Positions 1 to 64,000 of a stretch of 64,000 nt of DNA are shown here, in pieces. The stretch is from assembly GCF_002159915.1 (NCBI RefSeq), contig NZ_NFJP01000020.1, positions 1 to 64,000 of the forward strand. The letters run 5' to 3'. The translations under genes were made by a program, and so were the position numbers. Below the pieces are notes generated by a model. That model was not told where the DNA came from and did not search any database. It was given only the letters and a program-made list of their open reading frames with translations. The DNA comes from Gordonibacter sp. An230. GTDB lineage: Bacteria; Actinomycetota; Coriobacteriia; Coriobacteriales; Eggerthellaceae. Positions within the stretch are counted from its first letter, which is position 1; each line of letters begins with the position of its first letter.

Positions 1-67
1 ACGCGCGGAAGGAGGGGGAGGGCAGCCGGAGGACGGGCAGGTCAAGGGGAGTGCGCAACCGCGCATG

Positions 68-94
68 CGAAGGGCCCCTGAGCGGGGCCCTTCG
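68..94 (-). terminator. hairpin downstream of the Mrp-type ATPase gene
   Basis: A perfect 11-bp inverted repeat (CGAAGGGCCCC and its complement) surrounds a 5-nt loop and lies about 50 bases past the stop codon of the minus-strand ATPase gene. No clear T-tract follows on either strand, so this is a hairpin-only terminator candidate of the kind common in GC-rich actinobacteria. Bases 1-67 hold no recognisable gene. Confidence 0.5.
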
Positions 95-146
95 CGCGTT
101 CGATCTGAGACGCCGCGACAGGTTGGCCGGCATCGTTTTCGTCGGG

Positions 147-989
147 CTACTCGGCGCCGACCTTCTCGATCTGGGCGATGACGGGATCGAGCGCGCCGGC
201 CACGTCGTAGTCCTCCACCTTGCCCGCGTCGCACAGCCGTGCGAAGGCGGGGTCGATGGGCAGCGTGGCGTAGGCGGGGATGTTGTAGCGCTCGGCCACG
301 GCCGCGCCCTGCGGCTCGCCGAAGATGTGGTGCTCCTTGCCGCAATCGTCGCACTTGAAGTAGGCCATGTTCTCCACGAGGCCCAAAAGCGCGACATCCA
401 TGTCGTGCGCGAGGTTCACGGCCTTGCCCACGATCATGGCCACGAGCTCTTGCGGCGCCGACACGGTGACGATGCCGTCCACCGGCAGCGACTGGAACAC
501 GGTGAGCAGCACGTCGGAGGTTCCCGGAGGCATGTCGACGAACAGGTAGTCGATCTCGCCCCAGCTGACCTCGCTGTAGAACTGCTTGATGGCGTTGGAC
601 ACCACCGGGCCGCGCCAAGCGACGGGCACGTCGTCCTTCGGAAGCATCAGGTTCGTGGACACCACCTTGATGCCGCTTTGCGCCTGGGCGGGCAGGATGC
701 CGTCGGCATCGGCCGTGAGCGGATTCGTGATGCCGAACGTCTTGGGTATGGACGGGCCGGTGACGTCGGCGTCGAGGATGCCCACCCGCTTGCCGCGCTT
801 GCGCATCTCGCTGGCCAGCAGGCTGGTCACGAGGGATTTGCCCACGCCGCCCTTGCCCGACACCACGCCGATGACGTGGCGGATGTTCGAGCGGGCGTTC
901 GCGGCGATGGTCGCCGGGCCCTGCGCTGTGCGCTCGCCGCAGCCGGACACGCCGCAGCTGCCGCACTCATGCGTGCATTCTTCTGTCAT
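147..989 (-). CDS. mrp: Mrp/NBP35-family P-loop ATPase (iron-sulfur carrier type)
   Basis: This 280-residue protein belongs to the Mrp/NBP35 family of ATPases, which carry or insert Fe-S clusters into apoproteins in the cytoplasm. The deviant Walker A motif SGKGGVGKS sits near residue 43, followed by the LDADVTGPS switch and a central CDDC pair near residue 215 that normally bridges a cluster in the dimer. The N-terminus has four cysteines (positions 5, 9, 12, 17), recalling the extra N-terminal cluster of Nbp35-type members. The ATG at 989 was chosen because AAGGAG lies just upstream; a longer reading would start at 1064 without a ribosome site. It is divergent from the amidohydrolase gene. 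The family call is firm; the client proteins are unknown. Confidence 0.9.
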   Translation of the reverse strand: MTEECTHECGSCGVSGCGERTAQGPATIAANARSNIRHVIGVVSGKGGVGKSLVTSLLASEMRKRGKRVGILDADVTGPSIPKTFGITNPLTADADGILPAQAQSGIKVVSTNLMLPKDDVPVAWRGPVVSNAIKQFYSEVSWGEIDYLFVDMPPGTSDVLLTVFQSLPVDGIVTVSAPQELVAMIVGKAVNLAHDMDVALLGLVENMAYFKCDDCGKEHHIFGEPQGAAVAERYNIPAYATLPIDPAFARLCDAGKVEDYDVAGALDPVIAQIEKVGAE

Positions 990-1141
990 GGCTCCTTCTT
1001 TCACGTCGTCAACGCCCGCCCGCGGGGCGGGCGCGCCTCTCGTTGTACCGCGATCATAGCACAAGGTTTATACTACGTTGGACTGAAACGTTGGACCGAA
1101 TCGGGCTCGCGCGGCGCGGCGCGGAGGCGAAGGAGCGGGGC
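990..1141. promoter_or_regulatory. divergent promoter region between mrp and the amidohydrolase gene
   Basis: This 152-base spacer separates two divergent genes. On the plus strand a TATACT box at 1069-1074 lies about 70 bases before the amidohydrolase start; the best -35 is TTGTAC at 1043-1048, with a long 20-base spacer. On the minus strand a TATGAT box occurs near 1050. Both assignments rest on pattern only. Confidence 0.4.
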
Positions 1142-2443
1142 ATGCTGTTTGCTGACATCGATCTTCTCGACGAGAACCTGGATTTCCGGGCGCACCAATG
1201 GGTGGGCGTGCGCGACGGGCGCATCGCCTACGTGGGCGGCGCCGCGCCGGAAGGGGGGGAGGCCGCGGCGTACGACGAGGTGTACGACGGGCGCGGCAAA
1301 CTGCTCATGCCCGCCTTCTACAATGCGCACGCGCATGCGCCCATGACGCTGCTGCGCGGCTATGCGGAGGATCTTCCCTTGCAGGCATGGCTCAACGACC
1401 TGGTGTTTCCTTTCGAGGCCAAGATCACGCCCGAGGACTGCTACTGGGGCACGCTGCTCGCGTGCATCGAGATGGCGCGCTACGGATGCGTGGGCTTCTC
1501 GGACATGTACTACCATATGGAGGAGGGCGCGCGGGCGGCCATCGACGCGGGCGTCAAGATGAACCTCTCCGATTCGCTTCTGGCGTTTGGCGGCGAGGGG
1601 TTGGACGAGCTGCCGGTGAAAGGCAGCCTCGATCGGCTGACGCGCGATCTGCAGGGCGCGGCCGACGGAAGGATCGTGGTGGACTGCAACGTCCATGCCG
1701 AGTACACGTCGAACCCGCGGGCCGTGGCCGATCTGGCGGCGTACGCGAAGGAGCGGGGTCTGCGCGTGCAGGTGCACGTGTCCGAGACGCGGCTCGAGCA
1801 CGAGGAGTGCAAGGAGCGCCACGGCGGCCTCACGCCCGTGCGCTACTTCGAGAGCCTGGGGCTGTTCGACTGCCCGACGACGGCGGCGCACTGCGTGTGG
1901 GTGGACGATGAGGACATCGAGGTGCTGGCCCGTCGCGGCGTGTTCGTGGCGGCGAACCCCGCGTCCAACATGAAGCTGGGCAGCGGATTTGCGCCCGTCT
2001 CGAAGATGCTCGAGCGCGGGGTGCGCGTGTGTCTGGGCACCGACGGCATGGCCTCGAACAACAACCACGACATGATGCAGGACCTCTACCTGCTGGCGCT
2101 TTCGGCGAAGGGGGCCGCATGCGATCCGACCGCGATCTCGCCGAAGCAGGCGCTCGCCGCCGCCACGCGCACGGGCGCGCTGTCGCAGGGCCGCGAGGAC
2201 TGCGGGTACGTGGGCGTGGGCGCGTGTGCGGATCTCTGCGTGCTCGACGTGGCGGGGCCGTCGTGGACGCCGATGACGAACCCGCTCGTGAACGTGGTGT
2301 ACGCCGGCCATGGGGCGGACGTGTGCCTCACCATGTGTGACGGGCGCGTGGTGTATCGCGACGGGCAGTGGCCGCTTGTGGACGCGGAGCGCGCGAAAGC
2401 CGAGGTGGCCGCCCGCACGCGGCGCATCGTTGGCGAGCTGTGA
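1142..2443 (+). CDS. mtaD: amidohydrolase, 5-methylthioadenosine/S-adenosylhomocysteine deaminase type
   Basis: A 433-residue cytoplasmic amidohydrolase of the TRZ/ATZ/MTA-deaminase family, which hydrolytically deaminates adenine-containing thioethers or related purines at a single metal centre. The metal ligands are visible: HAH at residues 63-65, the QVHVSET histidine in the middle, TAAHC, and GTDG with the final aspartate followed by ASNNNHDMM, a signature of the MTA/SAH branch. Length matches the family. The ATG at 1142 has AAGGAG six bases upstream; an ATG at 1043 would give a non-conserved extension. Substrate specificity within the family (MTA, SAH or another aminopurine) cannot be decided from sequence alone. 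Confidence 0.8.
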   Translation: MLFADIDLLDENLDFRAHQWVGVRDGRIAYVGGAAPEGGEAAAYDEVYDGRGKLLMPAFYNAHAHAPMTLLRGYAEDLPLQAWLNDLVFPFEAKITPEDCYWGTLLACIEMARYGCVGFSDMYYHMEEGARAAIDAGVKMNLSDSLLAFGGEGLDELPVKGSLDRLTRDLQGAADGRIVVDCNVHAEYTSNPRAVADLAAYAKERGLRVQVHVSETRLEHEECKERHGGLTPVRYFESLGLFDCPTTAAHCVWVDDEDIEVLARRGVFVAANPASNMKLGSGFAPVSKMLERGVRVCLGTDGMASNNNHDMMQDLYLLALSAKGAACDPTAISPKQALAAATRTGALSQGREDCGYVGVGACADLCVLDVAGPSWTPMTNPLVNVVYAGHGADVCLTMCDGRVVYRDGQWPLVDAERAKAEVAARTRRIVGEL

Positions 2444-2571
2444 CGATGCGAGGGCGCGGAGCCGCGCGGCCGCGGCGCGCGGGTGGCGAGGGGCGGCAGG
2501 GGGCGTCCTTTTGCCGCGCTCTTGCCGCGTCTTCAAGGCGCGGGGCCGTCTTGTTGACTGTATGAAGCAGG

Positions 2572-2600
2572 TTGACAGGACGGCCTTTCGATTTTAAGGT
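2572..2600 (+). promoter_or_regulatory. probable sigma-70-type promoter for the MFS/CBS unit
   Basis: A perfect TTGACA at 2572-2577 is followed after 17 bases by TAAGGT at 2595-2600. A second GTTGAC occurs 17 bases upstream of the first. The transcript would start near 2607, about 265 bases before the transporter start, leaving a long leader. Confidence 0.45.
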
Positions 2601-2610
2601 GCTCACCCTT

Positions 2611-2733
2611 ATGAGCGAAGTTGTTCGGGCATATCGTCGCACTCGCGTTTTGGACGCGTTCGCCTTCGTCGAAAGCGAACGCGAACGCGCCGTGGACAAC
2701 GCGTCGCTCGCTCTTTCGTCGATGCGCGTATAA
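2611..2733 (+). CDS. possible 40-residue leader ORF
   Basis: An ATG four bases after the predicted transcription start opens a 40-codon frame ending in TAA at 2731-2733. The product is arginine- and glutamate-rich and matches nothing I recognise. AAGGTG nine bases upstream could serve as a weak ribosome site. It may be a leader peptide for the downstream exporter gene, or chance; nothing independent supports translation. Confidence 0.2.
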   Translation: MSEVVRAYRRTRVLDAFAFVESERERAVDNASLALSSMRV

Positions 2734-2872
2734 GATGCGCCGCCCGATCTTGGGCGATCTTCCTTTCTATCATAACGGCATGCAAGGAGTCTCGCGGGGC
2801 GCCCGGCGACTTCGCACGTCTCGTGCGTCGTTGGGTGCGCCGGAGGGTTCGACGAAAGGCGATGACAGTATT

Positions 2873-4345
2873 GTGGGTGTGAATGCGCAGGTGAGCGCTT
2901 CGAAAGCGACTCGCCATGAGATCATTATCGTGGGCGTGGTGGTGGCCGGCGCCTTTTTGGCCTTGCTCAACCAGACGGTCATGTCGCCGGCTCTGCCGGG
3001 TCTTATGCAGACCTTCGGCGTGGGAGCGGGCGACGCCCAGTGGGTGACCAGTATATACATGCTGGTCAACGGCATCATGGTTCCGATATCGGGTTATCTT
3101 ATCGACAAGTTCTCGACGCGCAAGCTGTTCTTCGCGTCGTTGTCGGTGTTCGTGGCGGGCACGGTGCTGTGCGCTGTGGCGCCGAGTTTCGGCGTCCTTT
3201 TGGCGGGGCGCGTGCTGCAGGCCGCCGGTGCGGGCGTGCAGCTGCCGCTCGTGGCCGTGGTGCCCATGCTCGTGTTTCCACCGGAGAAGCGCGGGACTGC
3301 CATGGGCATGGCGGGCATCGTGATGTCGGCCGGTCCGGCTGTGGGGCCTGTGGCGGGCGGGGCCATCATCGATGCGTTCGGTTGGCGACTTATGTTCTGG
3401 GCTATCGTCCCCTTGGCGCTGATCATCGCTGTGGCCAGCTGGTTTTTGCTCGACAACGTGGGCGAGCTCAAGGATCCTCGCCTCGACCTGCCTTCTGTTC
3501 TTCTGTCCACGGTCGCGTTCGGAGGCATGCTGTACGGTTTTTCGAGTGCGTCGAGTTTGGGGTGGGGCAGCCCGCTCGTCGTGGCCCCCATCGCGGTGGG
3601 CGCGGTTGCCCTCGTGGCGTTCGTTCGGCGCCAGCGCAGGCTTTCGGAGCCTTTGCTGCGCATCGGCACCCTGAAGACGCCCGTGTTCCGCTCGGCGGCC
3701 ATCCTGGTCACGCTCATCAACGCGGCCGCCGCCGTGACGAACGTGACGCTTCCCATCTACCTGCAGACCTCGCTGGGAGCGAGCGCGTTCGAGACCGGCA
3801 TGGTCATGCTGCCGGCTGCCGCGGTGGGCATCTTCATCAGTCCCGTTTCGGGCATCGTGTTCGATCGGTTCGGCCCGCGCGGCATCGGCATCGCGGGCCT
3901 CGCGCTGTTCACGGGCGCTTTGGCCGCACTCTCTCAGGTGAACGTCGGCACATCCGTTCTCGTCGTGACGGTTTTGTGCGCGTTGCAGGCGTCTGGCCAG
4001 GCGCTGGCGAACATGCCTCTCAACACATGGGGTGTGAACGCGCTTCCGAACGATATGATCGCGCACGGCAACGCCGTGGCCAACACAGGACGGCAGGTGG
4101 CCGGAGCCATCTCGACGGCGCTTATCGTGACGGTGATGACGGGCGTGACCGCGTCGAATGCTGCGGCAGGGGTGCAGGCGTCCACGGCGCAGGGCGTAGG
4201 GGTTGCCTACGGCGTGTGCGCGGCGATATCCGCTGTGGCGCTTGTGCTGTGCGTGGCGAAGGTGCGCGCGGCGAAACGGCATGCGCCAGAGGGGCGTCCC
4301 TGCGGTTGCGAGATGGAATGCGGCACGATCGAGAAGGAGGCGTGA
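2873..4345 (+). CDS. MFS transporter, DHA2 (EmrB/QacA) drug:proton antiporter family
   Basis: An inner-membrane exporter of about 490 residues with 14 predicted helices, typical of the DHA2 family that pumps drugs or metabolites out using the proton gradient. Helix 1 carries LLNQTVMSPALPGL, the family's conserved first-helix motif (usually LDxTIVNVALP), and DKFSTRK after helix 2 matches motif A. The start is uncertain: GTG at 2873 puts the first helix about 17 residues in, as expected, but its ribosome site (AAAGG at 2855) is distant. An ATG at 2780 would add 31 residues with no ribosome site. The stop lies three bases before the CBS-domain gene, so the two are probably cotranscribed. The substrate is unknown. 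Confidence 0.85.
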   Translation: MGVNAQVSASKATRHEIIIVGVVVAGAFLALLNQTVMSPALPGLMQTFGVGAGDAQWVTSIYMLVNGIMVPISGYLIDKFSTRKLFFASLSVFVAGTVLCAVAPSFGVLLAGRVLQAAGAGVQLPLVAVVPMLVFPPEKRGTAMGMAGIVMSAGPAVGPVAGGAIIDAFGWRLMFWAIVPLALIIAVASWFLLDNVGELKDPRLDLPSVLLSTVAFGGMLYGFSSASSLGWGSPLVVAPIAVGAVALVAFVRRQRRLSEPLLRIGTLKTPVFRSAAILVTLINAAAAVTNVTLPIYLQTSLGASAFETGMVMLPAAAVGIFISPVSGIVFDRFGPRGIGIAGLALFTGALAALSQVNVGTSVLVVTVLCALQASGQALANMPLNTWGVNALPNDMIAHGNAVANTGRQVAGAISTALIVTVMTGVTASNAAAGVQASTAQGVGVAYGVCAAISAVALVLCVAKVRAAKRHAPEGRPCGCEMECGTIEKEA

Positions 4346-4348
4346 GCC

Positions 4349-4858
4349 ATGGCGGGGAACGAGGAGCGTTCGAAGGGGACTTTCGCGACAGGCGATGCGA
4401 CGGTGGGCGAGATCATGGAGGAGGCGTACTCGTGTCGCTTCGACGCAAACCTCGGCGAGGTGACGCGTCTGCTCGTCGAGCGCGGCGTGAGCAGCCTTCC
4501 GGTTGTCGATGGCGAGCGGCGCGTGGTGGGCTTCATCAGCGATGGCGACATCATGCGCGCCATCGCCGCTCACAAAACGCGCTCCGTCTTCAACGGCGGG
4601 GAGGCCACCATGCTGTACTTCGACGACGAGCCGCTCGACCGCAAGGCGCGCGAGCTCAAGCATCGAAACGTGATGGAGCTCGCGACCCGCAAAGTGGTGT
4701 GCGCGACGCCCGAGCAACCGATCGGCAGGGTTGCGGGATTGCTTTCCAAGAAGAAGTTCAAGAAGCTGCCGGTCATCGACGGGGACGGTCGACTGATAGG
4801 CGTGGTGCGCCGGACGAGCATCATGCGCCATGTGTTCGCGCTGCTGTTCGGAGAATGA
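4349..4858 (+). CDS. CBS-domain-pair protein
   Basis: A 169-residue soluble protein consisting almost entirely of two CBS repeats: VGEIMEEAY to GDIMRAI (about residues 20-72) and NVMELATRKV to TSIMRHV (about 109-162). Paired CBS modules bind adenosine nucleotides and usually regulate a partner protein. The ATG follows AAGGAGG and sits three bases after the transporter stop, implying cotranslation. The tight coupling suggests, by inference only, that it senses nucleotide state for the transporter or shares its regulon. No DNA-binding or catalytic domain is attached. Confidence 0.85.
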   Translation: MAGNEERSKGTFATGDATVGEIMEEAYSCRFDANLGEVTRLLVERGVSSLPVVDGERRVVGFISDGDIMRAIAAHKTRSVFNGGEATMLYFDDEPLDRKARELKHRNVMELATRKVVCATPEQPIGRVAGLLSKKKFKKLPVIDGDGRLIGVVRRTSIMRHVFALLFGE

Positions 4859-4880
4859 GCTAGTCGGAAGAGGCGGGCTT

Positions 4881-4909
4881 CGGCGGGTGCCGCGTGGATG
4901 CGCCCGCCG
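4881..4909 (+). terminator. hairpin after the MFS/CBS unit
   Basis: A 10-bp stem with one G-U pair (CGGCGGGTGC and GCGCCCGCCG) encloses a 9-nt loop 22 bases past the CBS gene stop. It is followed by a pyrimidine-rich run (CCTCTCCCTCTTCC). Confidence 0.5.
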
Positions 4910-5102
4910 CCCTCTCCCTCTTCCCGGTCTTTGAACGCCGGCGATGGGGACCTGCACCGAAAGTGCAGCTGGAAACGAGCGGCGCGAACGCTTATCCTTG
5001 ATCGGAGATAGAATGCGCGGCGTCCGACGGCGCGGGTCGTCGGGCCGTGCGCCGTCGGGCGAGTTGCGCGGCGGTCGAAAGGGAGAAAGGGAAGGGAGCG
5101 GC

Positions 5103-5945
5103 ATGCTGCGGATCTCGGATGCGCGCGTGGACGGCTTCGTGGCCGAGGATGTGCCCTATGTCGATCTGACGTGCGCGGTGCTCGGCATCGGCGAAGAGCC
5201 GGGGGAGATGGAGTACTACACGCGCGAGGACTGCGTGCTGGCCGGCGCGCAGGTGGCGCGCCGAGTCGCGGAAAGGCTGGGGTGCGAGGTGGCGTCGTGC
5301 GCGCGCGACGGCGAGCGCGTCGCGGCCGGCGAGACGTTCATGGTCGTGAGGGGCCGCGCGCTCGATCTGCACGCGGCATGGAAGGTGTGCCTGAACCTGT
5401 TCGACCACCTTTCGGCGGTGGCCACCAAGACGCGCGCGATGGTGGACGCGGCGCACGAGGCGAACCCGCGCTGCGAGGTGCTGACCACGCGCAAGAGCAT
5501 GCCGGGTGCGAAAGATCTGCTCACAAGCGCGGTGATGGCGGGTGGCGCGTTCCCGCACCGGCTGGGGCTGTCCGAGACGGTGCTCGTGTTCGACCATCAC
5601 CTGACGTTCTTCGGCGGGTTCGAGGCGTTCGTGGAGCAGCTGTCCGCCATCAAGGGACGCTGCATCGAGAAGAAGCTGTTCGTGGAGGCCGACGCCGAGC
5701 GGGCGCGCGTGCTGGCGCGCGCGGGCGTGGACGGCATCCAGTTCGACAAGGTGCCGGTGGACGAGCTTGCCGCGCTGGTGAAGGAGCTGCGGGAGATCGA
5801 TCCGCGTTTGACGCTCATCGCGGCGGGCGGCATCAACCCGCAGAACGCGGGCGCGTACGCCGCCTGCGGTGTGGACGGGCTGGCGACGACGGCGCCCTTC
5901 GCCGCCAAGCCGCTCGACATGAGCGTGCGCATGCGCCGCGCGTGA
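5103..5945 (+). CDS. modD: ModD, nicotinate-nucleotide pyrophosphorylase-like molybdenum protein
   Basis: A 280-residue member of the quinolinate phosphoribosyltransferase superfamily in the ModD branch. The N-terminal domain (to about residue 105) is followed by the barrel with LTTRKSMPGAKDLL, the RKT-type phosphoribosyl region, then the ModD-like HRLGLSETVLVFDHH segment and the terminal AAGGINPQNAGAYAACGVDGLATT. The classical enzyme makes nicotinate mononucleotide in NAD synthesis. ModD is named for its linkage to molybdate transport and its own reaction is not established. Here it stands alone, 40 kb from modABC. The ATG at 5103 follows AAGGGAG; an in-frame ATG at 4944 is less likely. A true NadC role cannot be excluded, but nadA and nadB are not adjacent. 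Confidence 0.75.
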   Translation: MLRISDARVDGFVAEDVPYVDLTCAVLGIGEEPGEMEYYTREDCVLAGAQVARRVAERLGCEVASCARDGERVAAGETFMVVRGRALDLHAAWKVCLNLFDHLSAVATKTRAMVDAAHEANPRCEVLTTRKSMPGAKDLLTSAVMAGGAFPHRLGLSETVLVFDHHLTFFGGFEAFVEQLSAIKGRCIEKKLFVEADAERARVLARAGVDGIQFDKVPVDELAALVKELREIDPRLTLIAAGGINPQNAGAYAACGVDGLATTAPFAAKPLDMSVRMRRA

Positions 5946-6049
5946 GGATGCGGGGCCGCTTTGGGCACGGCGTTCGGGGCGCTGCCGATTGGGCGACGTC
6001 CTGTGCGCAGATGCTTGCCGCTCGCTGCGCGCGGAGAAGGCCGGTTCGT

Positions 6050-6210
6050 GGCGGGTTTTGACGGAAAACCATGGTCGTCTCGCGGCCGCTTTGCCGGATG
6101 GGGATCATACCGCATCTCTGAACAGGGGAAATGTGGAGGCTCGGGAAGCGCCGATGCTGAAAGAGCCGCGATTCGCCGTCTTCTAAGGCGGTTTTCCGTC
6201 AAAACCCGCC
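6050..6210. repeat. 161-bp element with perfect 21-bp terminal inverted repeats
   Basis: Bases 6050-6070 and 6190-6210 are exact reverse complements over 21 bases (each arm contains GGCGGGTTTTGACGG or its complement). The 119 bases between encode nothing I recognise. The arms are more AT-rich than their surroundings. The layout fits a miniature inverted-repeat element or a long-range transcript stem. No target-site duplication was obvious. Confidence 0.75.
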
Positions 6211-6304
6211 AAAACAACGAGGCTGTGATGTCGGGGCGGCTGCGGCGTTCGGCATCTGCAGACGCGACGCTTCGGCAGACGCGTGCTCGTGAGGGGGCGT
6301 GACG

Positions 6305-6386
6305 GGGGGACGGGGATAATGTCACATTCCCTTAAGTCTTTGAGCATCGTTGCTTCTCCAAGAATGCGACATTATCCCCGTCCCCC
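6305..6386. repeat. REP-like palindromic repeat, copy 1
   Basis: An 82-bp element has two 25-base arms (6305-6329 and 6362-6386) that are complementary except for one position. Each arm contains GGGGACGGGGATAATGT or its complement. The 32-base centre is also conserved in the second copy at 8846, for example TTAAGTCTTTG and CCAAGAATG. This matches the style of REP elements mobilised by RAYT/IS200-type transposases. No such transposase is in the window. Confidence 0.85.
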
Positions 6387-6463
6387 TGTCACCCCTGTCA
6401 CGCCCCCTGTCACGGGCCCGTCGCACGGCCCGCAGGCTTCCCGCGCGGCTTTTCCGGATCGGG

Positions 6464-6493
6464 TGTAACCTTTTCGTCGTCGGGCGCGTCTAA
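6464..6493 (+). promoter_or_regulatory. ECF-sigma-type promoter (autoregulatory)
   Basis: TGTAACC at 6464-6470, 16 bases, then CGTCTAA at 6487-6493. An AAC -35 core and a CGTC -10 core at this spacing are the hallmark of group IV sigma factor promoters. It lies 30 bases before the ECF sigma gene, so the sigma factor probably activates its own operon. Confidence 0.6.
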
Positions 6494-6523
6494 TGGGCAA
6501 CCGATCTTGAAAGGGGCGCGTGC

Positions 6524-7117
6524 GTGGACGATCTGATACAGCGAGCTCGAAAGGGCGACGGAGAGGCGTTCGCCGCGTTGTTCGAGCGCAGCAAGCAGCC
6601 GCTGTGGCGTGCTGCGATGGCGGTGCTCGGCAACGTGGACGACGCGTCCGACGCGCTGCAGGAGACGGCGGTCAAGGCGTGGCGCGCCATGCCGCGCTTC
6701 GGCGGCCGCAGCGCCGTGGGCACGTGGCTCATGCGCATCCTGCTGCGGACGTGCTACGACTTCCGGCGGACGCGCAAGCGCGAGACGCCGTGCGCGATGG
6801 GCGCCTTCGACATCGACGCGGAGGGCGCGGACGTGTCGTGGGAGCCGTCGGTCGATCAGGCGCTGACGGGCGGCGCCCAAGCGCGCTATTCCGACCGGGA
6901 CGAAGTGATCGATGTGCGCGACGCCTTCGGGCGCCTTTCGGCCGACGACCGGCTCGCGCTCGTGCTGTTCTACGTGAACGATTTCCCCGTGCGCCAGATA
7001 TCCCAGATCATGAACGTGTCGGAGGGCGCGGTGCGCACCCGCCTGTCGCGGGCGCGCGATCGGTTCAAGGCTGCTTACAGGGACGGATCGAGCAAGGAAG
7101 CCGAGGTGGCGCGATGA
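6524..7117 (+). CDS. ECF (group IV) RNA polymerase sigma factor
   Basis: A 197-residue sigma factor with only regions 2 and 4. Region 2 spans about residues 10-85 (LFERSKQPLWRAAMAVLG, then DDASDALQETAVKAWRAMPRF). Region 4 spans about 130-185 (FGRLSADDRLALVLFYVNDF, then ISQIMNVSEGAVRTRLSRAR). It recruits RNA polymerase to dedicated promoters, and a matching AAC/CGTC promoter lies directly upstream. The GTG at 6524 follows GAAAGGGG. Its stop overlaps the ATG of the next gene, whose membrane protein is the likely anti-sigma or sensor partner. Flanking REP copies on either side of the pair suggest it is a discrete cassette. Confidence 0.9.
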   Translation: MDDLIQRARKGDGEAFAALFERSKQPLWRAAMAVLGNVDDASDALQETAVKAWRAMPRFGGRSAVGTWLMRILLRTCYDFRRTRKRETPCAMGAFDIDAEGADVSWEPSVDQALTGGAQARYSDRDEVIDVRDAFGRLSADDRLALVLFYVNDFPVRQISQIMNVSEGAVRTRLSRARDRFKAAYRDGSSKEAEVAR

Positions 7118-8775
7118 CTTGGAAGAACTTCGACGACGAGGACGAGCTGCGGCGGGCGGTGGCCGCCGCGCTGGATGCGGGTCCGCTGCCGCGCGAGGCG
7201 CAGGCCAAGCTCGACGACGTGTACGCGTCGCTGGGGTCCATCCCCCAGGATCGTCCGGCATCGGCGCGCTCGGAGGCCTCGGGGGCTTTGGAGGCCTCGA
7301 GGCGGCAGGGGCCGGGGGAATGCCGCTCGAACGCCCGTGCGGCCCGCGGCGCGTCGGCGGGCGGCCGCGCCGTGCGCCGCGGCGTTTTGGTGGCTGCGGT
7401 GGCTGCGACCGTCGCGCTGCTGGGCGGGGCCGCGTTCGCGGCGACTGCGCTTCTGCAGATGCAGCCGGGAGACGCGCCGTTTTTCGCCGGCGGCAAGAAC
7501 CTGTCGGTGTACGACAGCCTGCAAGAGGGCGTGTCCAGCCTGAACGCCGAAGTGGGAGAGGCCGTCGAGGTTGAAGGGGTGCGGGTGACGCTCGATTCCG
7601 TGTCGTGCGACCGCAGCATCGTCAACCTGTTCTTCACGCTGGAGAAGGAGGGCGGCTTCGACTTGGCCGAGCTGGCGGTCTACGAAGGCTCGCAGGAGAG
7701 CGAGTGGGCGCGCTTGGAGCGCCTTGCCCCGCGCTTCTCCTTCGAGCTGACAAGCGACGGCGAATCCCTTGGAAGCGGCTCCGTCTTCCTGTTGGACGCG
7801 TACCAGGAGGACGGCAAGGTGAGGGTCATGCAGCGCATCGTGCCGGAGGCGACGCTGCCCGACCAGGTGCATATCGCGTTGGAGGGGCCGGCGAACTGGG
7901 GGTCCTCCGAACCTTCCGAAGGGGACGCCGAGCCCTTCGCGTTCGACGTGGGCCTCGACCTGAGCACGGTGGCGCAGCCGCGCGAGCTGGGCGCGCAGGA
8001 TCTCGCGTTTGCCACGAGCGAGGGGGAGAAGACCATGGGGATCCAGCGCTTCACGGCCTCCGAGCTGGGGTGCGTCATGGTGGTGCGCAACGACGAAGAG
8101 GAGGCCGTCGAGGAGAGCGGCCGTCCCGTCTACCACGTGGCCGAGGGTTCCATCACGCCGCCCATGCTCAAGATCACCGATGATCGGGGCAACGTGCTGA
8201 CTCCGGTGGGCGCGGGCGACGGAACGGGGGTCGATCCGGCCGGCGCGTACGTGGTGGAGTTGGCGGGCCTGTCGCCCGATGCGACCAGCGTTACGTTCAC
8301 GCCGATGCTGCGCGCGGCCGACGGGGAACTGGCGACGAACGAGGAGCGTGCGGCGGCGAGCGAGTTAAACGAGCGCACGGTGGACGTCTCGCAGATCGGC
8401 GCGAAGCTGGAGACGAGCGAGTACGGCGGCTACGAGCTGACAGGCTGGGAGGTGGCCGACGGCACGGTGAGCATATCGCTCAAGCCCTACGGGTGGCAGA
8501 CGCCGTCCGGCCTCGCGGGAGGCATGCGGCCCGTGCAGCAGCCGACGCCGCTGTACGAGGAATGGTACGACGAGGAAACCGGAGAGACGTACTGGGGCTA
8601 CCATACGTCCGCCGAGTATCGGAAATGCGATTACCGAACCGGCGAGCTGTTGGTGATCCGGTCCTACTACGCCGCCGGCGACGAGGAGCTGCGCGGGTTG
8701 ACAGAGTACGAGTACCGCGCGTCGTTCGGCGAGTACCGCGAAGAGACGGGCGCGGCGCAGACCCTGTCGTTCTAG
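7114..8775 (+). CDS. DUF4179-type membrane protein, probable anti-sigma factor
   Basis: A 553-residue single-pass membrane protein. A cytoplasmic N-terminal region of about 90 residues, where sigma binding would be expected, precedes one helix (about residues 91-112, VLVAAVAATVALLGGAAFAA). A large extracytoplasmic domain follows, opening with a DUF4179-like segment (SLNAEVGEAVEVEGVRVTLD). The C-terminal third is rich in tyrosine and glutamate. The ATG overlaps the sigma gene stop in ATGA, so translation is coupled. In related sigma/DUF4179 pairs the membrane protein holds the sigma factor inactive until an envelope signal arrives; that role is inferred here from organisation and topology. Confidence 0.75.
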   Translation: MTWKNFDDEDELRRAVAAALDAGPLPREAQAKLDDVYASLGSIPQDRPASARSEASGALEASRRQGPGECRSNARAARGASAGGRAVRRGVLVAAVAATVALLGGAAFAATALLQMQPGDAPFFAGGKNLSVYDSLQEGVSSLNAEVGEAVEVEGVRVTLDSVSCDRSIVNLFFTLEKEGGFDLAELAVYEGSQESEWARLERLAPRFSFELTSDGESLGSGSVFLLDAYQEDGKVRVMQRIVPEATLPDQVHIALEGPANWGSSEPSEGDAEPFAFDVGLDLSTVAQPRELGAQDLAFATSEGEKTMGIQRFTASELGCVMVVRNDEEEAVEESGRPVYHVAEGSITPPMLKITDDRGNVLTPVGAGDGTGVDPAGAYVVELAGLSPDATSVTFTPMLRAADGELATNEERAAASELNERTVDVSQIGAKLETSEYGGYELTGWEVADGTVSISLKPYGWQTPSGLAGGMRPVQQPTPLYEEWYDEETGETYWGYHTSAEYRKCDYRTGELLVIRSYYAAGDEELRGLTEYEYRASFGEYREETGAAQTLSF

Positions 8776-8845
8776 CGGCGATGCGCGAGAGGCGGGCCTT
8801 TGGCGAAGGGGCCCGCCTCGTTTGGGCCGGGGCAGGGGCGTGGCA

Positions 8846-8924
8846 GGGGGACGGGGATAATGTCGCATTCTCTTAAGTCTTTGGGCGTCGCTGATTTTCC
8901 AAGAATGTGACATTACCCCCCACC
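8846..8924. repeat. REP-like palindromic repeat, copy 2
   Basis: This second copy of the element at 6305 lies 70 bases past the DUF4179 gene. The left arm (8846-8870) is nearly identical to copy 1, the centre keeps TTAAGTCTTTG and TTTTCCAAGAATG, and the right arm (8903-8924) has decayed at its outer end. The two copies bracket the sigma/DUF4179 pair in the same orientation. Confidence 0.8.
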
Positions 8925-9011
8925 TCTGTCATGGAAGGGCCGTGGCGGGGCACGAAGGTCCCTGCTACGGAAGATCCGCCTCGTTCGCGCGCGTTCGGCG
9001 CTGGTTCGCTC

Positions 9012-9353
9012 CTACTTGCCGAGCATTTTCTTCACGCCGTTTGCGGCGATGACGGCGCCGCCGCCGATGGCGAGCAAGCCGGGGCCGGGCAGGATGAGCA
9101 TCGGCACGCCTACGAGCATGATCGCGCCGCCGATGACCGTCTGCGCTGCGCCGCCGATGCGGCTGGGCCTCTTCGCAGAGGCGGGGCCTTTGCCGATGAC
9201 GGTGGCGTAGGCGGCGCTTTCCGGGGCGGCCGCGCTGCGTTCGTCCCGCCTTCCGTACGAGGGCGGCTGGAATCCGCCTTTCGCCGCGCCAGCCGCGCCG
9301 TCGCGCGCGCTGGACACGGGGTCGATGTCGATGATGGGCTCGTGCGTGCTCAT
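9012..9353 (-). CDS. small PGPGW-type transmembrane protein
   Basis: A 113-residue protein with a polar, low-complexity first half and a C-terminal membrane hairpin (about residues 78-108) containing MLVGVPMLILPGPGLLAI, close to the PGPGW motif of a family of small inner-membrane proteins of unknown function. The ATG at 9353 follows GGGGAG; a start at 9473 would add a basic stretch with no ribosome site. It is a monocistronic minus-strand gene between plus-strand neighbours. Confidence 0.65.
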   Translation of the reverse strand: MSTHEPIIDIDPVSSARDGAAGAAKGGFQPPSYGRRDERSAAAPESAAYATVIGKGPASAKRPSRIGGAAQTVIGGAIMLVGVPMLILPGPGLLAIGGGAVIAANGVKKMLGK

Positions 9354-10286
9354 AGGCTCTCCCCAGTCCCTTCCGGCTTTCGCCGTCTCTTTGCGTCTTC
9401 GCTCCTTCGCCTCGGTGCCGATTATAGGGTCGCCGGCGATGCGAGCGAGCCGCCGACGGTGCGGTCGGCCCATTCGTCACCGTTCGGTAACGCGCTGTCC
9501 GCGTCTTCTCCAAAGATGCGCCGTCGCGCGGCCTCGTCTGGGCGCGTGGGGTGTCGGAGGTGGGGCGAGGTGCTGCGGGGTTCGGCGGGCGCAGCGGCTG
9601 TCGCGCGGGACGGTCGCCGCCGGGGGCGGCGCGCCGGCGGTCGTCGGGGCGGCGAGTCGGCGGTTGTCGGGGCGGCGATTCGGTCGCTGCCGGCTGTCGC
9701 GCGGGGTGGTCGCTGTCAGGATGGCGGGCTTGGTCGGCGCGGGCGCGGCCGCTGCGCGGGACGGTTGCTACCGGAGTGGCGCGCTGGGAGTGAAACGGTA
9801 AGGAAATGACAGAAAAATGGCGATATTGTACCGAATGTGGCCGAGAGAGAGGCTTCGGCGGCCCTTGCCAGGGCACTACGGTAAAACCTGACGGGTTTTT
9901 CGGCCAAATATTATCGTTTCGGACCCTTTCGAGCCTCAGACCGGCCTTGGCAGGGGTGTTTCGGTAAAATATCGGTGAAAAAGTCGAGATCTCTTACCGC
10001 GAGGGGTTGCACCCGCCGCCGGTCTCCGCGGCGGGGGCGCGCGGGGGCGGGGGCGCGACGAACGCGAGAGCGGAGGGCGCGGGGCGTCGGAGGAGTGTCG
10101 CGATTCAGCCCGTCCTTCCCGGCCAATTCCCCGTTCTCGAGCGCGCGGCGTGCCGGATGCGATACACTGTGAGTCGCAAGGTTTCTGTTCGCGTGAGAGT
10201 GTGTTGATGTAAGGCTCGACTGTGGTTCGCGCCTTGACGAAAACGGCAACGGCGTGGGCCACTCAACAGGAAAGTTGGTGGTCAAC
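9354..10286. other. 930-base spacer, no supported gene
   Basis: No reading frame here has a convincing start and composition. Bases 9570-9770 are GC-rich simple sequence with short near-repeats (for example GTCGGGGCGGCGA twice, about 22 bases apart, and GGCTGTCGCGCGGG twice). Bases 9800-9980 are AT-richer and carry a duplicated motif (9863 and 9945) and a small hairpin with a T-run (9883-9900). A TACACT box at about 10163 may serve the downstream GTPase gene. Confidence 0.6.
9863..9969. repeat. duplicated CCTTG(C/G)CAGGG...CGGTAAAA motif
   Basis: Two imperfect direct copies, at 9863-9886 and 9945-9969, begin CCTTGCCAGGG or CCTTGGCAGGG and end CGGTAAAA, 82 bases apart. Between them AAAACC and GGTTTT form a small hairpin ending in TTTTT at about 9900. 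Paired regulator sites or decayed repeats are both possible. Confidence 0.4.
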
Positions 10287-12362
10287 ATGGCAGCTCCTGC
10301 TACCGAACACGTACGGAACATCGTGCTGGTGGGCCAAGACGGCGCCGGCAAGACATCGCTCGCCGAGGCGATGCTGCACGTCTCGGGCCGCACGCCCCGC
10401 ATGGGCACGACCCACGACGGGAAATCCTACCTTGACTACGACGAGGAGGAGATCCGGCGCAAGTTCACGATCGGCACGTCCATCGCTCCCGTCCCTTACA
10501 AAGACTACAAGATCAACCTGCTCGACACGTCGGGCCATCCCGACTTCGTCGGCGACACGCTGGCGTGCATGCAGGCGGCCGAGATGGCGCTGTTTGTGGT
10601 TGACGCTGTGGCGGGCCCGCAGGTCATGACCACGAAGCTCTGGCGTGAGGCCGAGGATATGCGCCTGTCGCGCGCCGTGTTCATCAACCACATCGACCGC
10701 GAGAACGCCGACTTCGACACGGCCATGGCGCTTCTGCACGCGCGCTTCGGCTCGCGCCTGGGCCCCGTGACCATCCCCATCGGCGTGGACGCGGACTTCA
10801 AAGGCGTCATCGACGTCATCCGGATGAAGGCGCGCTACTTCGACCAGGACGGAACCACCGACGAGCGCGTGGAGGACATTCCGTCCGAGTACGCCGACGC
10901 GGCGAGCGCGGCGCGCGACAAGCTGTGCGATCTCGTGGCCGAAGCCGATGACGAGCTGATGATGAAGTACCTCGACGGCGAGGAGCAGCTGACGCAGGAG
11001 GAGTTGGAGCGGCTGCTCGACCAGGCCATCGCGCAGGAGCTGTTCATTCCCGTGTTCGTGGGTTCCACGATCATCGAGCAGGGCGTCAAGGGCCTTATGG
11101 AGGACATCTGCACCTACTTCCCGCATCCGCGCCATCACGGGCGCTTCCGTCTGGCCAACGGGGAGGAGACGTTCGTGGACGAAGAGGGCGAGCCCGCCGC
11201 ATTCGTGTTCAAGACGGTGTCCGACCCGTTTGTGGGACGCCTGAGCTTCCTCAAAGTCATCTCGGGCGTGCTCGAGCCGGGCATGGAGCTGATCAACGCG
11301 CGCACGCGCAAGAAGGACCGCCTCGGGCACCTCTACGTGATGATGGGCAAGGAGACGACCGACGTGAAGAGCGCGAAGGCCGGCGACATCATCGTGGTGC
11401 CCAAGCTCTCCGACACCCGTGCCGGCGACACGCTGTCGAAGTCCGGCGACGTGGCCATCGACCCCTTGCCGCTGCCTGTTCCCCAATACCCGGTGGCCAT
11501 CGAGGCCGTCAACAAGAAGGACGAGGACAAGCTGGGGACGTTCTTGGCGCGCGCGATCGAGAACGACCCGACCCTGCGCGTGAGCCGCAGCGAGGAGACG
11601 CATCAGACGGTGGTCACCGCCATGGGCGAGGCTCAGGTGGAGACGCTTCTTGCGCGCCTCAAGGAGCAGACGGGCGTGGAGGCGCGCCTTGTGCCTGTGC
11701 GCGTTCCGTACCGCGAGACGATCTGCAAGGTGGCCGAGGCCCAGGGTCGTCACAAGAAGCAGACGGGCGGCGCGGGCCAGTTCGGCGATTGCTGGCTGCG
11801 CCTCGAGCCCAACCGGGGGGAGGGCTACGAGTTCATCGACGAGATCGTGGGCGGAAAGATCCCACGCGGCTTTCTGCCGGCCATCGACAAGGGCGTGCAG
11901 GACGCCATGGCCGAGGGCTTTTTGGCGGGCTATCCCATGGTGGATATCAAGGTGGCCGTGTACGACGGGTCGTACCACGCCGTCGACTCCAACGAGATGG
12001 CGTTCAAGACGGCCGCGCGCATCGGCTTCCGCGCCGCGTGCGAGAAGGCCAACCCCATCCTGCTCGAGCCGATGGCGAACCTCGATGTGACGGTGGGCGA
12101 GGAGTACGCCGGCGCGGTGATGGGCGACATCTCGACGCGTCGCGGCCGTATCGTGGGCACCGACTCCAACGACGCGGGCGAGACGGTCATCATGGTGCGC
12201 GTGCCCTATGCCGAGGTGGTGTCGTATACGAAGGATCTGCGCGCCATCACGCGCGGGTCGGGCTCCTACACGATCGAGCTGGAGGGCTACGAGCCGGCAC
12301 CGGCCGACGTGACCAAGAAGCTCGTCGAGGCGTACCAGGCCGCACGCGCCGCGGGCAACTGA
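10287..12362 (+). CDS. elongation factor G-like translation GTPase (FusA paralogue)
   Basis: A 691-residue protein with the full EF-G layout: GTPase domain (1 to about 270), beta-barrel domain II, domain III, domain IV (QTGGAGQFGDCWLRLEP onward) and the C-terminal EF-G fold. The P-loop is GQDGAGKT (residues 16-23). The G3 motif reads DTSGH rather than DTPGH and the G4 motif reads NHID rather than NKxD, marking it as the divergent EF-G-like group rather than the canonical translocase. ATG 10287 gives the natural N-terminus; a GTG at 10254 is in frame but unsupported. No rpsL/rpsG genes are nearby. Roles in ribosome recycling or stress are possible but not shown. Confidence 0.85.
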   Translation: MAAPATEHVRNIVLVGQDGAGKTSLAEAMLHVSGRTPRMGTTHDGKSYLDYDEEEIRRKFTIGTSIAPVPYKDYKINLLDTSGHPDFVGDTLACMQAAEMALFVVDAVAGPQVMTTKLWREAEDMRLSRAVFINHIDRENADFDTAMALLHARFGSRLGPVTIPIGVDADFKGVIDVIRMKARYFDQDGTTDERVEDIPSEYADAASAARDKLCDLVAEADDELMMKYLDGEEQLTQEELERLLDQAIAQELFIPVFVGSTIIEQGVKGLMEDICTYFPHPRHHGRFRLANGEETFVDEEGEPAAFVFKTVSDPFVGRLSFLKVISGVLEPGMELINARTRKKDRLGHLYVMMGKETTDVKSAKAGDIIVVPKLSDTRAGDTLSKSGDVAIDPLPLPVPQYPVAIEAVNKKDEDKLGTFLARAIENDPTLRVSRSEETHQTVVTAMGEAQVETLLARLKEQTGVEARLVPVRVPYRETICKVAEAQGRHKKQTGGAGQFGDCWLRLEPNRGEGYEFIDEIVGGKIPRGFLPAIDKGVQDAMAEGFLAGYPMVDIKVAVYDGSYHAVDSNEMAFKTAARIGFRAACEKANPILLEPMANLDVTVGEEYAGAVMGDISTRRGRIVGTDSNDAGETVIMVRVPYAEVVSYTKDLRAITRGSGSYTIELEGYEPAPADVTKKLVEAYQAARAAGN

Positions 12363-12422
12363 CGGGCCTTTGGACGGCCTGTCTGCGGGCGATTGACGCT
12401 CGCGGGCGGTTGGCCGGCTGAG

Positions 12423-12598
12423 GCTTGCAGACGATTCGCGGGCTTGCGCGGTTGGATGGCGGGTTCATGGCGACCGGTTGGCGGGCCCGCGGCAGCTGGC
12501 CGATGGATCCGCGGCAGCTGGCCGACAGGCTTGCGGCAGCTGGTTGACGTGCTTGCGGCAGATGGCCGACGAACCTGCGGCATCCGGTCGTCGGAATG
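12423..12598. repeat. 22-bp tandem repeat array
   Basis: Five copies begin at 12489, 12511, 12533, 12555 and 12577, exactly 22 bases apart, with core GCGGCAGCTGGCCGA. Copies upstream of 12489 are progressively degenerate back to about 12423, and the last copy is partial. The array fills the spacer after the EF-G-like gene and has no plausible reading frame. Confidence 0.8.
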
Positions 12599-12600
12599 CG

Positions 12601-12628
12601 GGCGCCGTCCGAAAGGGCGGCGCCTTTT
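12601..12628 (+). terminator. rho-independent terminator of the EF-G-like gene
   Basis: A 10-bp stem (GGCGCCGTCC with GGGCGGCGCC, one G-U pair) around a GAAA tetraloop is followed by TTTT. It points in the plus direction and lies just before the end of the convergent surface-protein gene. Confidence 0.85.
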
Positions 12629-12658
12629 CGCTTTCCCGTCTTTTCACCCCCTCACCTC

Positions 12659-15574
12659 CTATGCGCGCTTTGGGCAGCGCTTTGCTCGTGCGAGGCGTGC
12701 GGCGCATGCCGTTGTCGCGAGGGACAGGGCGGCGAGCAGGGCGGCCGCGAGGGGCGCGCGGGTGGAGTCGCCGGTTTCGGCGATGGGTTCGGGGACGGGG
12801 ACAGGCTCGTCGACGAGGGCGAGGGACGCGCGCACGACGGGGACGTCCTGGCCCTCGTAGGCGAGATCGACCGGGTGCGCCTCGGCATCGACGAGGTATC
12901 CTTCGGGAGCCTTCGTCTCCACGACCTCGTAGGAGCCAAGGGGCAAAGGCGCGCTGCATGCGAAGCCCTCTTCATCGGTGACGAGCGTGGCGGCCACCTC
13001 TCCGGCGACAAGCGCCGTCGTGCCGTCGGGCGCGACGATGTCTTGCGCGGCGCGCACCTCATAGGCGGCGTTGGGGACGGGCCCTTTGCCAACGGCGTCG
13101 GTTTTGCCGATCTCGATGACGCCCGCCGCCTTGCGGTTGGGAGCGTCGAGGGCGACGGAGACGCTTCGGGTCTCGGGGTCGCCGTAGGCGAGGCGAACGG
13201 ATGCGGGCTCGCTGGCGCGCACGTAGCCGTCGGGCGCGCGCGTCTCGACGATCTCGTAGGCGCCCAGATGAAGGCCCTCGGCCACCGCCGTTCCGTCGTC
13301 GTCCGATTCCAGCAGCGCCACCGTCTCGCCCGCCTGGGCGCGCACGGTTCCGTCAGCTGTTACGATGTCCTGGGCGGCGCGTACCTCCCAAACGATGCCC
13401 GGCTGGGCGATGGGCGTGCCCGTGTCGGCATCGACCTTGCGCACCTCGATGCGCCCCGTTTGAGGGAGGTCTTCCACGACCACTTCGACGATGCCTTCCT
13501 CGTCTCGGTCGGCCAGAGAGAACGCTGCGGGCTCGTCGTTCAGCACGTAGCCGGGAGGCGGACAGGTTTCCTGCACGTAGTACGTGCCGCCGCCGTTGAG
13601 CTTGTCGGGCAGCGTGCAGACGCCCTCTTCGTCGGTGGCGAACTCGCTGACGATGGGGCCTCCCGCGCCCACCTGGAAGGCGAGGGGCTGCTTGCGCTCG
13701 TCGAGGATGCGGAAGGTCATGCGCCCGTTCACGCGCCGCCCTGTCTCGGCGTCCTTCTTGACGATGCGCACGACGGTGCCCGTCTCGTCCTCCACCGTGA
13801 AGGCGTACGTGCGCCCGTCTTCGGCCACGGTGGCGCGGAACTCCGCGACCGGCTCGTAGCCTGCGGGCGTCGTGGAGGGGTCCTCCCGCACGAGGTAGGT
13901 GCCGAAGGGCAGGGCTCCGGCTTGGCCGTCTTCGCGCAGGTCCGCTGTCGTGGCGAAGCCGTCCTCGTTTGTGACGATGCGGGCGACGCTCTGTCCGGAT
14001 TCGGGGTCGAGGATGTCGAAGGCCACGCCGGCGAGCGGGCGCTTGACGCTCTGGTCGCCCATGGTGCCCTCGCCGTCGCCCACTTTGAGCACGGCGATGT
14101 CACCGCGGACGACGCGCTCGGGCACGGAGGCCTCGTGGAGCAGCGGGGCGAGCGGGCCCGTTCCCTCGGCCGTCACGGGCAGGGCGATGGCGGCGGGGTC
14201 GGCCAGAAGGTAGCCTTCGGGTGCCTTCGTCTCGCGTACCACGACGGTGCCGAGCGGAAGCCCCGCGCCCGCCGAGTTCGCCGGCAGCGACGCGGAGTCG
14301 AGGTGCGCCCTTCCGTCCTCGTCCGTGACGACGGTGGCCGAGAGTGTGGGGGAGAGCCCCGACGCGGCGGCCTCTTCGGGCGTGCTGAACGAGCCCGCGT
14401 AATGTTCGACGGAGAACACGGCTCCGGCCAGCGTCGCATCTCCCTGCGCGGTCGCCTGCCCGGTTTCGGCGTCTTTCTTGGCTGCGATGACGTCCACGGG
14501 CCTCAGCTGGGGCTCGTCGGTTGTGTCTACCCGCACGGCCACGTTTTGACGGCAGTCCTCCACGGTGAGGCGCACGGGGTAAACCTGCTCGTCGAGGGCG
14601 TAGCCGGCGGGCGGCTCGATCTCCTTGACCCAGTACTCGCCTGGCCAAAGCGCCGCCTCGCCGGTTCCGCGTCCGTCCTCTCCGGTGACGATGCGCTGCA
14701 CCTCGCGCTCACATGCGGCGTCGGCGTACACGCCGTACACGGCCCCGGACAGCGAGTAGCAGGGGTTGCCGCTTGTGACGTGGGGCATCGAGGACGACTT
14801 GGCCACCTCGATACCGCCGAGAAGCGGGGCCTCCTGGCTGAAGGCCCGCGTTGTCTGGCCGCCCCTGACGGTGACGGTCTGCGGTCCTTCGTCTAGGCCG
14901 TAGCCGTGGGAGGGGTCCGTCTCGCGCAGCGTGTACGTTCCGATGGGGACGTCCGCGGCTTCGGCATGCCCGTCGGAGTCGGTTGCGAGCACGGCCTGAA
15001 CCGCGCCGTCGCCGTCCACGAGCTCGTAGCGCGCGCCCGCGAGCGTGGCTTCGGGGACGGCCTCGGCGTATCCGTCGGCGCCCTGCTTGACCACCTCCAA
15101 GCTGCCGTGCAGGTAGATGACGAAGTCTCCGACATCCTGCGGGCCGAAGGGGGAGGAGTGGTTGGGGTACATCGCGGCGCCCGAGCAGTCGATGACGATC
15201 TGGTAGCCTCCGTCGCTCGTGCGCGTGCCTGTGAAGGGGTAGTGCCCCGGTACGGGCGTGCCGTACAGGGGGCCCGAGATGCAGTAGCCTGTCGTCTCGA
15301 TGCCGTACTGGGGGAAGCTCACGGCGAACACGTTGCCGCCTTGCGCGCCGTCGACCTCGGGGTTCGTGCACTCGACGTAGCAGGTTCCGCTGATGGTGTC
15401 TGGAATCGCGAGCGCGGGCGGCGGGGCGCAGAAGGGCAGGAGGGCCGCGCACGCCATCGCCGCGGCACATAAGAACGCGAGCGGCGTTGCGCGCCGCCCG
15501 AGCGGCGGTTTCGCCCTCGCGCTCGCTTGCATCTGCTTTCGCGGCGCTGTCTTCAAGGTGTGGCGTCGTTCCAT
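12659..15574 (-). CDS. Cna-B/SpaA-repeat surface protein (MSCRAMM or pilin-like)
   Basis: A 971-residue secreted protein. The N-terminus has a basic stretch and a hydrophobic signal core (LAFLCAAAMACAALLPFC, about residues 33-50), probably cut near ALAIP. After a unique region of about 100 residues come roughly seven Cna-B/SpaA prealbumin-like domains, each marked by a Lys-rich start and a closing YxVxET-PxGY signature (for example TVVVRETKAPEGYLL and YEIVETRAPDGYV). These normally carry intramolecular isopeptide bonds. The C-terminus is AETGD, a hydrophobic helix and a basic tail: a sortase signal lacking the usual LP. The ATG at 15574 follows a purine-rich stretch (AGAGGGG). No sortase gene is adjacent. 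It may be an adhesin or pilus subunit. Confidence 0.85.
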   Translation of the reverse strand: MERRHTLKTAPRKQMQASARAKPPLGRRATPLAFLCAAAMACAALLPFCAPPPALAIPDTISGTCYVECTNPEVDGAQGGNVFAVSFPQYGIETTGYCISGPLYGTPVPGHYPFTGTRTSDGGYQIVIDCSGAAMYPNHSSPFGPQDVGDFVIYLHGSLEVVKQGADGYAEAVPEATLAGARYELVDGDGAVQAVLATDSDGHAEAADVPIGTYTLRETDPSHGYGLDEGPQTVTVRGGQTTRAFSQEAPLLGGIEVAKSSSMPHVTSGNPCYSLSGAVYGVYADAACEREVQRIVTGEDGRGTGEAALWPGEYWVKEIEPPAGYALDEQVYPVRLTVEDCRQNVAVRVDTTDEPQLRPVDVIAAKKDAETGQATAQGDATLAGAVFSVEHYAGSFSTPEEAAASGLSPTLSATVVTDEDGRAHLDSASLPANSAGAGLPLGTVVVRETKAPEGYLLADPAAIALPVTAEGTGPLAPLLHEASVPERVVRGDIAVLKVGDGEGTMGDQSVKRPLAGVAFDILDPESGQSVARIVTNEDGFATTADLREDGQAGALPFGTYLVREDPSTTPAGYEPVAEFRATVAEDGRTYAFTVEDETGTVVRIVKKDAETGRRVNGRMTFRILDERKQPLAFQVGAGGPIVSEFATDEEGVCTLPDKLNGGGTYYVQETCPPPGYVLNDEPAAFSLADRDEEGIVEVVVEDLPQTGRIEVRKVDADTGTPIAQPGIVWEVRAAQDIVTADGTVRAQAGETVALLESDDDGTAVAEGLHLGAYEIVETRAPDGYVRASEPASVRLAYGDPETRSVSVALDAPNRKAAGVIEIGKTDAVGKGPVPNAAYEVRAAQDIVAPDGTTALVAGEVAATLVTDEEGFACSAPLPLGSYEVVETKAPEGYLVDAEAHPVDLAYEGQDVPVVRASLALVDEPVPVPEPIAETGDSTRAPLAAALLAALSLATTACAARLARAKRCPKRA

Positions 15575-16415
15575 GGCTGTCCCCTCTCCCTGTGCCTGCG
15601 GCCTTTGCGGCTTCGCAGTCCCAGCATAGCGCGCCCATCTAACGCGGGCATGGCGTGCGTCCAGCGGAAAGGCGCTTCGATCCGACGCGGTTTTGGCGCT
15701 GGGCGCGCGCATCGCCGCCGTGCGGCTTCCGCGCATCCGTTGCGCATCCCTCGCGGATCCGACGCATGTCCAATGCGAGGGACGTGAAGGGGTACGGCTC
15801 GGGGGAGTGGGGGCGTACCCTGCGAAAGACGGGGGGCGCGAGGGGCGCGGCTCGGAGGGGGCGGGGCGCGTCGCGTAGGAAACGAGAGGGACGCGTTGGG
15901 CGCGGATCGGGGGCATGCCGCGCAAGGGATGAGGGGTGCCGCTGGGCGCGGATCGGAGGCGCGCGAGGCGCAAGGGACGAGGGACACACGGGTTGTTGCT
16001 CGGAGGGCGCGCGGGGCGCATCCCGAAGGGACGAAAGGGAACGGGGCGCGCTCCGCAGGGAGCGAAGGGGCGCACCGCGCAAGGGACGAGGGCGTGAGGG
16101 GGCATCGCATGGGGGCGAGGAGCGCGGGGTGCGAGGGGTTCGGTTCGGGGGCGGACGCGCTACGCAAAGGATGAGGGCACGCGGGGCGCGCTGCGCAGGG
16201 GGTGAAGGGGCGCGAGGCGCGAGGGGCGAGGGCGCGGGGTATCCAGCAGGGAACGAGGGCGTACGGGGCGCGCCGCGCAGAGGACGAGGGTGCGCGTGGC
16301 GCGCTGCGTAGGAGACGAGGGCGCGAGGGGTGCGAGGCGGAATGCATGCGGTGCGCGCCCCTCGCCTTCGCCTCCCCCGGCCTCGCCTTCGCCTCCCCCG
16401 GCCTCGCCTTCGCCC
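15575..16415. other. 840-base spacer with degenerate GC-rich repeats
   Basis: No gene is supported. From about 15790 to 16345 the plus strand is extremely purine-biased and built from loose repeats of a unit near 30 bases, with core GGGGCGCGCTGCGCAGGG followed by ACGAGGGCG. Bases 16367-16417 hold three short tandem copies of GGCCTCGCCTTCGCC. Open frames across this block are by-products of composition. Confidence 0.65.
15790..16345. repeat. degenerate ~30-bp purine-rich repeat tract
   Basis: Loose copies of GGGGCGCGC(T/C)(G/C)CGCAGGG followed by (A/G)CGA(A/G)GG can be seen at about 16041, 16067, 16185, 16264 and 16300, with worse ones between. Strand asymmetry is strong (G far exceeds C on the plus strand). 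Confidence 0.6.
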
Positions 16416-17147
16416 CTAGTTGTCGCGCGCGAGGCGCTTGTAGAGCAGGGCGAGGACTGCGGCGCCGACGGCGATCCAGGCGAGCGTCACGGCGAGGGGC
16501 TGGAGGGCGTCGGTGGTGAAGAGCGCGCCGTCGGCGGCGAGGACCAAAAGCTCCAGCACGCCGCCGGTGGGGCAGTAGGGGGTCACCTTCGCCAACGTCT
16601 CGTTCAGAGGGGCGAACAGCGGCAGGAACGCCACGAGCACGAGGGGGATGCTGTACACGCCGGCCGTCATCTGGTCGCGCGCGGCCAGGCCCAAGACGAG
16701 CGACAGCATCACGATGGGCAGCCCGGACAGGATGCCGAGCAGCAGGTACGGCGCCAGCAGGTCTATCGGCGCGCGCAGCACGGCGAAGCACGCCGCCTGC
16801 GCTATGACGATGGCCGCCAGCGACACGACGGCGCGCGAGGCGATCACCTGCGCGGCGCTCACGTTCGCCAGCATGAGCGTGCGCAGCGTGTGCTTCTCCT
16901 TCTCTTCGGCGATGGTGTAGAGCGCCGCCGTGCAGCCGGCCACGCCCACGGTCATGAAGAGCCCCATCGCCAGGAACTGGAGATACGCGGCGTCGGCTGC
17001 CTCGCCGGATGCGTCGCCCATCGTCTGGCTGTACAGCGCGATGAACCCGACGGGCAACAGGCAGCCCAAAAGCACGGTGGGGTTCTTCACGAGGTCCTTC
17101 AGATCCTTGCCCAGCAGGGCGCCGGTCTTTCTCAGCGCAGCTTCCAT
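16416..17147 (-). CDS. ABC-2 type transporter permease
   Basis: A 243-residue membrane protein with about six hydrophobic segments and the ABC-2 signature pattern: an N-terminal cytoplasmic segment (KDLKDLVKNPTVLLGCLLP) into helix 1, then IAEEKEKHTLRTLMLANVS between helices 2 and 3. Such permeases pair with an ATPase to export lipids, peptides or drugs. It begins one base after the stop of the ATPase gene, so the two form one exporter. The second ABC-2 permease of this operon shows the same EEQEKGALGTLL-type loop, suggesting a heterodimeric channel. Substrate unknown. Confidence 0.85.
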   Translation of the reverse strand: MEAALRKTGALLGKDLKDLVKNPTVLLGCLLPVGFIALYSQTMGDASGEAADAAYLQFLAMGLFMTVGVAGCTAALYTIAEEKEKHTLRTLMLANVSAAQVIASRAVVSLAAIVIAQAACFAVLRAPIDLLAPYLLLGILSGLPIVMLSLVLGLAARDQMTAGVYSIPLVLVAFLPLFAPLNETLAKVTPYCPTGGVLELLVLAADGALFTTDALQPLAVTLAWIAVGAAVLALLYKRLARDN

Positions 17148-17148
17148 G

Positions 17149-17991
17149 CTAGAACTCCCTTCCGGCCATCTCGAGGAACACTTCCTCGAGGTTCGGCTCC
17201 ACGGAATGAACGGACAGGCACTCTCCCGAGGCCAGCGCCTCGGCCACGAGCGGCGCGCCGACGGCGTCCTTGGTGGTGCGCACGACGCGGCCGCTGGCGA
17301 GGCGCATCACCACCTCGTTGCGGGCATGGCGCAGCTTGAGCGCTTGCGGGGCGTCGTCGGCTATGAGCCGGCCCTCGTTCAGGATGCCGATGCGGTCGCA
17401 GAGGTCCTCGGCCTCGGCCATGTCGTGCGTGGTGAGGAACACCGTGGCGCCCGCGTCCTTCAGCTCGCGCAGCATCTTGTGCACCTCGGCGCGGGCGGCG
17501 GGGTCGAGGCCGCTCGTGGGCTCGTCGAGGAATAGCAGCTCGGGGCCGTGCACGAGGGCGGCGAGGAGCGCGGCGCGCTGGCGCATGCCCTTCGAGCAGT
17601 TCTTCACAAGCGTCTTGCGGCTTTCGGCAAGCCCCATGCGCTCGAGCAGCGTGGGGATGTTGTTGCCGGTCACGCCGCGGATCTTCGCGTAGAAGCGCAG
17701 GTTGTCCTCGATGCTCATGCGCTCGTAGAGGGCGCTTGTGTCCGACAGGATGCCGATGCGCTCGTAGTCGGCGTTCGTGGCGTGCTCGATGGGGCGGCCG
17801 AACAGATGGATGCGGCCGGAGTCCTTCGCAAGCTGGCGCGTGAGCAGCTTGATGGTGGTGGTCTTGCCCGCGCCCGACGGGCCGAGGAAACCGAAGCACT
17901 CCCCGCGCGTCACGGAGAAGGAGAGGTGGTCGAGGACGCGCTTGCCTTTGAAGCTGAGGCACACGTCCTCGGTGGAGAGCAGGGTGTTCAT
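17149..17991 (-). CDS. ABC transporter ATP-binding protein
   Basis: A 280-residue ATPase subunit with Walker A GPSGAGKTTT (about residue 38), a CSKGMRQR signature in place of LSGGQ, Walker B LLFLDEPTSGLD and the switch histidine in TTHD. The signature is typical of the drug/lantibiotic export branch. A C-terminal region of about 70 residues follows the nucleotide-binding domain. It sits between the small membrane protein (9 bases upstream) and the ABC-2 permease (1 base downstream) on the minus strand and should energise both permeases of the cluster. Confidence 0.9.
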   Translation of the reverse strand: MNTLLSTEDVCLSFKGKRVLDHLSFSVTRGECFGFLGPSGAGKTTTIKLLTRQLAKDSGRIHLFGRPIEHATNADYERIGILSDTSALYERMSIEDNLRFYAKIRGVTGNNIPTLLERMGLAESRKTLVKNCSKGMRQRAALLAALVHGPELLFLDEPTSGLDPAARAEVHKMLRELKDAGATVFLTTHDMAEAEDLCDRIGILNEGRLIADDAPQALKLRHARNEVVMRLASGRVVRTTKDAVGAPLVAEALASGECLSVHSVEPNLEEVFLEMAGREF

Positions 17992-18000
17992 GAGGGCCTC

Positions 18001-18333
18001 CTAGCGGGCGGCCGCGGGGGCGGGGTTGGCGGTGCGGACGGAGCCGCGCGGGGCCGCGGACGCGCACGCGGACGGCGTCGCGGCCTTCGCCGGCGCGGTG
18101 TGCCCGGCCGCTACGTCTTCGCGCTCGGATGCGGCGGCGTGCCCGGACGCGGGCGCAGCGGAGGCGTTGCGGGTGGCGAGGGCGACAAGCGATGCCTCGA
18201 GTTCCTCCGAGCGCCGCTCCAGCGCCTCCACGCGCTTGAGCGCGCGCTCGTGGCGCATGTGCAGCGCCATGCTCACCACGCAGATGAGGCCGAGCCCCAG
18301 CACCAGCATGGATAGTTGGCTTGCGGTTATCAT
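18001..18333 (-). CDS. small single-pass membrane protein
   Basis: A 110-residue protein with one N-terminal helix (about residues 5-24), a short charged coiled-coil-like stretch (HERALKRVEALERRSEELEA, 28-47) and an Ala/Ser/Pro-rich tail. The ATG at 18333 follows AAAGGGAA; a start at 18363 adds 10 basic residues. I recognise no family. Its place directly before the ABC ATPase suggests an accessory subunit of the exporter. Confidence 0.6.
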   Translation of the reverse strand: MITASQLSMLVLGLGLICVVSMALHMRHERALKRVEALERRSEELEASLVALATRNASAAPASGHAAASEREDVAAGHTAPAKAATPSACASAAPRGSVRTANPAPAAAR

Positions 18334-18592
18334 GACGGTTCCCTTTCTCTTCGCGCGGCGCATCCGCCGCGGACCTGACGCAGCGCATCATCGCGCCCGT
18401 CTCGGCACCGCGCAAGGGAAACCCGACATCAGGAGCTGCTTCGCGACGAGAGGAGCAGGGGAGGCGACGAGAGGAGCAAGGGGCGCGTGCGGGAGGGGCG
18501 AGCGTGCGGTTCCTGCGGATGCGCGCCTGCTCCTGTGGCGGCCGTCCCGAGGATGCGCGGATGCCATCCTCGAGGCGGCCGCCGCGCCCCCG
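18334..18592. other. spacer inside the ABC operon with a short tandem repeat
   Basis: A 259-base gap between the upstream permease and the small membrane protein. It includes two copies of GCGACGAGAGGAGCA at 18443 and 18464, 21 bases apart. A promoter for the downstream three genes could lie here, but no clear boxes are visible. Confidence 0.45.
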
Positions 18593-19360
18593 CTACTCCC
18601 CGAACCCGTCCCCTTCCCGGCTCTCCTTCCGCAGCATCCACGTCAGAAAGAAGGTGGCGGCAGCGGTCCACAGGGCGGTCGTGAGAAGGGCGGTCAGCAG
18701 CGCGGGCAAGGGGTCGCCGCCGATGATGAGCGCGCGCACGAAGGGAAACGCGCCGCCGTTGGGAAGGTACGGCGCGAGGGGCGCGGTGGCCTCGGTGCCG
18801 GAGAGGAAAAACGGCAGCATGCCGACGATGAAGAGGGGGACGGACAGCGACATCGTGGACATCTGCGTGCGGGCGCGCAGCCCCAGGGCGGCGCCGGCGA
18901 GGATGAGCGGCAGCTGGCTTGCGATGCAGGCGAGCGCGATGGGAAGCGCGACGGCCGGATCGGGAAGCAGCAGAAGGCAGCAGGCCGCGCACGACACGGC
19001 GAACGCGGCGAAGCTTGACGCGAGGCGCGCGGCGACGGTCTGCCCCCGCGTCACGCCGCAGCGCAGCAGCGTGCCGAGCGCTCCTTTCTCCTGCTCCTCG
19101 GCCATCGCGTACATGACGAACATCGAAGACGCCATCAGGGCCTCGAACATGACGGCGTAGAGCATCGCGGTCGCGACGAGCGCCAAGGCGTCGGGGGAGA
19201 GCCCGGACTGCTCGGCCCAGACGAGGCGGAAGAACAGCGAGCACAGCACGGGGATGGCGGCGCTCAGCGTCATCGCGGGGTTGCGCGCAAGGTCGGCGAG
19301 GTACTTGCGGGTGAGGATGGCCACGGCGCGCAGGGACCGCCGCGCGCTCGGGGCCGTCAT
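18593..19360 (-). CDS. ABC-2 type transporter permease (second)
   Basis: A 255-residue permease with about six hydrophobic segments and the same layout as the downstream permease at 16416: ARNPAMTLSAAIPVLCSLFF leads into helix 1, and a MAEEQEKGALGTLLRCGVTRGQ loop follows helix 2. The ATG at 19360 has AAGGAGG upstream and overlaps the stop of the LytTR gene by four bases, so translation is coupled to the regulator. With the ATPase and the other permease it probably forms one heteromeric exporter. Confidence 0.85.
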   Translation of the reverse strand: MTAPSARRSLRAVAILTRKYLADLARNPAMTLSAAIPVLCSLFFRLVWAEQSGLSPDALALVATAMLYAVMFEALMASSMFVMYAMAEEQEKGALGTLLRCGVTRGQTVAARLASSFAAFAVSCAACCLLLLPDPAVALPIALACIASQLPLILAGAALGLRARTQMSTMSLSVPLFIVGMLPFFLSGTEATAPLAPYLPNGGAFPFVRALIIGGDPLPALLTALLTTALWTAAATFFLTWMLRKESREGDGFGE

Positions 19361-20592
19361 CGCGGGCCTCCTTCCGTCCGGGCCGCCCGCCTTGTCGGAC
19401 GGGCTTCGCCGGCTCGGCCCCCTCGGCCTCCCCGAGCCTCCCGACTCCGGTCGTCTCGGGCCGTTCGGGCCTTGGGGTCCTCCTCGCCGGTCGGGGATGC
19501 GGCGCGCGTCCGATCCGGGCGGCTTGTCGGAGCGGACGCGCCTTCGGGGGCCGCTTGCGCCGCCGCCGTCCCCTCGGCGCCGCCGCACGCCGCGGAATCG
19601 GCCTGCCCGTCCTGCGCCGTGCGGGCCGTGTGAGCCTCGCGGGCCTCACTGGTCGCGTGCGCCGCGCGGGCTTCGCGCGTGAGGCCCAGCCGTTCGTGCA
19701 GCTCCTGCGCGCGTCCCTTGGACAGCGGGATGGAGGTGCGGTTCGCGTCGTTCAGCGTGAGGTTGAAGCTGTTGCGCGTGTAGCGCTCCACCTTCGCCAC
19801 CCGCTGCGCGTTCACGATGTAGGAGCGGTGGCAGCGGAAGAAGCCGAAGCGCGAAAGCTCGTCGTCCAGCTCGTCCATCGTGAGCGGGGTGGGGTAGAGC
19901 GAGCCGCGCACCGACACGTGGTTCTGCTTGTTGGCGCTTTCGATGAAGTCGATCTCGCGCGGGTCGAACAGCAGCGTGGCCGCGTCGGCCTTCGCGGGGA
20001 TCTTGCACACGCGCACCTCGTCGAACGCCCCGTCGGGAGGTGCGGTGGAATCGTCCTCGTCGTGCGCCACCTCGATGAAGCGCCCATCCTCGCACCACAG
20101 GGCGATGCCCGGCATGAGCAGCGCCTCGCGCAGGGGCTGCAGCGTGGTGATGAAGCGGCAGCCGCGCTCCTCGGCCTCGGACATCCATGCGAGCGCGCTC
20201 GCGCGCCCTTCGGCGTCGAGGTCGGACAGCGGGCGCTCGATCAGGCAGACCTCCGGCTGGAACAGACTCGCGCGCGCCAGCCGCACGAGCGCGGCTTGGG
20301 AGGCGGGAAGGTCGCGCAGCTTGGCGCGGGCGATGCCGCGCAGGCCGAAGTGGGCGACGGCGTCCTCGTGGTGCACGGCGCCACCGGCCAGCTGGCTGAA
20401 GAAGCGCAGGTGGGAGGTCACCGTGTCGCGCGGGCAGCCCGCGTCGGCCTCCAGCGCGAACGCGCAGCGGCGCGTGGCGAAGCGTCGGCGCACGGCACGC
20501 GCCAACTCGATCGACGTCTCGCGGCCGCATTCGATGTGCGCGCTCTCGCCAAGGTCGGCGAGCAGCTTGTCTGCGGAAGCGTACTCGGTCAC
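19357..20592 (-). CDS. LytTR DNA-binding regulator with an ABC-ATPase-like N-terminus
   Basis: A 411-residue fusion. Residues 1 to about 185 resemble the second half of an ABC ATPase: a degraded signature (RDLPASQAALVRLARASLFQPE) leads into CLIERPLSDLDAEG, a Walker B/D-loop equivalent with Arg where the next residue after Glu is normally Pro-adjacent, then a TTLQ switch. I see no Walker A. Residues about 190-305 are a LytTR domain (REIDFIESANKQNHVSV, then RFGFFRCHRSYIVNAQRVAKVERY). The last 100 residues are Ala/Arg/Glu-rich and probably disordered. GTG start after GGGGAGG. It is the regulator of the exporter operon by position, plausibly sensing transporter components. Confidence 0.75.
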   Translation of the reverse strand: MTEYASADKLLADLGESAHIECGRETSIELARAVRRRFATRRCAFALEADAGCPRDTVTSHLRFFSQLAGGAVHHEDAVAHFGLRGIARAKLRDLPASQAALVRLARASLFQPEVCLIERPLSDLDAEGRASALAWMSEAEERGCRFITTLQPLREALLMPGIALWCEDGRFIEVAHDEDDSTAPPDGAFDEVRVCKIPAKADAATLLFDPREIDFIESANKQNHVSVRGSLYPTPLTMDELDDELSRFGFFRCHRSYIVNAQRVAKVERYTRNSFNLTLNDANRTSIPLSKGRAQELHERLGLTREARAAHATSEAREAHTARTAQDGQADSAACGGAEGTAAAQAAPEGASAPTSRPDRTRAASPTGEEDPKARTARDDRSREARGGRGGRAGEARPTRRAARTEGGPR

Positions 20593-20605
20593 GGAGCCTC
20601 CCCGC

Positions 20606-20983
20606 TCACTCCGCGCGGTTGGCCGGGACGATCTCGAGCCAGCAGCCGTCGGGATCCTCGATGAAGTAGATGCCCATGCGCTCGTTCACGAAGCACACGC
20701 AGCCCATCTCCTCGTGCAGGGCGCGCGCGGCATCCATGTCATCCACCTCGAAGGCCAGGTGCGTGTCGCGCCCGCCGTTGACGTAGGGCTCTGTGCGGCC
20801 GCGGTTCCAAGTGAGTTCGATTTGGAAATCGGTTTCGCCGTTGCCGATGAACACGTTTTCCCACGAGCCGTCCTCCGGCCCCATGCGGCGCTGCACGGTC
20901 AGGCCGAGCGCGCGCTCGTAGAACGCGAGCGACGCATCGAGGTCGAGGACATGGATGCAGCGGTGGACCATCTTCGCTTTCAT
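20606..20983 (-). CDS. VOC-family lyase, glyoxalase I type
   Basis: A 125-residue vicinal-oxygen-chelate protein of lactoylglutathione-lyase type. It has two beta-alpha-beta-beta-beta units and the expected metal ligands: His in the first strand (MVHRCIHVLDLDAS), Glu in FQIELTW, His in DTHLAFEVDD and Glu in CWLEIVP. Family members convert methylglyoxal adducts or other small substrates. It is the first gene of the minus-strand exporter operon, 13 bases before the LytTR gene. Actinobacteria lack glutathione, so another thiol or substrate is likely. Confidence 0.8.
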   Translation of the reverse strand: MKAKMVHRCIHVLDLDASLAFYERALGLTVQRRMGPEDGSWENVFIGNGETDFQIELTWNRGRTEPYVNGGRDTHLAFEVDDMDAARALHEEMGCVCFVNERMGIYFIEDPDGCWLEIVPANRAE

Positions 20984-21476
20984 GGCGGTTCCTTTCTTTG
21001 CGTTGTGCGGTTGCGCCGCCGTGTCGGATTCGGGCGCGGGGCGCGAAGCGCGTCTAAGGATCGCGGCTGCGGACTGCGTATCTCATGTGGCCTTGCGCGC
21101 CGAGTCCGCCGCGCTCCCCGGCGCGGTTCATCCGCTGGAAGTATACCCGAGATCACCGCCGCATGACGGTTCTTCTACGGAAACCTTCGGGCGGAAAGGG
21201 AAGGGGGCATGATGGGGAGGATGCCGCTTGGCGCGATGCACGGGCAGGGCGGCTGCGGTACGCGGCTGGAGGTAGAGCGGCAGTCGCAGGCGCTGGGTTG
21301 GCGGCGCGCGGGCGGCGGGTGCCCGGAGGTCGAGCGGCGCGCGGGCGGTGCCGAGCCGCGCGGGTTGTGCGTATTTGCCGGACGGCGCTTGCGCGTTTTC
21401 CGGCAGGTGCTATACTTCCGAACATTAAAACTGACTAGTCAGTCAAAAAAAATGGACTGGCAAACGGAAGGGGATC
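20984..21476. other. divergent spacer between the VOC and YhgE-type operons
   Basis: The 490-base region carries no gene. It includes promoter elements for the plus-strand exporter at its right end and a block with short GC-rich near-repeats (GCGGCGCGCGGGCGG at about 21302 and 21335). Confidence 0.55.
21389..21443 (+). promoter_or_regulatory. promoter with a TetR-type operator
   Basis: TTGCGC at 21389-21394, a 16-base spacer and TATACT at 21411-21416 form a promoter. A perfect 14-bp palindrome, ACTGACTAGTCAGT, at 21430-21443 covers the start of transcription. Such TGACT/AGTCA palindromes are classic TetR-family operators. The TetR gene at 25017 is the third gene downstream and is the likely ligand-controlled repressor. 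Confidence 0.65.
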
Positions 21477-22349
21477 ATGATGAACATGCAAGAGGCGCTC
21501 CCGTCTGTCGCCGCCCTTGCGCGCGGCGAAGCCATTGCGTCTGCCAGCGCCGAAGCGGCTGCCGTCGCGATGGCGGGGAGGCCGTGCGCGCGTCCTGCCG
21601 CACCCGCAGCCTCCGCGGCGGGCGGGGCCTTTGCCGCTTCCGCCCCCGTCGCCTTCGCGAGCGGGTCTTCGCTTGTGGCGCGATCCGGCGACGCCGCCTC
21701 CGCAACGGGCGAGCCGTACTTCCGTGCGCGCGGGCTGGGGCTCAAAACGTACGCGGGGTACGTGTACCGCGATGTGGACGTCGATGCGCGCGCGGGCGAG
21801 CTTTTCGCCGTACGCGGCCGCAACGGCAGCGGCAAGACGGCGCTTCTGCTCACGCTGGCCGGGCGCATGAGGCCCACGGAGGGCACGCTGTCCGCGGGCG
21901 GCCTCGAGCTTCCGCGCCAGCGCGCGAAGGTCGCGCGGCATGTGGGCCTGGGCCTGTTCAGGGGCTTGAACGACCTGCAGGACAGCCTGACGGTCGCCTA
22001 TGCGGCCAGCGCCGAGTTCGAGCTGCACGGCCGCCGTCCCCGCCGCGACGCGGTGCTCGCCTACCTGCGCGAATGGGGTTTGGACGATGCGGCGAACGTG
22101 CGCGTGAAGGACCTCACGTCGCAGAAGCTGGCCACGCTGGGCATCGCGCTCGCGTTTGCGGGCGAGCCGGACGCGGTGGTGGTGGACGACGTGGAGGATC
22201 AGCTGACCATGGCCCAGTCGGCCTCCCTCGTCAAGCTTCTGCGCGAGGCGGCGCGCTCGCGCAGGGCCGCCGTGGTCGTGGGCGTTGTGGAGCGCGATCT
22301 GGCCGCCATGGCCGACGCGTGCGTGTATCTGGCGAAGGAGGGCGAGTGA
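21477..22349 (+). CDS. ABC transporter ATP-binding protein
   Basis: A 290-residue protein with an Ala-rich N-terminal extension of about 80 residues and then an ATPase domain with Walker A GRNGSGKTALL (about residue 113). The rest is degenerate: the signature reads LTSQKLATLGIALA and Walker B reads VVVDDVEDQL, so the canonical LSGGQ and catalytic Glu context are changed. The ATG follows GGAAGGGG. It stops two bases before the YhgE/Pip gene. It probably energises or regulates that membrane protein, though its own hydrolysis may be weak. Confidence 0.75.
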   Translation: MMNMQEALPSVAALARGEAIASASAEAAAVAMAGRPCARPAAPAASAAGGAFAASAPVAFASGSSLVARSGDAASATGEPYFRARGLGLKTYAGYVYRDVDVDARAGELFAVRGRNGSGKTALLLTLAGRMRPTEGTLSAGGLELPRQRAKVARHVGLGLFRGLNDLQDSLTVAYAASAEFELHGRRPRRDAVLAYLREWGLDDAANVRVKDLTSQKLATLGIALAFAGEPDAVVVDDVEDQLTMAQSASLVKLLREAARSRRAAVVVGVVERDLAAMADACVYLAKEGE

Positions 22350-22351
22350 GC

Positions 22352-24940
22352 ATGGCGTTCAAGGGACTTCGGTTCGCGGGCCTCGAATGGAAGAACATCA
22401 CGGCGTCGAAGGTGATGTGGGTGGTCATCGCGGCCATCGCCATCATGCCGCTTCTGTACGGCGCGCTGTATCTGGCGGCGTTCCAAGACCCGTACGCACG
22501 GCTTGACGAGGTGCCCGTGGCCGTGGTGAACGAGGACGCGGGCGCGACGGTGGCCGCCGAGAACCGCAACCTCGGCGACGACGTGGTGGACGAGCTGCGC
22601 GGCACCGACGACGGCTTGCAGTGGCACTTCGTGTCGGCTGACGAGGCGCAGCGGGGCCTTGAGGACGGCACGTACTTCATGACCTGCACCATCCCGTCGG
22701 ACTTCTCCGCGAGCGTGGCATCGGCGGATAGCGACGCGCCTCGCAGGGCGCAGCTCAAGATCGAGTACAACCAAAGCGAGAACATGCTGGCCTCCCAGAT
22801 CGGCGAGACGGTGTGGAAGGAGGTGCGCCAGCGCGTGAGCGACACGGTGGCCGAGGAGTACTGGCAGACGGTGCTCTCCCGCGTGGCCGATTCGGGCAAG
22901 GACATCCAGACGGCCGCCGACGGCGCGGGCGATTTGGAGGACGGCCTTATGACGGCGAAGGACGGCAGCGCCGCCATCACGTCGAACCTCGGCACGCTCA
23001 AGGACGGCGCGCTTTCGCTCGACGCCGGCCTGGGCAGCCTCGCCTCTGGCGCGTCGTCCCTCGACAACGGCCTGGGCACGCTCGTCGGCGGCGCCTTCTC
23101 GCTGAAAGGCGGCACGCAGTCGCTGGTGACGGGCGCGGGCCAGCTCAGCGATGGAGCGAGCGAGGTCGCGGACGGCGCCGGCAGCGTGTCGAGCGGGGCG
23201 TCGGCGCTTCGCTTCGACGGCACCAGCAAGGTGGCTGCCGGTGCCGGCCAGCTGGCGGAGGCGGCCAGCGCGCTGCCCGACGAAGCGCAGGTGAAAGCAG
23301 TTGAAGCGGGATCGGCCCAGATCTCCGGAGGTATTGAGCGGCTGCAGGGCGCGGCTGGCGAGCTCGCCGACGGCGTGGAGCGGCTCAAGGGCGGATTGGA
23401 TGCGGCTTCCGGCGGCGCGGGCGCCCTCGAAGCGGGCGCGCGCGACGTTCAGGCGGGGGCGGCCTCCCTGAAGGCGGGAATCGGCGCATCGGGGCAGACG
23501 GCGGCCGACCAGACGTTGTACGGTTTATTGAACGATGCGCAGGCGGCTCTTGCGAGCGGCGACGCAAAGACGGCCATGGGGCTCGTCAGCGCTGCCCAGG
23601 AAGCTGCGGGGAGCTTATCGGCCGGGGCTGCGCAGCTCGAGGCGGGCGGCGGGAACCTGATGTCCGGCGCGCAGCAGCTGCGGGCGGGCATCGGCGCTGC
23701 GGATGATGCGTCGGCCGACACGCTTTACGGCGGCGCGAATCTTCTCGCCAACGGCATCGGCGCTTCGAGCGACGCGTCGGCAGACACGCTCTACGGCGGC
23801 CTCAACAGCCTTTCAGCCGGTTACGAAAGCCTGTCTTCACAGCTGCTTCCGCTCGTTCGGCAATCGCCTGCGCTGCGTGTCGCCGTGCAGCAGCTCGACG
23901 CAGGCGCCAGCGAGGTGGATGCGCGCATGTCCACGCTCGCTGCCGGCGCCTCCCAGGTGGCGTCCGGCGCAACCCAGGTGGCCGATGGCGCGTCTTCGGC
24001 GGTGTCGGGAGCGGCTCAGCTCGATGATGGGGCAGGCCAGCTCGTCGATGGCGCGCGGTCGGCCGAAGACGGCGCGAGCCAGCTGAGCGCCGGCGCTCAG
24101 AGCGCCAAGGACGGATCCGCGCAGATTGCCGATGGCGCGAGCCGTCTTCAAGATGGCAGCGCCGATCTCGGCGAAGGCCTCGATAGCGCAGTGGAGGGCG
24201 CCGGCCAGCTGGCCGGGGCGCTCGAGGACGGCGCGAAGACCGCCGCCGATCAGACGACGAACATCGACGGCAAGTCCGCCATGATGAGCGACCCCGTCCA
24301 GCTGGTGAACGAGTACTACACGACGGTGAAGAACTACGGCACCGGCTTCGCCCCGTATTTCATGGCGCTGGGGCTTTGGGTGGGCGGCCTCGTTGCAGGG
24401 TTCGTGTTCAAGCCGCTCAACAGCCGCCTTGTCCTCGCCGGTGCGAACCCTGCGACGGCGGCGTTCGCGAACTACCTGCCGATGGCGGCGTTCGCCCTCA
24501 TCCAGGCGACGCTGCTCATGCTCGTGCTGCAGTTCGGCTTGCAGCTGCAGATCGACAACGTGCCTGCGTTCTACGCGATGGGCTACCTCGTGGCGCTCGT
24601 GTTCGCCGCCATCATGCAGTTCCTCATGGCGGCGTTCGGGTTCCCCGGCAGGTTCCTCGCGATCATCCTGCTCATGCTCCAGCTCACGGCGTGCGCCGGG
24701 ACGTTCCCCATCCAGACGACGCCGGAGTTCTTCCAGGCCGTCAACCCGTACATGCCCATGACCTATGTGGTGTCCGGCATGCGACAGATCATGACGGGGC
24801 TCGACTACGTGCAGGTGGGCCTCGACTGCGCGGTGCTGGCCGCCATCGGCGTGGCGTGCTTCGCGCTCACGTGCTTCGTGGCGTGGCGCAAGCGCACGGT
24901 GCGCATGGAGGACTTGCATCCGGTTCTGCAATTGGGGTAG
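22352..24940 (+). CDS. YhgE/Pip-family membrane protein
   Basis: An 862-residue protein of the YhgE/Pip (phage infection protein) family. It has an N-terminal helix (about 20-42), then the conserved VPVAVVNEDAGA motif. A very long extracytoplasmic coiled region (about 180-640) is built from short repeats of the type G-A-xx-L-xx-G-A with Asp/Gly (SGAxQLxDGAxxLxxG). Five or six C-terminal ABC-2-like helices follow. Relatives act as drug exporters, phage receptors or ESX/type VII-linked EsaA-like proteins. The ATG follows AAGGAGG. It forms an operon with the preceding ATPase and probably the following TetR gene. Confidence 0.85.
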   Translation: MAFKGLRFAGLEWKNITASKVMWVVIAAIAIMPLLYGALYLAAFQDPYARLDEVPVAVVNEDAGATVAAENRNLGDDVVDELRGTDDGLQWHFVSADEAQRGLEDGTYFMTCTIPSDFSASVASADSDAPRRAQLKIEYNQSENMLASQIGETVWKEVRQRVSDTVAEEYWQTVLSRVADSGKDIQTAADGAGDLEDGLMTAKDGSAAITSNLGTLKDGALSLDAGLGSLASGASSLDNGLGTLVGGAFSLKGGTQSLVTGAGQLSDGASEVADGAGSVSSGASALRFDGTSKVAAGAGQLAEAASALPDEAQVKAVEAGSAQISGGIERLQGAAGELADGVERLKGGLDAASGGAGALEAGARDVQAGAASLKAGIGASGQTAADQTLYGLLNDAQAALASGDAKTAMGLVSAAQEAAGSLSAGAAQLEAGGGNLMSGAQQLRAGIGAADDASADTLYGGANLLANGIGASSDASADTLYGGLNSLSAGYESLSSQLLPLVRQSPALRVAVQQLDAGASEVDARMSTLAAGASQVASGATQVADGASSAVSGAAQLDDGAGQLVDGARSAEDGASQLSAGAQSAKDGSAQIADGASRLQDGSADLGEGLDSAVEGAGQLAGALEDGAKTAADQTTNIDGKSAMMSDPVQLVNEYYTTVKNYGTGFAPYFMALGLWVGGLVAGFVFKPLNSRLVLAGANPATAAFANYLPMAAFALIQATLLMLVLQFGLQLQIDNVPAFYAMGYLVALVFAAIMQFLMAAFGFPGRFLAIILLMLQLTACAGTFPIQTTPEFFQAVNPYMPMTYVVSGMRQIMTGLDYVQVGLDCAVLAAIGVACFALTCFVAWRKRTVRMEDLHPVLQLG

Positions 24941-24977
24941 TCTCCGACCTGCTACACTGAGTATCGATGGACGAACG

Positions 24978-24998
24978 GCCCGGCGGCGGACGCCGGGC
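24978..24998 (+). other. hairpin between the YhgE and tetR genes
   Basis: A perfect 8-bp stem, GCCCGGCG with CGCCGGGC, around a 5-base loop lies 18 bases before the tetR start. It could attenuate read-through or control tetR translation. A TACACT box at 24953 may give tetR its own promoter. Confidence 0.45.
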
Positions 24999-25016
24999 TG
25001 CGGGGGTGATGCGGCG

Positions 25017-25709
25017 ATGGGAACGAAGCGCACCGAGAAAGCGTGCGCGACGCGCAGGCAGCTGCTCGACGCCGCCTTGGCGGTGATCGGCGAGAAGGGC
25101 TATTCGGCGGCCACGGTGGACGAGATCGTGGAGGCGGCCGGCGTGTCGAAGGGCGTGGCGTACTACCACTTCAAGAGCAAGGCCGCCATGGCCGAGAGCA
25201 TCTTGGAGGACGGCATCGGGCGCATCGTGTCCGGCTTCGAGCGCATCGCGGCCGAGGCGCCCACCGCCGCAGACGCGCTCACGGGCATGATCGAGCTGTT
25301 CGCGTCGACCATCTTCGAGAACAAGGCGTTCGGGAGGTTCTTCGTGTCGGAGCTGTGGCGCGAGGGGCGCGTGTGGTCGGAGGCGATGCGCGGCTACGAG
25401 CGTCGGTTGCTCGACGTGCTCGAGGGGCAGATAGCGCGCGGGCAGCGCGAGGGTTTCGCGCGTCCCGAGATCGATCCGGCCTTCGAGGCTGTTGCGCTGG
25501 TTGGCATGGTGCTGACAGGGGCCCTGTACCATCTTGGCGACGAAGGGCCGTTGACGCGCGAGCCGCTCGGGCAGCGCGAGGGGGCGTCTGGCGAGGCCGG
25601 GCCGGGCGGCATGCAGCGAGGGCGGGCGCCGGGTGGCAAGGAGGAGTTCATCGAGCGCATCGTCGATTTCGTGCGCCACGCCAACGCGCGTCCGGGCACG
25701 CTCGGGTAA
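25017..25709 (+). CDS. TetR-family transcriptional regulator
   Basis: A 230-residue regulator. The N-terminal helix-turn-helix is clear (AALAVIGEKGYSAATVDEIVEAAGVSKGVAYYHFKSKAAM, about 17-56), and a ligand-binding C-terminal domain follows, with a Gly/Arg-rich insertion near residue 195. Located after the YhgE-type exporter, it probably represses that operon through the palindrome at 21430. The inducer is unknown. Confidence 0.9.
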   Translation: MGTKRTEKACATRRQLLDAALAVIGEKGYSAATVDEIVEAAGVSKGVAYYHFKSKAAMAESILEDGIGRIVSGFERIAAEAPTAADALTGMIELFASTIFENKAFGRFFVSELWREGRVWSEAMRGYERRLLDVLEGQIARGQREGFARPEIDPAFEAVALVGMVLTGALYHLGDEGPLTREPLGQREGASGEAGPGGMQRGRAPGGKEEFIERIVDFVRHANARPGTLG

Positions 25710-26475
25710 GGCCCCTGCGCTCGTTGTCCTCGGGAGAAGGTGGATGCGGGCGCTGCTCTTGAAAAAGAAGAGGAGGGGCCGCCGTCCGTCTGCGGTCGGG
25801 TGGGGAAGGCGTTTTGACGCGCCGGCTGATGGCGTTTGGGAAGAGCGGGTGACGCTTCGCGCGCTGCGGAAGGCGCGCGAGGGCACCCGCGCCGTTTCGC
25901 GCTCCTCAGCTGGCTTCGCGCTGTTGGAAGCGTCGTAAAACGGTGCGCGGCTCGCCCGCGCAGAGGCGCGCGACGGTGCGCGCAGGGAGATCGCCCGGCC
26001 GCAGCTTTGCACGGAGGCATCCTGCGCGACATGCGCGTTTTCGGCGTCTTCGCTGCCGAACTGGGATGGCGTGCCCTGGCTGAAGGTTTGCGCGGATGGC
26101 GACCTGGGTTCGCCGAACGGCGCAGCCCGCCTCGGTCCGGAACTCCGTCCGTGCCGATTCCGATGAGGCGGTGGAGTGGGGATCTTTTGGCACGGATCGC
26201 GTTTCGTGCATAGGTTTTCGCCCGTTCGGGCGTGGGGTTTTGAGCGTTTGTCGAGAAATCGCCTGGTCGAGTCTTCCAGACGTGAGTCAAAACGCTCTCG
26301 ATCTATGCATGAGATGCGATCTGCGCCGCTTAGGGCGAACCCGAGCGTCGGTCTTGCCTGCGGCGCTCCTTTTCAGATGGGCGGAGGGTCTTTCGCCTCG
26401 CAGTGCGGAAGGGGCGCTAGACGGAGGCGATGCGCTGTTGCGGCGCAGGAAGGGGAAGATGCGAATGCGGCCTCG
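25710..26475. other. 770-base gene-free spacer with a structured repeat element
   Basis: No gene is supported between tetR and the convergent luxR gene. The main feature is the palindromic element at 26189-26327. The rest is unremarkable GC-rich sequence. Confidence 0.65.
26189..26327. repeat. 139-bp palindromic element, copy 1
   Basis: Outer arms at 26189-26213 and 26303-26327 are inverted repeats matching at 20 of 25 positions, and all five differences are transitions. Just inside the left arm lies GGTTTTCG and an inner hairpin (CGCCC, loop GTTC, GGGCG; 26219-26232). A relative at 38929-39078 has the same outer arm pattern, the same GTGCAT(A/G)GGTTTTCG and a differently paired inner hairpin. 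Confidence 0.65.
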
Positions 26476-27891
26476 CTAGCGCCTATCGGCCACGCCGATG
26501 ATGTCGCGCAGCTGCTTGCGACTGTTGATGCCCATCTTCTCGTAGATGTGCCGCGTGTGCGCCTTGAACGTCCCTTCGGCGATGAACAGCTCGCGCTCGA
26601 TGGCGGGCCCGGTCTTGCCACGGGCGATGAGCCGCAGGATCTCATCCTCGCGCGGGCTGAGCCGATAGCGCTTCGCGATCTCGTCGCAACGCGCTTCCAG
26701 CCGCTCCTCCTCGGCGCTGCGCTCGATGAGGCCGCCCGATTCCAGCAGCGACACGCCCCATTTCGAGGTGAGCTCGCGTTCCGAGTACAGGATGAAGGTG
26801 GCAACCAGCACGAGAGCCGCCACGAGGCCGGTGACGGCGGTTTCGTGGACGCCGTTCGGAAGCAGCTGCGCAAGCGCGTTCGCCGCATCGTTTCCCCAGA
26901 TGATGAACAGCTGCTCAACGCTCTTGACGCTCGCGAGCGCGACGATGGCGATGCCGAGCCGCTTCGAGATGTCGTAGAGCAGAAGCGACACGAGCACGGT
27001 CATGAGCGAGTAGCTCATGGAGATGAAGTAGCTGGACACGCTCGCGCCGAACAGCGATTCGGCGGGGATCAGCAGAAACCCGCACACCATGAGCAAAAGC
27101 GGCGAGCGGTACAGCGCGCCGATGCCCACGCGTTGGGACAGCAGCAGCACGAACGCGAACAGGGCCGCCATGGTGAGGGCGGTGGACACCGAGGAGTGCA
27201 TGCCCGCGCCCGCGGCCAGCTGCTGCTGGCGCAGGCCGTACGCGAACGAGTAGACCGCGAACAGGGCGAACAGCTTCCATGGATACGAGAAGCGCGGGTA
27301 CGTGGGCTTCTGCCGCTCGGATGCGGGCAGCGCGCGGTTCGCGTACGCCACGCTGGCGACGGCCGCGACGGGCAGCACGATTAGCGCGATGCCGCCGCGC
27401 AGCTCGTCGAGCCCCTCGCAGAAGAACACGATGACAACGGCCATGAACGTGGAGGCTGCGGTGTACAGCACGATGCGGATGAGGCTGAGCGCGCCGATGG
27501 TCTCGGCCCAGAGGAGCAAAAACACGCTGAACCCGACGCCGCCAGCCACCCCGCCTGCGACGAGCAGCGCGTTCGCGCCTACGGGGGCGACCTGCGCGAC
27601 CACGAGGCAGATCGACGCGCCCAGCATGCCCAGCAGCGCCGCGGGCTTCGTCCAGCTTCTGCCGCAGAACGGCACCACGCGGCGGGCCGCGAGCGCGATC
27701 GCGAGTGCGAGCAGGCAGTACGCGTAGTCGAACACCACGTGCGGGTCGAAGGGCGCCGCGACGGCCTGGATGGGCGCGGCGAACGTCAGCGTCATCCACG
27801 CCCGCGCGCATCCGAGCGCGAAGAGGTAGGGGGCGATGGTGTCGAGATAGGCCAGCTTCGAAGGCCCGTCGGATCGCTTGAGGGTTTCCAT
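26476..27891 (-). CDS. LuxR-family regulator with a 12-helix membrane sensor domain
   Basis: A 471-residue protein. Residues about 15-395 contain roughly twelve hydrophobic segments in an MFS-like arrangement. The C-terminal 65 residues are a LuxR/FixJ helix-turn-helix (YRLSPREDEILRLIARGKTGPAIERELFIAEGTFKAHTRHIYEKMGI). This architecture is common in Eggerthellaceae, where such genes sit beside exported reductases; here the flavoprotein gene is directly upstream on the same strand. The ATG at 27891 is exactly seven bases after a TATAAT box, so the mRNA is probably leaderless. It likely senses a substrate at the membrane and controls the flavoprotein. Confidence 0.9.
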   Translation of the reverse strand: METLKRSDGPSKLAYLDTIAPYLFALGCARAWMTLTFAAPIQAVAAPFDPHVVFDYAYCLLALAIALAARRVVPFCGRSWTKPAALLGMLGASICLVVAQVAPVGANALLVAGGVAGGVGFSVFLLLWAETIGALSLIRIVLYTAASTFMAVVIVFFCEGLDELRGGIALIVLPVAAVASVAYANRALPASERQKPTYPRFSYPWKLFALFAVYSFAYGLRQQQLAAGAGMHSSVSTALTMAALFAFVLLLSQRVGIGALYRSPLLLMVCGFLLIPAESLFGASVSSYFISMSYSLMTVLVSLLLYDISKRLGIAIVALASVKSVEQLFIIWGNDAANALAQLLPNGVHETAVTGLVAALVLVATFILYSERELTSKWGVSLLESGGLIERSAEEERLEARCDEIAKRYRLSPREDEILRLIARGKTGPAIERELFIAEGTFKAHTRHIYEKMGINSRKQLRDIIGVADRR

Positions 27892-27897
27892 GCCGCC

Positions 27898-27906
27898 ATT
27901 ATAACA
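27898..27906 (-). promoter_or_regulatory. extended -10 promoter giving a leaderless luxR mRNA
   Basis: On the minus strand TGTTATAAT is a perfect extended -10 (TG-N-TATAAT). Six bases separate it from the luxR ATG, which places the usual start of transcription at the A of the start codon. No Shine-Dalgarno sequence precedes the gene, in agreement. No good -35 is visible, as expected for extended -10 promoters. Confidence 0.6.
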
Positions 27907-28008
27907 AGCGGATCCTCCGGGTGCGGGCACGCGTGCGCCTGCCCGGGCCGTTCTCTTTCTCAAGCTGGACGCGGTGGCGGGTTCGGGACGGCGTGCGGGC
28001 AGGGGAGG

Positions 28009-28044
28009 GCCGCCGCCTTGGAGGGAGGGGGTCAAGGCGGCGGC
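28009..28044 (-). terminator. strong hairpin between the flavoprotein and luxR genes
   Basis: A perfect 12-bp inverted repeat, GCCGCCGCCTTG with CAAGGCGGCGGC, encloses a 12-base loop 22 bases after the flavoprotein stop. No T-run follows. It should terminate the flavoprotein transcript and separate it from luxR. Confidence 0.65.
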
Positions 28045-28066
28045 GCGGGTGGGCGCGGGCTTCGGT

Positions 28067-29695
28067 TTACCGTTTTGCGACGTGCGCTCCCGCGACGTAG
28101 CCCGACGTGATGGCCCGTCCGATGGAGAGGCCCTCGATGTCCATGGGGTAGTCGACGCCGCCGAAGAACTGGCCGGATGCGTTGCCCACGGCGAACAGAC
28201 CGTCGATGGGCTGGAACTGCTCGTTCAGGCACTGATGGTCGGCGTTCACCACGAGGCCGCCAAGGATGGCGGGCAGCTTGTTCGAGCCGCGGGGGACGGC
28301 GTAGTAGGGACCGCCTTCGATGGGGACGAGGTACTTCGCCGCCTTGCCGAAGTCCTCGTCGCGGCCTGCGGCGCACAGCTCGTTGTACCGGGTGACGGAT
28401 TCGACGATGCGCTGCTTGTCCGGCTGCACCGCGGTCCAGCCGTTGTCCTGCGCATAGGCGATCATGGCGTCGGCCAGCTCCTCGAGGGTGTCCGCCTGGA
28501 TCCATTTCTCGGGGTCGACCTTGTTGTCGCCGTTGTACTGCGAGATGTCGTAGGGCGCTTCCGCCTTCCACTTTTCGAAGTGGTCCTCCCATGTGCTGGG
28601 CACGATGCTGAAGAACTTGGCGGCGGTGGAGTCCTGGAACCCGGTTTCGGCCAGATAGGGGCGTGCGAAGTTGTTCATGTAGCCCATGCGGCAGCAGCTT
28701 TCGTCCATGAAGCGGTCGCCGTGGACGTCGAGGAACAGAAACGGCATCTCGAGGCGCACGGCGGCGGGCTCGCCGTGGATCATCTTCGTATGCGTCGGAG
28801 GGGTCATGATCGCTCCCGCCCACATGCCGGCGCACAGCGCGCTTCCGTCGCGGAACGTGGTGAACAGCGAGAAGCCCTTCGTGTCCGGCGCGTAGTAGTC
28901 GAGCATGTCCTGGTTGCTGGAGTAGTCGCCGCAAGCGAGGATGACGCCTTTCGACGCTTTGAACAAAACGTGCTCGTCCTGGTCGTTTGCGCAGATGGCT
29001 CCTGTGACGCGACCGTCTTCCACCTGCAGCTGCACGCAGGGCGTGTTGTAGAAGAACTCGGCGCCGGCAGCGGCGAGGCGCTCGGCGATGACGAGCGCGG
29101 CTGCGTTGTGGTTGCCCTCCACGTGGAAGTACGTGTTCGCGCGGAGGTGGATGTCGTAGCCGTTGTACGACAGCGTCGCTTCGTGCGGCTTGGACTCCAC
29201 GCCGCCCTGGGCGGCCTCGTCGGCCCACCACGCGAGGGCTTCTTGGGAGTTGTGCGCCCACACGTTCACGAGGTCGCGGTTCGAGCGGTAGTCGCTCTTC
29301 CAGTTGATGAAGCTCACGCAGGCCTGCACGGCGGCTTCGTCGGTTTTGGTGAGGTCGATGGACGCCGCCATGTTGCCGGTGGTCTGCGCCGTATTGATGT
29401 TCTGGACGCATGCGACGTGCGCGCCGGCTTCGAGCGCCGTGTGGACGGCTGACAGGCCCGACTCGCCCGCGCCCACCACGACGACGTCGAACTCGTGCGT
29501 GGCGGCGAACTCGGTGACGGGCTCGGGCGCTTGCAGGAAGCTCGGGCCGGCTTGGGATTGCGCGGTTTTGGCTTTCGCAGGCGAGGATTGCTGCGGCGAG
29601 CATCCGCCGAGCGCGCCTGCTCCGAACGCTCCGAGTGCGGCCATGCCTCCAAGCTTGAGCGCGTCGCGCCGCGTGATGTTCGCGAGGTTCTCCAT
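28067..29695 (-). CDS. Tat-exported FAD-dependent oxidoreductase (fumarate-reductase-like flavoprotein)
   Basis: A 542-residue flavoprotein of the FAD_binding_2/fumarate reductase family, acting outside the cytoplasmic membrane. The N-terminus has a twin-arginine motif (NITRRDALKLGG) and a lipobox (GALGGC, Cys32), predicting a Tat-exported lipoprotein. The FAD dinucleotide site DVVVVGAGESGLSAVHTALEAGA begins near residue 69, and the closing GLFAVGNASGQFFGG is intact. It lacks a haem or FMN domain, so electrons must come from a separate partner. The family reduces fumarate, urocanate, cinnamates or other unsaturated substrates; the true acceptor here is unknown. The ATG follows GGAAGGGG. It is probably controlled by the adjacent LuxR-type sensor. 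Confidence 0.85.
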   Translation of the reverse strand: MENLANITRRDALKLGGMAALGAFGAGALGGCSPQQSSPAKAKTAQSQAGPSFLQAPEPVTEFAATHEFDVVVVGAGESGLSAVHTALEAGAHVACVQNINTAQTTGNMAASIDLTKTDEAAVQACVSFINWKSDYRSNRDLVNVWAHNSQEALAWWADEAAQGGVESKPHEATLSYNGYDIHLRANTYFHVEGNHNAAALVIAERLAAAGAEFFYNTPCVQLQVEDGRVTGAICANDQDEHVLFKASKGVILACGDYSSNQDMLDYYAPDTKGFSLFTTFRDGSALCAGMWAGAIMTPPTHTKMIHGEPAAVRLEMPFLFLDVHGDRFMDESCCRMGYMNNFARPYLAETGFQDSTAAKFFSIVPSTWEDHFEKWKAEAPYDISQYNGDNKVDPEKWIQADTLEELADAMIAYAQDNGWTAVQPDKQRIVESVTRYNELCAAGRDEDFGKAAKYLVPIEGGPYYAVPRGSNKLPAILGGLVVNADHQCLNEQFQPIDGLFAVGNASGQFFGGVDYPMDIEGLSIGRAITSGYVAGAHVAKR

Positions 29696-29815
29696 GGTTT
29701 CCCCTTCCGATCGGATGGCGTTTCCCTGGGCGAACCTGCGCTGCGCGGCCGCCCTTTCGATGGACGCCACTATGCCTGTGCACGCCGCAATGCGCATCGA
29801 CCGTGCGCCGAGAAA

Positions 29816-29846
29816 GGGTTTAAACCTGTAAACCTTCTTATAAACC
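29816..29846 (-). promoter_or_regulatory. three GGTTTA boxes upstream of the flavoprotein gene
   Basis: TAAACC occurs at 29821, 29829 and 29841 (GGTTTA on the coding strand), about 125-150 bases before the flavoprotein start. The first is part of the palindrome GGTTTAAACC. A TATAAG box (29836-29841, minus strand) lies among them. This is a plausible binding region for the LuxR-type regulator next door; the assignment is inference. Confidence 0.45.
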
Positions 29847-30804
29847 ATGCTTCCGACCTGCCCTTCCGCTGGGTCCATGCGCGGTTGTCGCCGTCGGAGA
29901 GGATGCGCTTGCGGGGGAGGGGGCGGGGCTTCGCGTCGTGAGCGGACCGATCCCGATTGCCCGGAGCGGGCGCCGAGGCCTTCTGCCCGCATGGCCCTCG
30001 ACCCTCGAGCTCGTCGAGCCTGCAGATGGCGAAAGCGTGACGAGGGAGGCGGGGGTGCCGCATGGCGACGGTGCGGTGCAGAGGGGCCGATTCGCAGCGC
30101 CGATCGCGCTTTGCGTGGAGGCGGCCGGTATTGCATCGAAGGCGGTTCGCGGAAAAGCGCGCTCGTTTCCGCTGGGCGATCGCGCCCGACGCGCGGTCTC
30201 GGCCTTGGATGGCGGGTCGGAAGGATTCCAAGCGACGCTCTGCGGTGCGGCATGCTGCAGGTCTCGGAAGCGGTGGATTCCGTTTGCCGGGTCCGCATCC
30301 TGCAGGAAACCTCGGCCCCTCGGCCGAATCGCTCGCAGGCGCCCTTTCCGCCTCCGGCATCACCGGCAGGCTTTGCCGCGGGGGGGGGGTCGTGCGCTTT
30401 GCGCAGGGCGATTCGGGTTCGGCGTGCGCAAGACGCGATCCGCTTTGCGCGAGGGGGTTCGGTGCGATTCGGGTTGCTTGGCGCTTCCTCGGAGGTGCGG
30501 TCGGGCCGTTTCGGAGCCCTCCTGTCGACGGCTGGTTTCCGTCGGGTCCGGCGGCGTCCCGGGTTTCCCGCGGATCCCTCTCGTTTGATGCGCGCGGCAT
30601 TTGCCGCGGAGCGCCTCCTTGGGAGGGCCGGTTGAAAGCGGCTTTCCTCGCAGTTGCGTCGGCTGCGGGACATTCCCGCGCCGCACGGTCCCCGAGCGCC
30701 CCTTCGCGCTCGCAGGCCTTGCTCGGAAAGCGGGCCGGAAGCTCTACCACCTTGGACCTGGCGCGTCTGCGCATTCGGACGAAAATGCGTTTATCGAGGG
30801 GATG

Positions 30805-30855
30805 GGCGCATGCGGCCCGCATGCGCCGGCTTGAGCGTGAGCGGTGCGCTACAAT
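30805..30855 (+). promoter_or_regulatory. glmS promoter with an adjacent 23-bp palindrome
   Basis: Two 11-base arms, 30805-30815 and 30817-30827 (GGCGCATGCGG and complement), form a perfect palindrome around one base. TACAAT follows at 30850-30855, 30 bases before the glmS start. TTGAGC at 30831 is too close (13 bases) to be a standard -35. The palindrome occupies the -35 region, so it looks like an operator. Confidence 0.5.
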
Positions 30856-30885
30856 AGGCGAACCTGAACGGCAAAGGAGCTTTCC

Positions 30886-32718
30886 ATGTGCGGAATCGTC
30901 GGATACACCGGGAACAGGCCTGCGAAGGGCATCCTCATCGAGGGGCTGGCGCGCCTCGAGTACCGCGGCTACGACTCGGCGGGCATCGCCGTCGAGCAGG
31001 ACGGCGCGCTTGAGGTGGTGCATTGCAAGGGCAAGGTGAGCGGGCTTGCGCGCCTCGTCGAGCCGCTCGGTCTTTCGGGCACGTGCGGCATCGGCCACAC
31101 GCGCTGGGCCACGCATGGCCGTCCGAGCGAGGCGAACGCGCACCCCCACACCTCCTGCGACGGGCATGTGGCCGTCGTGCACAACGGCATCATCGAGAAC
31201 TTCGCCGAGCTGCGCGAGGAGCTGGAAGGGCGCGGGCACACGTTCACGAGCCAGACCGACACCGAGGTCATCGCGCATCTTGTGGAGGAGGGCCTTGTCG
31301 AGAGCCGCGACCTTCTCGAGGCGGTGCGCGAGGCCACCGAGCGCTTGATCGGCGCCTACGCCGTCGCAGTCGTGAGCGACCGGGAGCCTGGAACCATCGT
31401 GGCGGCGCGCAAGGACTCGCCGCTCGTGGTGGGCCTCGCCAAGGACGGCGCCTACGTGGCCAGCGACATCATAGCCGTGATCGATGGCACGCGCGACGTG
31501 GCGGTGCTGGCCGACGGCGAGATGGCGAAGCTCACGCCGGACGCCGCGACGTTCTACAATGCGCGCGGGGAGGCGTTCGAGCCCGAGGTGACGCACGTGG
31601 ATTGGGATCTCGACGTGGCCGAGAAGGGCGGTTATCCCGACTTCATGCTCAAGGAGATCCACGAGCAGCCGCGCGTCATCCGCGACACACTGGCCGGACG
31701 CCTCGTGAACGGGGCGCTGTCCATCGACGAGCTGGACCTCACGCTCGAGGAGCTCAACCTCATCGACCGCGTGTACGTCATCGCGTGCGGCACGAGCTAC
31801 CATGCGGGCCTCATCGCGAAGAACCTCGTCGAGGGCTGGGCGCGCATCCCCTGCGAGGTGGAGGTGGCCAGCGAGTTCCGCTACCGCAACCCCATCATCA
31901 CGCCCACGACGCTCGTGGTGGCGGTGTCGCAGTCGGGCGAGACGGCCGACACGCTGGCCGCCATCCGCGACGCGCGCGTGAAGGGCGCGCGCGTGTTCGG
32001 CATCACGAACGTGGTGGGCAGCCCCGTGGCGCGCGAGAGCGACGGCGTCATCTACACGAAGGCCAACAAGGAGATCGCCGTGGCGTCCACCAAGTCGTTC
32101 TTGGGCCAGGTGGTGTCGCTCACGTTGCTGGCCATGCTGCTCGCCCAGGTGAAGGGCAAGCTCAAGACGAATCAGGTGCGCTTCTTGTTCCATGAGCTGG
32201 CTGACACGGCCGAGCAGGTGGAGCGCATCCTGACCGAGTGCGAGCCGGCGGTGGAGGAAGCCGCGCGGGCGTGCGCGAAAGCGAAAAGCGCGCTCTTCGT
32301 CGGACGCGGCATGGGGGCTGCCATCGCGTGCGAGGGCGCTCTCAAGCTCAAGGAGATCAGCTATCTGCACGCCGAGGCCTACCCTGCCGGCGAGATGAAG
32401 CACGGTCCCATCGCGCTTGTCGACGAGGGCTTCCCCGTCATCGCGGTGGCCACGAAAAGCCCCGTCTACGACAAGGTGGTGTCGAACATCCAGGAGGCGA
32501 AGGCCCGCGGCGCGATGGTGGTGGCCGTGGCCACCGAGGGCGACGGGGAGATCGGCCGGCACGCAGACCACGTCGTCTTCATCCCGAAGGTGCGCGATGC
32601 GTTCTCCGCCATCACGGCCAGCGTGCCGTTGCAGCTGTTCGCGCGCGCCATCGCCCTTAAGCGCGGCTGCGATGTGGACCAGCCGCGCAACCTGGCGAAG
32701 AGCGTGACGGTGGAGTAG
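30886..32718 (+). CDS. glmS: glutamine-fructose-6-phosphate aminotransferase (isomerizing)
   Basis: A 610-residue cytoplasmic enzyme that makes glucosamine-6-phosphate from fructose-6-phosphate and glutamine, the first step toward UDP-GlcNAc, peptidoglycan and glycans. Cys2 after the initiator Met is the glutaminase nucleophile (MCGIVGYTG). The N-terminal amidotransferase domain (1 to about 240) is followed by two SIS sugar-isomerase domains, with AVSQSGETADTLAAIRDA and KEISYLHAEAYPAGEMKHGPIAL as landmarks. It ends in KSVTVE, the conserved tail that closes the active site. The ATG follows AAAGGAG. Length is standard. No glmS ribozyme core was recognised upstream. Confidence 0.97.
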   Translation: MCGIVGYTGNRPAKGILIEGLARLEYRGYDSAGIAVEQDGALEVVHCKGKVSGLARLVEPLGLSGTCGIGHTRWATHGRPSEANAHPHTSCDGHVAVVHNGIIENFAELREELEGRGHTFTSQTDTEVIAHLVEEGLVESRDLLEAVREATERLIGAYAVAVVSDREPGTIVAARKDSPLVVGLAKDGAYVASDIIAVIDGTRDVAVLADGEMAKLTPDAATFYNARGEAFEPEVTHVDWDLDVAEKGGYPDFMLKEIHEQPRVIRDTLAGRLVNGALSIDELDLTLEELNLIDRVYVIACGTSYHAGLIAKNLVEGWARIPCEVEVASEFRYRNPIITPTTLVVAVSQSGETADTLAAIRDARVKGARVFGITNVVGSPVARESDGVIYTKANKEIAVASTKSFLGQVVSLTLLAMLLAQVKGKLKTNQVRFLFHELADTAEQVERILTECEPAVEEAARACAKAKSALFVGRGMGAAIACEGALKLKEISYLHAEAYPAGEMKHGPIALVDEGFPVIAVATKSPVYDKVVSNIQEAKARGAMVVAVATEGDGEIGRHADHVVFIPKVRDAFSAITASVPLQLFARAIALKRGCDVDQPRNLAKSVTVE

Positions 32719-33181
32719 CCGCGCAGACGGGGCGGCGGCGGGCCGGCTCGGGGCTTTCGACCGGCGCGGTGCGGATGGACTTTGCGGTCGACCGGTATGT
32801 CCATCCTTCGCGGGGGAGGGGGGCAGACGCCCTTCTCCGGCTTCGTCGAATGGTGCGCACCCGCTTTGACGTGCTGTTCGGGGTTGGGTCGCCGCCGGTT
32901 CGGCGCGCATCGCGCGCTCCTCAGGGAGCTTTGGCGAGTTCTGCGCATCGTGGCATGCGCGCCTTTTGGGGCGCGGCGGCCTTCTGCTGGCCGGGGTCCG
33001 AGCCTGCGGACGCTCTGTCTGCGAGCCGGTCGCTATGGCGGGCCTTTGGCTTCCGGAGCCGAGCCGCGTTGCAGATGGGCGGGGGCGCGGGGCGAGACCG
33101 GCACGCTCGTCTCGTGCGCGAAGGCGGATTGGCGACGTGCGAGTTGTTCGACCAACGATTTCGATGATGTGGAGAGAAGGC
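32719..33181. other. spacer between glmS and acpS
   Basis: No gene is supported in these 463 bases. A nested palindrome at 32773-32806 is the clearest structure: outer arms GGATGGAC and GTCCATCC enclose the self-complementary CGGTCGACCG. It may terminate glmS, though no T-run follows. Confidence 0.5.
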
Positions 33182-33724
33182 ATGAACGGAAACGACGCCG
33201 TGGACGGCCAGGTGGGATTGGGCGTGGACATCGTGGAGATCGCGCGGATGCGGCGCATCCTGGAGCGCACGCCGCGCTTTCGCGAGCGCGTGTTCTCGGC
33301 CGATGAGCGCGCCTATTGCGACGCGACCGCCAATCCCGAGACGCACTACGCCACGCGATTCGCCGCGAAGGAGGCCGTGGTGAAGGCGCTCGGCACGGGG
33401 TTCTCGCGCGGCATCGGCGTGCGCGACATCGAGGTGCGCCGCAACGCGAAGGGCCGTCCGGTTGCGGTGCTGCACGGGCGCGCGAAGGAGGTGGCGCGCG
33501 AGCTGGGCGTGCGCGAGCTGCCCATCTCGCTGTCGTTCACGCACGCCGAGGCGGTGGCCTGCGCGATGGCCATCACCGAGGACAGCGTGCGCGCCGCCGA
33601 GAAGCGCGTCGACCCTATGGAGGAGCTGTCGAAACGGTTCAAGGAGGCGCGCGCCCTGCTCGACGAGATGGATGCGAACGACCAGGGAGGCGCCGGGCGG
33701 CCTGAAGTGGGCGTGGGCGCGTAA
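33182..33724 (+). CDS. acpS: holo-[acyl-carrier-protein] synthase
   Basis: A 180-residue AcpS, which transfers 4'-phosphopantetheine from CoA to a serine of acyl carrier protein, activating it for fatty acid synthesis. The conserved GLGVDIVEIARM (about residues 11-22, with the Mg-binding Asp) and RFAAKEAVVKALGTG are present, as is LSFTHAEAVACAMA. About 40 residues at the C-terminus exceed the usual 120-130-residue length and are charged. ATG at 33182 after AGAAGG. The next gene is nnrD, an order seen in many bacteria, but here the two are separated by a 360-base repeat-filled spacer. Confidence 0.95.
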   Translation: MNGNDAVDGQVGLGVDIVEIARMRRILERTPRFRERVFSADERAYCDATANPETHYATRFAAKEAVVKALGTGFSRGIGVRDIEVRRNAKGRPVAVLHGRAKEVARELGVRELPISLSFTHAEAVACAMAITEDSVRAAEKRVDPMEELSKRFKEARALLDEMDANDQGGAGRPEVGVGA

Positions 33725-33762
33725 GCGGCCGAGCTCGCGGATGCGGCTGTCGTCCGCAAGCT

Positions 33763-34029
33763 CGCGCGATGCGCGACCTCGGTCGGTGCCGCAATGTTCC
33801 GCGCTCTTGCCGATGCCGCTTGTGCGTGCGATGCGCGATGGGACGAAAGGGCCCGCTTGCGTGCGTTTCGCTGACACGGTTTGCGCGCGATGCGCGATAG
33901 GTTCGCGCCCTCGACTCCTTCAAGCTCTCGATGTCGCTCGCATGCGCGCGCAATGTGCGATAGGGGCTTTGCTCCGATTCGCCGACGATACTCTCGACGC
34001 GGCTCGCATGCGCGTGCGATACGCGCTAG
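33763..34029. repeat. degenerate ~60-bp tandem repeat between acpS and nnrD
   Basis: Five copies of a core related to TGCGCGCGATGCGCGATAGG start at about 33763, 33823, 33882, 33943 and 34009, spaced 59-66 bases. Sequence between cores is only loosely related. The array fills the whole spacer (33725-34086), in which I see no gene. Confidence 0.7.
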
Positions 34030-34086
34030 AATGCGGGCAAGGTTCTCGTTCGATCTGCCCGATCCGATGATAGACGAGGGGTGTCC

Positions 34087-35001
34087 ATGAGCGCGAGGAT
34101 GAACGTCAGTGAGTGCCGTGCGGTCGATCTTGCCGCTCTCGTTCCGCTGCCGGCGGCCGACGCGAACAAGTACACGCGGGGCACGCTCGTCGCCGTCGTC
34201 GGCAGCGAGCGCTACCCGGGCGCGGCGTGCCTTTCGGCAGCAGCGAGTCAGCGGGCGGGCGCAGGCTATACCGAGGTCGTCACCCATCCGGCGGCCGTCG
34301 AGCTTGTGCGCATGTGGCGGCCGTCCCTTGTGGTTCGCCCGCGCAGCGCGTTGCCCGAGGTCTTGGAGTCGGCGGGCAGGGGCAAGCCGTTCGCCTTTCT
34401 CGTGGGCTGCGGGTTCGATGCGAGCGACGAGGAGTCGGAGCCGCTTGTGCATGCGGTGCTCGAACGATTCCGAGGTCCAGTGGTCGTGGACGGCAGCGGG
34501 CTCGACGCGCTCGTCTCCGATGGGGGTCGTGGTCTGCTGAGGCGGCGTTTCGAGGAGGGGGATCCCACCGTTGTCACGCCCCATTCCGGCGAAGCTGCGC
34601 GCTTGGCGCGTCCGCTCGGTCTGCCCGCAGATGACCCTTGCTCCCTCGCTCGTTCCCTCGCGCTCGCCTTGGGCGTCGTCGCCTTGGTGAAGGGGCCGGT
34701 CACGTACGCGTCAGACGGCGACAAGATCGTCCGCATGGCCCATGGCACATCCGCCCTTGCGAAAGCGGGCACGGGAGATGTGCTCGCGGGCATGGTGGGT
34801 GCGCTTTTGGCGCAAGGCGCAGGTGCGCTCGATGCCGCCGTGCTGGGTGCCGAGCTGCACGCGCGTGCGGGTCGCGTTGCCGCTGCTCGCCTGACCGACG
34901 TGGCCGTCATCGCCGAGGACGTGGTCGAAGCCGTTCCCTTAGCGATAGCCGAGCTGCTGCGCGAGGCGCATGAGGATGGCGCGGAGCGCTCGAGGCGCTG
35001 A
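34087..35001 (+). CDS. nnrD: ADP/ATP-dependent NAD(P)H-hydrate dehydratase
   Basis: A 304-residue enzyme of the YjeF C-terminal/carbohydrate kinase fold that restores NADH or NADPH from hydrated, damaged forms. It has GTLVAVVGSERYPGAACLSAAASQRAGAGYT near the N-terminus, VVTPHSGEAARL and the C-terminal AKAGTGDVLAGMVGALLAQG, the family's nucleotide-binding signature. The N-terminal epimerase half (NnrE) is absent here; it would have to be encoded elsewhere. ATG 34087 follows GAGGGG; a GTG two codons earlier is also possible. Confidence 0.9.
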   Translation: MSARMNVSECRAVDLAALVPLPAADANKYTRGTLVAVVGSERYPGAACLSAAASQRAGAGYTEVVTHPAAVELVRMWRPSLVVRPRSALPEVLESAGRGKPFAFLVGCGFDASDEESEPLVHAVLERFRGPVVVDGSGLDALVSDGGRGLLRRRFEEGDPTVVTPHSGEAARLARPLGLPADDPCSLARSLALALGVVALVKGPVTYASDGDKIVRMAHGTSALAKAGTGDVLAGMVGALLAQGAGALDAAVLGAELHARAGRVAAARLTDVAVIAEDVVEAVPLAIAELLREAHEDGAERSRR

Positions 35002-35746
35002 CTGCCCCCTTGCATGTTCGCGTAGCCGGATGCGCTCGGGGCTCTGCGTTCGTGGCCGATCTCGCGCTTGCGGGCTCGTCGCCTCTCGTATGCGGTGAGG
35101 GATCGCGCAAACGCGTTCGGCATGTCATCGACGTCTTCAAAAGCGAACCTTGCGGAAGGTGCTTGCAACGCCGGGGTCCTGTTGTTGGGCGCATCCGCAA
35201 CGAAGGTGGAGTCGGCGTGCCGGCTTGGGGTTTCATGCGAAACGCAACGGCCCTGTGCCGGGACGATTTTCGGATTCCTCGCCGCAGCGCCCCTCCGTAT
35301 CATGCCCTAGGCACGAGAACGCCTCGAGGTTTCCTCGATGGGCGCGTTCGCGCGGTTCTGCTGCGTCCTCCGTTCGCCTGACCGCCTCGAGGCCCCTCGA
35401 TGGGCGCGTTCGCGCGGGGTGCGGCTCTCGAGGCGAGGGCAAGTGCTGCCGCTGCGAAGATCGACGGGCGGACGCTTGCGCGGTGCGGCTGCATGCCGCT
35501 CGCATGGGCTGCGACCATGCGGCGACCTGCTTTTCGCTCGTCTTCCTCGCCGTTTACGCGAGGGGCGTTCCGGCCGGGCCGCGCCACGTGCGCGCAAGCC
35601 GCACCCGCCTGACCGACGTGCGGCGAGGCCAAGCGTTACAGTGCGGAAACGTTGTGCGTTCCGCCTTCAGAGGCGAGCCGTGCGGAGCTACCATGATCGA
35701 AACGATCCACGCGAAGCACGGGCGGTCATCTGAAGGAGCGATCGAC
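35002..35746. other. 745-base spacer with 63-bp duplication, no gene
   Basis: No gene is supported. Bases 35321-35355 and 35384-35417 are near-identical copies containing CCTCGATGGGCGCGTTCG, offset by 63 bases. An ATG at 35693 is in frame with the next gene but lacks a ribosome site. Confidence 0.6.
35321..35417. repeat. two-copy 35-bp direct repeat, 63-bp period
   Basis: Both copies begin GCCTCGAGG and continue CCTCGATGGGCGCGTTCGCG. The period resembles that of the acpS-nnrD array 1.3 kb upstream, although the sequences differ. Confidence 0.7.
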
Positions 35747-36274
35747 ATGGATATGGTGAAAAAACACGACGCGGGCCTCATCGTTGCGGGCGTGCTGCTC
35801 GTTCTCTGCGCGCTCCTGTTCCTTCTGGCACCGGGAATAGCGCTCGTCACGCTCACGGCCATCGCTGGCGCGGCGTTCCTCGTGTCCGGCATCTTCGACA
35901 TCGTCTCCTATGTGCGCTTCCGCACGGCGATGAGGCTGTCGGGTTGGGCCGTGGCCTACGCGGTGCTCGACATCGTCGTCGGCCTCATGCTCCTCATCCA
36001 TCCGTTCGCGTTCGCGGCGGTCATTCCGTGGATGGTGGGCTTTTTCTTCGCGCTGTTCGGCGTGGTGGAGATCGCAGGCTCGTTGCGCATCCGCAAAGCG
36101 GGCGTGCCGATGTGGGGCTGGATGCTGTTCTCGGGTATCGTGAGCGTGCTGTGCGGCCTCGCGTTCTTCGTCGTGCCGACCACGCTCAGCATTTTTCTCG
36201 CGGTATTCGTCCTCATGCGCGGCGCGTCCCTGATCATGTATGGTTGGAACGCTGGCAAGGTCATGATGCTGTAG
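35747..36274 (+). CDS. DUF308/HdeD-family membrane protein
   Basis: A 175-residue integral membrane protein with six hydrophobic segments in three helix pairs, the HdeD/DUF308 layout (GLIVAGVLLVLCALLFLLAPG, then LIVGLMLLIHPFAFAAVIPW-like repeats). HdeD is linked to acid resistance in enteric bacteria; the biochemical role is not known. ATG 35747 follows AAGGAGCG, and an ATG at 35693 in the same frame is less likely. The gene appears monocistronic. Confidence 0.8.
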   Translation: MDMVKKHDAGLIVAGVLLVLCALLFLLAPGIALVTLTAIAGAAFLVSGIFDIVSYVRFRTAMRLSGWAVAYAVLDIVVGLMLLIHPFAFAAVIPWMVGFFFALFGVVEIAGSLRIRKAGVPMWGWMLFSGIVSVLCGLAFFVVPTTLSIFLAVFVLMRGASLIMYGWNAGKVMML

Positions 36275-36399
36275 CGCCCATATGCGGTGCGATCACCAAA
36301 GGCGATGCCGTCTTCCGTATGCGTTTCGCTTTCGTGGCCATCGAGGCTGCCCGACTGCGGCCTCGGCGACATGGGGCGTGTGGTGAAACCATGGGCTGA

Positions 36400-38661
<2,262 letters not shown>

Positions 38662-39564
38662 CGCCCGCCGTTCGGATTCTGAGGACGCAGCGTCTCGGGT
38701 CGGAAACGACGGCAGGGGCCGTCCGTCTGCCTTGGCCTGAGGACCGTCCGTGCGCGGAGGCTTCGTGCTGGGGGCTCGAGTGCTGAGCGCGAAGGGTTCT
38801 GCGACCGGCCGCGGAGGGGCTTCGCGCTCAGCTCCGCACGACGTTTCGACCAGGGTCTCCGTTTCAGGATGGCGGCGCCTGCCTGCGCGTGCTTTGGCGC
38901 CAATCCGGCGCGTGCGTCCGCCCAATGTGGTACGAATCGCATCTTGTGCATGGGTTTTCGCTCTGCAGAGCCTGGTTGCGAGGTTTAAGGGCGCATGCGA
39001 GGAAATCCGATCTGGGGAAACGTTGCCGAGGTGGCGACGAGGCCCTTTGGCGCCTATGCACAAAGCGCAATTTCTGCCATCTCAGTCGCTTTCCGGTGTC
39101 GGGAAGGGGCGGAAGCGGCGGGCGGAGCGTCTCGTGCGGCCGCGGGCTCCCGTCATCGGCTCTTGGTCGACATACCGGTCCGAATCGGCTTGTCGGCTCC
39201 CGTTCCTGATCGGGATGGCGTGCGGGAAGGCCTCGCGCGTCCGCCGAGCGCGCCTCGTCGCCTCTCCTGCGCCGCCGAGCTTGCGCGATCGGCGGACATC
39301 CTTCGTTGCCGGAAGCGTTTGGGCAAGGCCTCGGGATCGATCAACTCCTGGCCGCGGCGCCCTTCCGGCGACTTCGCTCTCCCCGAAAGGCATCGCTGCG
39401 AGGGCGGCAGCTTGGATGTTCGGCTGTTGCGAGCGACGGCCTTATGCTGTTCGACGGCTTCCGTGCGATCGCTCGCGTCCGTGCGCCCTTCGGCGGCAGG
39501 CGTCCTTTGCGACCGCTCACGTACGATGCGAGGCGCGCTTGCCCGAGAATGCTGCGAGATTCAA
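38662..39564. other. 900-base gene-free spacer with a structured repeat element
   Basis: No gene is supported between ligA and the nickel-type importer control region. The second copy of the palindromic element found at 26189 lies at 38929-39078. The remainder is GC-rich and without clear signals. Confidence 0.65.
38929..39078. repeat. 150-bp palindromic element, copy 2
   Basis: Outer arms 38929-38953 and 39054-39078 are inverted repeats matching at 17 of 25 positions. The left arm resembles that of copy 1 (26189) and runs on through GTGCATGGGTTTTCG into a perfect palindrome, GCTCTGCAGAGC (38960-38971), where copy 1 has CGCCC-GTTC-GGGCG. Pairing is kept while bases differ. Confidence 0.6.
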
Positions 39565-39628
39565 ATTCGTAACATCGAAGCATCCCTTGTTCTGCTATAG
39601 TGTGTTACGTAATGATGATTCGTAACAC
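39565..39628 (+). promoter_or_regulatory. promoter and NikR-like operator of the nickel-type importer
   Basis: GTGTTAC at 39602-39608 and GTAACAC at 39622-39628 form a perfect palindrome with a 13-base spacer; a further half site, TTCGTAACA, lies at 39566-39574. TATAGT at 39596-39601 directly abuts the palindrome and is the likely -10. From memory, GTGTTAC-N13/14-GTAACAC was proposed by comparative genomics as a NikR site in deltaproteobacteria. Placement over the start of transcription suggests repression when the metal is plentiful. Confidence 0.6.
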
Positions 39629-39746
39629 TTCGGGAACGCCGAGCCGGGACGGACGATGGGTTCGTTCGCATCGGAACGGGGCGGCCGCGCGCGGATCGGC
39701 GAAGGAGCCGGAGACGACGGTCGGCGCGGCGGGCAGGAGGATTCGC

Positions 39747-41387
39747 GTGGAGACACTTACGAGACGACAGTTCGCGAAGCTGGCTGGCGCGGGGGCGGCG
39801 ACGCTCTCGCTTGGAGGCCTGATGTGCGGCTGTGAGAACGGCGATTCCGACGGCGTGGGGGCGATAGGCGCTGACGAGTCGTGGCCTTCCCAGGTCGTCG
39901 TGTCCATGACTCCCGGTTCTGAGCCACCGGCAGGCTTCGATCCGCTCGTGTCGTGGGGCTGCGGCGAGCACGTGCACGAACCTCTCATACAATCGACGCT
40001 CATCGTCACCGATGCCGATCTCAACTTCAAAAACGACCTCGCTACGTCTTACGAGTGCTCGGAAGACGGCATGGTTTGGACGTTCAAGATCCGAGACGAT
40101 GCGAGGTTCACCGACGGGCAGCGGCTCACGGCACGCGACGTGGCTTTCACCATAAACGGCATCGTTGACGCGGAGGCGTCCGAATGCGATCTGTCTATGG
40201 TGAAGGAGGCTGTCGCCATTGACGATACGACGGTCAAGATCCGCATGAACAAGCCGTTCAACGCTCTTTTGTACACGCTGGCCGTCGTGGGAATCGTGCC
40301 CGAGCACGCCTACGACGAATCTTATGGGGCCAATCCCATCGGATCGGGCCGCTATCTGCTCGAGCAATGGGACAAAGGACAGCAGGCCATTCTCGTGGCT
40401 AACCCCGACTACTACGGCGAGATACCGAAGATGGAGCGCGTCGTGGTGGTGTTCATGGAGGAGGACGCCTCGCTGGCCGCAGCGCAGTCCGGCCAGGTTG
40501 ACGTCGCCTACACGGCGGCGACGTACGCTGCAAACCAGCCGATGGGCTACGACTTGCTCGTCTGCTCGTCGGTGGACTCGCGCGGCATCTCCCTTCCGTG
40601 CGTTCCCGCGGGCGGCTCCAAAAGCGACCAGGGCGGCGAGTACGCCGTCGGCAACGATGTCACCTGCGATCTTGCTGTTCGTCGAGCTATCAACTACGGC
40701 GTGGACCGCGAGAGGATGATCGAGAACGTGCTGAACGGCTACGGCACCGTCGCCTATAGCGTGGGGGACGGCATGCCGTGGTCCTCGCCCGACATGCGGT
40801 GCGAGACGGACGTCGAGAAGGCAAAGCGGCTGCTCGACGATGCTGGCTGGACGGTCGGTGCGGACGGCGTCCGCGAGAGGGAGGGCGTGCGCGCCTCTCT
40901 TTCGCTGTACTATCCGGCGGGCGACTCCGTGCGCCAGGCCATCGCTGCCGAATTCGCCGATCAGATGGAGGGGCTCGGCATCGAGGTGAGCATCAAGGGA
41001 GCGAGCTGGGACGACCTCTATCCGCACCAATTCACCGATCCGGTGGTGTGGGGATGGGGGACCAACGCCCCGGTTGAGACGTACAACTTGCTTTACTCGG
41101 AAGGCTCGGCCAACTACGCCTGCTATGCGAACGCGACGGTGGACGGTTACCTTGACGAGGCGCTGGGCAAGCCGAATGTGGAGGACTCCTTCGACCTGTG
41201 GAAAAAGGCCCAATGGGACGGAACGACAGGCGCGGCTCCGCAGGGGGAGGCGCCCTGGGTGTGGTTCGCCAACGTCGACCACCTGTACTTCGCAAAGGAG
41301 AACCTCAAGGTCGCCGAGCAGAAGCCGCATCCCCATGGTCACGGTTGGTCCCTCGTCAACAACGTCGACCAATGGAGCTGGGCGTGA
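39747..41387 (+). CDS. ABC importer substrate-binding lipoprotein, nickel/peptide family 5 (NikA-like)
   Basis: A 546-residue extracytoplasmic solute-binding protein of family 5 (DppA/OppA/NikA). The N-terminus TLTRRQFAKLAGAG is a twin-arginine signal, followed by the lipobox LMCGC. The mature part has the standard landmarks: YECSEDGMVWTFKIRDDARFTDGQRLTARDVAFT and a second domain with AVRRAINYGVDRERM. Nickel rather than peptide is suggested by the NikR-like operator and the His-rich ATPase in the same operon. GTG 39747 is chosen for its strong upstream GGCAGGAGG and position just before the RR motif. An ATG at 39600 would start inside the promoter. Confidence 0.8.
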   Translation: METLTRRQFAKLAGAGAATLSLGGLMCGCENGDSDGVGAIGADESWPSQVVVSMTPGSEPPAGFDPLVSWGCGEHVHEPLIQSTLIVTDADLNFKNDLATSYECSEDGMVWTFKIRDDARFTDGQRLTARDVAFTINGIVDAEASECDLSMVKEAVAIDDTTVKIRMNKPFNALLYTLAVVGIVPEHAYDESYGANPIGSGRYLLEQWDKGQQAILVANPDYYGEIPKMERVVVVFMEEDASLAAAQSGQVDVAYTAATYAANQPMGYDLLVCSSVDSRGISLPCVPAGGSKSDQGGEYAVGNDVTCDLAVRRAINYGVDRERMIENVLNGYGTVAYSVGDGMPWSSPDMRCETDVEKAKRLLDDAGWTVGADGVREREGVRASLSLYYPAGDSVRQAIAAEFADQMEGLGIEVSIKGASWDDLYPHQFTDPVVWGWGTNAPVETYNLLYSEGSANYACYANATVDGYLDEALGKPNVEDSFDLWKKAQWDGTTGAAPQGEAPWVWFANVDHLYFAKENLKVAEQKPHPHGHGWSLVNNVDQWSWA

Positions 41388-41539
41388 TGCTCCTCCTTGC
41401 CGGTGGCGTCTGGAGCCGTTTGGCGGTGCGAGGGGTCGGGCCGCAGGCTCGTCCGGCAGCTGCGAAACGACGTGCGCCGACTTGCCTATGCGCTCTTCCC
41501 GTCGGCGTCTGCGGTCGCGCGGGGGCGCGGTGATCTTTT

Positions 41540-42532
41540 ATGGCCCGTCTCGTCTTTCGCAACATGGTCAAGTTCGTCCTGCTCATGCTGGCGGTGAGCC
41601 TGGTGACGTTCGTGCTGGTGAGCGTGTCGCCTATCGATCCGGTGCAGGCGAACGTGGGTCAGGCGGCCTATGTCAACATGAGCGAGGCGAAGCGTGCCCA
41701 GCTGGCCGACTACTGGGGCGCGGACGCGCCTCTGCTCGAGCGTTACGCCAACTGGCTCGCGGCGGCCGTGCAGGGCGACCTCGGCACCTCGCTGCGTTAC
41801 AACGCGCCGGTGGCCGACGTTATCGCGTCGCGCGCGCTCAACTCGCTTACGCTCATGGCGACAGCTTGGGTGGTGAGCGGGGTTTTGGGCTTTGCGCTCG
41901 GAATCCTTGCTGGTGCGAACAGGGGGCGATTGGCTGATCGCCTTGTGAAAGGCTACTGCTTTCTTCTGGCCTCGGTGCCCACGTTCTGGCTGGGGCTTGT
42001 GTTCCTGGTCGTGTTCTCGGTGCAGTTGGGGTGGTTCCCGCTTGGGTTCTCGGTGCCCATCGGCGTGGCAGCGTCCGACGTGACGTTGGCCGACGCGCTG
42101 CGCCATCTCGTGCTGCCGGCGCTCACTTTGTCGGTGACGGGGGTGGCCAACATCGCGCTGCATACGCGCGAGAAGACCGTCGATGTGCTGGAAAGCGATT
42201 ACGTGCGCTTCGCCCGCGCGCGCGGCTTGTCCATGTGGGGTGTCCTGCGTCACCATGGGCTGCGCAACCTTGTGATGCCGGCCATCACGTTGCAGTTCGC
42301 TTCCATCTCCGAGATATTCGGGGGGTCGGTGCTCGTGGAGCAGGTGTTCTCGTATCCCGGCCTCGGACAGGCGGCCGTAACGGCGGGTCTTGGAGGCGAC
42401 GTGGCGTTGCTCGCGGGCATCGCCGTGCTGTCGGCGGCGTTGGTGTTCGGAGGAAACCTCGTGGCGAACGTGCTGTACGGTGTGGTGGATCCGCGTATCC
42501 GCCGAAGCGAGGGGGGCGAGGCGCGTGCGTGA
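41540..42532 (+). CDS. ABC importer permease, nickel/peptide type (NikB-like)
   Basis: A 330-residue inner-membrane permease of the DppB/NikB type with about six helices. It carries the N-terminal LLMLAVSLVTFVLVSVSPIDPV, the GDLGTSLRYNAPV periplasmic segment and the EAA loop (YVRFARARGLSMWGVLRHHGLRN) that contacts the ATPases. A 150-base interval separates it from the binding-protein gene; a 48-codon frame (41387-41533) overlapping that gene's stop as TGATG fills it but encodes nothing recognisable. The ribosome site is weak. Confidence 0.85.
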   Translation: MARLVFRNMVKFVLLMLAVSLVTFVLVSVSPIDPVQANVGQAAYVNMSEAKRAQLADYWGADAPLLERYANWLAAAVQGDLGTSLRYNAPVADVIASRALNSLTLMATAWVVSGVLGFALGILAGANRGRLADRLVKGYCFLLASVPTFWLGLVFLVVFSVQLGWFPLGFSVPIGVAASDVTLADALRHLVLPALTLSVTGVANIALHTREKTVDVLESDYVRFARARGLSMWGVLRHHGLRNLVMPAITLQFASISEIFGGSVLVEQVFSYPGLGQAAVTAGLGGDVALLAGIAVLSAALVFGGNLVANVLYGVVDPRIRRSEGGEARA

Positions 42533-43550
42533 GAGGCTGTGCGCGCGAATGCGTCGCGCGGATCTGCCCGACGAAGCCTGCGGTGGCGGGTCGTCCTTTG
42601 CCCGCGCAGGCGGTGGTGCGCCGCGCGTCGCATCGGCCGGGCGCGCCGAGGCCGGGGTCGCCGGTGCGGTTGGACTCGCGGCTTCGCCGCTCAATTCGCG
42701 CGCGGACGTGCTGCACCTTTCGCGCACGTCGCGGGTGGGCAACCGCAGGGTCGCGCTGGCGGCTCTGGTGTTTGCCGTCGCGGCGCTCTCGGTCATCGTG
42801 GCGGTGGGGGCGCTTTCGGTCGACGCGGCCGGTGCTACGGATTTCTCGCAGAAGAACCTCGCTCCAAGCTGGGAGCATCCTTTCGGCACCGATTGGATGG
42901 GGCGCGACATGCTGCTGCGCACGTTGGCGGGGCTGTCCACGAGCGTGCTGGTGGGGTTGCTGGCGGCCGGAGTGTCGGCGGTGCTCGCGCTTGTCTTGGG
43001 CGTTGTGGCCGCGCTCGGGGGGAAGAGGGTGGATGCGGCGGTCACCTGGCTCATCGATCTCGTGATGGGGGTGCCGCACATCGTGCTGCTCATCCTCATC
43101 TCGTTCGCGTTGGGCAAGGGTTTCTGGGGCGTGGTCGTCGGTGTTGCGGTGACGCACTGGCCAAGCCTCGCGCGCGTCGTGCGAGCCGAAGTGCTGCAGC
43201 TCAAGGAGTCGACGTTCGTGGCCGTTGCCCGCAAGCTTGGCCAAGGGCCTGCGAGCATCGCTGCGCGCCACATGCTGCCCTATGTGCTGCCGCAGTTCGT
43301 CGTGGGGCTCATCCTGCTGTTCCCGCACGCCATTCTGCATGAGGCGGCCGTGACGTTCCTCGGCTTCGGCCTGCCGCCCGAGCAGCCGGCCATCGGCGTG
43401 ATCCTCAGCGAATCGATGGGGTACCTCTCGGCCGGCATGTGGTGGCTCGCGGTGTTCCCAGGGCTTGCGCTGATGGCCACGGTGCTGTTGTTCGATGCGG
43501 CGGGATCGAGCCTGCGCAGGCTCATCGATCCGCACAGCGCGCAAGAGTAG
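42525..43550 (+). CDS. ABC importer permease, nickel/peptide type (NikC-like)
   Basis: A 341-residue permease of the DppC/NikC type. A polar N-terminal stretch of about 75 residues, longer than usual, precedes six helices. Family landmarks are WEHPFGTDWMGRDMLLRTLAG and the EAA loop (FVAVARKLGQGPASIAARHMLP). The GTG at 42525 overlaps the stop of the first permease by eight bases and follows GAGGGGGG; an ATG at 42549 would shorten it by eight residues. It pairs with the preceding permease to form the channel. Confidence 0.85.
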   Translation: MRERLCARMRRADLPDEACGGGSSFARAGGGAPRVASAGRAEAGVAGAVGLAASPLNSRADVLHLSRTSRVGNRRVALAALVFAVAALSVIVAVGALSVDAAGATDFSQKNLAPSWEHPFGTDWMGRDMLLRTLAGLSTSVLVGLLAAGVSAVLALVLGVVAALGGKRVDAAVTWLIDLVMGVPHIVLLILISFALGKGFWGVVVGVAVTHWPSLARVVRAEVLQLKESTFVAVARKLGQGPASIAARHMLPYVLPQFVVGLILLFPHAILHEAAVTFLGFGLPPEQPAIGVILSESMGYLSAGMWWLAVFPGLALMATVLLFDAAGSSLRRLIDPHSAQE

Positions 43551-43560
43551 GGGGCTGCGC

Positions 43561-44688
43561 ATGGCAGAGCAAGAGCATGGACGTGCCCACGAGGCGACGC
43601 GCCACCAAAACGCACAAGTCCACCATCATCACCGACATGCACCCGTTTCGCGTCACGAGCACGGACACCACCTTTTGCAGGTGGAGGACTTGAGCGTGTC
43701 GTTTCGCATGTACGAGGAGGGCGCGCCTTTCTTCAAGGCTCGTCAGCGAGAGGTCGAGATGATCGAGGCTTTGAGCATCTCGGTGCATGCGGGAGAGATC
43801 GTGGCCGTGGTGGGCGCGTCGGGTTCGGGCAAGACGCTTCTGGCCGACACGATCCTCGGACTCTTCGAGCCGAACGCAACGGTGCGCGGACGCGTGTGGT
43901 TCGACGGCGAGCCCATGGATGCGGCCGCCCTCCAACGTGTTCGGGGGCACGGCATCTCGCTTGTGCCCCAGAGCGTGAACCATCTCGACCCGCTCATGAA
44001 GGTGGGACGGCAGGTGGAGGGCTTTGCGCACCCGGACGAGCCTCGCAGGGCGCGCCGCCGCCGTCGCGAGCGGCTCTTTGCGCGCTACGGTCTCGCCGAG
44101 CACGTGGCGCGGCGGTATCCCCATGAGCTGTCGGGCGGGATGGCGCGCCGTGTGCTCCTGTGCTGCGCGCTCATGGACGACCCGCGCGTGATCGTGGCCG
44201 ACGAGCCCACGCCGGGACTCGATTTGGATCTGGCCGTACGCGCGCTCGATGATTTCCGCTCATTCGCGGACGAGGGCAACGGCGTGCTGCTCATCACGCA
44301 CGACATCGAGCTCGCCCTGCGCGTTGCCGACCGCGTGGCGGTGTTCAAGGACGGGACGGTGGTGGAGGAGACGGCGGTCGCGAGCTTCGCGTCGCCGGAT
44401 CTGCTGGAGCATCCGTTCTCGCGTGCTTTGTGGCACGCGCTGCCGGAGCATGGGTTTCTACCGGGAAGTCCGCTCGATGCGGATGGCGCCGTCCAGTTGC
44501 CCGGACGCTCCTCGCTTCACTGCGGAGCTCGCTTAGTGGACGATGTCTCTCGTGTCGAGCTTCAGGGCGGGAACGGCGCAGGCGCGACCTGCCCGAATGC
44601 GAGCGAACCTTCTCAGGGGGTAGGACGACGAGAGGTTCGCGACCGCAACGCGGATGAAGGGGCCGGCAAGGGAGGTTCTCGTGCTTGA
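43561..44688 (+). CDS. ABC importer ATPase with a histidine-rich N-terminus (NikD-like)
   Basis: A 375-residue ATPase. The first 37 residues contain twelve histidines (6, 10, 15, 21-24, 26, 32, 34, 36, 37), a likely cytoplasmic nickel-binding tail of the kind seen in nickel-handling proteins. The nucleotide-binding domain has Walker A GASGSGKTLL (about residue 81), LSGGMARR and Walker B VIVADEPTPGLD, then the switch His in THD. The C-terminal 80 residues end in a Gly/Arg-rich tail. It starts 10 bases after the second permease and overlaps the next ATPase gene. Confidence 0.85.
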   Translation: MAEQEHGRAHEATRHQNAQVHHHHRHAPVSRHEHGHHLLQVEDLSVSFRMYEEGAPFFKARQREVEMIEALSISVHAGEIVAVVGASGSGKTLLADTILGLFEPNATVRGRVWFDGEPMDAAALQRVRGHGISLVPQSVNHLDPLMKVGRQVEGFAHPDEPRRARRRRRERLFARYGLAEHVARRYPHELSGGMARRVLLCCALMDDPRVIVADEPTPGLDLDLAVRALDDFRSFADEGNGVLLITHDIELALRVADRVAVFKDGTVVEETAVASFASPDLLEHPFSRALWHALPEHGFLPGSPLDADGAVQLPGRSSLHCGARLVDDVSRVELQGGNGAGATCPNASEPSQGVGRREVRDRNADEGAGKGGSRA

Positions 44689-45286
44689 GGCGCGTGACGT
44701 TTCGTTCGGGTATCCGGGGACGAAGAGGCTGCTGTACGAGGGGTTCGACCTCTTGATCGGGGCGGAGGAGCGGGTGGCGCTCGGCGCGCCGTCGGGGTTC
44801 GGGAAGACGACGCTGTGTCGCATCCTCGCCGGTTACGAGCGGCCGCTGGCAGGGGAGGTGCTGGTGGACGGCGCGCCGCTGCCGAAGCGCGGGGCGTGCC
44901 CGGTGCAGTTGATACTGCAGCATCCCGAGGCGGCGGTCGACCCGCGCATGCGCATGGAGAAGACGCTGGCCGAGGCGGGCGAGGTGTCCGAGCGGCTTCT
45001 TGACGAACTGGGGATCCGCCGTGCATGGCTGCGCCGGTTCCCGCACGAGCTCTCGGGTGGCGAGCTGCAGCGCTTCTGCATCGCCCGGGCGCTCGCGGCC
45101 AATCCGCGCTACCTCGTGGCAGACGAGATGTCCACGATGCTCGACGCCGTCACCCAGGCGCAGATCTGGCGTTTCCTCGTGGCCGAGACCGAGCGGTGCG
45201 GCATCGGCCTCGTGTTCGTGTCGCATTCCCCTGCGCTCACCGAGCGCATCGCCACGCGCGTGGTGGATTTGGCTGGCGTGTCTTGA
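44681..45286 (+). CDS. ABC importer ATPase, second subunit (NikE-like)
   Basis: A compact 201-residue ATPase with Walker A GAPSGFGKTTL, LSGGELQRFCIARAL, Walker B YLVADEMSTMLDA (Met in place of the usual Pro after Glu) and the switch VSHS. It lacks the C-terminal oligopeptide-binding extension of Dpp-type ATPases. GTG 44681 is preferred because AAGGGAGG lies five bases upstream; ATG 44654 would add nine residues and has a poor site. It overlaps the preceding gene by eight bases and closes the importer operon. Confidence 0.85.
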   Translation: MLEARDVSFGYPGTKRLLYEGFDLLIGAEERVALGAPSGFGKTTLCRILAGYERPLAGEVLVDGAPLPKRGACPVQLILQHPEAAVDPRMRMEKTLAEAGEVSERLLDELGIRRAWLRRFPHELSGGELQRFCIARALAANPRYLVADEMSTMLDAVTQAQIWRFLVAETERCGIGLVFVSHSPALTERIATRVVDLAGVS

Positions 45287-45304
45287 GGGTCTTCAAGGGC
45301 GAAA

Positions 45305-45336
45305 CGGGCGCGTTCGACTGTCGCCCGCCGCTTTTT
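45305..45336 (+). terminator. terminator of the nickel-type importer operon
   Basis: A 6-bp stem, CGGGCG with CGCCCG, around an 11-base loop is followed after CCGC by TTTTT. It lies 19 bases past the last ATPase stop. Confidence 0.55.
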
Positions 45337-45746
45337 CTCCGGGGCCGGGGACGCGGCGGGCATCGTGATTCGACTCGGCTCTCGCCATGGTAGAAAGTCA
45401 AGCTGAAGGCGAGCGGCGCATGAGCGCATCCGGGCTGCATGATTGCCCGCTTCATGCGATGCCCTCCTGGTCGGGGAGGGGGGGCTGCCATTGCGGGGCG
45501 CTCGATGCGAACCGGCGGGAGGGCATCCTTCGGTTCGAAGCGATGGGATGCTCGCGCACTTGCCCCTTCCCCAACAGGGCGCACGAATCCAACGCCAACC
45601 TCTTCGGGCTTGCGGTGAGGGAATGCGACCAGCGCCAGGAACGTTTGAATCTTCGGCTGTCGACGACTCCGTCGGCGGCTTATCCTCTGTGGTCGATGGC
45701 GAGCGGCATGGCGACAGGCGCCGTCCTCTGCCTCCGATATCTGCAA

Positions 45747-45775
45747 TTGACTATATTCTCAAAATGGAATAATAT
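45747..45775 (+). promoter_or_regulatory. modA promoter with a motif shared with moaA
   Basis: TTGACT (45747-45752), exactly 17 bases, then TAATAT (45770-45775): a near-consensus promoter about 80 bases before modA. The spacer holds TATATTCTCAAA (45752-45763), identical to 63072-63083 before moaA, and forms a small ATTC/GAAT dyad. A molybdenum-responsive regulator is the natural candidate. Confidence 0.65.
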
Positions 45776-45856
45776 GATTTGCATGCCCGCGGGATGCGAA
45801 GCGTTCGCCGAGCAAGCCCGCCGGGTGCCGTCGAAAGCCGTCGGGAAGGGGATCCC

Positions 45857-46759
45857 ATGAAAAAGAGCATTCGCATCGCGCTCGCTGCCGCATGCGCGCT
45901 TGCCGTGGCGGGCGTGCTCGCGTTGGCCGGCTGCTCGTCGAGCCCGCAGGCCGAAGAGCCGCAGCAGCAGCCCGAGCAGCAACCAGCCGTCGAGGCACAT
46001 GACGCCGTTGAGCTGCAGGTGTTCGCCGCGAACTCGCTGTCCAAGGCCATGGAGGAGGTGCAGGCCGCCTACATCGCCGACGGGCACGACAACGTGACGT
46101 TCGCCGACACGCAGTACAAGTCCTCTGGCGAGCTGAACGAGATGCTCGGTGCGGGCTCCCAAGCCGATCTCCTGATCAGCGCGTCGAAGGACTCGATGGA
46201 CGCAGCTGAGGAGGAGGGCTACGTCGATCCCGCCACGCGCGTCGATATGTTCGTGAATGACTTGGTCATTGTGTCGAAAGAGGATTCTGGCCTCAAGGAC
46301 GTGACGCTGCAGGATGTCGCCGACGGGAAGTATACTTTCTGCGTGGGAGACGAGTCTGTCCCAGCTGGCAACTACGCATGCCAGGCGCTCTCCACCGTGG
46401 GCGTGTACGTGCCCGCTGCTGACGAGGCCGGCAAGTCGGGCAAGGAGGTTTCCGGCAAAGGCGGCGAGTTCGCCGAGGGGTACGTGCCGGTGCTCGACAG
46501 CTCGGTGGGCAATGTCTGCAAGCACGCTCAGTCCGGTGACGTGGACGTGGCGTTCGTGTACACTTCCGACGTGTACCGTTTCGGCGGCGTCGAGGTGGTG
46601 GGCACCGTGCCGGCCGACACGCACAAGAACATCGTCTACCCCGGCGCGCTCACGACGAGCTGCGAAAACCCCGAGGAAGCGCAAAAGTTCCTCGATTGGT
46701 GCCTGACGAGCGAGAAGGCTCAGAAGATCTGGCAGAACTGGGGTTTCGAGCTGGCTTAA
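45857..46759 (+). CDS. modA: molybdate ABC transporter substrate-binding lipoprotein
   Basis: A 300-residue periplasmic-type binding protein that captures molybdate (or tungstate) outside the membrane. A signal peptide with lipobox LAGC (about Cys26) precedes a Gln/Pro-rich linker. The ModA fold follows: LQVFAANSLSKAMEEV, the DTQYKSSGELNEMLGAGSQADLLISAS segment with oxyanion-binding serines, and DVAFVYTSDVYR near the end. The ATG follows GGGAAGGGG. It starts the modABC operon. Confidence 0.92.
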   Translation: MKKSIRIALAAACALAVAGVLALAGCSSSPQAEEPQQQPEQQPAVEAHDAVELQVFAANSLSKAMEEVQAAYIADGHDNVTFADTQYKSSGELNEMLGAGSQADLLISASKDSMDAAEEEGYVDPATRVDMFVNDLVIVSKEDSGLKDVTLQDVADGKYTFCVGDESVPAGNYACQALSTVGVYVPAADEAGKSGKEVSGKGGEFAEGYVPVLDSSVGNVCKHAQSGDVDVAFVYTSDVYRFGGVEVVGTVPADTHKNIVYPGALTTSCENPEEAQKFLDWCLTSEKAQKIWQNWGFELA

Positions 46760-46856
46760 GGCGGTATGCGGTTACCGTGCGGGAAACGGAAGGCGGCGAT
46801 GATCTGGAGGACGGGCGGGCGCTCGTCCTCCTTTCTCGGCAGGGGACGGAGGATAG

Positions 46857-48251
46857 ATGACGCGCACGAGAAAGTTCATCGCAGGCTGCTGCGCCGCCGT
46901 GGCATGCGCGCTTGCGTTGGCGCTGCCGGCGGTCGCGCTCGCCGACGAGGCTCCGGGCGACGTCGATGCGCCGCGCGCGCAGGCTGCCGAGGCGTCGTCT
47001 GCGGTCGACGTCGAGGTCTCCAAGGACGGCGACGTGGCGATTGTCGAAGGCTCTCCGTTCGCGATCGACGAGTTCTCGCGTGCCCAGAAAGGCACGAACC
47101 GCGAGGTGGGCGGATCATACCGTGGCTACTCATACCTGGTGGGACAGGAGACGGGCGCGTTCGTGCAGGTGGTGGCCGCCGACGACTACGCGGTTGCCTA
47201 CGTTCCGGCCGAGGCCGCCCAGCGCCTGGGCCTCGACCCTGCCGACGTCTCCGACCAGGACGTCCTCAAGGCGGTGCTCACGGCCCTCGACGCGCGCCAG
47301 GCGGCGGGCTCCCAGCCGCTCTCCGACATCGTCGATTGGCGCTTCACGAGCGAGACCTCCTACGAGGTTGACGGTGTGCGCTACGAGTTCGATCAAGAGA
47401 TCGACGGAAACGTCTACCTGTTCGTGATCGGCGTGGACGGCTCGGACCTCACGCAGGCTGACGCCCCCTTCAAGCCTTCGTTCGCCGACTTCGGCCGGCT
47501 GGAGGCCTCCGACGACGTGCGCATCGTCGCCGAACCCACCGGCCTCGAGGCGGCGGGCGAGTTCTTTCGCACGCTGGATTGGAGTCCTTTGTGGGTGACG
47601 CTCAAGACCACGGGCACGGCCATCGTGTTCATCTTCGTGCTGGGGCTCCTGGCGGCGTACTTCTGCCTGAACGTCTCGCAGCGGGCGAGGAACATAGCGG
47701 ACTCGCTCTTCACCATCCCTATGGTTCTGCCGCCTACGGTGTGCGGCTTCGTGCTCCTGTGGCTGTGCGGGCGCAACACTGCGTTCGGGCAGTTCTTCAT
47801 CGACATCGGGTTTCCGCTCATCTTCAGCTGGCCGGCCACGGTGGTCGCCGCCGTGGTGGTGGCGTTTCCCCTCATGTACCGCAGCGCGCTCGGTGCGTTC
47901 GAGAGCCTCGACCCCAACATGCTGGATGCGGCGCGCACGCTGGGCTGGAGCGACGCGAAGATCTTTCTGCGTCTTATGTTGCCGCTGTCGTGGAGCTCCA
48001 TCGCCGCAGGCACGGTGCTCGCGTTCGCCCGTGCGCTCGGCGAGTTCGGTGCGACGCTGTTTCTGGCCGGCAACTACCTGGGCGTCACGCGCACCATCCC
48101 CATCGCCATCTACTTCGAGTGGATGGGCGGCAACGACGAGGTGGCGTGGTTCTGGACGGCCGTCATCCTGATGTTCAGCTTCGTGGTGATCCTGCTCATC
48201 AACCTGTGGAGCAGTCGCACGACGAAGTATCGCAAGAAGGTTGGAGGCTAG
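46857..48251 (+). CDS. modB: molybdate ABC permease with an exported N-terminal domain
   Basis: A 464-residue protein, about twice the normal length of ModB (220-230). Residues 1-29 are a signal peptide (CCAAVACALALALPAVALA). Residues about 30-235 form a soluble extracytoplasmic region with no family I recognise. From about 240 the ModB permease begins (WVTLKTTGTAIVFIFVLGLL), with five or six helices and the EAA loop (NMLDAARTLGWSDAKIFLRLMLP) and GATLFLAG. ATG follows GGAGG. The extra domain would sit beside ModA and may help docking or sense substrate. The frame is continuous with no sign of an artificial fusion. Confidence 0.88.
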   Translation: MTRTRKFIAGCCAAVACALALALPAVALADEAPGDVDAPRAQAAEASSAVDVEVSKDGDVAIVEGSPFAIDEFSRAQKGTNREVGGSYRGYSYLVGQETGAFVQVVAADDYAVAYVPAEAAQRLGLDPADVSDQDVLKAVLTALDARQAAGSQPLSDIVDWRFTSETSYEVDGVRYEFDQEIDGNVYLFVIGVDGSDLTQADAPFKPSFADFGRLEASDDVRIVAEPTGLEAAGEFFRTLDWSPLWVTLKTTGTAIVFIFVLGLLAAYFCLNVSQRARNIADSLFTIPMVLPPTVCGFVLLWLCGRNTAFGQFFIDIGFPLIFSWPATVVAAVVVAFPLMYRSALGAFESLDPNMLDAARTLGWSDAKIFLRLMLPLSWSSIAAGTVLAFARALGEFGATLFLAGNYLGVTRTIPIAIYFEWMGGNDEVAWFWTAVILMFSFVVILLINLWSSRTTKYRKKVGG

Positions 48252-48333
48252 GGTCGCGCTGGATCGGGCGTCCTCAAGGATGCCGGCGCCTTAGAGGAGC
48301 GCTCTTTCCTGACAACGACGAGGACGGTGACTC

Positions 48334-49458
48334 ATGAGCTTGGAAGTGGACATCGAGAAGCGGTTCGCGGATTTCGCGCTGGACGTGTCGTTTGCGGCCG
48401 AAGACGAAACGCTCGGGTTTCTGGGCGCGTCGGGCTGCGGCAAGAGCCTCACCTTGCGCTGCATCGCCGGCATCGAGACGCCCGACGCGGGCCGCATCGT
48501 CGTGAACGGAAAGGTGTTCTTCGACCGCGCGGCAGGCTCGAGGCCGAAGGTGAATCTCAAGCCCCAGGAGCGCAAGACGGCGCTTCTGTTCCAGAACTAC
48601 ATGCTGTTCCCGAACCTCACCGTGGCCGACAACGTAGGGGCGGGAATCGGCCGCGACGTGCCGAAGGGCGAGCGCGATGAGCGCGTGTCGGCCGAGCTCA
48701 AGCGCTTTGGCCTGGAGGGGTTCGGCGCGCGCTATCCGGCGCAGCTTTCCGGCGGACAGCAGCAGCGCGTCGCGCTCGCGCGCATGCTGGCGGCTCGGCC
48801 GGGCATCCTCATGCTCGACGAGCCGCTCTCCGCGCTCGACGCGCATCTGAAAAGCGTGCTCGAGCAGAACCTCGTCAGCTTGTTCGATGCCCATCGAGGC
48901 ACGGTGCTCTACGTGAGTCACGATATCGACGAGGCGCTGCGGTTCTGCGATCGCATAGCCGTGGTGGAGGCCGGGCGCATCGTGGAGGCGGGCACCGGCG
49001 ACGACCTCGTGAACCGCCCGCAGTCGACGGCTGGCATAAAGCTGTCGGGTTGCAAGAACGCCACGCCGGCCGAGCGCGTGGGAGAGCGGCGCGTGCGCTT
49101 GCCGAAATGGGGCATCGAGGTGCGGACGCGAGAAGAGGTTCCCCCAGACGTGAAGACGCTCGGGGTGCGGGCGTTCAACATCGAGCGCGCCGGCGGCCCC
49201 GGAGAGAACCGCTACCGCGTGCGCGTGGACCGCGTGAGCGACTCGCGTTTCGAGCGCACGGCGCTCCTGGGCTTTCTCGATCGTGCCGCCGACGCCGTTC
49301 CGGCGGTCGAGCGTACCGACGACGAGATGAAGTACCTGCATCAGCACCTGTTCTGGCGTGTTGATAAGCTGGCCGTGCCGCCCGAGGATCTGCCGCGCGA
49401 AGGCGAGGAGCTGTGGATACGCATCCCTTCGGACAAGCTCTATCTCGTGTCGCGTTGA
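48334..49458 (+). CDS. modC: molybdate ABC transporter ATP-binding protein
   Basis: A 374-residue ATPase that powers molybdate import. The N-terminal domain has Walker A GASGCGKSLTL (about residue 31), LSGGQQQRVALARML, Walker B ILMLDEPLSALD and the switch VSHD. The C-terminal 140 residues form a regulatory region where ModC proteins often carry a TOBE/molybdate-binding domain; the match here is weak. It is the last gene of the mod operon, convergent with the TetR gene. Confidence 0.9.
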   Translation: MSLEVDIEKRFADFALDVSFAAEDETLGFLGASGCGKSLTLRCIAGIETPDAGRIVVNGKVFFDRAAGSRPKVNLKPQERKTALLFQNYMLFPNLTVADNVGAGIGRDVPKGERDERVSAELKRFGLEGFGARYPAQLSGGQQQRVALARMLAARPGILMLDEPLSALDAHLKSVLEQNLVSLFDAHRGTVLYVSHDIDEALRFCDRIAVVEAGRIVEAGTGDDLVNRPQSTAGIKLSGCKNATPAERVGERRVRLPKWGIEVRTREEVPPDVKTLGVRAFNIERAGGPGENRYRVRVDRVSDSRFERTALLGFLDRAADAVPAVERTDDEMKYLHQHLFWRVDKLAVPPEDLPREGEELWIRIPSDKLYLVSR

Positions 49459-49484
49459 GGTTCCCGTCCGAAAAAGGGGGACCT
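49458..49484. terminator. bidirectional hairpin between modC and tetR
   Basis: AGGTTCCC (49458-49465) pairs with GGGGACCT (49477-49484), one G-U pair, around an 11-base loop containing AAAAA. On the minus strand CCCCCTTTTT falls within the structure. It separates two convergent genes. Confidence 0.4.
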
Positions 49485-49504
49485 TGGCAGAACGTCTCCG
49501 CGCC

Positions 49505-50062
49505 TCAAGGTTGCGGCGTGGAGAGCCTCATGAGGGTGTCCGCTTTCGCCGCGACTTCGGAGGGGGTCATGTCTGGCCGGTCGTTCAGCCAATGGCGAAC
49601 GATGCCGATCCATCCCGACGTCACGTAGTGGAAGAGGAATTCGACGTCCTCGTGCGATAGGGAGGGGTTGGCGCGCTCCCACTCCTCATGGTAGGCGTCA
49701 AACAGATACGCGATCATGCGGTCGATGAAGTTTCCCTCGCCTCGGTTCTCGAAGGTCGTGCGGACGAGGGTGCGATGCTCGTCGATGAAGCCGATGATCA
49801 TCGGCGAGATGTCGAACACGTTGGCCGGAAGTTCGCGCAAGCGCATTTCAAGACCGTACATTAGGTCATCTTCCATGGCCCTGAGCAGAGCGAACGGGTC
49901 GGAATAATATTTGTAGAACGTCTTGCGCGAAACGCCTGCGGCTTCGCAGATGTCTTTCACGGTGATGTCGGAGACGGGCTTCGATTCCAGCTCGTCGATG
50001 AAAGACTGGAATAGGCATTGCTTGGTGTAGCGCTGTCGCGAATCCTTCGGTTCTCGGTACAT
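49505..50062 (-). CDS. TetR-family regulator divergent from the KAS III operon
   Basis: A 185-residue regulator with an N-terminal helix-turn-helix (VSDITVKDICEAAGVSRKTFYKYYSDPFALL, about 30-60) and a C-terminal domain of the type found in DhaS-like TetR proteins (FIDRMIAYLFDAYHEEW, FLFHYVTSGWIGIVRHWL). It is transcribed away from the glycosyltransferase operon, and an AT-rich 230-base control region lies between them. It probably controls both units. The ligand is unknown. Confidence 0.9.
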   Translation of the reverse strand: MYREPKDSRQRYTKQCLFQSFIDELESKPVSDITVKDICEAAGVSRKTFYKYYSDPFALLRAMEDDLMYGLEMRLRELPANVFDISPMIIGFIDEHRTLVRTTFENRGEGNFIDRMIAYLFDAYHEEWERANPSLSHEDVEFLFHYVTSGWIGIVRHWLNDRPDMTPSEVAAKADTLMRLSTPQP

Positions 50063-50181
50063 AGTGCCGTCTTCCTCTCTTCGTACGGGCCGAATCGCCC
50101 GTACTGGCTTTCCCGTGCGCGCCTATCTTCTCACAAGAGCGGCCCGATTCTCCTTTTATCTACATTTGTCTCCGAAAATTC

Positions 50182-50210
50182 TTGCTATTTTATAGACATA
50201 TGTTACTATA
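50182..50210 (+). promoter_or_regulatory. promoter of the KAS III operon with an overlapping palindrome
   Basis: TTGCTA (50182-50187), 16 bases, TACTAT (50204-50209). The region 50191-50210 has outer TATAG and CTATA arms around the palindrome ACATATGT, so a dimeric repressor bound here would block polymerase. ACTATA is repeated at 50205 and 50221. The area is strikingly AT-rich against a GC-rich background. Confidence 0.6.
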
Positions 50211-50295
50211 GATACATAAGACTATAAAGTAGGAAGGCGAATCAGGAAGGGCGGAGAGGAAACGGCGGCGACCTTCCGAAGAGAAAGGCGGGGTC

Positions 50296-51507
50296 ATGCG
50301 TACGATCACGGTGTTCACCATTCCGGCTACGGGGCATGTCAATGCGATGCTGGCTGTGGTCGAGAGGCTTACGGTGCGCGGGGACAGGGTGATAGCCTAT
50401 TCGGGGGAGCGTTACAAGGGGGTTTTGGAGTCCGTGGGGGCTGAGTTCAGGGCCTATCCTTTTTCAGAGGGCGAGGTCGACCTGAAAGACGGTTCCAACG
50501 TGCTTCGATTCTACGAGCGGGTGCTGAACTGCACGCTCGTCATGCTGGACGATCTGATCTGCGCGGCGCGTGCCGACGCCCCCCGCTTGATCGTGCACGA
50601 CAGCGCCGCGCATTGGGGTTCTCGCGTGGCGGAGCTCCTCGGAGTCCCCGCCGTGTCGTTCTGCTCGTTCGTGTCGGTGAGCAGGATTGCGAGCGTGTCG
50701 GGAGTGGCGTACGCGCGGAGGTTTTGGAGGAGCTCTCTCGAGGGCGCGCCGTGCCTGTCCTCGGCGCGGCGCGCGAGCAAAGAGCTTGCGCGCCGATATG
50801 GATTCGAAGGGTTTAGCCTCGTCGATGTGCTGCTCAACCCCCATTCGCTGCGCGTGTTCTCGTTCTCGCGCGTCATGCAGCCTGGGGGCATGGGATTTCG
50901 AAGCCCTTGCTTTTTCCTGGGACCCTCAAGTGCTTTGCGCCCATCAGGAGGAAAGGGTTGCGTTCCGCCGCTGCCCGAAGGGCCGAGGGCCTACGTGTCG
51001 CTCGGCACGGTCTTCAACGGCGACCCCGAGCTTCTGCGTCTCATGATGGAAGGGGTGGCCGATGCGGGCTATACTGGCGCCTACGTGAGCGATGGGGCGG
51101 GGGCGCTCGGTTGCGAAGGGGACGTGCTCATGGCGGGTTGCCGTTTCGCTGTTCGACGCTCTTTCGATCAGCTTGAAGCGCTTCGCAACGTCGACGTGTT
51201 CCTGACTGCCGGAGGGATCAACAGCCTGTCCGAGAGCATAAGGGCCGGCGTCCCGTGTCTGATGTTCCCCCGTCAGGGAGAGCAGATGCTCTCATGCCGT
51301 CGCGCCGAGAAACTGGGCTTCGGCATCGTCGCACGGCCTGATCGGCCCCTCGCTTTGCAGGTCGAGCAAGCACGCGTCCTCAGGTCGACGTGGAACGAGG
51401 GCATGGCCGCCCAGGTGGGCGAGGTGCGTCTCGAGCGGCTGATGTCCCGGTTGGACGCTTGCATGGGCGCGGCGGTCGCAGCCCAGCAGGGCAGGAGGAT
51501 CGCATGA
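50296..51507 (+). CDS. UGT/MGT-type glycosyltransferase
   Basis: A 403-residue GT-B glycosyltransferase of family GT1, related to macrolide and UDP-glucuronosyl transferases that attach a sugar from an NDP-sugar to a small lipophilic acceptor. The N-terminal acceptor domain has the catalytic-His motif TGHVNAML (His14). The C-terminal donor domain has YVSLGT and the sugar-nucleotide signature region TAGGINSLSESIRAGVPCLMFPRQGEQ, in which the usual first His-Gly-Gly reads Ala-Gly-Gly. The ATG follows GAGAAAGGCGGGG. It leads a five-gene overlapped operon. Confidence 0.85.
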   Translation: MRTITVFTIPATGHVNAMLAVVERLTVRGDRVIAYSGERYKGVLESVGAEFRAYPFSEGEVDLKDGSNVLRFYERVLNCTLVMLDDLICAARADAPRLIVHDSAAHWGSRVAELLGVPAVSFCSFVSVSRIASVSGVAYARRFWRSSLEGAPCLSSARRASKELARRYGFEGFSLVDVLLNPHSLRVFSFSRVMQPGGMGFRSPCFFLGPSSALRPSGGKGCVPPLPEGPRAYVSLGTVFNGDPELLRLMMEGVADAGYTGAYVSDGAGALGCEGDVLMAGCRFAVRRSFDQLEALRNVDVFLTAGGINSLSESIRAGVPCLMFPRQGEQMLSCRRAEKLGFGIVARPDRPLALQVEQARVLRSTWNEGMAAQVGEVRLERLMSRLDACMGAAVAAQQGRRIA

Positions 51508-52499
51508 GGACCGCTCTCGTCACCGGCGCCACCGGGTTTTTGGGGGGATACGTGGTAAGGGAGCTGCTCCCTTCGTATCGCGTGCGCGCGCTTGGCCGCG
51601 ACGAGGCGCGCGGCGCAAGCCTTAAGGCCGAGGGGGCGAGGTTCTGCCGTGGCGACCTGCGCGACAAAGGGTCGTGCCGCCCGTTCTTCGAGGGCGTCGA
51701 CGCCGTCGTCCATGCGGGGGCGCTCTCCTCGGCATGGGGCCGATGGGAGGACTTCCGCTCGGTCAACGTGGAGGGCACGCGCGCCGTTGCGGAGCTCTGC
51801 GTGGAGCACGGGGTGCGAAGGCTCGTGTTCGTGTCGTCGCCGAGCATCTACGCGCAGCGCCGAGACCGGCTTGGCGTGCGGGAAGACGAGTTCGATCCCG
51901 AGAACCGCCTCAACGGGTACATACGGTCCAAGATCATGGCCGAAAAGCTTTTGGAGGGCTTTGCCGAGCGCGGGCTCGAAGTGGTCGTCATGCGGCCGAG
52001 GGGGCTCATCGGGGCCGGCGACACCAGCATCGCGCCGCGCCTGTTGCGAGCTTGGAGGGAGGGCGGCATACCCCTGTTCGACGGAGGAAGGGCGATCGTC
52101 GATCTGACTTGCGTTGAAAACGTGGCGCGTGCGTGCAGGTTGTGCATGGAGGCCCCGGAAGCCCCGGGGCGGGCGTTCAACATCACGAACGGGGAGCCCA
52201 TGGAATTCCGCGAAGCGGCCTCGATGCTGCTCGACGAGCTGGGCCTCGAGCACCGGTTCCGTCGTTTGCCGCGCGTTCCGATGTACGTGCTGGCGGGCGC
52301 ACTGGAACTTGTCTGCCGGGCGGTCGGGTCGCAGGCCGAGCCGCTGCTGACGCGTTACGTGATTTGCACGCTCGGCTACAGCCAGACGCTCGACATAGAG
52401 GCGTCTCGCCGCATCTTGGGGTACGAGCCTTACGTGACGCTCGCGGAGGGGGTGAGGCGCTATGCCGAGCACCGGGCCCTGTGCGATGCGCGGCGCTGA
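51504..52499 (+). CDS. NAD(P)-dependent epimerase/3-beta-HSD-type reductase (OleD-like)
   Basis: A 331-residue extended short-chain dehydrogenase. The nucleotide-binding motif GATGFLG (residues 8-14) and the catalytic YIRSK (Tyr139, Lys143) are intact, and the C-terminal part resembles the 3-beta-hydroxysteroid dehydrogenase/OleD branch (LTCVENVARACRLCMEAPEAPGRAFNITNGE). OleD reduces 2-alkyl-3-ketoacids made by OleA; the neighbouring KAS III makes this analogy attractive. The start overlaps the glycosyltransferase stop in ATGA, with GCAGGAGG upstream. A sugar epimerase role for the glycosyltransferase donor is an alternative. Confidence 0.8.
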   Translation: MRTALVTGATGFLGGYVVRELLPSYRVRALGRDEARGASLKAEGARFCRGDLRDKGSCRPFFEGVDAVVHAGALSSAWGRWEDFRSVNVEGTRAVAELCVEHGVRRLVFVSSPSIYAQRRDRLGVREDEFDPENRLNGYIRSKIMAEKLLEGFAERGLEVVVMRPRGLIGAGDTSIAPRLLRAWREGGIPLFDGGRAIVDLTCVENVARACRLCMEAPEAPGRAFNITNGEPMEFREAASMLLDELGLEHRFRRLPRVPMYVLAGALELVCRAVGSQAEPLLTRYVICTLGYSQTLDIEASRRILGYEPYVTLAEGVRRYAEHRALCDARR

Positions 52500-53382
52500 C
52501 GGGGGCTGCTGCGCGTCGGATGGCCGCGCGCGCGTCGAGCGGCTCGTGCTTCTGCGATGCGGCAGCTGCTCCAATCGGACATCCCGGATGTTCAAAGGGC
52601 GCTCGAGGGACGAGGGCGTGCGGGAGTTCCCCGCTCTGGCCGCGTATTTCGAGCACAGCAAGCTCGGAGGGTTTTTGTTCGACGCGGGGTACTCGCAAGC
52701 GGTGCGCGAGAACGGCGTCGTCTCGGCGGTGTACGGGCTTTTGAATCCCGTGACGATGCGCCCAAAGGATTCGATCCCTCTGAGGCTTTTGCGGTTCGGG
52801 ATCGACCCCGCGCAGGTGAAGGGGATCGTGCTGTCCCACGCCCATCCCGACCACATGGGCGGGGCGAGCTTCTTTCCGGACGCCTCGATCATCCTCTCTT
52901 CCGAGGCGGCCGCCGCCATCGAGCGCCCGTCCGTTCGCGATCTGGTGTTCGCCAACATGGCTCGCGCGCTTCCCCGGTCCAGAAGGGCGCTCGGCCCGCC
53001 CGTTGGGCACGAGCTGCTGTCCCGCTACTTCGGCGCGGTGTTCGACGTGTTCGGCGACGGCGCGGCGTTCGCGGTCTCCTTGGAGGGGCATGCGGTTGGC
53101 CAGATCGGCCTCTATCTGCCCTGCCAGCGCGTGCTGCTCGCGGCGGATGCGGCGTGGGGTGCCGAGTTCCTCGACCTTGCAGGGGAGATGAAGCTTCTGC
53201 CCCGGCTCGTTCAACGCGATTTCGACGCATATTGCGCCACGGCCCGAAGCCTCGCCCGGATGAAGGCCGACCACCCGGAGATAGACATCGTGTTTTCCCA
53301 CGACCTGTTCAAGGAGGGACCGTATGCTGAAGACGGCCAGCGTGATGCTGTACTATCTGAAATATCGGCGACGACGCGATAA
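52462..53382 (+). CDS. metallo-beta-lactamase-fold hydrolase
   Basis: A 306-residue MBL-fold protein. The metal motif HAHPDH (126-131) is intact, followed by AADAAWG (third region Asp) and the late histidine in FSHDLF. The N-terminal 45 residues are cysteine-rich (Cys7, 16, 17, 33, 36). ATG 52462 has a strong GGAGGGGG nine bases upstream and overlaps the reductase gene by 38 bases; ATG 52486 is an alternative without a ribosome site. Likely a thioesterase, lactonase or ester hydrolase acting on the pathway's acyl intermediate. Confidence 0.8.
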   Translation: MPSTGPCAMRGADGGCCASDGRARVERLVLLRCGSCSNRTSRMFKGRSRDEGVREFPALAAYFEHSKLGGFLFDAGYSQAVRENGVVSAVYGLLNPVTMRPKDSIPLRLLRFGIDPAQVKGIVLSHAHPDHMGGASFFPDASIILSSEAAAAIERPSVRDLVFANMARALPRSRRALGPPVGHELLSRYFGAVFDVFGDGAAFAVSLEGHAVGQIGLYLPCQRVLLAADAAWGAEFLDLAGEMKLLPRLVQRDFDAYCATARSLARMKADHPEIDIVFSHDLFKEGPYAEDGQRDAVLSEISATTR

Positions 53383-54667
53383 GGGGAACCGCGCCGCGTT
53401 CGACCGGTGGCAGCGCAGACAGGTTCGACGATGCGTCCGGAGAGCGGCGAGGAGCATTCCTTACTATCGCGGCATGGGGAAGCTTCCTGTCGACGAGCTC
53501 CCCACGATGGACAAGAGCCGCTTCATGGACTCGTTCTCTTCGCTGAACCGCGTCGGCGTTGCTGAAAAGGAAGCGATCGGGTTCGCCCTGGAGGGCGAGC
53601 GCGCGCGGTCGTTCTCGGACAAGCTGGGGCGGGTGAGCGTCGGCCTGAGCTCCGGCACGTCGGGTCGGCGCGGCGCGTTTCTCGTGAGCGATCGGGAGCG
53701 TTTCATGTGGGCGGGGTTCGTGCTGGCCCGTCTCGTGCCGGGCGAGCTGCTCAAAGGGCATCGCGTCGCGTTCTTCATGCGAGCAAACAGCAATCTGTAC
53801 CAGGCCGTCGCGTCGAAGCGCTTGCGGTTCGAGTTCTTCGACATACTGAAGCCGCTCGACGCGCACGTCGAGCGGTTGAACGAGCTCGATCCGACCATAC
53901 TGGTCGGGCAGCCGTCCGTGCTGCTGGAGCTGGCCCGCATGCGCGCGAGCGGGCAGGTGGGCATCGACCCCGGCCGATTGGTGTCGATAGCCGAAGTGCT
54001 CGAGCCGCAAGACGAAAAGCGGATACTCGAAGCGTTCGACGTGCCGTTCGTGCACCAAGTCTACCAGTGCACCGAAGGGTGCCTCGCCGTGACGTGCGAC
54101 CATGGATCTTTGCATATGAACGAGGACGTGGTGAGCGTCGAGCGGTCGTATCTCGACGACCGCAGGTTCTCTCCGATCATAACCGACTTCACGCGGAGGA
54201 CGCAGCCCATCATCCGCTATCGCCTCGACGACGTGCTTGTGGAGAACGCCGAGCCCTGCCCATGCGGTTCCTGCTTTTTGCGCCTGGAGCGCATTGAGGG
54301 AAGGCTGGACGACGCGCTGCGCTTCCCTGCGGTCGGCGGAGGCGAGATCCAGGTGTTTCCGGACATCGTTCGCCGATGCGTGCTGATGGCGGGGGAGGTG
54401 TCCGAGTACCGGGTGGTCCAGGTTCCCGACGGCGGGCTCACGGTGCACGCATCGGTTGGAGAGGACGTGCGACGATCCATACGAAGCGAGTTCGAGAGGT
54501 TGGCGGACGCCCAGGGGTTCGAGATGCCCTCCCTCGAGTTCGCGGACTACAAGCCGCATGGGGGAGGAAAGATGAGGCGGGTCGAGCGGAGGAGGGCCGA
54601 CGACTCGCTGTCGGGAGAAGGCTCGCCGACCTCGGTGGTAAACGGGAGCGATAGGAGGACGATATGA
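53324..54667 (+). CDS. adenylate-forming enzyme, PaaK/F390-synthetase-like
   Basis: A 447-residue protein of the phenylacetyl-CoA ligase/coenzyme F390 synthetase group, which activates a carboxylate as an acyl-adenylate. Landmarks are SSGTSGRRG (109-117, phosphate-binding loop), QVYQCTEGCLA (the adenine-site region), PIIRYRLDDV with the conserved Asp, and a short C-terminal domain ending in GGGKMRRV. Two cysteines in PCPCGSC suggest a metal site. The start has AAGGAGG upstream and overlaps the hydrolase gene by 59 bases. Related hypothetical adenylate-forming enzymes are known beside KAS III and MBL genes in other bacteria. Confidence 0.8.
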   Translation: MLKTASVMLYYLKYRRRRDKGNRAAFDRWQRRQVRRCVRRAARSIPYYRGMGKLPVDELPTMDKSRFMDSFSSLNRVGVAEKEAIGFALEGERARSFSDKLGRVSVGLSSGTSGRRGAFLVSDRERFMWAGFVLARLVPGELLKGHRVAFFMRANSNLYQAVASKRLRFEFFDILKPLDAHVERLNELDPTILVGQPSVLLELARMRASGQVGIDPGRLVSIAEVLEPQDEKRILEAFDVPFVHQVYQCTEGCLAVTCDHGSLHMNEDVVSVERSYLDDRRFSPIITDFTRRTQPIIRYRLDDVLVENAEPCPCGSCFLRLERIEGRLDDALRFPAVGGGEIQVFPDIVRRCVLMAGEVSEYRVVQVPDGGLTVHASVGEDVRRSIRSEFERLADAQGFEMPSLEFADYKPHGGGKMRRVERRRADDSLSGEGSPTSVVNGSDRRTI

Positions 54668-55602
54668 ACGAGTCGAAAGGCATGAGGATCGCGGGGAGCG
54701 GATACGCCCTGCCCGTCCGCAAGGTGACGTTCGGAGACCAGGTGCGCTATCGTCTGGCGCATCCCGGAGGCTATCTCGCCCTTGTCGAGGAGGCGGTCGA
54801 GTGCGCATTGGAATCCGCCGGAGCGACGATCGGGGACGTCGACTGCATCGTGGCGGGCATGGCCACGCCGTTGAAGGCGATCCCGTGCAATGCCGCGCTG
54901 GTCCACGAACGGGTCGGCGCGGTCGAGGGAACCCCGGCCTTCGACGTCAATTCCAGCTGCACGAGCTTCGTCACGGCGCTCGACATGGCATCGTGCCTCA
55001 TCGCGTGCGGCCGGTACAGCCGCATCCTCATCGTGTCGGGCGACATCGCCTCCGCGGCGCTGAATCCGGAGGAACGCGAGAGCTACGAGCTGTTCTCCGA
55101 CGTGTGCACGGCGTTTGTCGTGGAGCCCTCCTCCGACGGCGCGGGCGTCGAGTACTCCAGGCAGGCCACGTGGTCGGAGGGGATCAGCTGCACCGAGATA
55201 CCGCGCGGAGGGTCGTTGTCGAGCGCGCATGCGATCACCGACGAGAACCGCAGCGAATACTATTTCACCATGGACGGACTGCGAACGGCGCGCCTTGCGA
55301 CGAAAAAGCTCATCCCGTTCGTGGGCGAATGCCTTTCCGATTGCGGCGTGTCCAGAGACGACGTGCCGTTCATCGTTCCCCATCAGGCGAGCCGCATGCT
55401 CGGCGCCATCATGAAGAGGCTCGGCGTGGCGTCCGGCGGCTACATAGACGTGGTCCGGGAGTACGGCAACATGGTGTCCGGGTCCATTCCCTTCGCCTTG
55501 TGCTTGGCCATGGAGAGCGGTCGCGTTCTTCCGGGCCAGCGCGTGATGCTGTTGGGGACCGCAGCGGGGCTCACCGCGAACTTCATGTTGCTCCGACTCT
55601 GA
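54664..55602 (+). CDS. beta-ketoacyl-ACP synthase III-type condensing enzyme
   Basis: A 312-residue thiolase-fold enzyme of the FabH/OleA type. The catalytic triad is complete: Cys99 (NSSCTSF), His240 (VPHQASRM) and Asn269 (EYGNMVSGSIP). The Ser after Asn in NSSC replaces the usual Ala. Such enzymes catalyse a decarboxylative or head-to-head Claisen condensation of acyl-thioesters. The start overlaps the adenylate-forming gene stop in ATGA and has AGGAGG upstream. Its place beside a tailoring reductase, ligase and glycosyltransferase suggests secondary metabolism, not the housekeeping fab pathway. Confidence 0.88.
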   Translation: MNESKGMRIAGSGYALPVRKVTFGDQVRYRLAHPGGYLALVEEAVECALESAGATIGDVDCIVAGMATPLKAIPCNAALVHERVGAVEGTPAFDVNSSCTSFVTALDMASCLIACGRYSRILIVSGDIASAALNPEERESYELFSDVCTAFVVEPSSDGAGVEYSRQATWSEGISCTEIPRGGSLSSAHAITDENRSEYYFTMDGLRTARLATKKLIPFVGECLSDCGVSRDDVPFIVPHQASRMLGAIMKRLGVASGGYIDVVREYGNMVSGSIPFALCLAMESGRVLPGQRVMLLGTAAGLTANFMLLRL

Positions 55603-55675
55603 TCTCGCGTGCTTTGCCCGTTTGAGCCTGCCGAGCGGAGGGGCCCTTGACCGGCGCGGAACGAACCCGAGCTGC

Positions 55676-55710
55676 GCGGAGGGCGCGTCGTCATGCGAGG
55701 CGTCCTCCGC
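55676..55710. terminator. hairpin between convergent operon and surface-protein gene
   Basis: GCGGAGG (55676-55682) and CCTCCGC (55704-55710) form a 7-bp stem around a 21-base loop that has some internal pairing. It lies in the 234-base gap between two convergent genes. No T-run follows, so the assignment is tentative. Confidence 0.35.
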
Positions 55711-55836
55711 GAGGGGGTTCGCGCCGATGCCGGTCGGCCGGTTTGCAAGCAGGCTCGATGCCGCTGCCGACTCAAGTCGGCTTCCTCGCCGCTCGGCCTT
55801 CTTCTGGCGCTGTTCGCGCGCGGGAAGGGACATCCC

Positions 55837-58800
55837 TCACAGGCGCGGTCTGCGCGCCGGCTTTGCGGGCGCGATGCCCCGGGTGTTGGCGACGAGCGCT
55901 GCCAGAGCGGTGACGACGAGGGAGCCCAGTGCGATCGCGGCCAGCGCGGCGGATCTCCGGTCGCACGGGTCGCCGAGGGGTGCGAGAGGCTCGCTTGCGG
56001 CCGTTCCGCCGTCCGCGCCGTCGGGCGCGTTTCCTCCTCCTTCCCCGTCCTCGGCGGGATGATCCGGGTCGGGGCTCGGTTCGGGTCCGGGTTCCGGGCC
56101 GGGATCGGGCTGCATGTAGCTGTTGTGGAACACCACGCGGTTTTGGAGGGCGTCCTCCCCGGCGGGGTACTCCACGACGACGGCCATCCGGTGCCCGCCG
56201 TCGGCGCCCTCTTCTTGCACGACGTGCACCGTGATGGTCTGCACGCGCGCATCGTATGTCATCCCGTCCAGCGTGGCCGTGGAGCCGTCCTCGCTGTAGC
56301 GCGCTCCCTCGGGGATCGTTTGCCGCACCTCGTAGTAAAACGTCTGTCCCGCCAGATCGTCGTCATGCTCGATCTCGGCTGACCCGAACGTGAACAGCCC
56401 GCCCGCATTGCCCGCTTCGGAGAGCTTGGGCCGCGGCGCGCTCTCGGCGTTGTCGCCTACGGCTTTGATGCTAAACGTGAACAGGTCGTTTTCCAGAGGC
56501 CGTGTGCCGCTCTTGTCGGTGTATTCGACCGCGCCGTCGAAGGAGGCGAACGCGGAGTTCGAGTAGGTGTTGCCGAAGCGCGCGGTCAGGCCGCATCCGC
56601 TGGCGTCTTCGGCGGGTTCGCCCGCGTCGTCGGTGACGGCGGCGAGCGTGGGCGAGGCGACGAGATGGCCCTGTCCGTCCGAGGTCACGTCCACGGTGAG
56701 CGTGTAGAGCGCGCTCGAGTAGTCGAGGCCGCTCGCCGCGTTGCCGCCCGCATCCGCGGCCTGCTCGAACAGGCTGTACTCGTAGGTGCCCGGCTCGGTG
56801 AACGCGATGTCGCCGAACGTTTTCTCCACGGCGCTGCCCGCGGTGACGGCGTTTTGCGCAGCCGCGTCGAAGGCGCCGATGGAGATCGTGCTGGACGGCG
56901 GCAGCGGCGCACCTGACGCGAGGGGCTTTCCGTCTGCGTCCACGGCGTTTGCGGCGCGTAGCGCGAACGTGAACGAGTCGCCCTCTTGCCAATCGCGTCC
57001 GGCGAGCACCTTTTGCACGGTGAGTCCGGACACCACAGCGGCTTCGTCGTCGTAGCTGTTTCGGAACGTCGGCTCCTCGCTAATCGCGAACGTGAGCGCG
57101 CCCGTGCCGTCCGTGTCGGCGCCCATCACGTCCACGCGGTGCCGGACGGTGTCGTAGGTTACGCCGCCTGCGGAAAAACCGGTGTCGGCCGTGGCGTTTC
57201 CGGGAATGCTCTCGCTCACGAGGAACGAGCGTCGCACCTCGTCTCCCAGCGGCACGCTCGCGTCGATGCTTGGGAAGGAGACCGTGCCGTCCGCATCGTT
57301 GCGGGCGACGATCTCCCGACCGACGGGGGCCTCGGTGTCGGGGTCGATCTCCTGCGCGGTGAACGCGAACGCGCCGGCTTCGAGCTCTGTTCCCGTGATG
57401 CTCTTGTGGGCGACGAGCGAGAAGGCGCCCGACGACGTGCGGTATTGGTTCACGAACGCAATGCCGGGCACGGGCTGGCCGTCCACTCGGAACGAGATTG
57501 ACGAGACGGACAGCTGCCCGCGCGCATCCTGCGCGACGGTGACGGTCGCCTCGTAAGCGCGCTCGTCGTAGGCGACGCCCGGCAGCGGCTCGGTTCCGTC
57601 GGGCGCGTGCTCCCGCACCACGTAGGTGTAAGTGCCCGGCTCGCTCGCTTGCAGGCCGCGCAGCGTGAAGCCGGTGGCGACGCCCGCGCTCGCGGCACGG
57701 TTCACGGTCGTGACGGGATTTCCGTTCGCATCGAGGACGGGCGTGGTCCCGTCGGCTTCGTACAGCTGGAACGCGAACTCGCCGGCCGCTTCGTTGCGGC
57801 CGCGCAGCACTTCCGTGCCCGCAAACTCGATGGCGGCGGGCACGTACTCCTTGCGGTTGGTGAAGGATGCGACAGCGGTTTCGTTGGCCGTTACGGTCCC
57901 TTCCGCGCCGACGGCTTCCGTTGAGTAGCCTTCGGCAGCAAGGCTCTGCTCGCTTACCGTGTAGGCGGTCTGCGCAGGCAGGTCCTCGATGGTGAGCGTG
58001 GCGGGGGCGGGCAGCTCAACGCGCGCGAGGCCGTTCGCGAACACGACGGTCTGCGGGGAGGCGGTGCCGTCCGGGCCTTCGAGTGCGGCCTCGAACGCGC
58101 CTGCGAGGGGCGTGCCCTGCCCGTCGCGCGCGTCGATGGCGAACGCGAACGTGCGGCCTGCCGCAGCTTCGTCCTCGGCGGCGTTGCCGGCTGGTTGCTT
58201 CGTGATCGCAAGGTTGCCGAACGCGTCCTTAACGTTCGCAAAATACACGCCCACGGCGGCCTCTGAGGCGAGCGCGCCCTCGTGCACGTATCCCTCCTGC
58301 AAACTGCCGCTTTGGTCGCTGCCGGAATAGATGGTGTAGCCGTCCGCGATAAGGTCTTCCGCACCGATCTCGGTCACGGTGAAGGCTGAGTCGGAATCCA
58401 GCCCTTCGATGAGCAGGCCCTCGTTGTGGCGGAGCGTCACCTCTGCGGTTCCTGCGGTGCCGGATGCTGCGCCTGGGCCGTCGGCAGCGCCCGCCGTCTC
58501 ATCGTCCGCATCCGGCGCTCCGCCCATGGTCGACGTGCGGGCGAATGTGACGCGTTCGGATACGGTGGAGCCGTCGGGGAGGTAGCGCACGGCATCGAAT
58601 GCGCGTTCCGTCTCCTCGGGTGCGCTGTGCGCGAACAGGTCCTCCACATCGACGGCGAAGGAGTAAGAGGCCTGCTTGTCGCCTGCATTGCCGCCCACCA
58701 GCTTCGCGATGCCCAGCGCCCCTGGCTGTTTCACGTTGGTAAAGCGTGCCAAGGCCGGTTCAGGGCCGATCACGCCTTCGGCGTTCTCCCTCTTCACGAT

Positions 58801-61800
58801 ATAGTGGTCGGAGGCGTAGTCGGCCTCTTCGATGACGTAGCGGGTGCCTTGCAGTAGCTTGTCCGCGATGAGCGTCTGGCCGCCTTTCAACCCCACGGTG
58901 AAGCGGCCCTGCGGATCGAGCGGGGTCTGGCCGGGAACAACGGTGCCGTCTGCATCGGTTACCGTGTAGTCTACCGTGCCAGAGAGCGGTTCTCCCGTGC
59001 CGTCTTCGAGCGTCACGGTGAAGTCGAACGTTTTACCGGCGTCGGCCTGCGTGCCCGACACCTGTTTGGAGAGGTTCAAAGTGCCGTAGAGCCAGCGCGC
59101 GTTCGTGAACGTGAGCGTGTCCGCTTGCTCGGCCTCCTCGATGCGGCCGGATCCGTCGCTCTCTTCCGCCGCGCCGCCGTCCGTCGCTTTCCGCACGGTC
59201 GTCTCGTATCCGTCTGCGTCGGTTTCCCACGCGACGTAAGCGGTGCCCACCGGCAGCCCGCTCACGGTGATGGACTGGTCGGATGCGAGGAACATCGGCG
59301 CACCGCCCTCCAACACAAGGTCTCCGTTCTCGTCGGCCATGGCAATGCCGTCGTACGTGCCCTCTGCGCTTCCGCCCAAGGACTGCGTGTAGGGGAACTC
59401 GCCTGAGACGGGCGCGCCCTCGGCGTCCGCGAGGCGCACCGCGAAGGCGAAGGTGCGCGAGGGGTCGGCGCCGTTGCCCTCCACGCGTTTCGACAGCGTG
59501 AGCGCGCCCGCCTGCTTCGTGTTGGTGAACGCCGTCTCGGTGCGCTGGTCGGCGGTGATCGTGCCGCCCGCTATGTCGCCTGCGCGCGCTCCGTCGTCGG
59601 TTGCTCCGTCCGATAGCGCTTCGTCTTCTCCATCCGCCTCCGTCCTCACGACGAACGACGGCTTGAACCCGTGCGCTGCCGCATCCTGCTCCTCCACGGA
59701 GAACCGGGTGCCCTCGGGCAGGTCGGTAAGCGTGAGGGACTGCCCGTCGGCCAAGCTTAACTGAACGGCTCCATGCTCGTCGAGCGAGAGGATTCCGCTT
59801 TCCGCGCCGCCTTCGCCCTTTGCGGCCACCGTGCCTGAAAGCGGCGAGCCCGCCTTGTCGGCCAGCGTGATGCGGAAGGTGAACTCCTGCGCGCGGTCGG
59901 CTGCGGTGATCTGCGAGGATGCTCCGCCCGCCGCTAAGGTCTTCGATACGGTCAGCGATCCGGCTTTCTGCGCGGGCGAAAGCGTCAGCACTCCGTTGTT
60001 GCCGAGGCGAGCCGAGAGCAGCGTTCGGTCGGCCGCTTGGTACTCGGAGACGGAGATGGTTTTCACGTAGGGTGCGGTGGCCGTGGCGTTGGGATGCTTC
60101 GCGTAATCGGCCAGCACGGTCGATGCGCTGAACTTCGGCGTTCCCGCCAGCACGAAGTAGTTCCCCTGCGCATCGGCGTGGAAATGACGGGCGATCTCGT
60201 CGCCCGAGAACGCCACCTCGTAGGGGTCGAACGCGCGAACGGCCGTGGCGGGCGCGCCTGCGGCGCTGGACAGACCGCTTGCCGTGTAGTACGTGTCGAG
60301 GAAGTAATAGGTTTCACCTGTTTGCGGCGACGATGTCAGCGGCTCGAGCTGGCTTTCGGCGGGGTGTCCGTCGGAGGGGGCGACCTCCCCGGGTTTGAGC
60401 TGGAACAGAGGAGCGTCTTTCGTGAACGTGTAATAGGAGTTCGCGGCGTTCGCGAGCGAGTTCATAGTCGATTCGGCCACGATGCCCTCTGCGCCGCCCT
60501 TTTGGAACGCGCCCGCGTACAACAGGAAGTTTCCAAAGGCGTCGGTGGGCGCGTCGTCGCCTAAAACGGCGTGTAGCTCGTCGACGCTCACTTCCTCGCC
60601 CGCGGCCAGTCGGTCAGCGAGCTTGGCTACGTCGCCGCGCGGACCCACCTCGTACACGAGCCGCAGGGGGTAGGTGTCGAGGGCGTCTCCTTCGAGCGTC
60701 ATCTCGGCCGTGCCGTCGGTTCGCTCGGTCACGTACGCCTCGCGTGCGGGGATGCTGTCGGGAGGGATGCTGAGCAGCACGCGCTGGCCGCCGTCGTCGA
60801 GATCCGTCTCCACCATGACCATGAAGTCGTACAAGGGAACGTCGGAGCCGGTGTATTGGTTCTCAAGGTTTCCGATGTAGAAGTAAGTTTGGCACACGGC
60901 GGTGGCTCCGGCCGCTCGGGCGGCCTCGATTCGCTGCCGTGTGGCCGCATCCACGCTTTGCTCCGTCTGCCACCTCCCGGTTTTCGCAGCGGCCACCTCC
61001 GCGTTTCCCGCGAAGCGATAGGGATTGCCCTCGCCTGCCACCAACTGGTGGTCGGCATTCACATAGTAGGCGGCGAAGTTCGAATAACCGTCCGAGGCCG
61101 ACCATGCCACCTGCCCTTCTCCGAGCGCTTCGGAAAGCAGGTAATACGCTGACCACCAATCGATGCCGTAGCGTAGCTGCAGGAAGCGGAGCACGAGCGA
61201 GAGCTGGTCGGCCGCCTCGAGATCCCATGGATCGGCGAACGCGCTCGCTATTGCCTGAGCGGCCTTCGATCCGTCGAGCAGCCGTCCGGCGAACTGGATG
61301 CCTCTCACGCGCTTCACGTTCATGAACGCGCCCAGGTCGTCCTCCATGTTGAATCGGTCGGCAGGGTCGTCGGGCGCAGCGGCGTTCTCGTTGACGGGGG
61401 AGTGGTACTCAATGCGGAGGATGGCGTCCACCGCGGCATCGAACGCGCCGTCGAGCGCAGCGGCATCGAGGGCCGAAAACGAGCGGTCCGCCGCTGTGAA
61501 CTGAAAATCGTCCCGCACGCTCACAAGCCCCCGCACGGGGGCGGGGAAGTCCACGTTCAGCATGCGCAAGCCGCCCAGTCCCGCGCCGTACAGCGGCAGG
61601 GTGACGTTCGGCTCCCCCTGTTCGGCGGCTTCTGCGTACAACGCGCGGGCTTCCTCGATGTTCTCCCTCAGGTTCACGGTGGTCCCGCCCGCGGTGTCCT
61701 CAACTGTCATCGACTTCTGCACGGAGGCCGGTTGCAGCACGTAGTCGCTGATTCCCGATGTGCGGAAGCCGACGGTGTAGAGGCTCAGATCTTGGCCGGA

Positions 61801-62826
61801 GGACCGGTAGGCGTCGTTCACGCGCGCGGCTTCGCTTTGCATGGTGAGCAGCTGGGCCAGCGCGACGTCCGATCCAAATCCCACGACGTGGTCGTCGCTG
61901 GGAAACGCGCCCAAAAAGCCGTTCGCTTCGGGCTCGTCGCCGGTGAAAGCGGGCGGGTTCGCGATGTCGGCGTTCGCTGCGGGCGCGGCGCCGACGCCCA
62001 TGAGAACGAGGTCGGGCGCACGGGGGGTGCCGTTGGCGGACTGCGCGGCCTCGACGAGCAGGTTCCCCGCTTCGTGCAGCGCTAGCTGGGGGTAGGAGTA
62101 GCTGGCGAAGCGTCCCTCGGCGGTTTCGACGCCGGGCGTTTCGGGGGAGGCGGCGATAACGAGGCCGTTGCCGCCGTCGGGAAGGTTGCGGGCGAACTTC
62201 ACGTAGCGGCCTTCGGCGTCGGGTGCGTATGAGTCGAGCGGCAGCATCACCGTGGTGTGCAGGTTGTACCCTATCACAGCCACGCGGTTTTTGCCGTTTA
62301 CGGACTCTTCCTCCATGAGGCGGCCGATGGCGCCGTTCAGCGCGTCGGCGAGGTGCTCCGCATGCGTCTTGCCGTCGTAGGCGAGGGAGTCCAACGTCGA
62401 GTTCAGGGACACGACGAACACGGTGTCGTGCGGGTTCTCCTGCTCGGGACGCACGGTTGACGCTGACGACATGGCGGAAAGGCTCACGAGGAAGTCTTGG
62501 TCGGGATGTTCGAGCTCGCCGGCCGCGATGCCCGCCGCCTCGGCGTCGGCCGCGCTGGCATACACCGACTTGTCCACCCAGAGACGGCCGGCCTCCTCCG
62601 TGGAGTAAACGAGCTCTCCCGCGGCATCTTGCAGGTCGAAGACGTCCATCCAGCTGTTGGCGGTGGAGGGGTCCGTCACTTTCGTGATCGGCTGGGACGT
62701 GCGCGCGCCGTCGTTTGCGTTTCGCTCTTCGTTGGCGGGTCCGGCCAGTGCGCTGATGGGGAAAAGCGTGGCCGCCAGCAGGCAGGCGCAGGCGATGCGC
62801 AGGGTCTTCGGGAGGGATGTTCTCAT
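55837..62826 (-). CDS. giant isopeptide-domain surface protein (pilin/adhesin type)
   Basis: A 2329-residue secreted protein. A signal peptide (about 1-28) precedes a von Willebrand A-like region (about 130-400) whose metal motif is degraded: FVVSLNSTLDS replaces DxSxS. A linker domain to about residue 950 follows. Five repeats of roughly 120 residues open with a GxLxxSK-type start (GALTLSKRVEGNG, YGTLNLSKQVSG and others) and end in FTN-K. Four Spy0128-like pilin isopeptide domains come next, ending near PDPGPEPGPEPSPDPD. The C-terminus has a helix and basic tail, but LGDPCD stands where LPxTG is expected. ATG 62826 after CGAGG. It is likely a cell-wall or membrane-anchored adhesin; no sortase is adjacent. 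Confidence 0.85.
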   Translation of the reverse strand: MRTSLPKTLRIACACLLAATLFPISALAGPANEERNANDGARTSQPITKVTDPSTANSWMDVFDLQDAAGELVYSTEEAGRLWVDKSVYASAADAEAAGIAAGELEHPDQDFLVSLSAMSSASTVRPEQENPHDTVFVVSLNSTLDSLAYDGKTHAEHLADALNGAIGRLMEEESVNGKNRVAVIGYNLHTTVMLPLDSYAPDAEGRYVKFARNLPDGGNGLVIAASPETPGVETAEGRFASYSYPQLALHEAGNLLVEAAQSANGTPRAPDLVLMGVGAAPAANADIANPPAFTGDEPEANGFLGAFPSDDHVVGFGSDVALAQLLTMQSEAARVNDAYRSSGQDLSLYTVGFRTSGISDYVLQPASVQKSMTVEDTAGGTTVNLRENIEEARALYAEAAEQGEPNVTLPLYGAGLGGLRMLNVDFPAPVRGLVSVRDDFQFTAADRSFSALDAAALDGAFDAAVDAILRIEYHSPVNENAAAPDDPADRFNMEDDLGAFMNVKRVRGIQFAGRLLDGSKAAQAIASAFADPWDLEAADQLSLVLRFLQLRYGIDWWSAYYLLSEALGEGQVAWSASDGYSNFAAYYVNADHQLVAGEGNPYRFAGNAEVAAAKTGRWQTEQSVDAATRQRIEAARAAGATAVCQTYFYIGNLENQYTGSDVPLYDFMVMVETDLDDGGQRVLLSIPPDSIPAREAYVTERTDGTAEMTLEGDALDTYPLRLVYEVGPRGDVAKLADRLAAGEEVSVDELHAVLGDDAPTDAFGNFLLYAGAFQKGGAEGIVAESTMNSLANAANSYYTFTKDAPLFQLKPGEVAPSDGHPAESQLEPLTSSPQTGETYYFLDTYYTASGLSSAAGAPATAVRAFDPYEVAFSGDEIARHFHADAQGNYFVLAGTPKFSASTVLADYAKHPNATATAPYVKTISVSEYQAADRTLLSARLGNNGVLTLSPAQKAGSLTVSKTLAAGGASSQITAADRAQEFTFRITLADKAGSPLSGTVAAKGEGGAESGILSLDEHGAVQLSLADGQSLTLTDLPEGTRFSVEEQDAAAHGFKPSFVVRTEADGEDEALSDGATDDGARAGDIAGGTITADQRTETAFTNTKQAGALTLSKRVEGNGADPSRTFAFAVRLADAEGAPVSGEFPYTQSLGGSAEGTYDGIAMADENGDLVLEGGAPMFLASDQSITVSGLPVGTAYVAWETDADGYETTVRKATDGGAAEESDGSGRIEEAEQADTLTFTNARWLYGTLNLSKQVSGTQADAGKTFDFTVTLEDGTGEPLSGTVDYTVTDADGTVVPGQTPLDPQGRFTVGLKGGQTLIADKLLQGTRYVIEEADYASDHYIVKRENAEGVIGPEPALARFTNVKQPGALGIAKLVGGNAGDKQASYSFAVDVEDLFAHSAPEETERAFDAVRYLPDGSTVSERVTFARTSTMGGAPDADDETAGAADGPGAASGTAGTAEVTLRHNEGLLIEGLDSDSAFTVTEIGAEDLIADGYTIYSGSDQSGSLQEGYVHEGALASEAAVGVYFANVKDAFGNLAITKQPAGNAAEDEAAAGRTFAFAIDARDGQGTPLAGAFEAALEGPDGTASPQTVVFANGLARVELPAPATLTIEDLPAQTAYTVSEQSLAAEGYSTEAVGAEGTVTANETAVASFTNRKEYVPAAIEFAGTEVLRGRNEAAGEFAFQLYEADGTTPVLDANGNPVTTVNRAASAGVATGFTLRGLQASEPGTYTYVVREHAPDGTEPLPGVAYDERAYEATVTVAQDARGQLSVSSISFRVDGQPVPGIAFVNQYRTSSGAFSLVAHKSITGTELEAGAFAFTAQEIDPDTEAPVGREIVARNDADGTVSFPSIDASVPLGDEVRRSFLVSESIPGNATADTGFSAGGVTYDTVRHRVDVMGADTDGTGALTFAISEEPTFRNSYDDEAAVVSGLTVQKVLAGRDWQEGDSFTFALRAANAVDADGKPLASGAPLPPSSTISIGAFDAAAQNAVTAGSAVEKTFGDIAFTEPGTYEYSLFEQAADAGGNAASGLDYSSALYTLTVDVTSDGQGHLVASPTLAAVTDDAGEPAEDASGCGLTARFGNTYSNSAFASFDGAVEYTDKSGTRPLENDLFTFSIKAVGDNAESAPRPKLSEAGNAGGLFTFGSAEIEHDDDLAGQTFYYEVRQTIPEGARYSEDGSTATLDGMTYDARVQTITVHVVQEEGADGGHRMAVVVEYPAGEDALQNRVVFHNSYMQPDPGPEPGPEPSPDPDHPAEDGEGGGNAPDGADGGTAASEPLAPLGDPCDRRSAALAAIALGSLVVTALAALVANTRGIAPAKPARRPRL

Positions 62827-63012
62827 GATGCCTCGATTCCGTGCCCCTTCGGAAGGGGCGTTCGTTGGCGAGAGGGTTTTGGCCAGTGTAACAGCCGATT
62901 CCGCTTCGCCTCCGTTTCGGAACCGTCCCGACACCTCCTGTTTGCCGAGAGCAGGCACCGAGGCCCGGGCCCGGTATCGGAGGGTGTCGTCGGTAGGCTC
63001 TTCGTGGGGCTT

Positions 63013-63034
63013 CGCCGGTTTGTTCCAACCGGCG
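63013..63034. other. hairpin in the divergent region before moaA
   Basis: CGCCGGTT (63013-63020) and AACCGGCG (63027-63034) form a perfect 8-bp palindrome with a 6-base loop, midway between the divergent surface-protein and moaA genes. It is a candidate operator or leader structure. Confidence 0.45.
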
Positions 63035-63068
63035 CCGGATCACTGGTGCGCAGACGGGGGATTTGCTT

Positions 63069-63083
63069 TATTATATTCTCAAA
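63069..63083 (+). promoter_or_regulatory. moaA promoter region with the TATATTCTCAAA motif
   Basis: TATTAT at 63069-63074 is the likely -10; no good -35 is seen. TATATTCTCAAA at 63072-63083 is identical to the motif in the modA promoter. Overlap with the -10 suggests repression, consistent with a molybdate- or cofactor-responsive regulator. Confidence 0.5.
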
Positions 63084-63101
63084 CGAGAAGGGAGCGTTCC
63101 C

Positions 63102-64000
63102 ATGAAGGACATCCATGGCCGCACCATCGACTACCTGCGAATATCGTTGACGGATCGCTGCAACTTCCGCTGCATCTACTGTATGCCGGAAGAGGGCGTT
63201 CGCCAGCTTTCACATGACGATATCCTGCGCATCGAGGAGATAGCGCGCGTCGTGCGCGTCGCGGCGGGCCTCGGCGTCAGGAGCGTGCGCCTCACCGGAG
63301 GCGAGCCGCTCGTGCGCAAGGGCGTCGTGGATCTCGTGCGCGAGATCGCGCGCACGCCCGGCATCGAGAACGTGTCGATGACCACGAACGGGGTGCTGCT
63401 GCCGAAGATGGCCGAAGATCTCAAGGAGGCGGGCCTGTCGCGCGTGAACATCTCGCTCGACACGCTCGATCCGGAGCAGTTCAAAGGGATCACGCGGCGC
63501 GGGAACCTGCGTCAAACGCTCGACGGCATCGAAGCGGCGCTTGCGGCGGGCTTCGATCCGGTGAAGATAAACGCCGTCGCCGTGCGCAGCTTAAACCAGG
63601 ACTATCTGGCGTTTGCGAGGCTGTCCGTCGACCGGCCGTTGCACGTGCGCTTCATCGAGTACATGCCGGTGGGGGAGAGCTCGGGTGGCTGCGGGTGCGG
63701 CTGGGGGCCTGAAGACGTCGTGTCGAGCGAGGAGCTGCTCGGCATCGTCAACGAGCGCGCTCGTGCGCAGGGTTTACCCGAGCTCGCGCCTGTCGACGAC
63801 GGCCGTCGCCCGCTCGGCTGGGGTCCGGCCCGCTACTACGAGTTTCCCGGCGCGAGGGGCACGGTGGGTTTTATCAGTCCGCTGTCGCGCCACTTTTGCG
63901 GCGAGTGCAACCGTCTGCGTCTCACGGCCGACGGCAAGCTGCGCCCGTGTTTGTTCTCCGACGACGAGCACGATGTGCGGACGGCGCTGCGCGGGCAAGC
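63102..64000 (+). CDS. moaA: GTP 3',8-cyclase (molybdopterin synthesis), cut by the window end
   Basis: The first 299 residues of MoaA, a radical SAM enzyme that starts molybdopterin synthesis by converting GTP to a cyclic dehydro-GTP. The SAM cluster motif CNFRCIYC (20-27) and TGGEPLVR are present, as is the second cluster region CGECNRLRLTADGKLRPCL. The substrate-binding C-terminal GG lies beyond the window. An insertion with GGCGCG after FIEYMPVGESS adds two cysteines where most MoaA proteins have none. ATG 63102 follows AAGGGAG. It shares a promoter motif with modA, tying cofactor synthesis to molybdate import. Confidence 0.95.
   Translation, partial: MKDIHGRTIDYLRISLTDRCNFRCIYCMPEEGVRQLSHDDILRIEEIARVVRVAAGLGVRSVRLTGGEPLVRKGVVDLVREIARTPGIENVSMTTNGVLLPKMAEDLKEAGLSRVNISLDTLDPEQFKGITRRGNLRQTLDGIEAALAAGFDPVKINAVAVRSLNQDYLAFARLSVDRPLHVRFIEYMPVGESSGGCGCGWGPEDVVSSEELLGIVNERARAQGLPELAPVDDGRRPLGWGPARYYEFPGARGTVGFISPLSRHFCGECNRLRLTADGKLRPCLFSDDEHDVRTALRGQ

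Follow-up and report, generated by a model that had tools for sequence, protein, structure and literature searches.

In Gordonibacter sp. An230 we identified a compact operon which, in a reading that we give about an even chance, is a copy, acquired horizontally and controlled by TetR, of a widespread and unnamed lipid pathway built from a core of four enzymes and an exchangeable glycosyltransferase as head-group enzyme. The locus lies at positions 49505 to 55602 of the window, the 64,000-nucleotide stretch of DNA that was analysed. A gene for a TetR-family repressor of the TetR_C_8 type (49505..50062, minus strand) is divergent from five genes on the plus strand. These encode a GT1-family glycosyltransferase (UGT/MGT-like; 50296..51507) predicted to transfer the head-group sugar, an extended SDR reductase resembling 3beta-HSD and OleD (51504..52499), an MBL-fold metallohydrolase (52462..53382), an adenylate-forming ligase (53324..54667) and a KAS III ketosynthase (54664..55602). 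The enzyme families named in the preliminary description, including the PaaK/F390-type ligase, were all recovered, as were the overlapping starts and stops of the five genes. The overlaps range from 4 nt (ATGA) at the GT/SDR and ligase/KAS III junctions to about 38 nt between SDR and MBL and 59 nt between MBL and ligase, and similar overlaps recur in the operons of relatives. The true start of the MBL gene may be a later ATG, for example at 52486.

The AT-rich intergenic region between the TetR and glycosyltransferase genes contains an imperfect palindrome (50181..50236) which, judged from its sequence, is probably the TetR operator and promoter region. It consists of two 28-nt arms without a spacer, 22 of the 28 positions being complementary, a number that was never reached when the intergenic region was subjected to 2000 dinucleotide shuffles. 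Both the divergent TetR gene and the palindrome that had been described are present. A search of the same region for a sigma-70 consensus promoter found none. The start at 50063 given in the preliminary description falls in this intergenic region, with the TetR gene just outside its coordinates. The GC content of the TetR gene is 57%, compared to 67% for the window, and none of the other 88 loci examined has a homologue of it next to the cluster.

The order GT1-SDR-MBL-ligase-KAS III recurs in Lachnospiraceae, Oscillospiraceae, Clostridiaceae, Enterococcus and oral streptococci, while the glycosyltransferase gene is placed last in Acholeplasma and in one Campylobacteraceae MAG. The four-enzyme core without a glycosyltransferase is found in Bacillales, Fusobacterium and Proteobacteria, and cores ordered KAS III-SDR-MBL-ligase are present in Bacillales and in Alpha-, Beta- and Gammaproteobacteria. 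The four-gene core is also carried by 674 of 5,426 complete E. coli genomes (about 12%, one in eight), strains LF82 and ABU 83972 among them. The same gene order across several phyla indicates that the gene set is not a chance assembly. The 80 loci that were compared are those closest to the ligase of the window and are rich in Streptococcus, and hence are not independent. That the five genes form one unit, which had been assumed from the window, is supported by the conservation of order and overlaps in many lineages and by fusions of the SDR and MBL genes, which carry both domains in five Clostridia loci and are partial in a sixth. The long ligase reading frame of a further locus was rejected as a fusion (L045), as its extra length is an upstream extension of the reading frame. 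In the open-licence literature, searches by ligase name and by gene set, as well as for the locus in E. coli and for Streptococcus, returned no description of the system, which is weak evidence of novelty, and no mention of TIGR02304 or 'F390 synthetase-related'.

The expectation that the cluster would be conserved across Coriobacteriia did not hold, although it is conserved in other lineages. The complete cluster is present in one of 398 Coriobacteriia genomes, that of Gordonibacter sp. An230, which rules out a pathway specific to this class. At E-values up to 1e-30 the ligase has matches in two of these genomes, and at the second match (locus L187) the remaining core genes are missing. Matches of about 34% identity to the ligase in other Actinomycetota are likewise without the core and were not counted as this pathway. 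The cluster is inserted between modC and moaA, a variable site, and its sequences nest among clostridial ones. Together with its rarity in the class, these observations indicate horizontal acquisition.

The KAS III retains the intact Cys-His-Asn triad (Cys99-His240-Asn269) noted before, and this triad is invariant in all 86 core sequences. A role as housekeeping FabH could be ruled out. The protein scores 151.9 bits with TIGR00747 (FabH; cut-off 292.1), lacks the N-terminal FabH segment that bears Trp32, and has Ser at the last position of the HQAN motif, as do 86 of 86 core sequences against Asn in 11 of 11 FabH proteins. The FabH clade (98/97) excludes the core KAS III, and another FabH gene in the An230 genome exceeds the TIGR00747 cut-off. 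OleA was ruled out as well: the position of OleA Glu117, anchored by PDB 3fk5 and its +20 tag offset, is occupied by Ile73 in the operon protein and by Ile or Leu in every one of the 86 core sequences, compared to Glu in 9 of 9 OleA proteins and Val in MxnB/CorB, and the core sequences fall outside the OleA clade (100/100). The best NCBIfam model is PRK07204 (NF005541; 241 bits, cut-off 402), which, like TIGR02304, is a family model without an assigned pathway. In the KAS III tree, which covered the FabH, OleA and MxnB/CorB types, the core sequences grouped with MxnB/CorB at 94/96, and the alternative of MxnB/CorB with FabH was not rejected (p-AU 0.136). Among solved structures, MxnB gives the best match in sequence and CorB in fold, at 27-28% identity. 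These enzymes of myxopyronin and corallopyronin synthesis share with the operon KAS III the absence of the Glu base, the retained triad and the HQxS motif; PpyS is reported to depend on this Glu, and MxnB and CorB to have a Val in its place (PMC4578411). The operon differs from these systems in having no modular PKS, and its reductase, hydrolase and ligase steps are not needed in MxnB/CorB pyrone synthesis.

In several relatives the core is joined to genes of fatty acid synthesis. An ACP gene lies directly 3' of the KAS III gene in four loci (L063, L079, L088 and L121), in L079 followed by genes for acetyl-CoA carboxylase (ACC), FabD, FabF and a GT1, and the combination of ACP, ACC, FabD and FabF with the core is found in some Firmicutes. 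No ACP gene was found within the 64-kb window. In L079, L088 and L121 no other FabH above the cut-off was found, so that the KAS III of these loci might double as an enzyme of ordinary fatty acid synthesis. The operon is best read as a dedicated, probably ACP-linked pathway of acyl condensation, reduction and activation whose lipid product is glycosylated, and in this respect the earlier prediction of a lipid-like, glycosylated product was kept. We infer its substrates, reaction order and product as follows. The KAS III would join an acyl group on Cys99 either to malonyl-ACP (decarboxylative, as in FabH) or to a beta-ketoacyl-ACP (as in MxnB/CorB); a partner with a pre-activated carbon is suggested because the glutamate base required for a plain acyl thioester is absent. 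The SDR, with its YxxxK motif intact, would reduce the beta-keto group to a hydroxyl, and the MBL enzyme, to which the SDR is fused in some species, would hydrolyse a thioester or lactone of the resulting intermediate. The ligase would activate a carboxylate, either to load a starter acid or on the finished hydroxy acid, and the GT1 would add a sugar to a hydroxyl or carboxyl group to give a glycolipid.

A rather unlikely alternative resembles rhamnolipid synthesis: KAS III and SDR would produce 3-hydroxyacyl-ACP, the MBL enzyme would free the acid, the GT1 would glycosylate its hydroxyl and the ligase would esterify or recycle acids. RhlB glycosylates the hydroxyl of a 3-hydroxy fatty acid, so the end step would be the same if the operon GT1, a member of the family that this reading calls for, acts on an acyl-derived hydroxy acid. 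The Cys-His-Asn triad required for decarboxylative condensation with malonyl-ACP and the ACP, FabD and ACC genes adjoining the core in L079 also fit. However, 3-hydroxyacyl-ACP is already formed in ordinary fatty acid synthesis, and only unusual chains would therefore call for a dedicated KAS III; moreover, this KAS III groups with enzymes that condense two chains. RhlA is absent, and the operon has dedicated genes for condensation, reduction, hydrolysis and ligation. This route is a single-chain special case of the preferred explanation.

The combination of ligase, KAS III and MBL hydrolase recalls PqsA, PqsD and PqsE, which likewise belong to one pathway. In a pathway of this kind the ligase would convert a non-fatty, for example aromatic, starter acid to its CoA thioester, the KAS III would extend it with malonyl units, and the MBL enzyme as a PqsE-type thioesterase, the SDR as reductase and the GT would complete a small, glycosylated aromatic or polyketide product. 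The ligase is indeed PaaK-like, and a fold comparison places PqsD among the best matches to the KAS III. We nevertheless consider this reading unlikely, since PqsE is a distant structural match of the MBL enzyme (rank 48, TM 0.41, behind many lactonases) and the neighbours of the core in relatives are lipid enzymes, namely a desaturase, a fatty acid hydroxylase and lipid glycosyltransferases. The SDR and GT are additional to the PQS set.

The preliminary description had drawn a parallel to the OleABCD pathway of Xanthomonas, Micrococcus and Nocardia; on this view the KAS III would join two fatty acyl thioesters head-to-head, the SDR would reduce the product, the ligase would form a beta-lactone, the MBL enzyme would open it and the GT would glycosylate it. 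The logic of condensation, reduction and adenylation is indeed shared, OleD is the best NCBIfam match of the SDR (185.8 bits), and an Actinobacterial cluster of OleA, GT, OleC, P450 and OleD with a predicted glycosylated beta-lactone product has been published (PMC7064751), which like the operon includes a glycosyltransferase. As a mechanism, however, the parallel is decidedly unlikely. Besides the missing Glu117 and the separate KAS III clade, the ligase, with its SSGTSG and YQxTEG motifs and Lys416 intact, belongs to TIGR02304 (F390 synthetase-related; 464 bits, cut-off 251.9) rather than OleC. The SDR belongs to the wider OleD/3beta-HSD neighbourhood, yet it falls far below the OleD cut-off of 580 bits and forms a clade separate from OleD; as Actinobacterial OleD proteins from Ole clusters also miss this cut-off, the clade is decisive rather than the score. 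Neither the OleB alpha/beta-hydrolase nor the OleC beta-lactone synthetase is encoded in the operon, and an MBL hydrolase stands in place of OleB, as had been pointed out.

The metal ligands of the MBL enzyme (HxHxDH, H210, D229 and H280) are intact and invariant, matching the dinuclear motif of AHL lactonases (AiiA-type), and its fold is closer to lactonases than to thioesterases. Three residues after the Asp ligand, where AHL lactonases such as GcL (motif ASDAIY) have the active-site Tyr, Trp232 is invariant in 37 sequences. That the operon detoxifies or salvages an external lactone or acyl signal, which would be glycosylated, reduced and hydrolysed under a ligand-sensing TetR, is highly improbable: the TetR control, the lactonase relatives and the GT1 family, which includes macrolide-inactivating enzymes, would suit it, but a C-C bond-forming KAS III with ACP/ACC neighbours points to synthesis and the lactonase Tyr is replaced.

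Returning to a dedicated lipid pathway, we tentatively suggest, as a possibility short of an even chance, that it makes bacterial lipids of a new, widespread class, capped according to lineage with a sugar, amino acid or sulfate head group, in gut Clostridia, oral streptococci, fusobacteria and the E. coli carriers. If one scaffold is capped differently in each, common human-associated bacteria, including Fusobacterium and E. coli LF82 and ABU 83972, would share an unrecognised class of small molecules, and a function would be assigned to TIGR02304, a widespread ligase family. As carriers are culturable and genetically tractable, the product should be findable by gene removal combined with lipidomics. 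The head-group enzymes vary by lineage, being GT1, GT21/ceramide-glucosyltransferase-like or GT4 nearest to alpha-monoglucosyl-DAG synthase, all types that act on lipids or hydrophobic alcohols; the GT1 of the window is 35-37% identical to its counterparts in the most closely related clostridial operons.

The gene set claimed in the preliminary description, a TetR gene and five overlapping plus-strand genes, was found in full in the window. The TetR gene (49505-50062) lies on the minus strand, opposite in direction to the genes encoding a GT1/MGT-like glycosyltransferase (GT1, 50296-51507), an SDR reductase (SDR, 51504-52499) of the Epimerase/3beta-HSD type whose top NCBIfam match, OleD, scores far under the OleD cut-off, an MBL hydrolase (MBL, 52462-53382) with AHL lactonases as best match, an adenylate-forming ligase (LIG, 53324-54667) scoring well over the TIGR02304 cut-off, and a KAS III (KAS, 54664-55602) with PRK07204 as best match and a score under the FabH cut-off. 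Overlaps between successive genes measure 4 to 59 nt, and relatives show similar ones. Between TetR and GT lie 233 bp of AT-rich sequence (50% GC versus 67% for the window) with the palindrome reported there earlier, whose two 28-nt arms were equalled by none of 2000 shuffles. All enzymes of the operon belong to known families. No description of the conserved combination was found in open-licence literature, which is weak evidence of novelty because only open-licence papers were covered; the nearest published idea is an OleA-GT-OleC-P450-OleD cluster of an Actinobacterium (PMC7064751).

The gene set proved to be conserved across unrelated lineages but not within Coriobacteriia. Among 41 near genomes, only that of the window's own host has a TIGR02304 match over the cut-off; among 398 genomes of the class, just one besides the host matches the ligase at E up to 1e-30, and the surroundings of that match yielded no core genes. 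A GTDB genome scan gave at least 560 confirmed ligase relatives. In the best 80 of these plus plasmid loci, a sample skewed to the window's ligase and to Streptococcus, the window's own order, GT1-SDR-MBL-LIG-KAS, is seen most often (35 loci, the window among them), with further variants in which genes are fused, split or displaced. Its carriers are Lachnospiraceae, Oscillospiraceae, Clostridiaceae, Enterococcus and many oral Streptococcus. Bacillales often have another order, KAS-(ATP-grasp)-SDR-MBL-LIG-(GNAT). Alphaproteobacteria carry KAS-SDR-MBL-LIG with a divergent TetR gene and a sulfotransferase gene. In E. coli this core, present in 674 of 5,426 complete genomes, is located between narI and tRNA-Tyr, with genes for PAP2, a fatty acid hydroxylase and a desaturase behind it. 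In Fusobacterium, SDR-MBL-LIG-KAS comes after genes for an SDR and a GT21-like glycosyltransferase and an unknown gene. Since arrangements vary in this way, the unit is a four-enzyme core (KAS III, SDR, MBL, ligase) plus exchangeable partners.

We propose, with moderate confidence, that the core and GT1 form a dedicated pathway of acyl condensation, reduction, hydrolysis and activation with a glycosylated product. KAS III would condense acyl groups using a pre-activated malonyl- or beta-ketoacyl- nucleophile, SDR would carry out the reduction, MBL and ligase would act in either order, and GT1 would transfer a sugar onto the product. A rhamnolipid-like pathway built on a single 3-hydroxy acid is unlikely.

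The KAS III model (pLDDT 93) has CorB, FabH, PqsD and MxnB as best solved matches. A PQS-like pathway with an aromatic starter is likewise unlikely, if slightly more so. FabH has an N-terminal segment bearing Trp32, whereas the KAS III clade of the window lacks it, and 8 of the 11 tested host genomes have a separate FabH over the cut-off, which indicates that the core KAS III is additional. The preliminary description had likened the operon to OleABCD, a parallel that fails as a mechanism. OleA requires Glu117, which reaches across the dimer and deprotonates the acyl chain; the equivalent Glu105 of PpyS is also required, and MxnB and CorB, the chain-joining ketosynthases of myxopyronin and corallopyronin, have Val there (PMC4578411). 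At this position (anchored on PDB 3fk5; numbering offset 20 versus tagged constructs) Glu occurs in 9/9 OleA proteins from Actinobacterial Ole clusters, and Ile or Leu in 86/86 core KAS III. A careful KAS III tree, an analysis suggested earlier, places the core outside both the OleA (100/100) and FabH (98/97) clades, the core SDR falls outside the OleD clade, and neither OleB nor OleC is present. The Ole mechanism is not supported, and an Ole-like pathway is improbable, the least supported of the biosynthetic alternatives. Detoxification is very unlikely. For the proposed condensation pathway, the missing Glu base means that the nucleophile should, we infer, be pre-activated. The core KAS III groups with MxnB/CorB (94/96), but this relationship is no more than a lead, since the alternative placement of MxnB/CorB with FabH survives the test (p-AU 0.136).

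An ACP gene lies directly behind KAS in four loci (L063, L079, L088, L121). In L079 it is followed by genes for AccB, AccC, an AccDA fusion, FabD, FabF and GT1, the whole cluster with the core spanning 6234-17074. The cluster FabF is the sole FabF match in its host MAG, in which, incomplete as it is, no FabH over the cut-off and no FabZ were detected; this suggests that the malonyl-ACP machinery serves the cluster, with the caution that an incomplete MAG calls for. The MBL model (pLDDT 90) matches lactonases and keeps the full set of metal ligands, but an invariant Trp replaces the Tyr of AHL lactonases, and the substrate therefore likely differs. SDR-MBL gene fusions in L053, L058, L062, L064 and L111, with a partial sixth in L072, tie these two steps together. 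Head-group enzymes in the clusters comprise GT1, GT21-like, GT4, sulfotransferase and ATP-grasp/GNAT families, some of them lipid-acting; the nearest relative of the GT4 is alpha-monoglucosyldiacylglycerol synthase.

Several loci deserve separate mention. In E. coli ABU 83972 (L160 5001-11882) the core, PAP2 phosphatase, fatty acid hydroxylase and desaturase genes form a seven-gene island at the narI/tRNA-Tyr site, of which no description was found in open-licence papers. The core clusters of Fusobacterium, Enterococcus and Paenibacillus caui that have a GT21-like glycosyltransferase also encode, next to it, a 215-residue protein family lacking Pfam/NCBIfam matches (L040 4076-4723, L065 4359-5006). 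Three Streptococcus sanguinis loci (L096, L108, L123) have the four-gene core behind a ribosomal protein S4-like gene, with no adjacent GT1. Pseudomonas plasmid pBASL58 (L043 6139-8263) carries an MBL-ligase pair without KAS III and OleD-like SDR, which suggests that these two enzymes can work apart from the other core genes.

The window KAS III falls inside a fully supported clostridial set and its SDR groups with clostridial SDRs, which is most simply explained by import of the operon from a Clostridia-like donor. The modC-moaA spacing is 140 bp and about 1.2 kb in two other genera of the family (G009 and G005) and 13.6 kb in the window, where the TetR gene, the operon and a surface protein of 2373 residues lie in between. 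In G002, of the same genus, the surface protein likewise lies downstream of modC, and the intervening stretch encodes a flavoprotein and a LuxR-type regulator but lacks every part of the operon; in G001 different secreted or surface-protein genes follow modC (cargo in both genomes identified by eye from sequence, not by profile search). The region downstream of modC (49459-63062; also L195, L196, L197, L198) is a variable insertion site, with little or nothing in it in other genera, different cargo in same-genus genomes and TetR plus operon in the window. The surface protein (55837-62958, minus strand), common to same-genus genomes near modC and moaA, has repeated DUF7601, FctA (Spy0128-like isopeptide) and DUF5979 domains.
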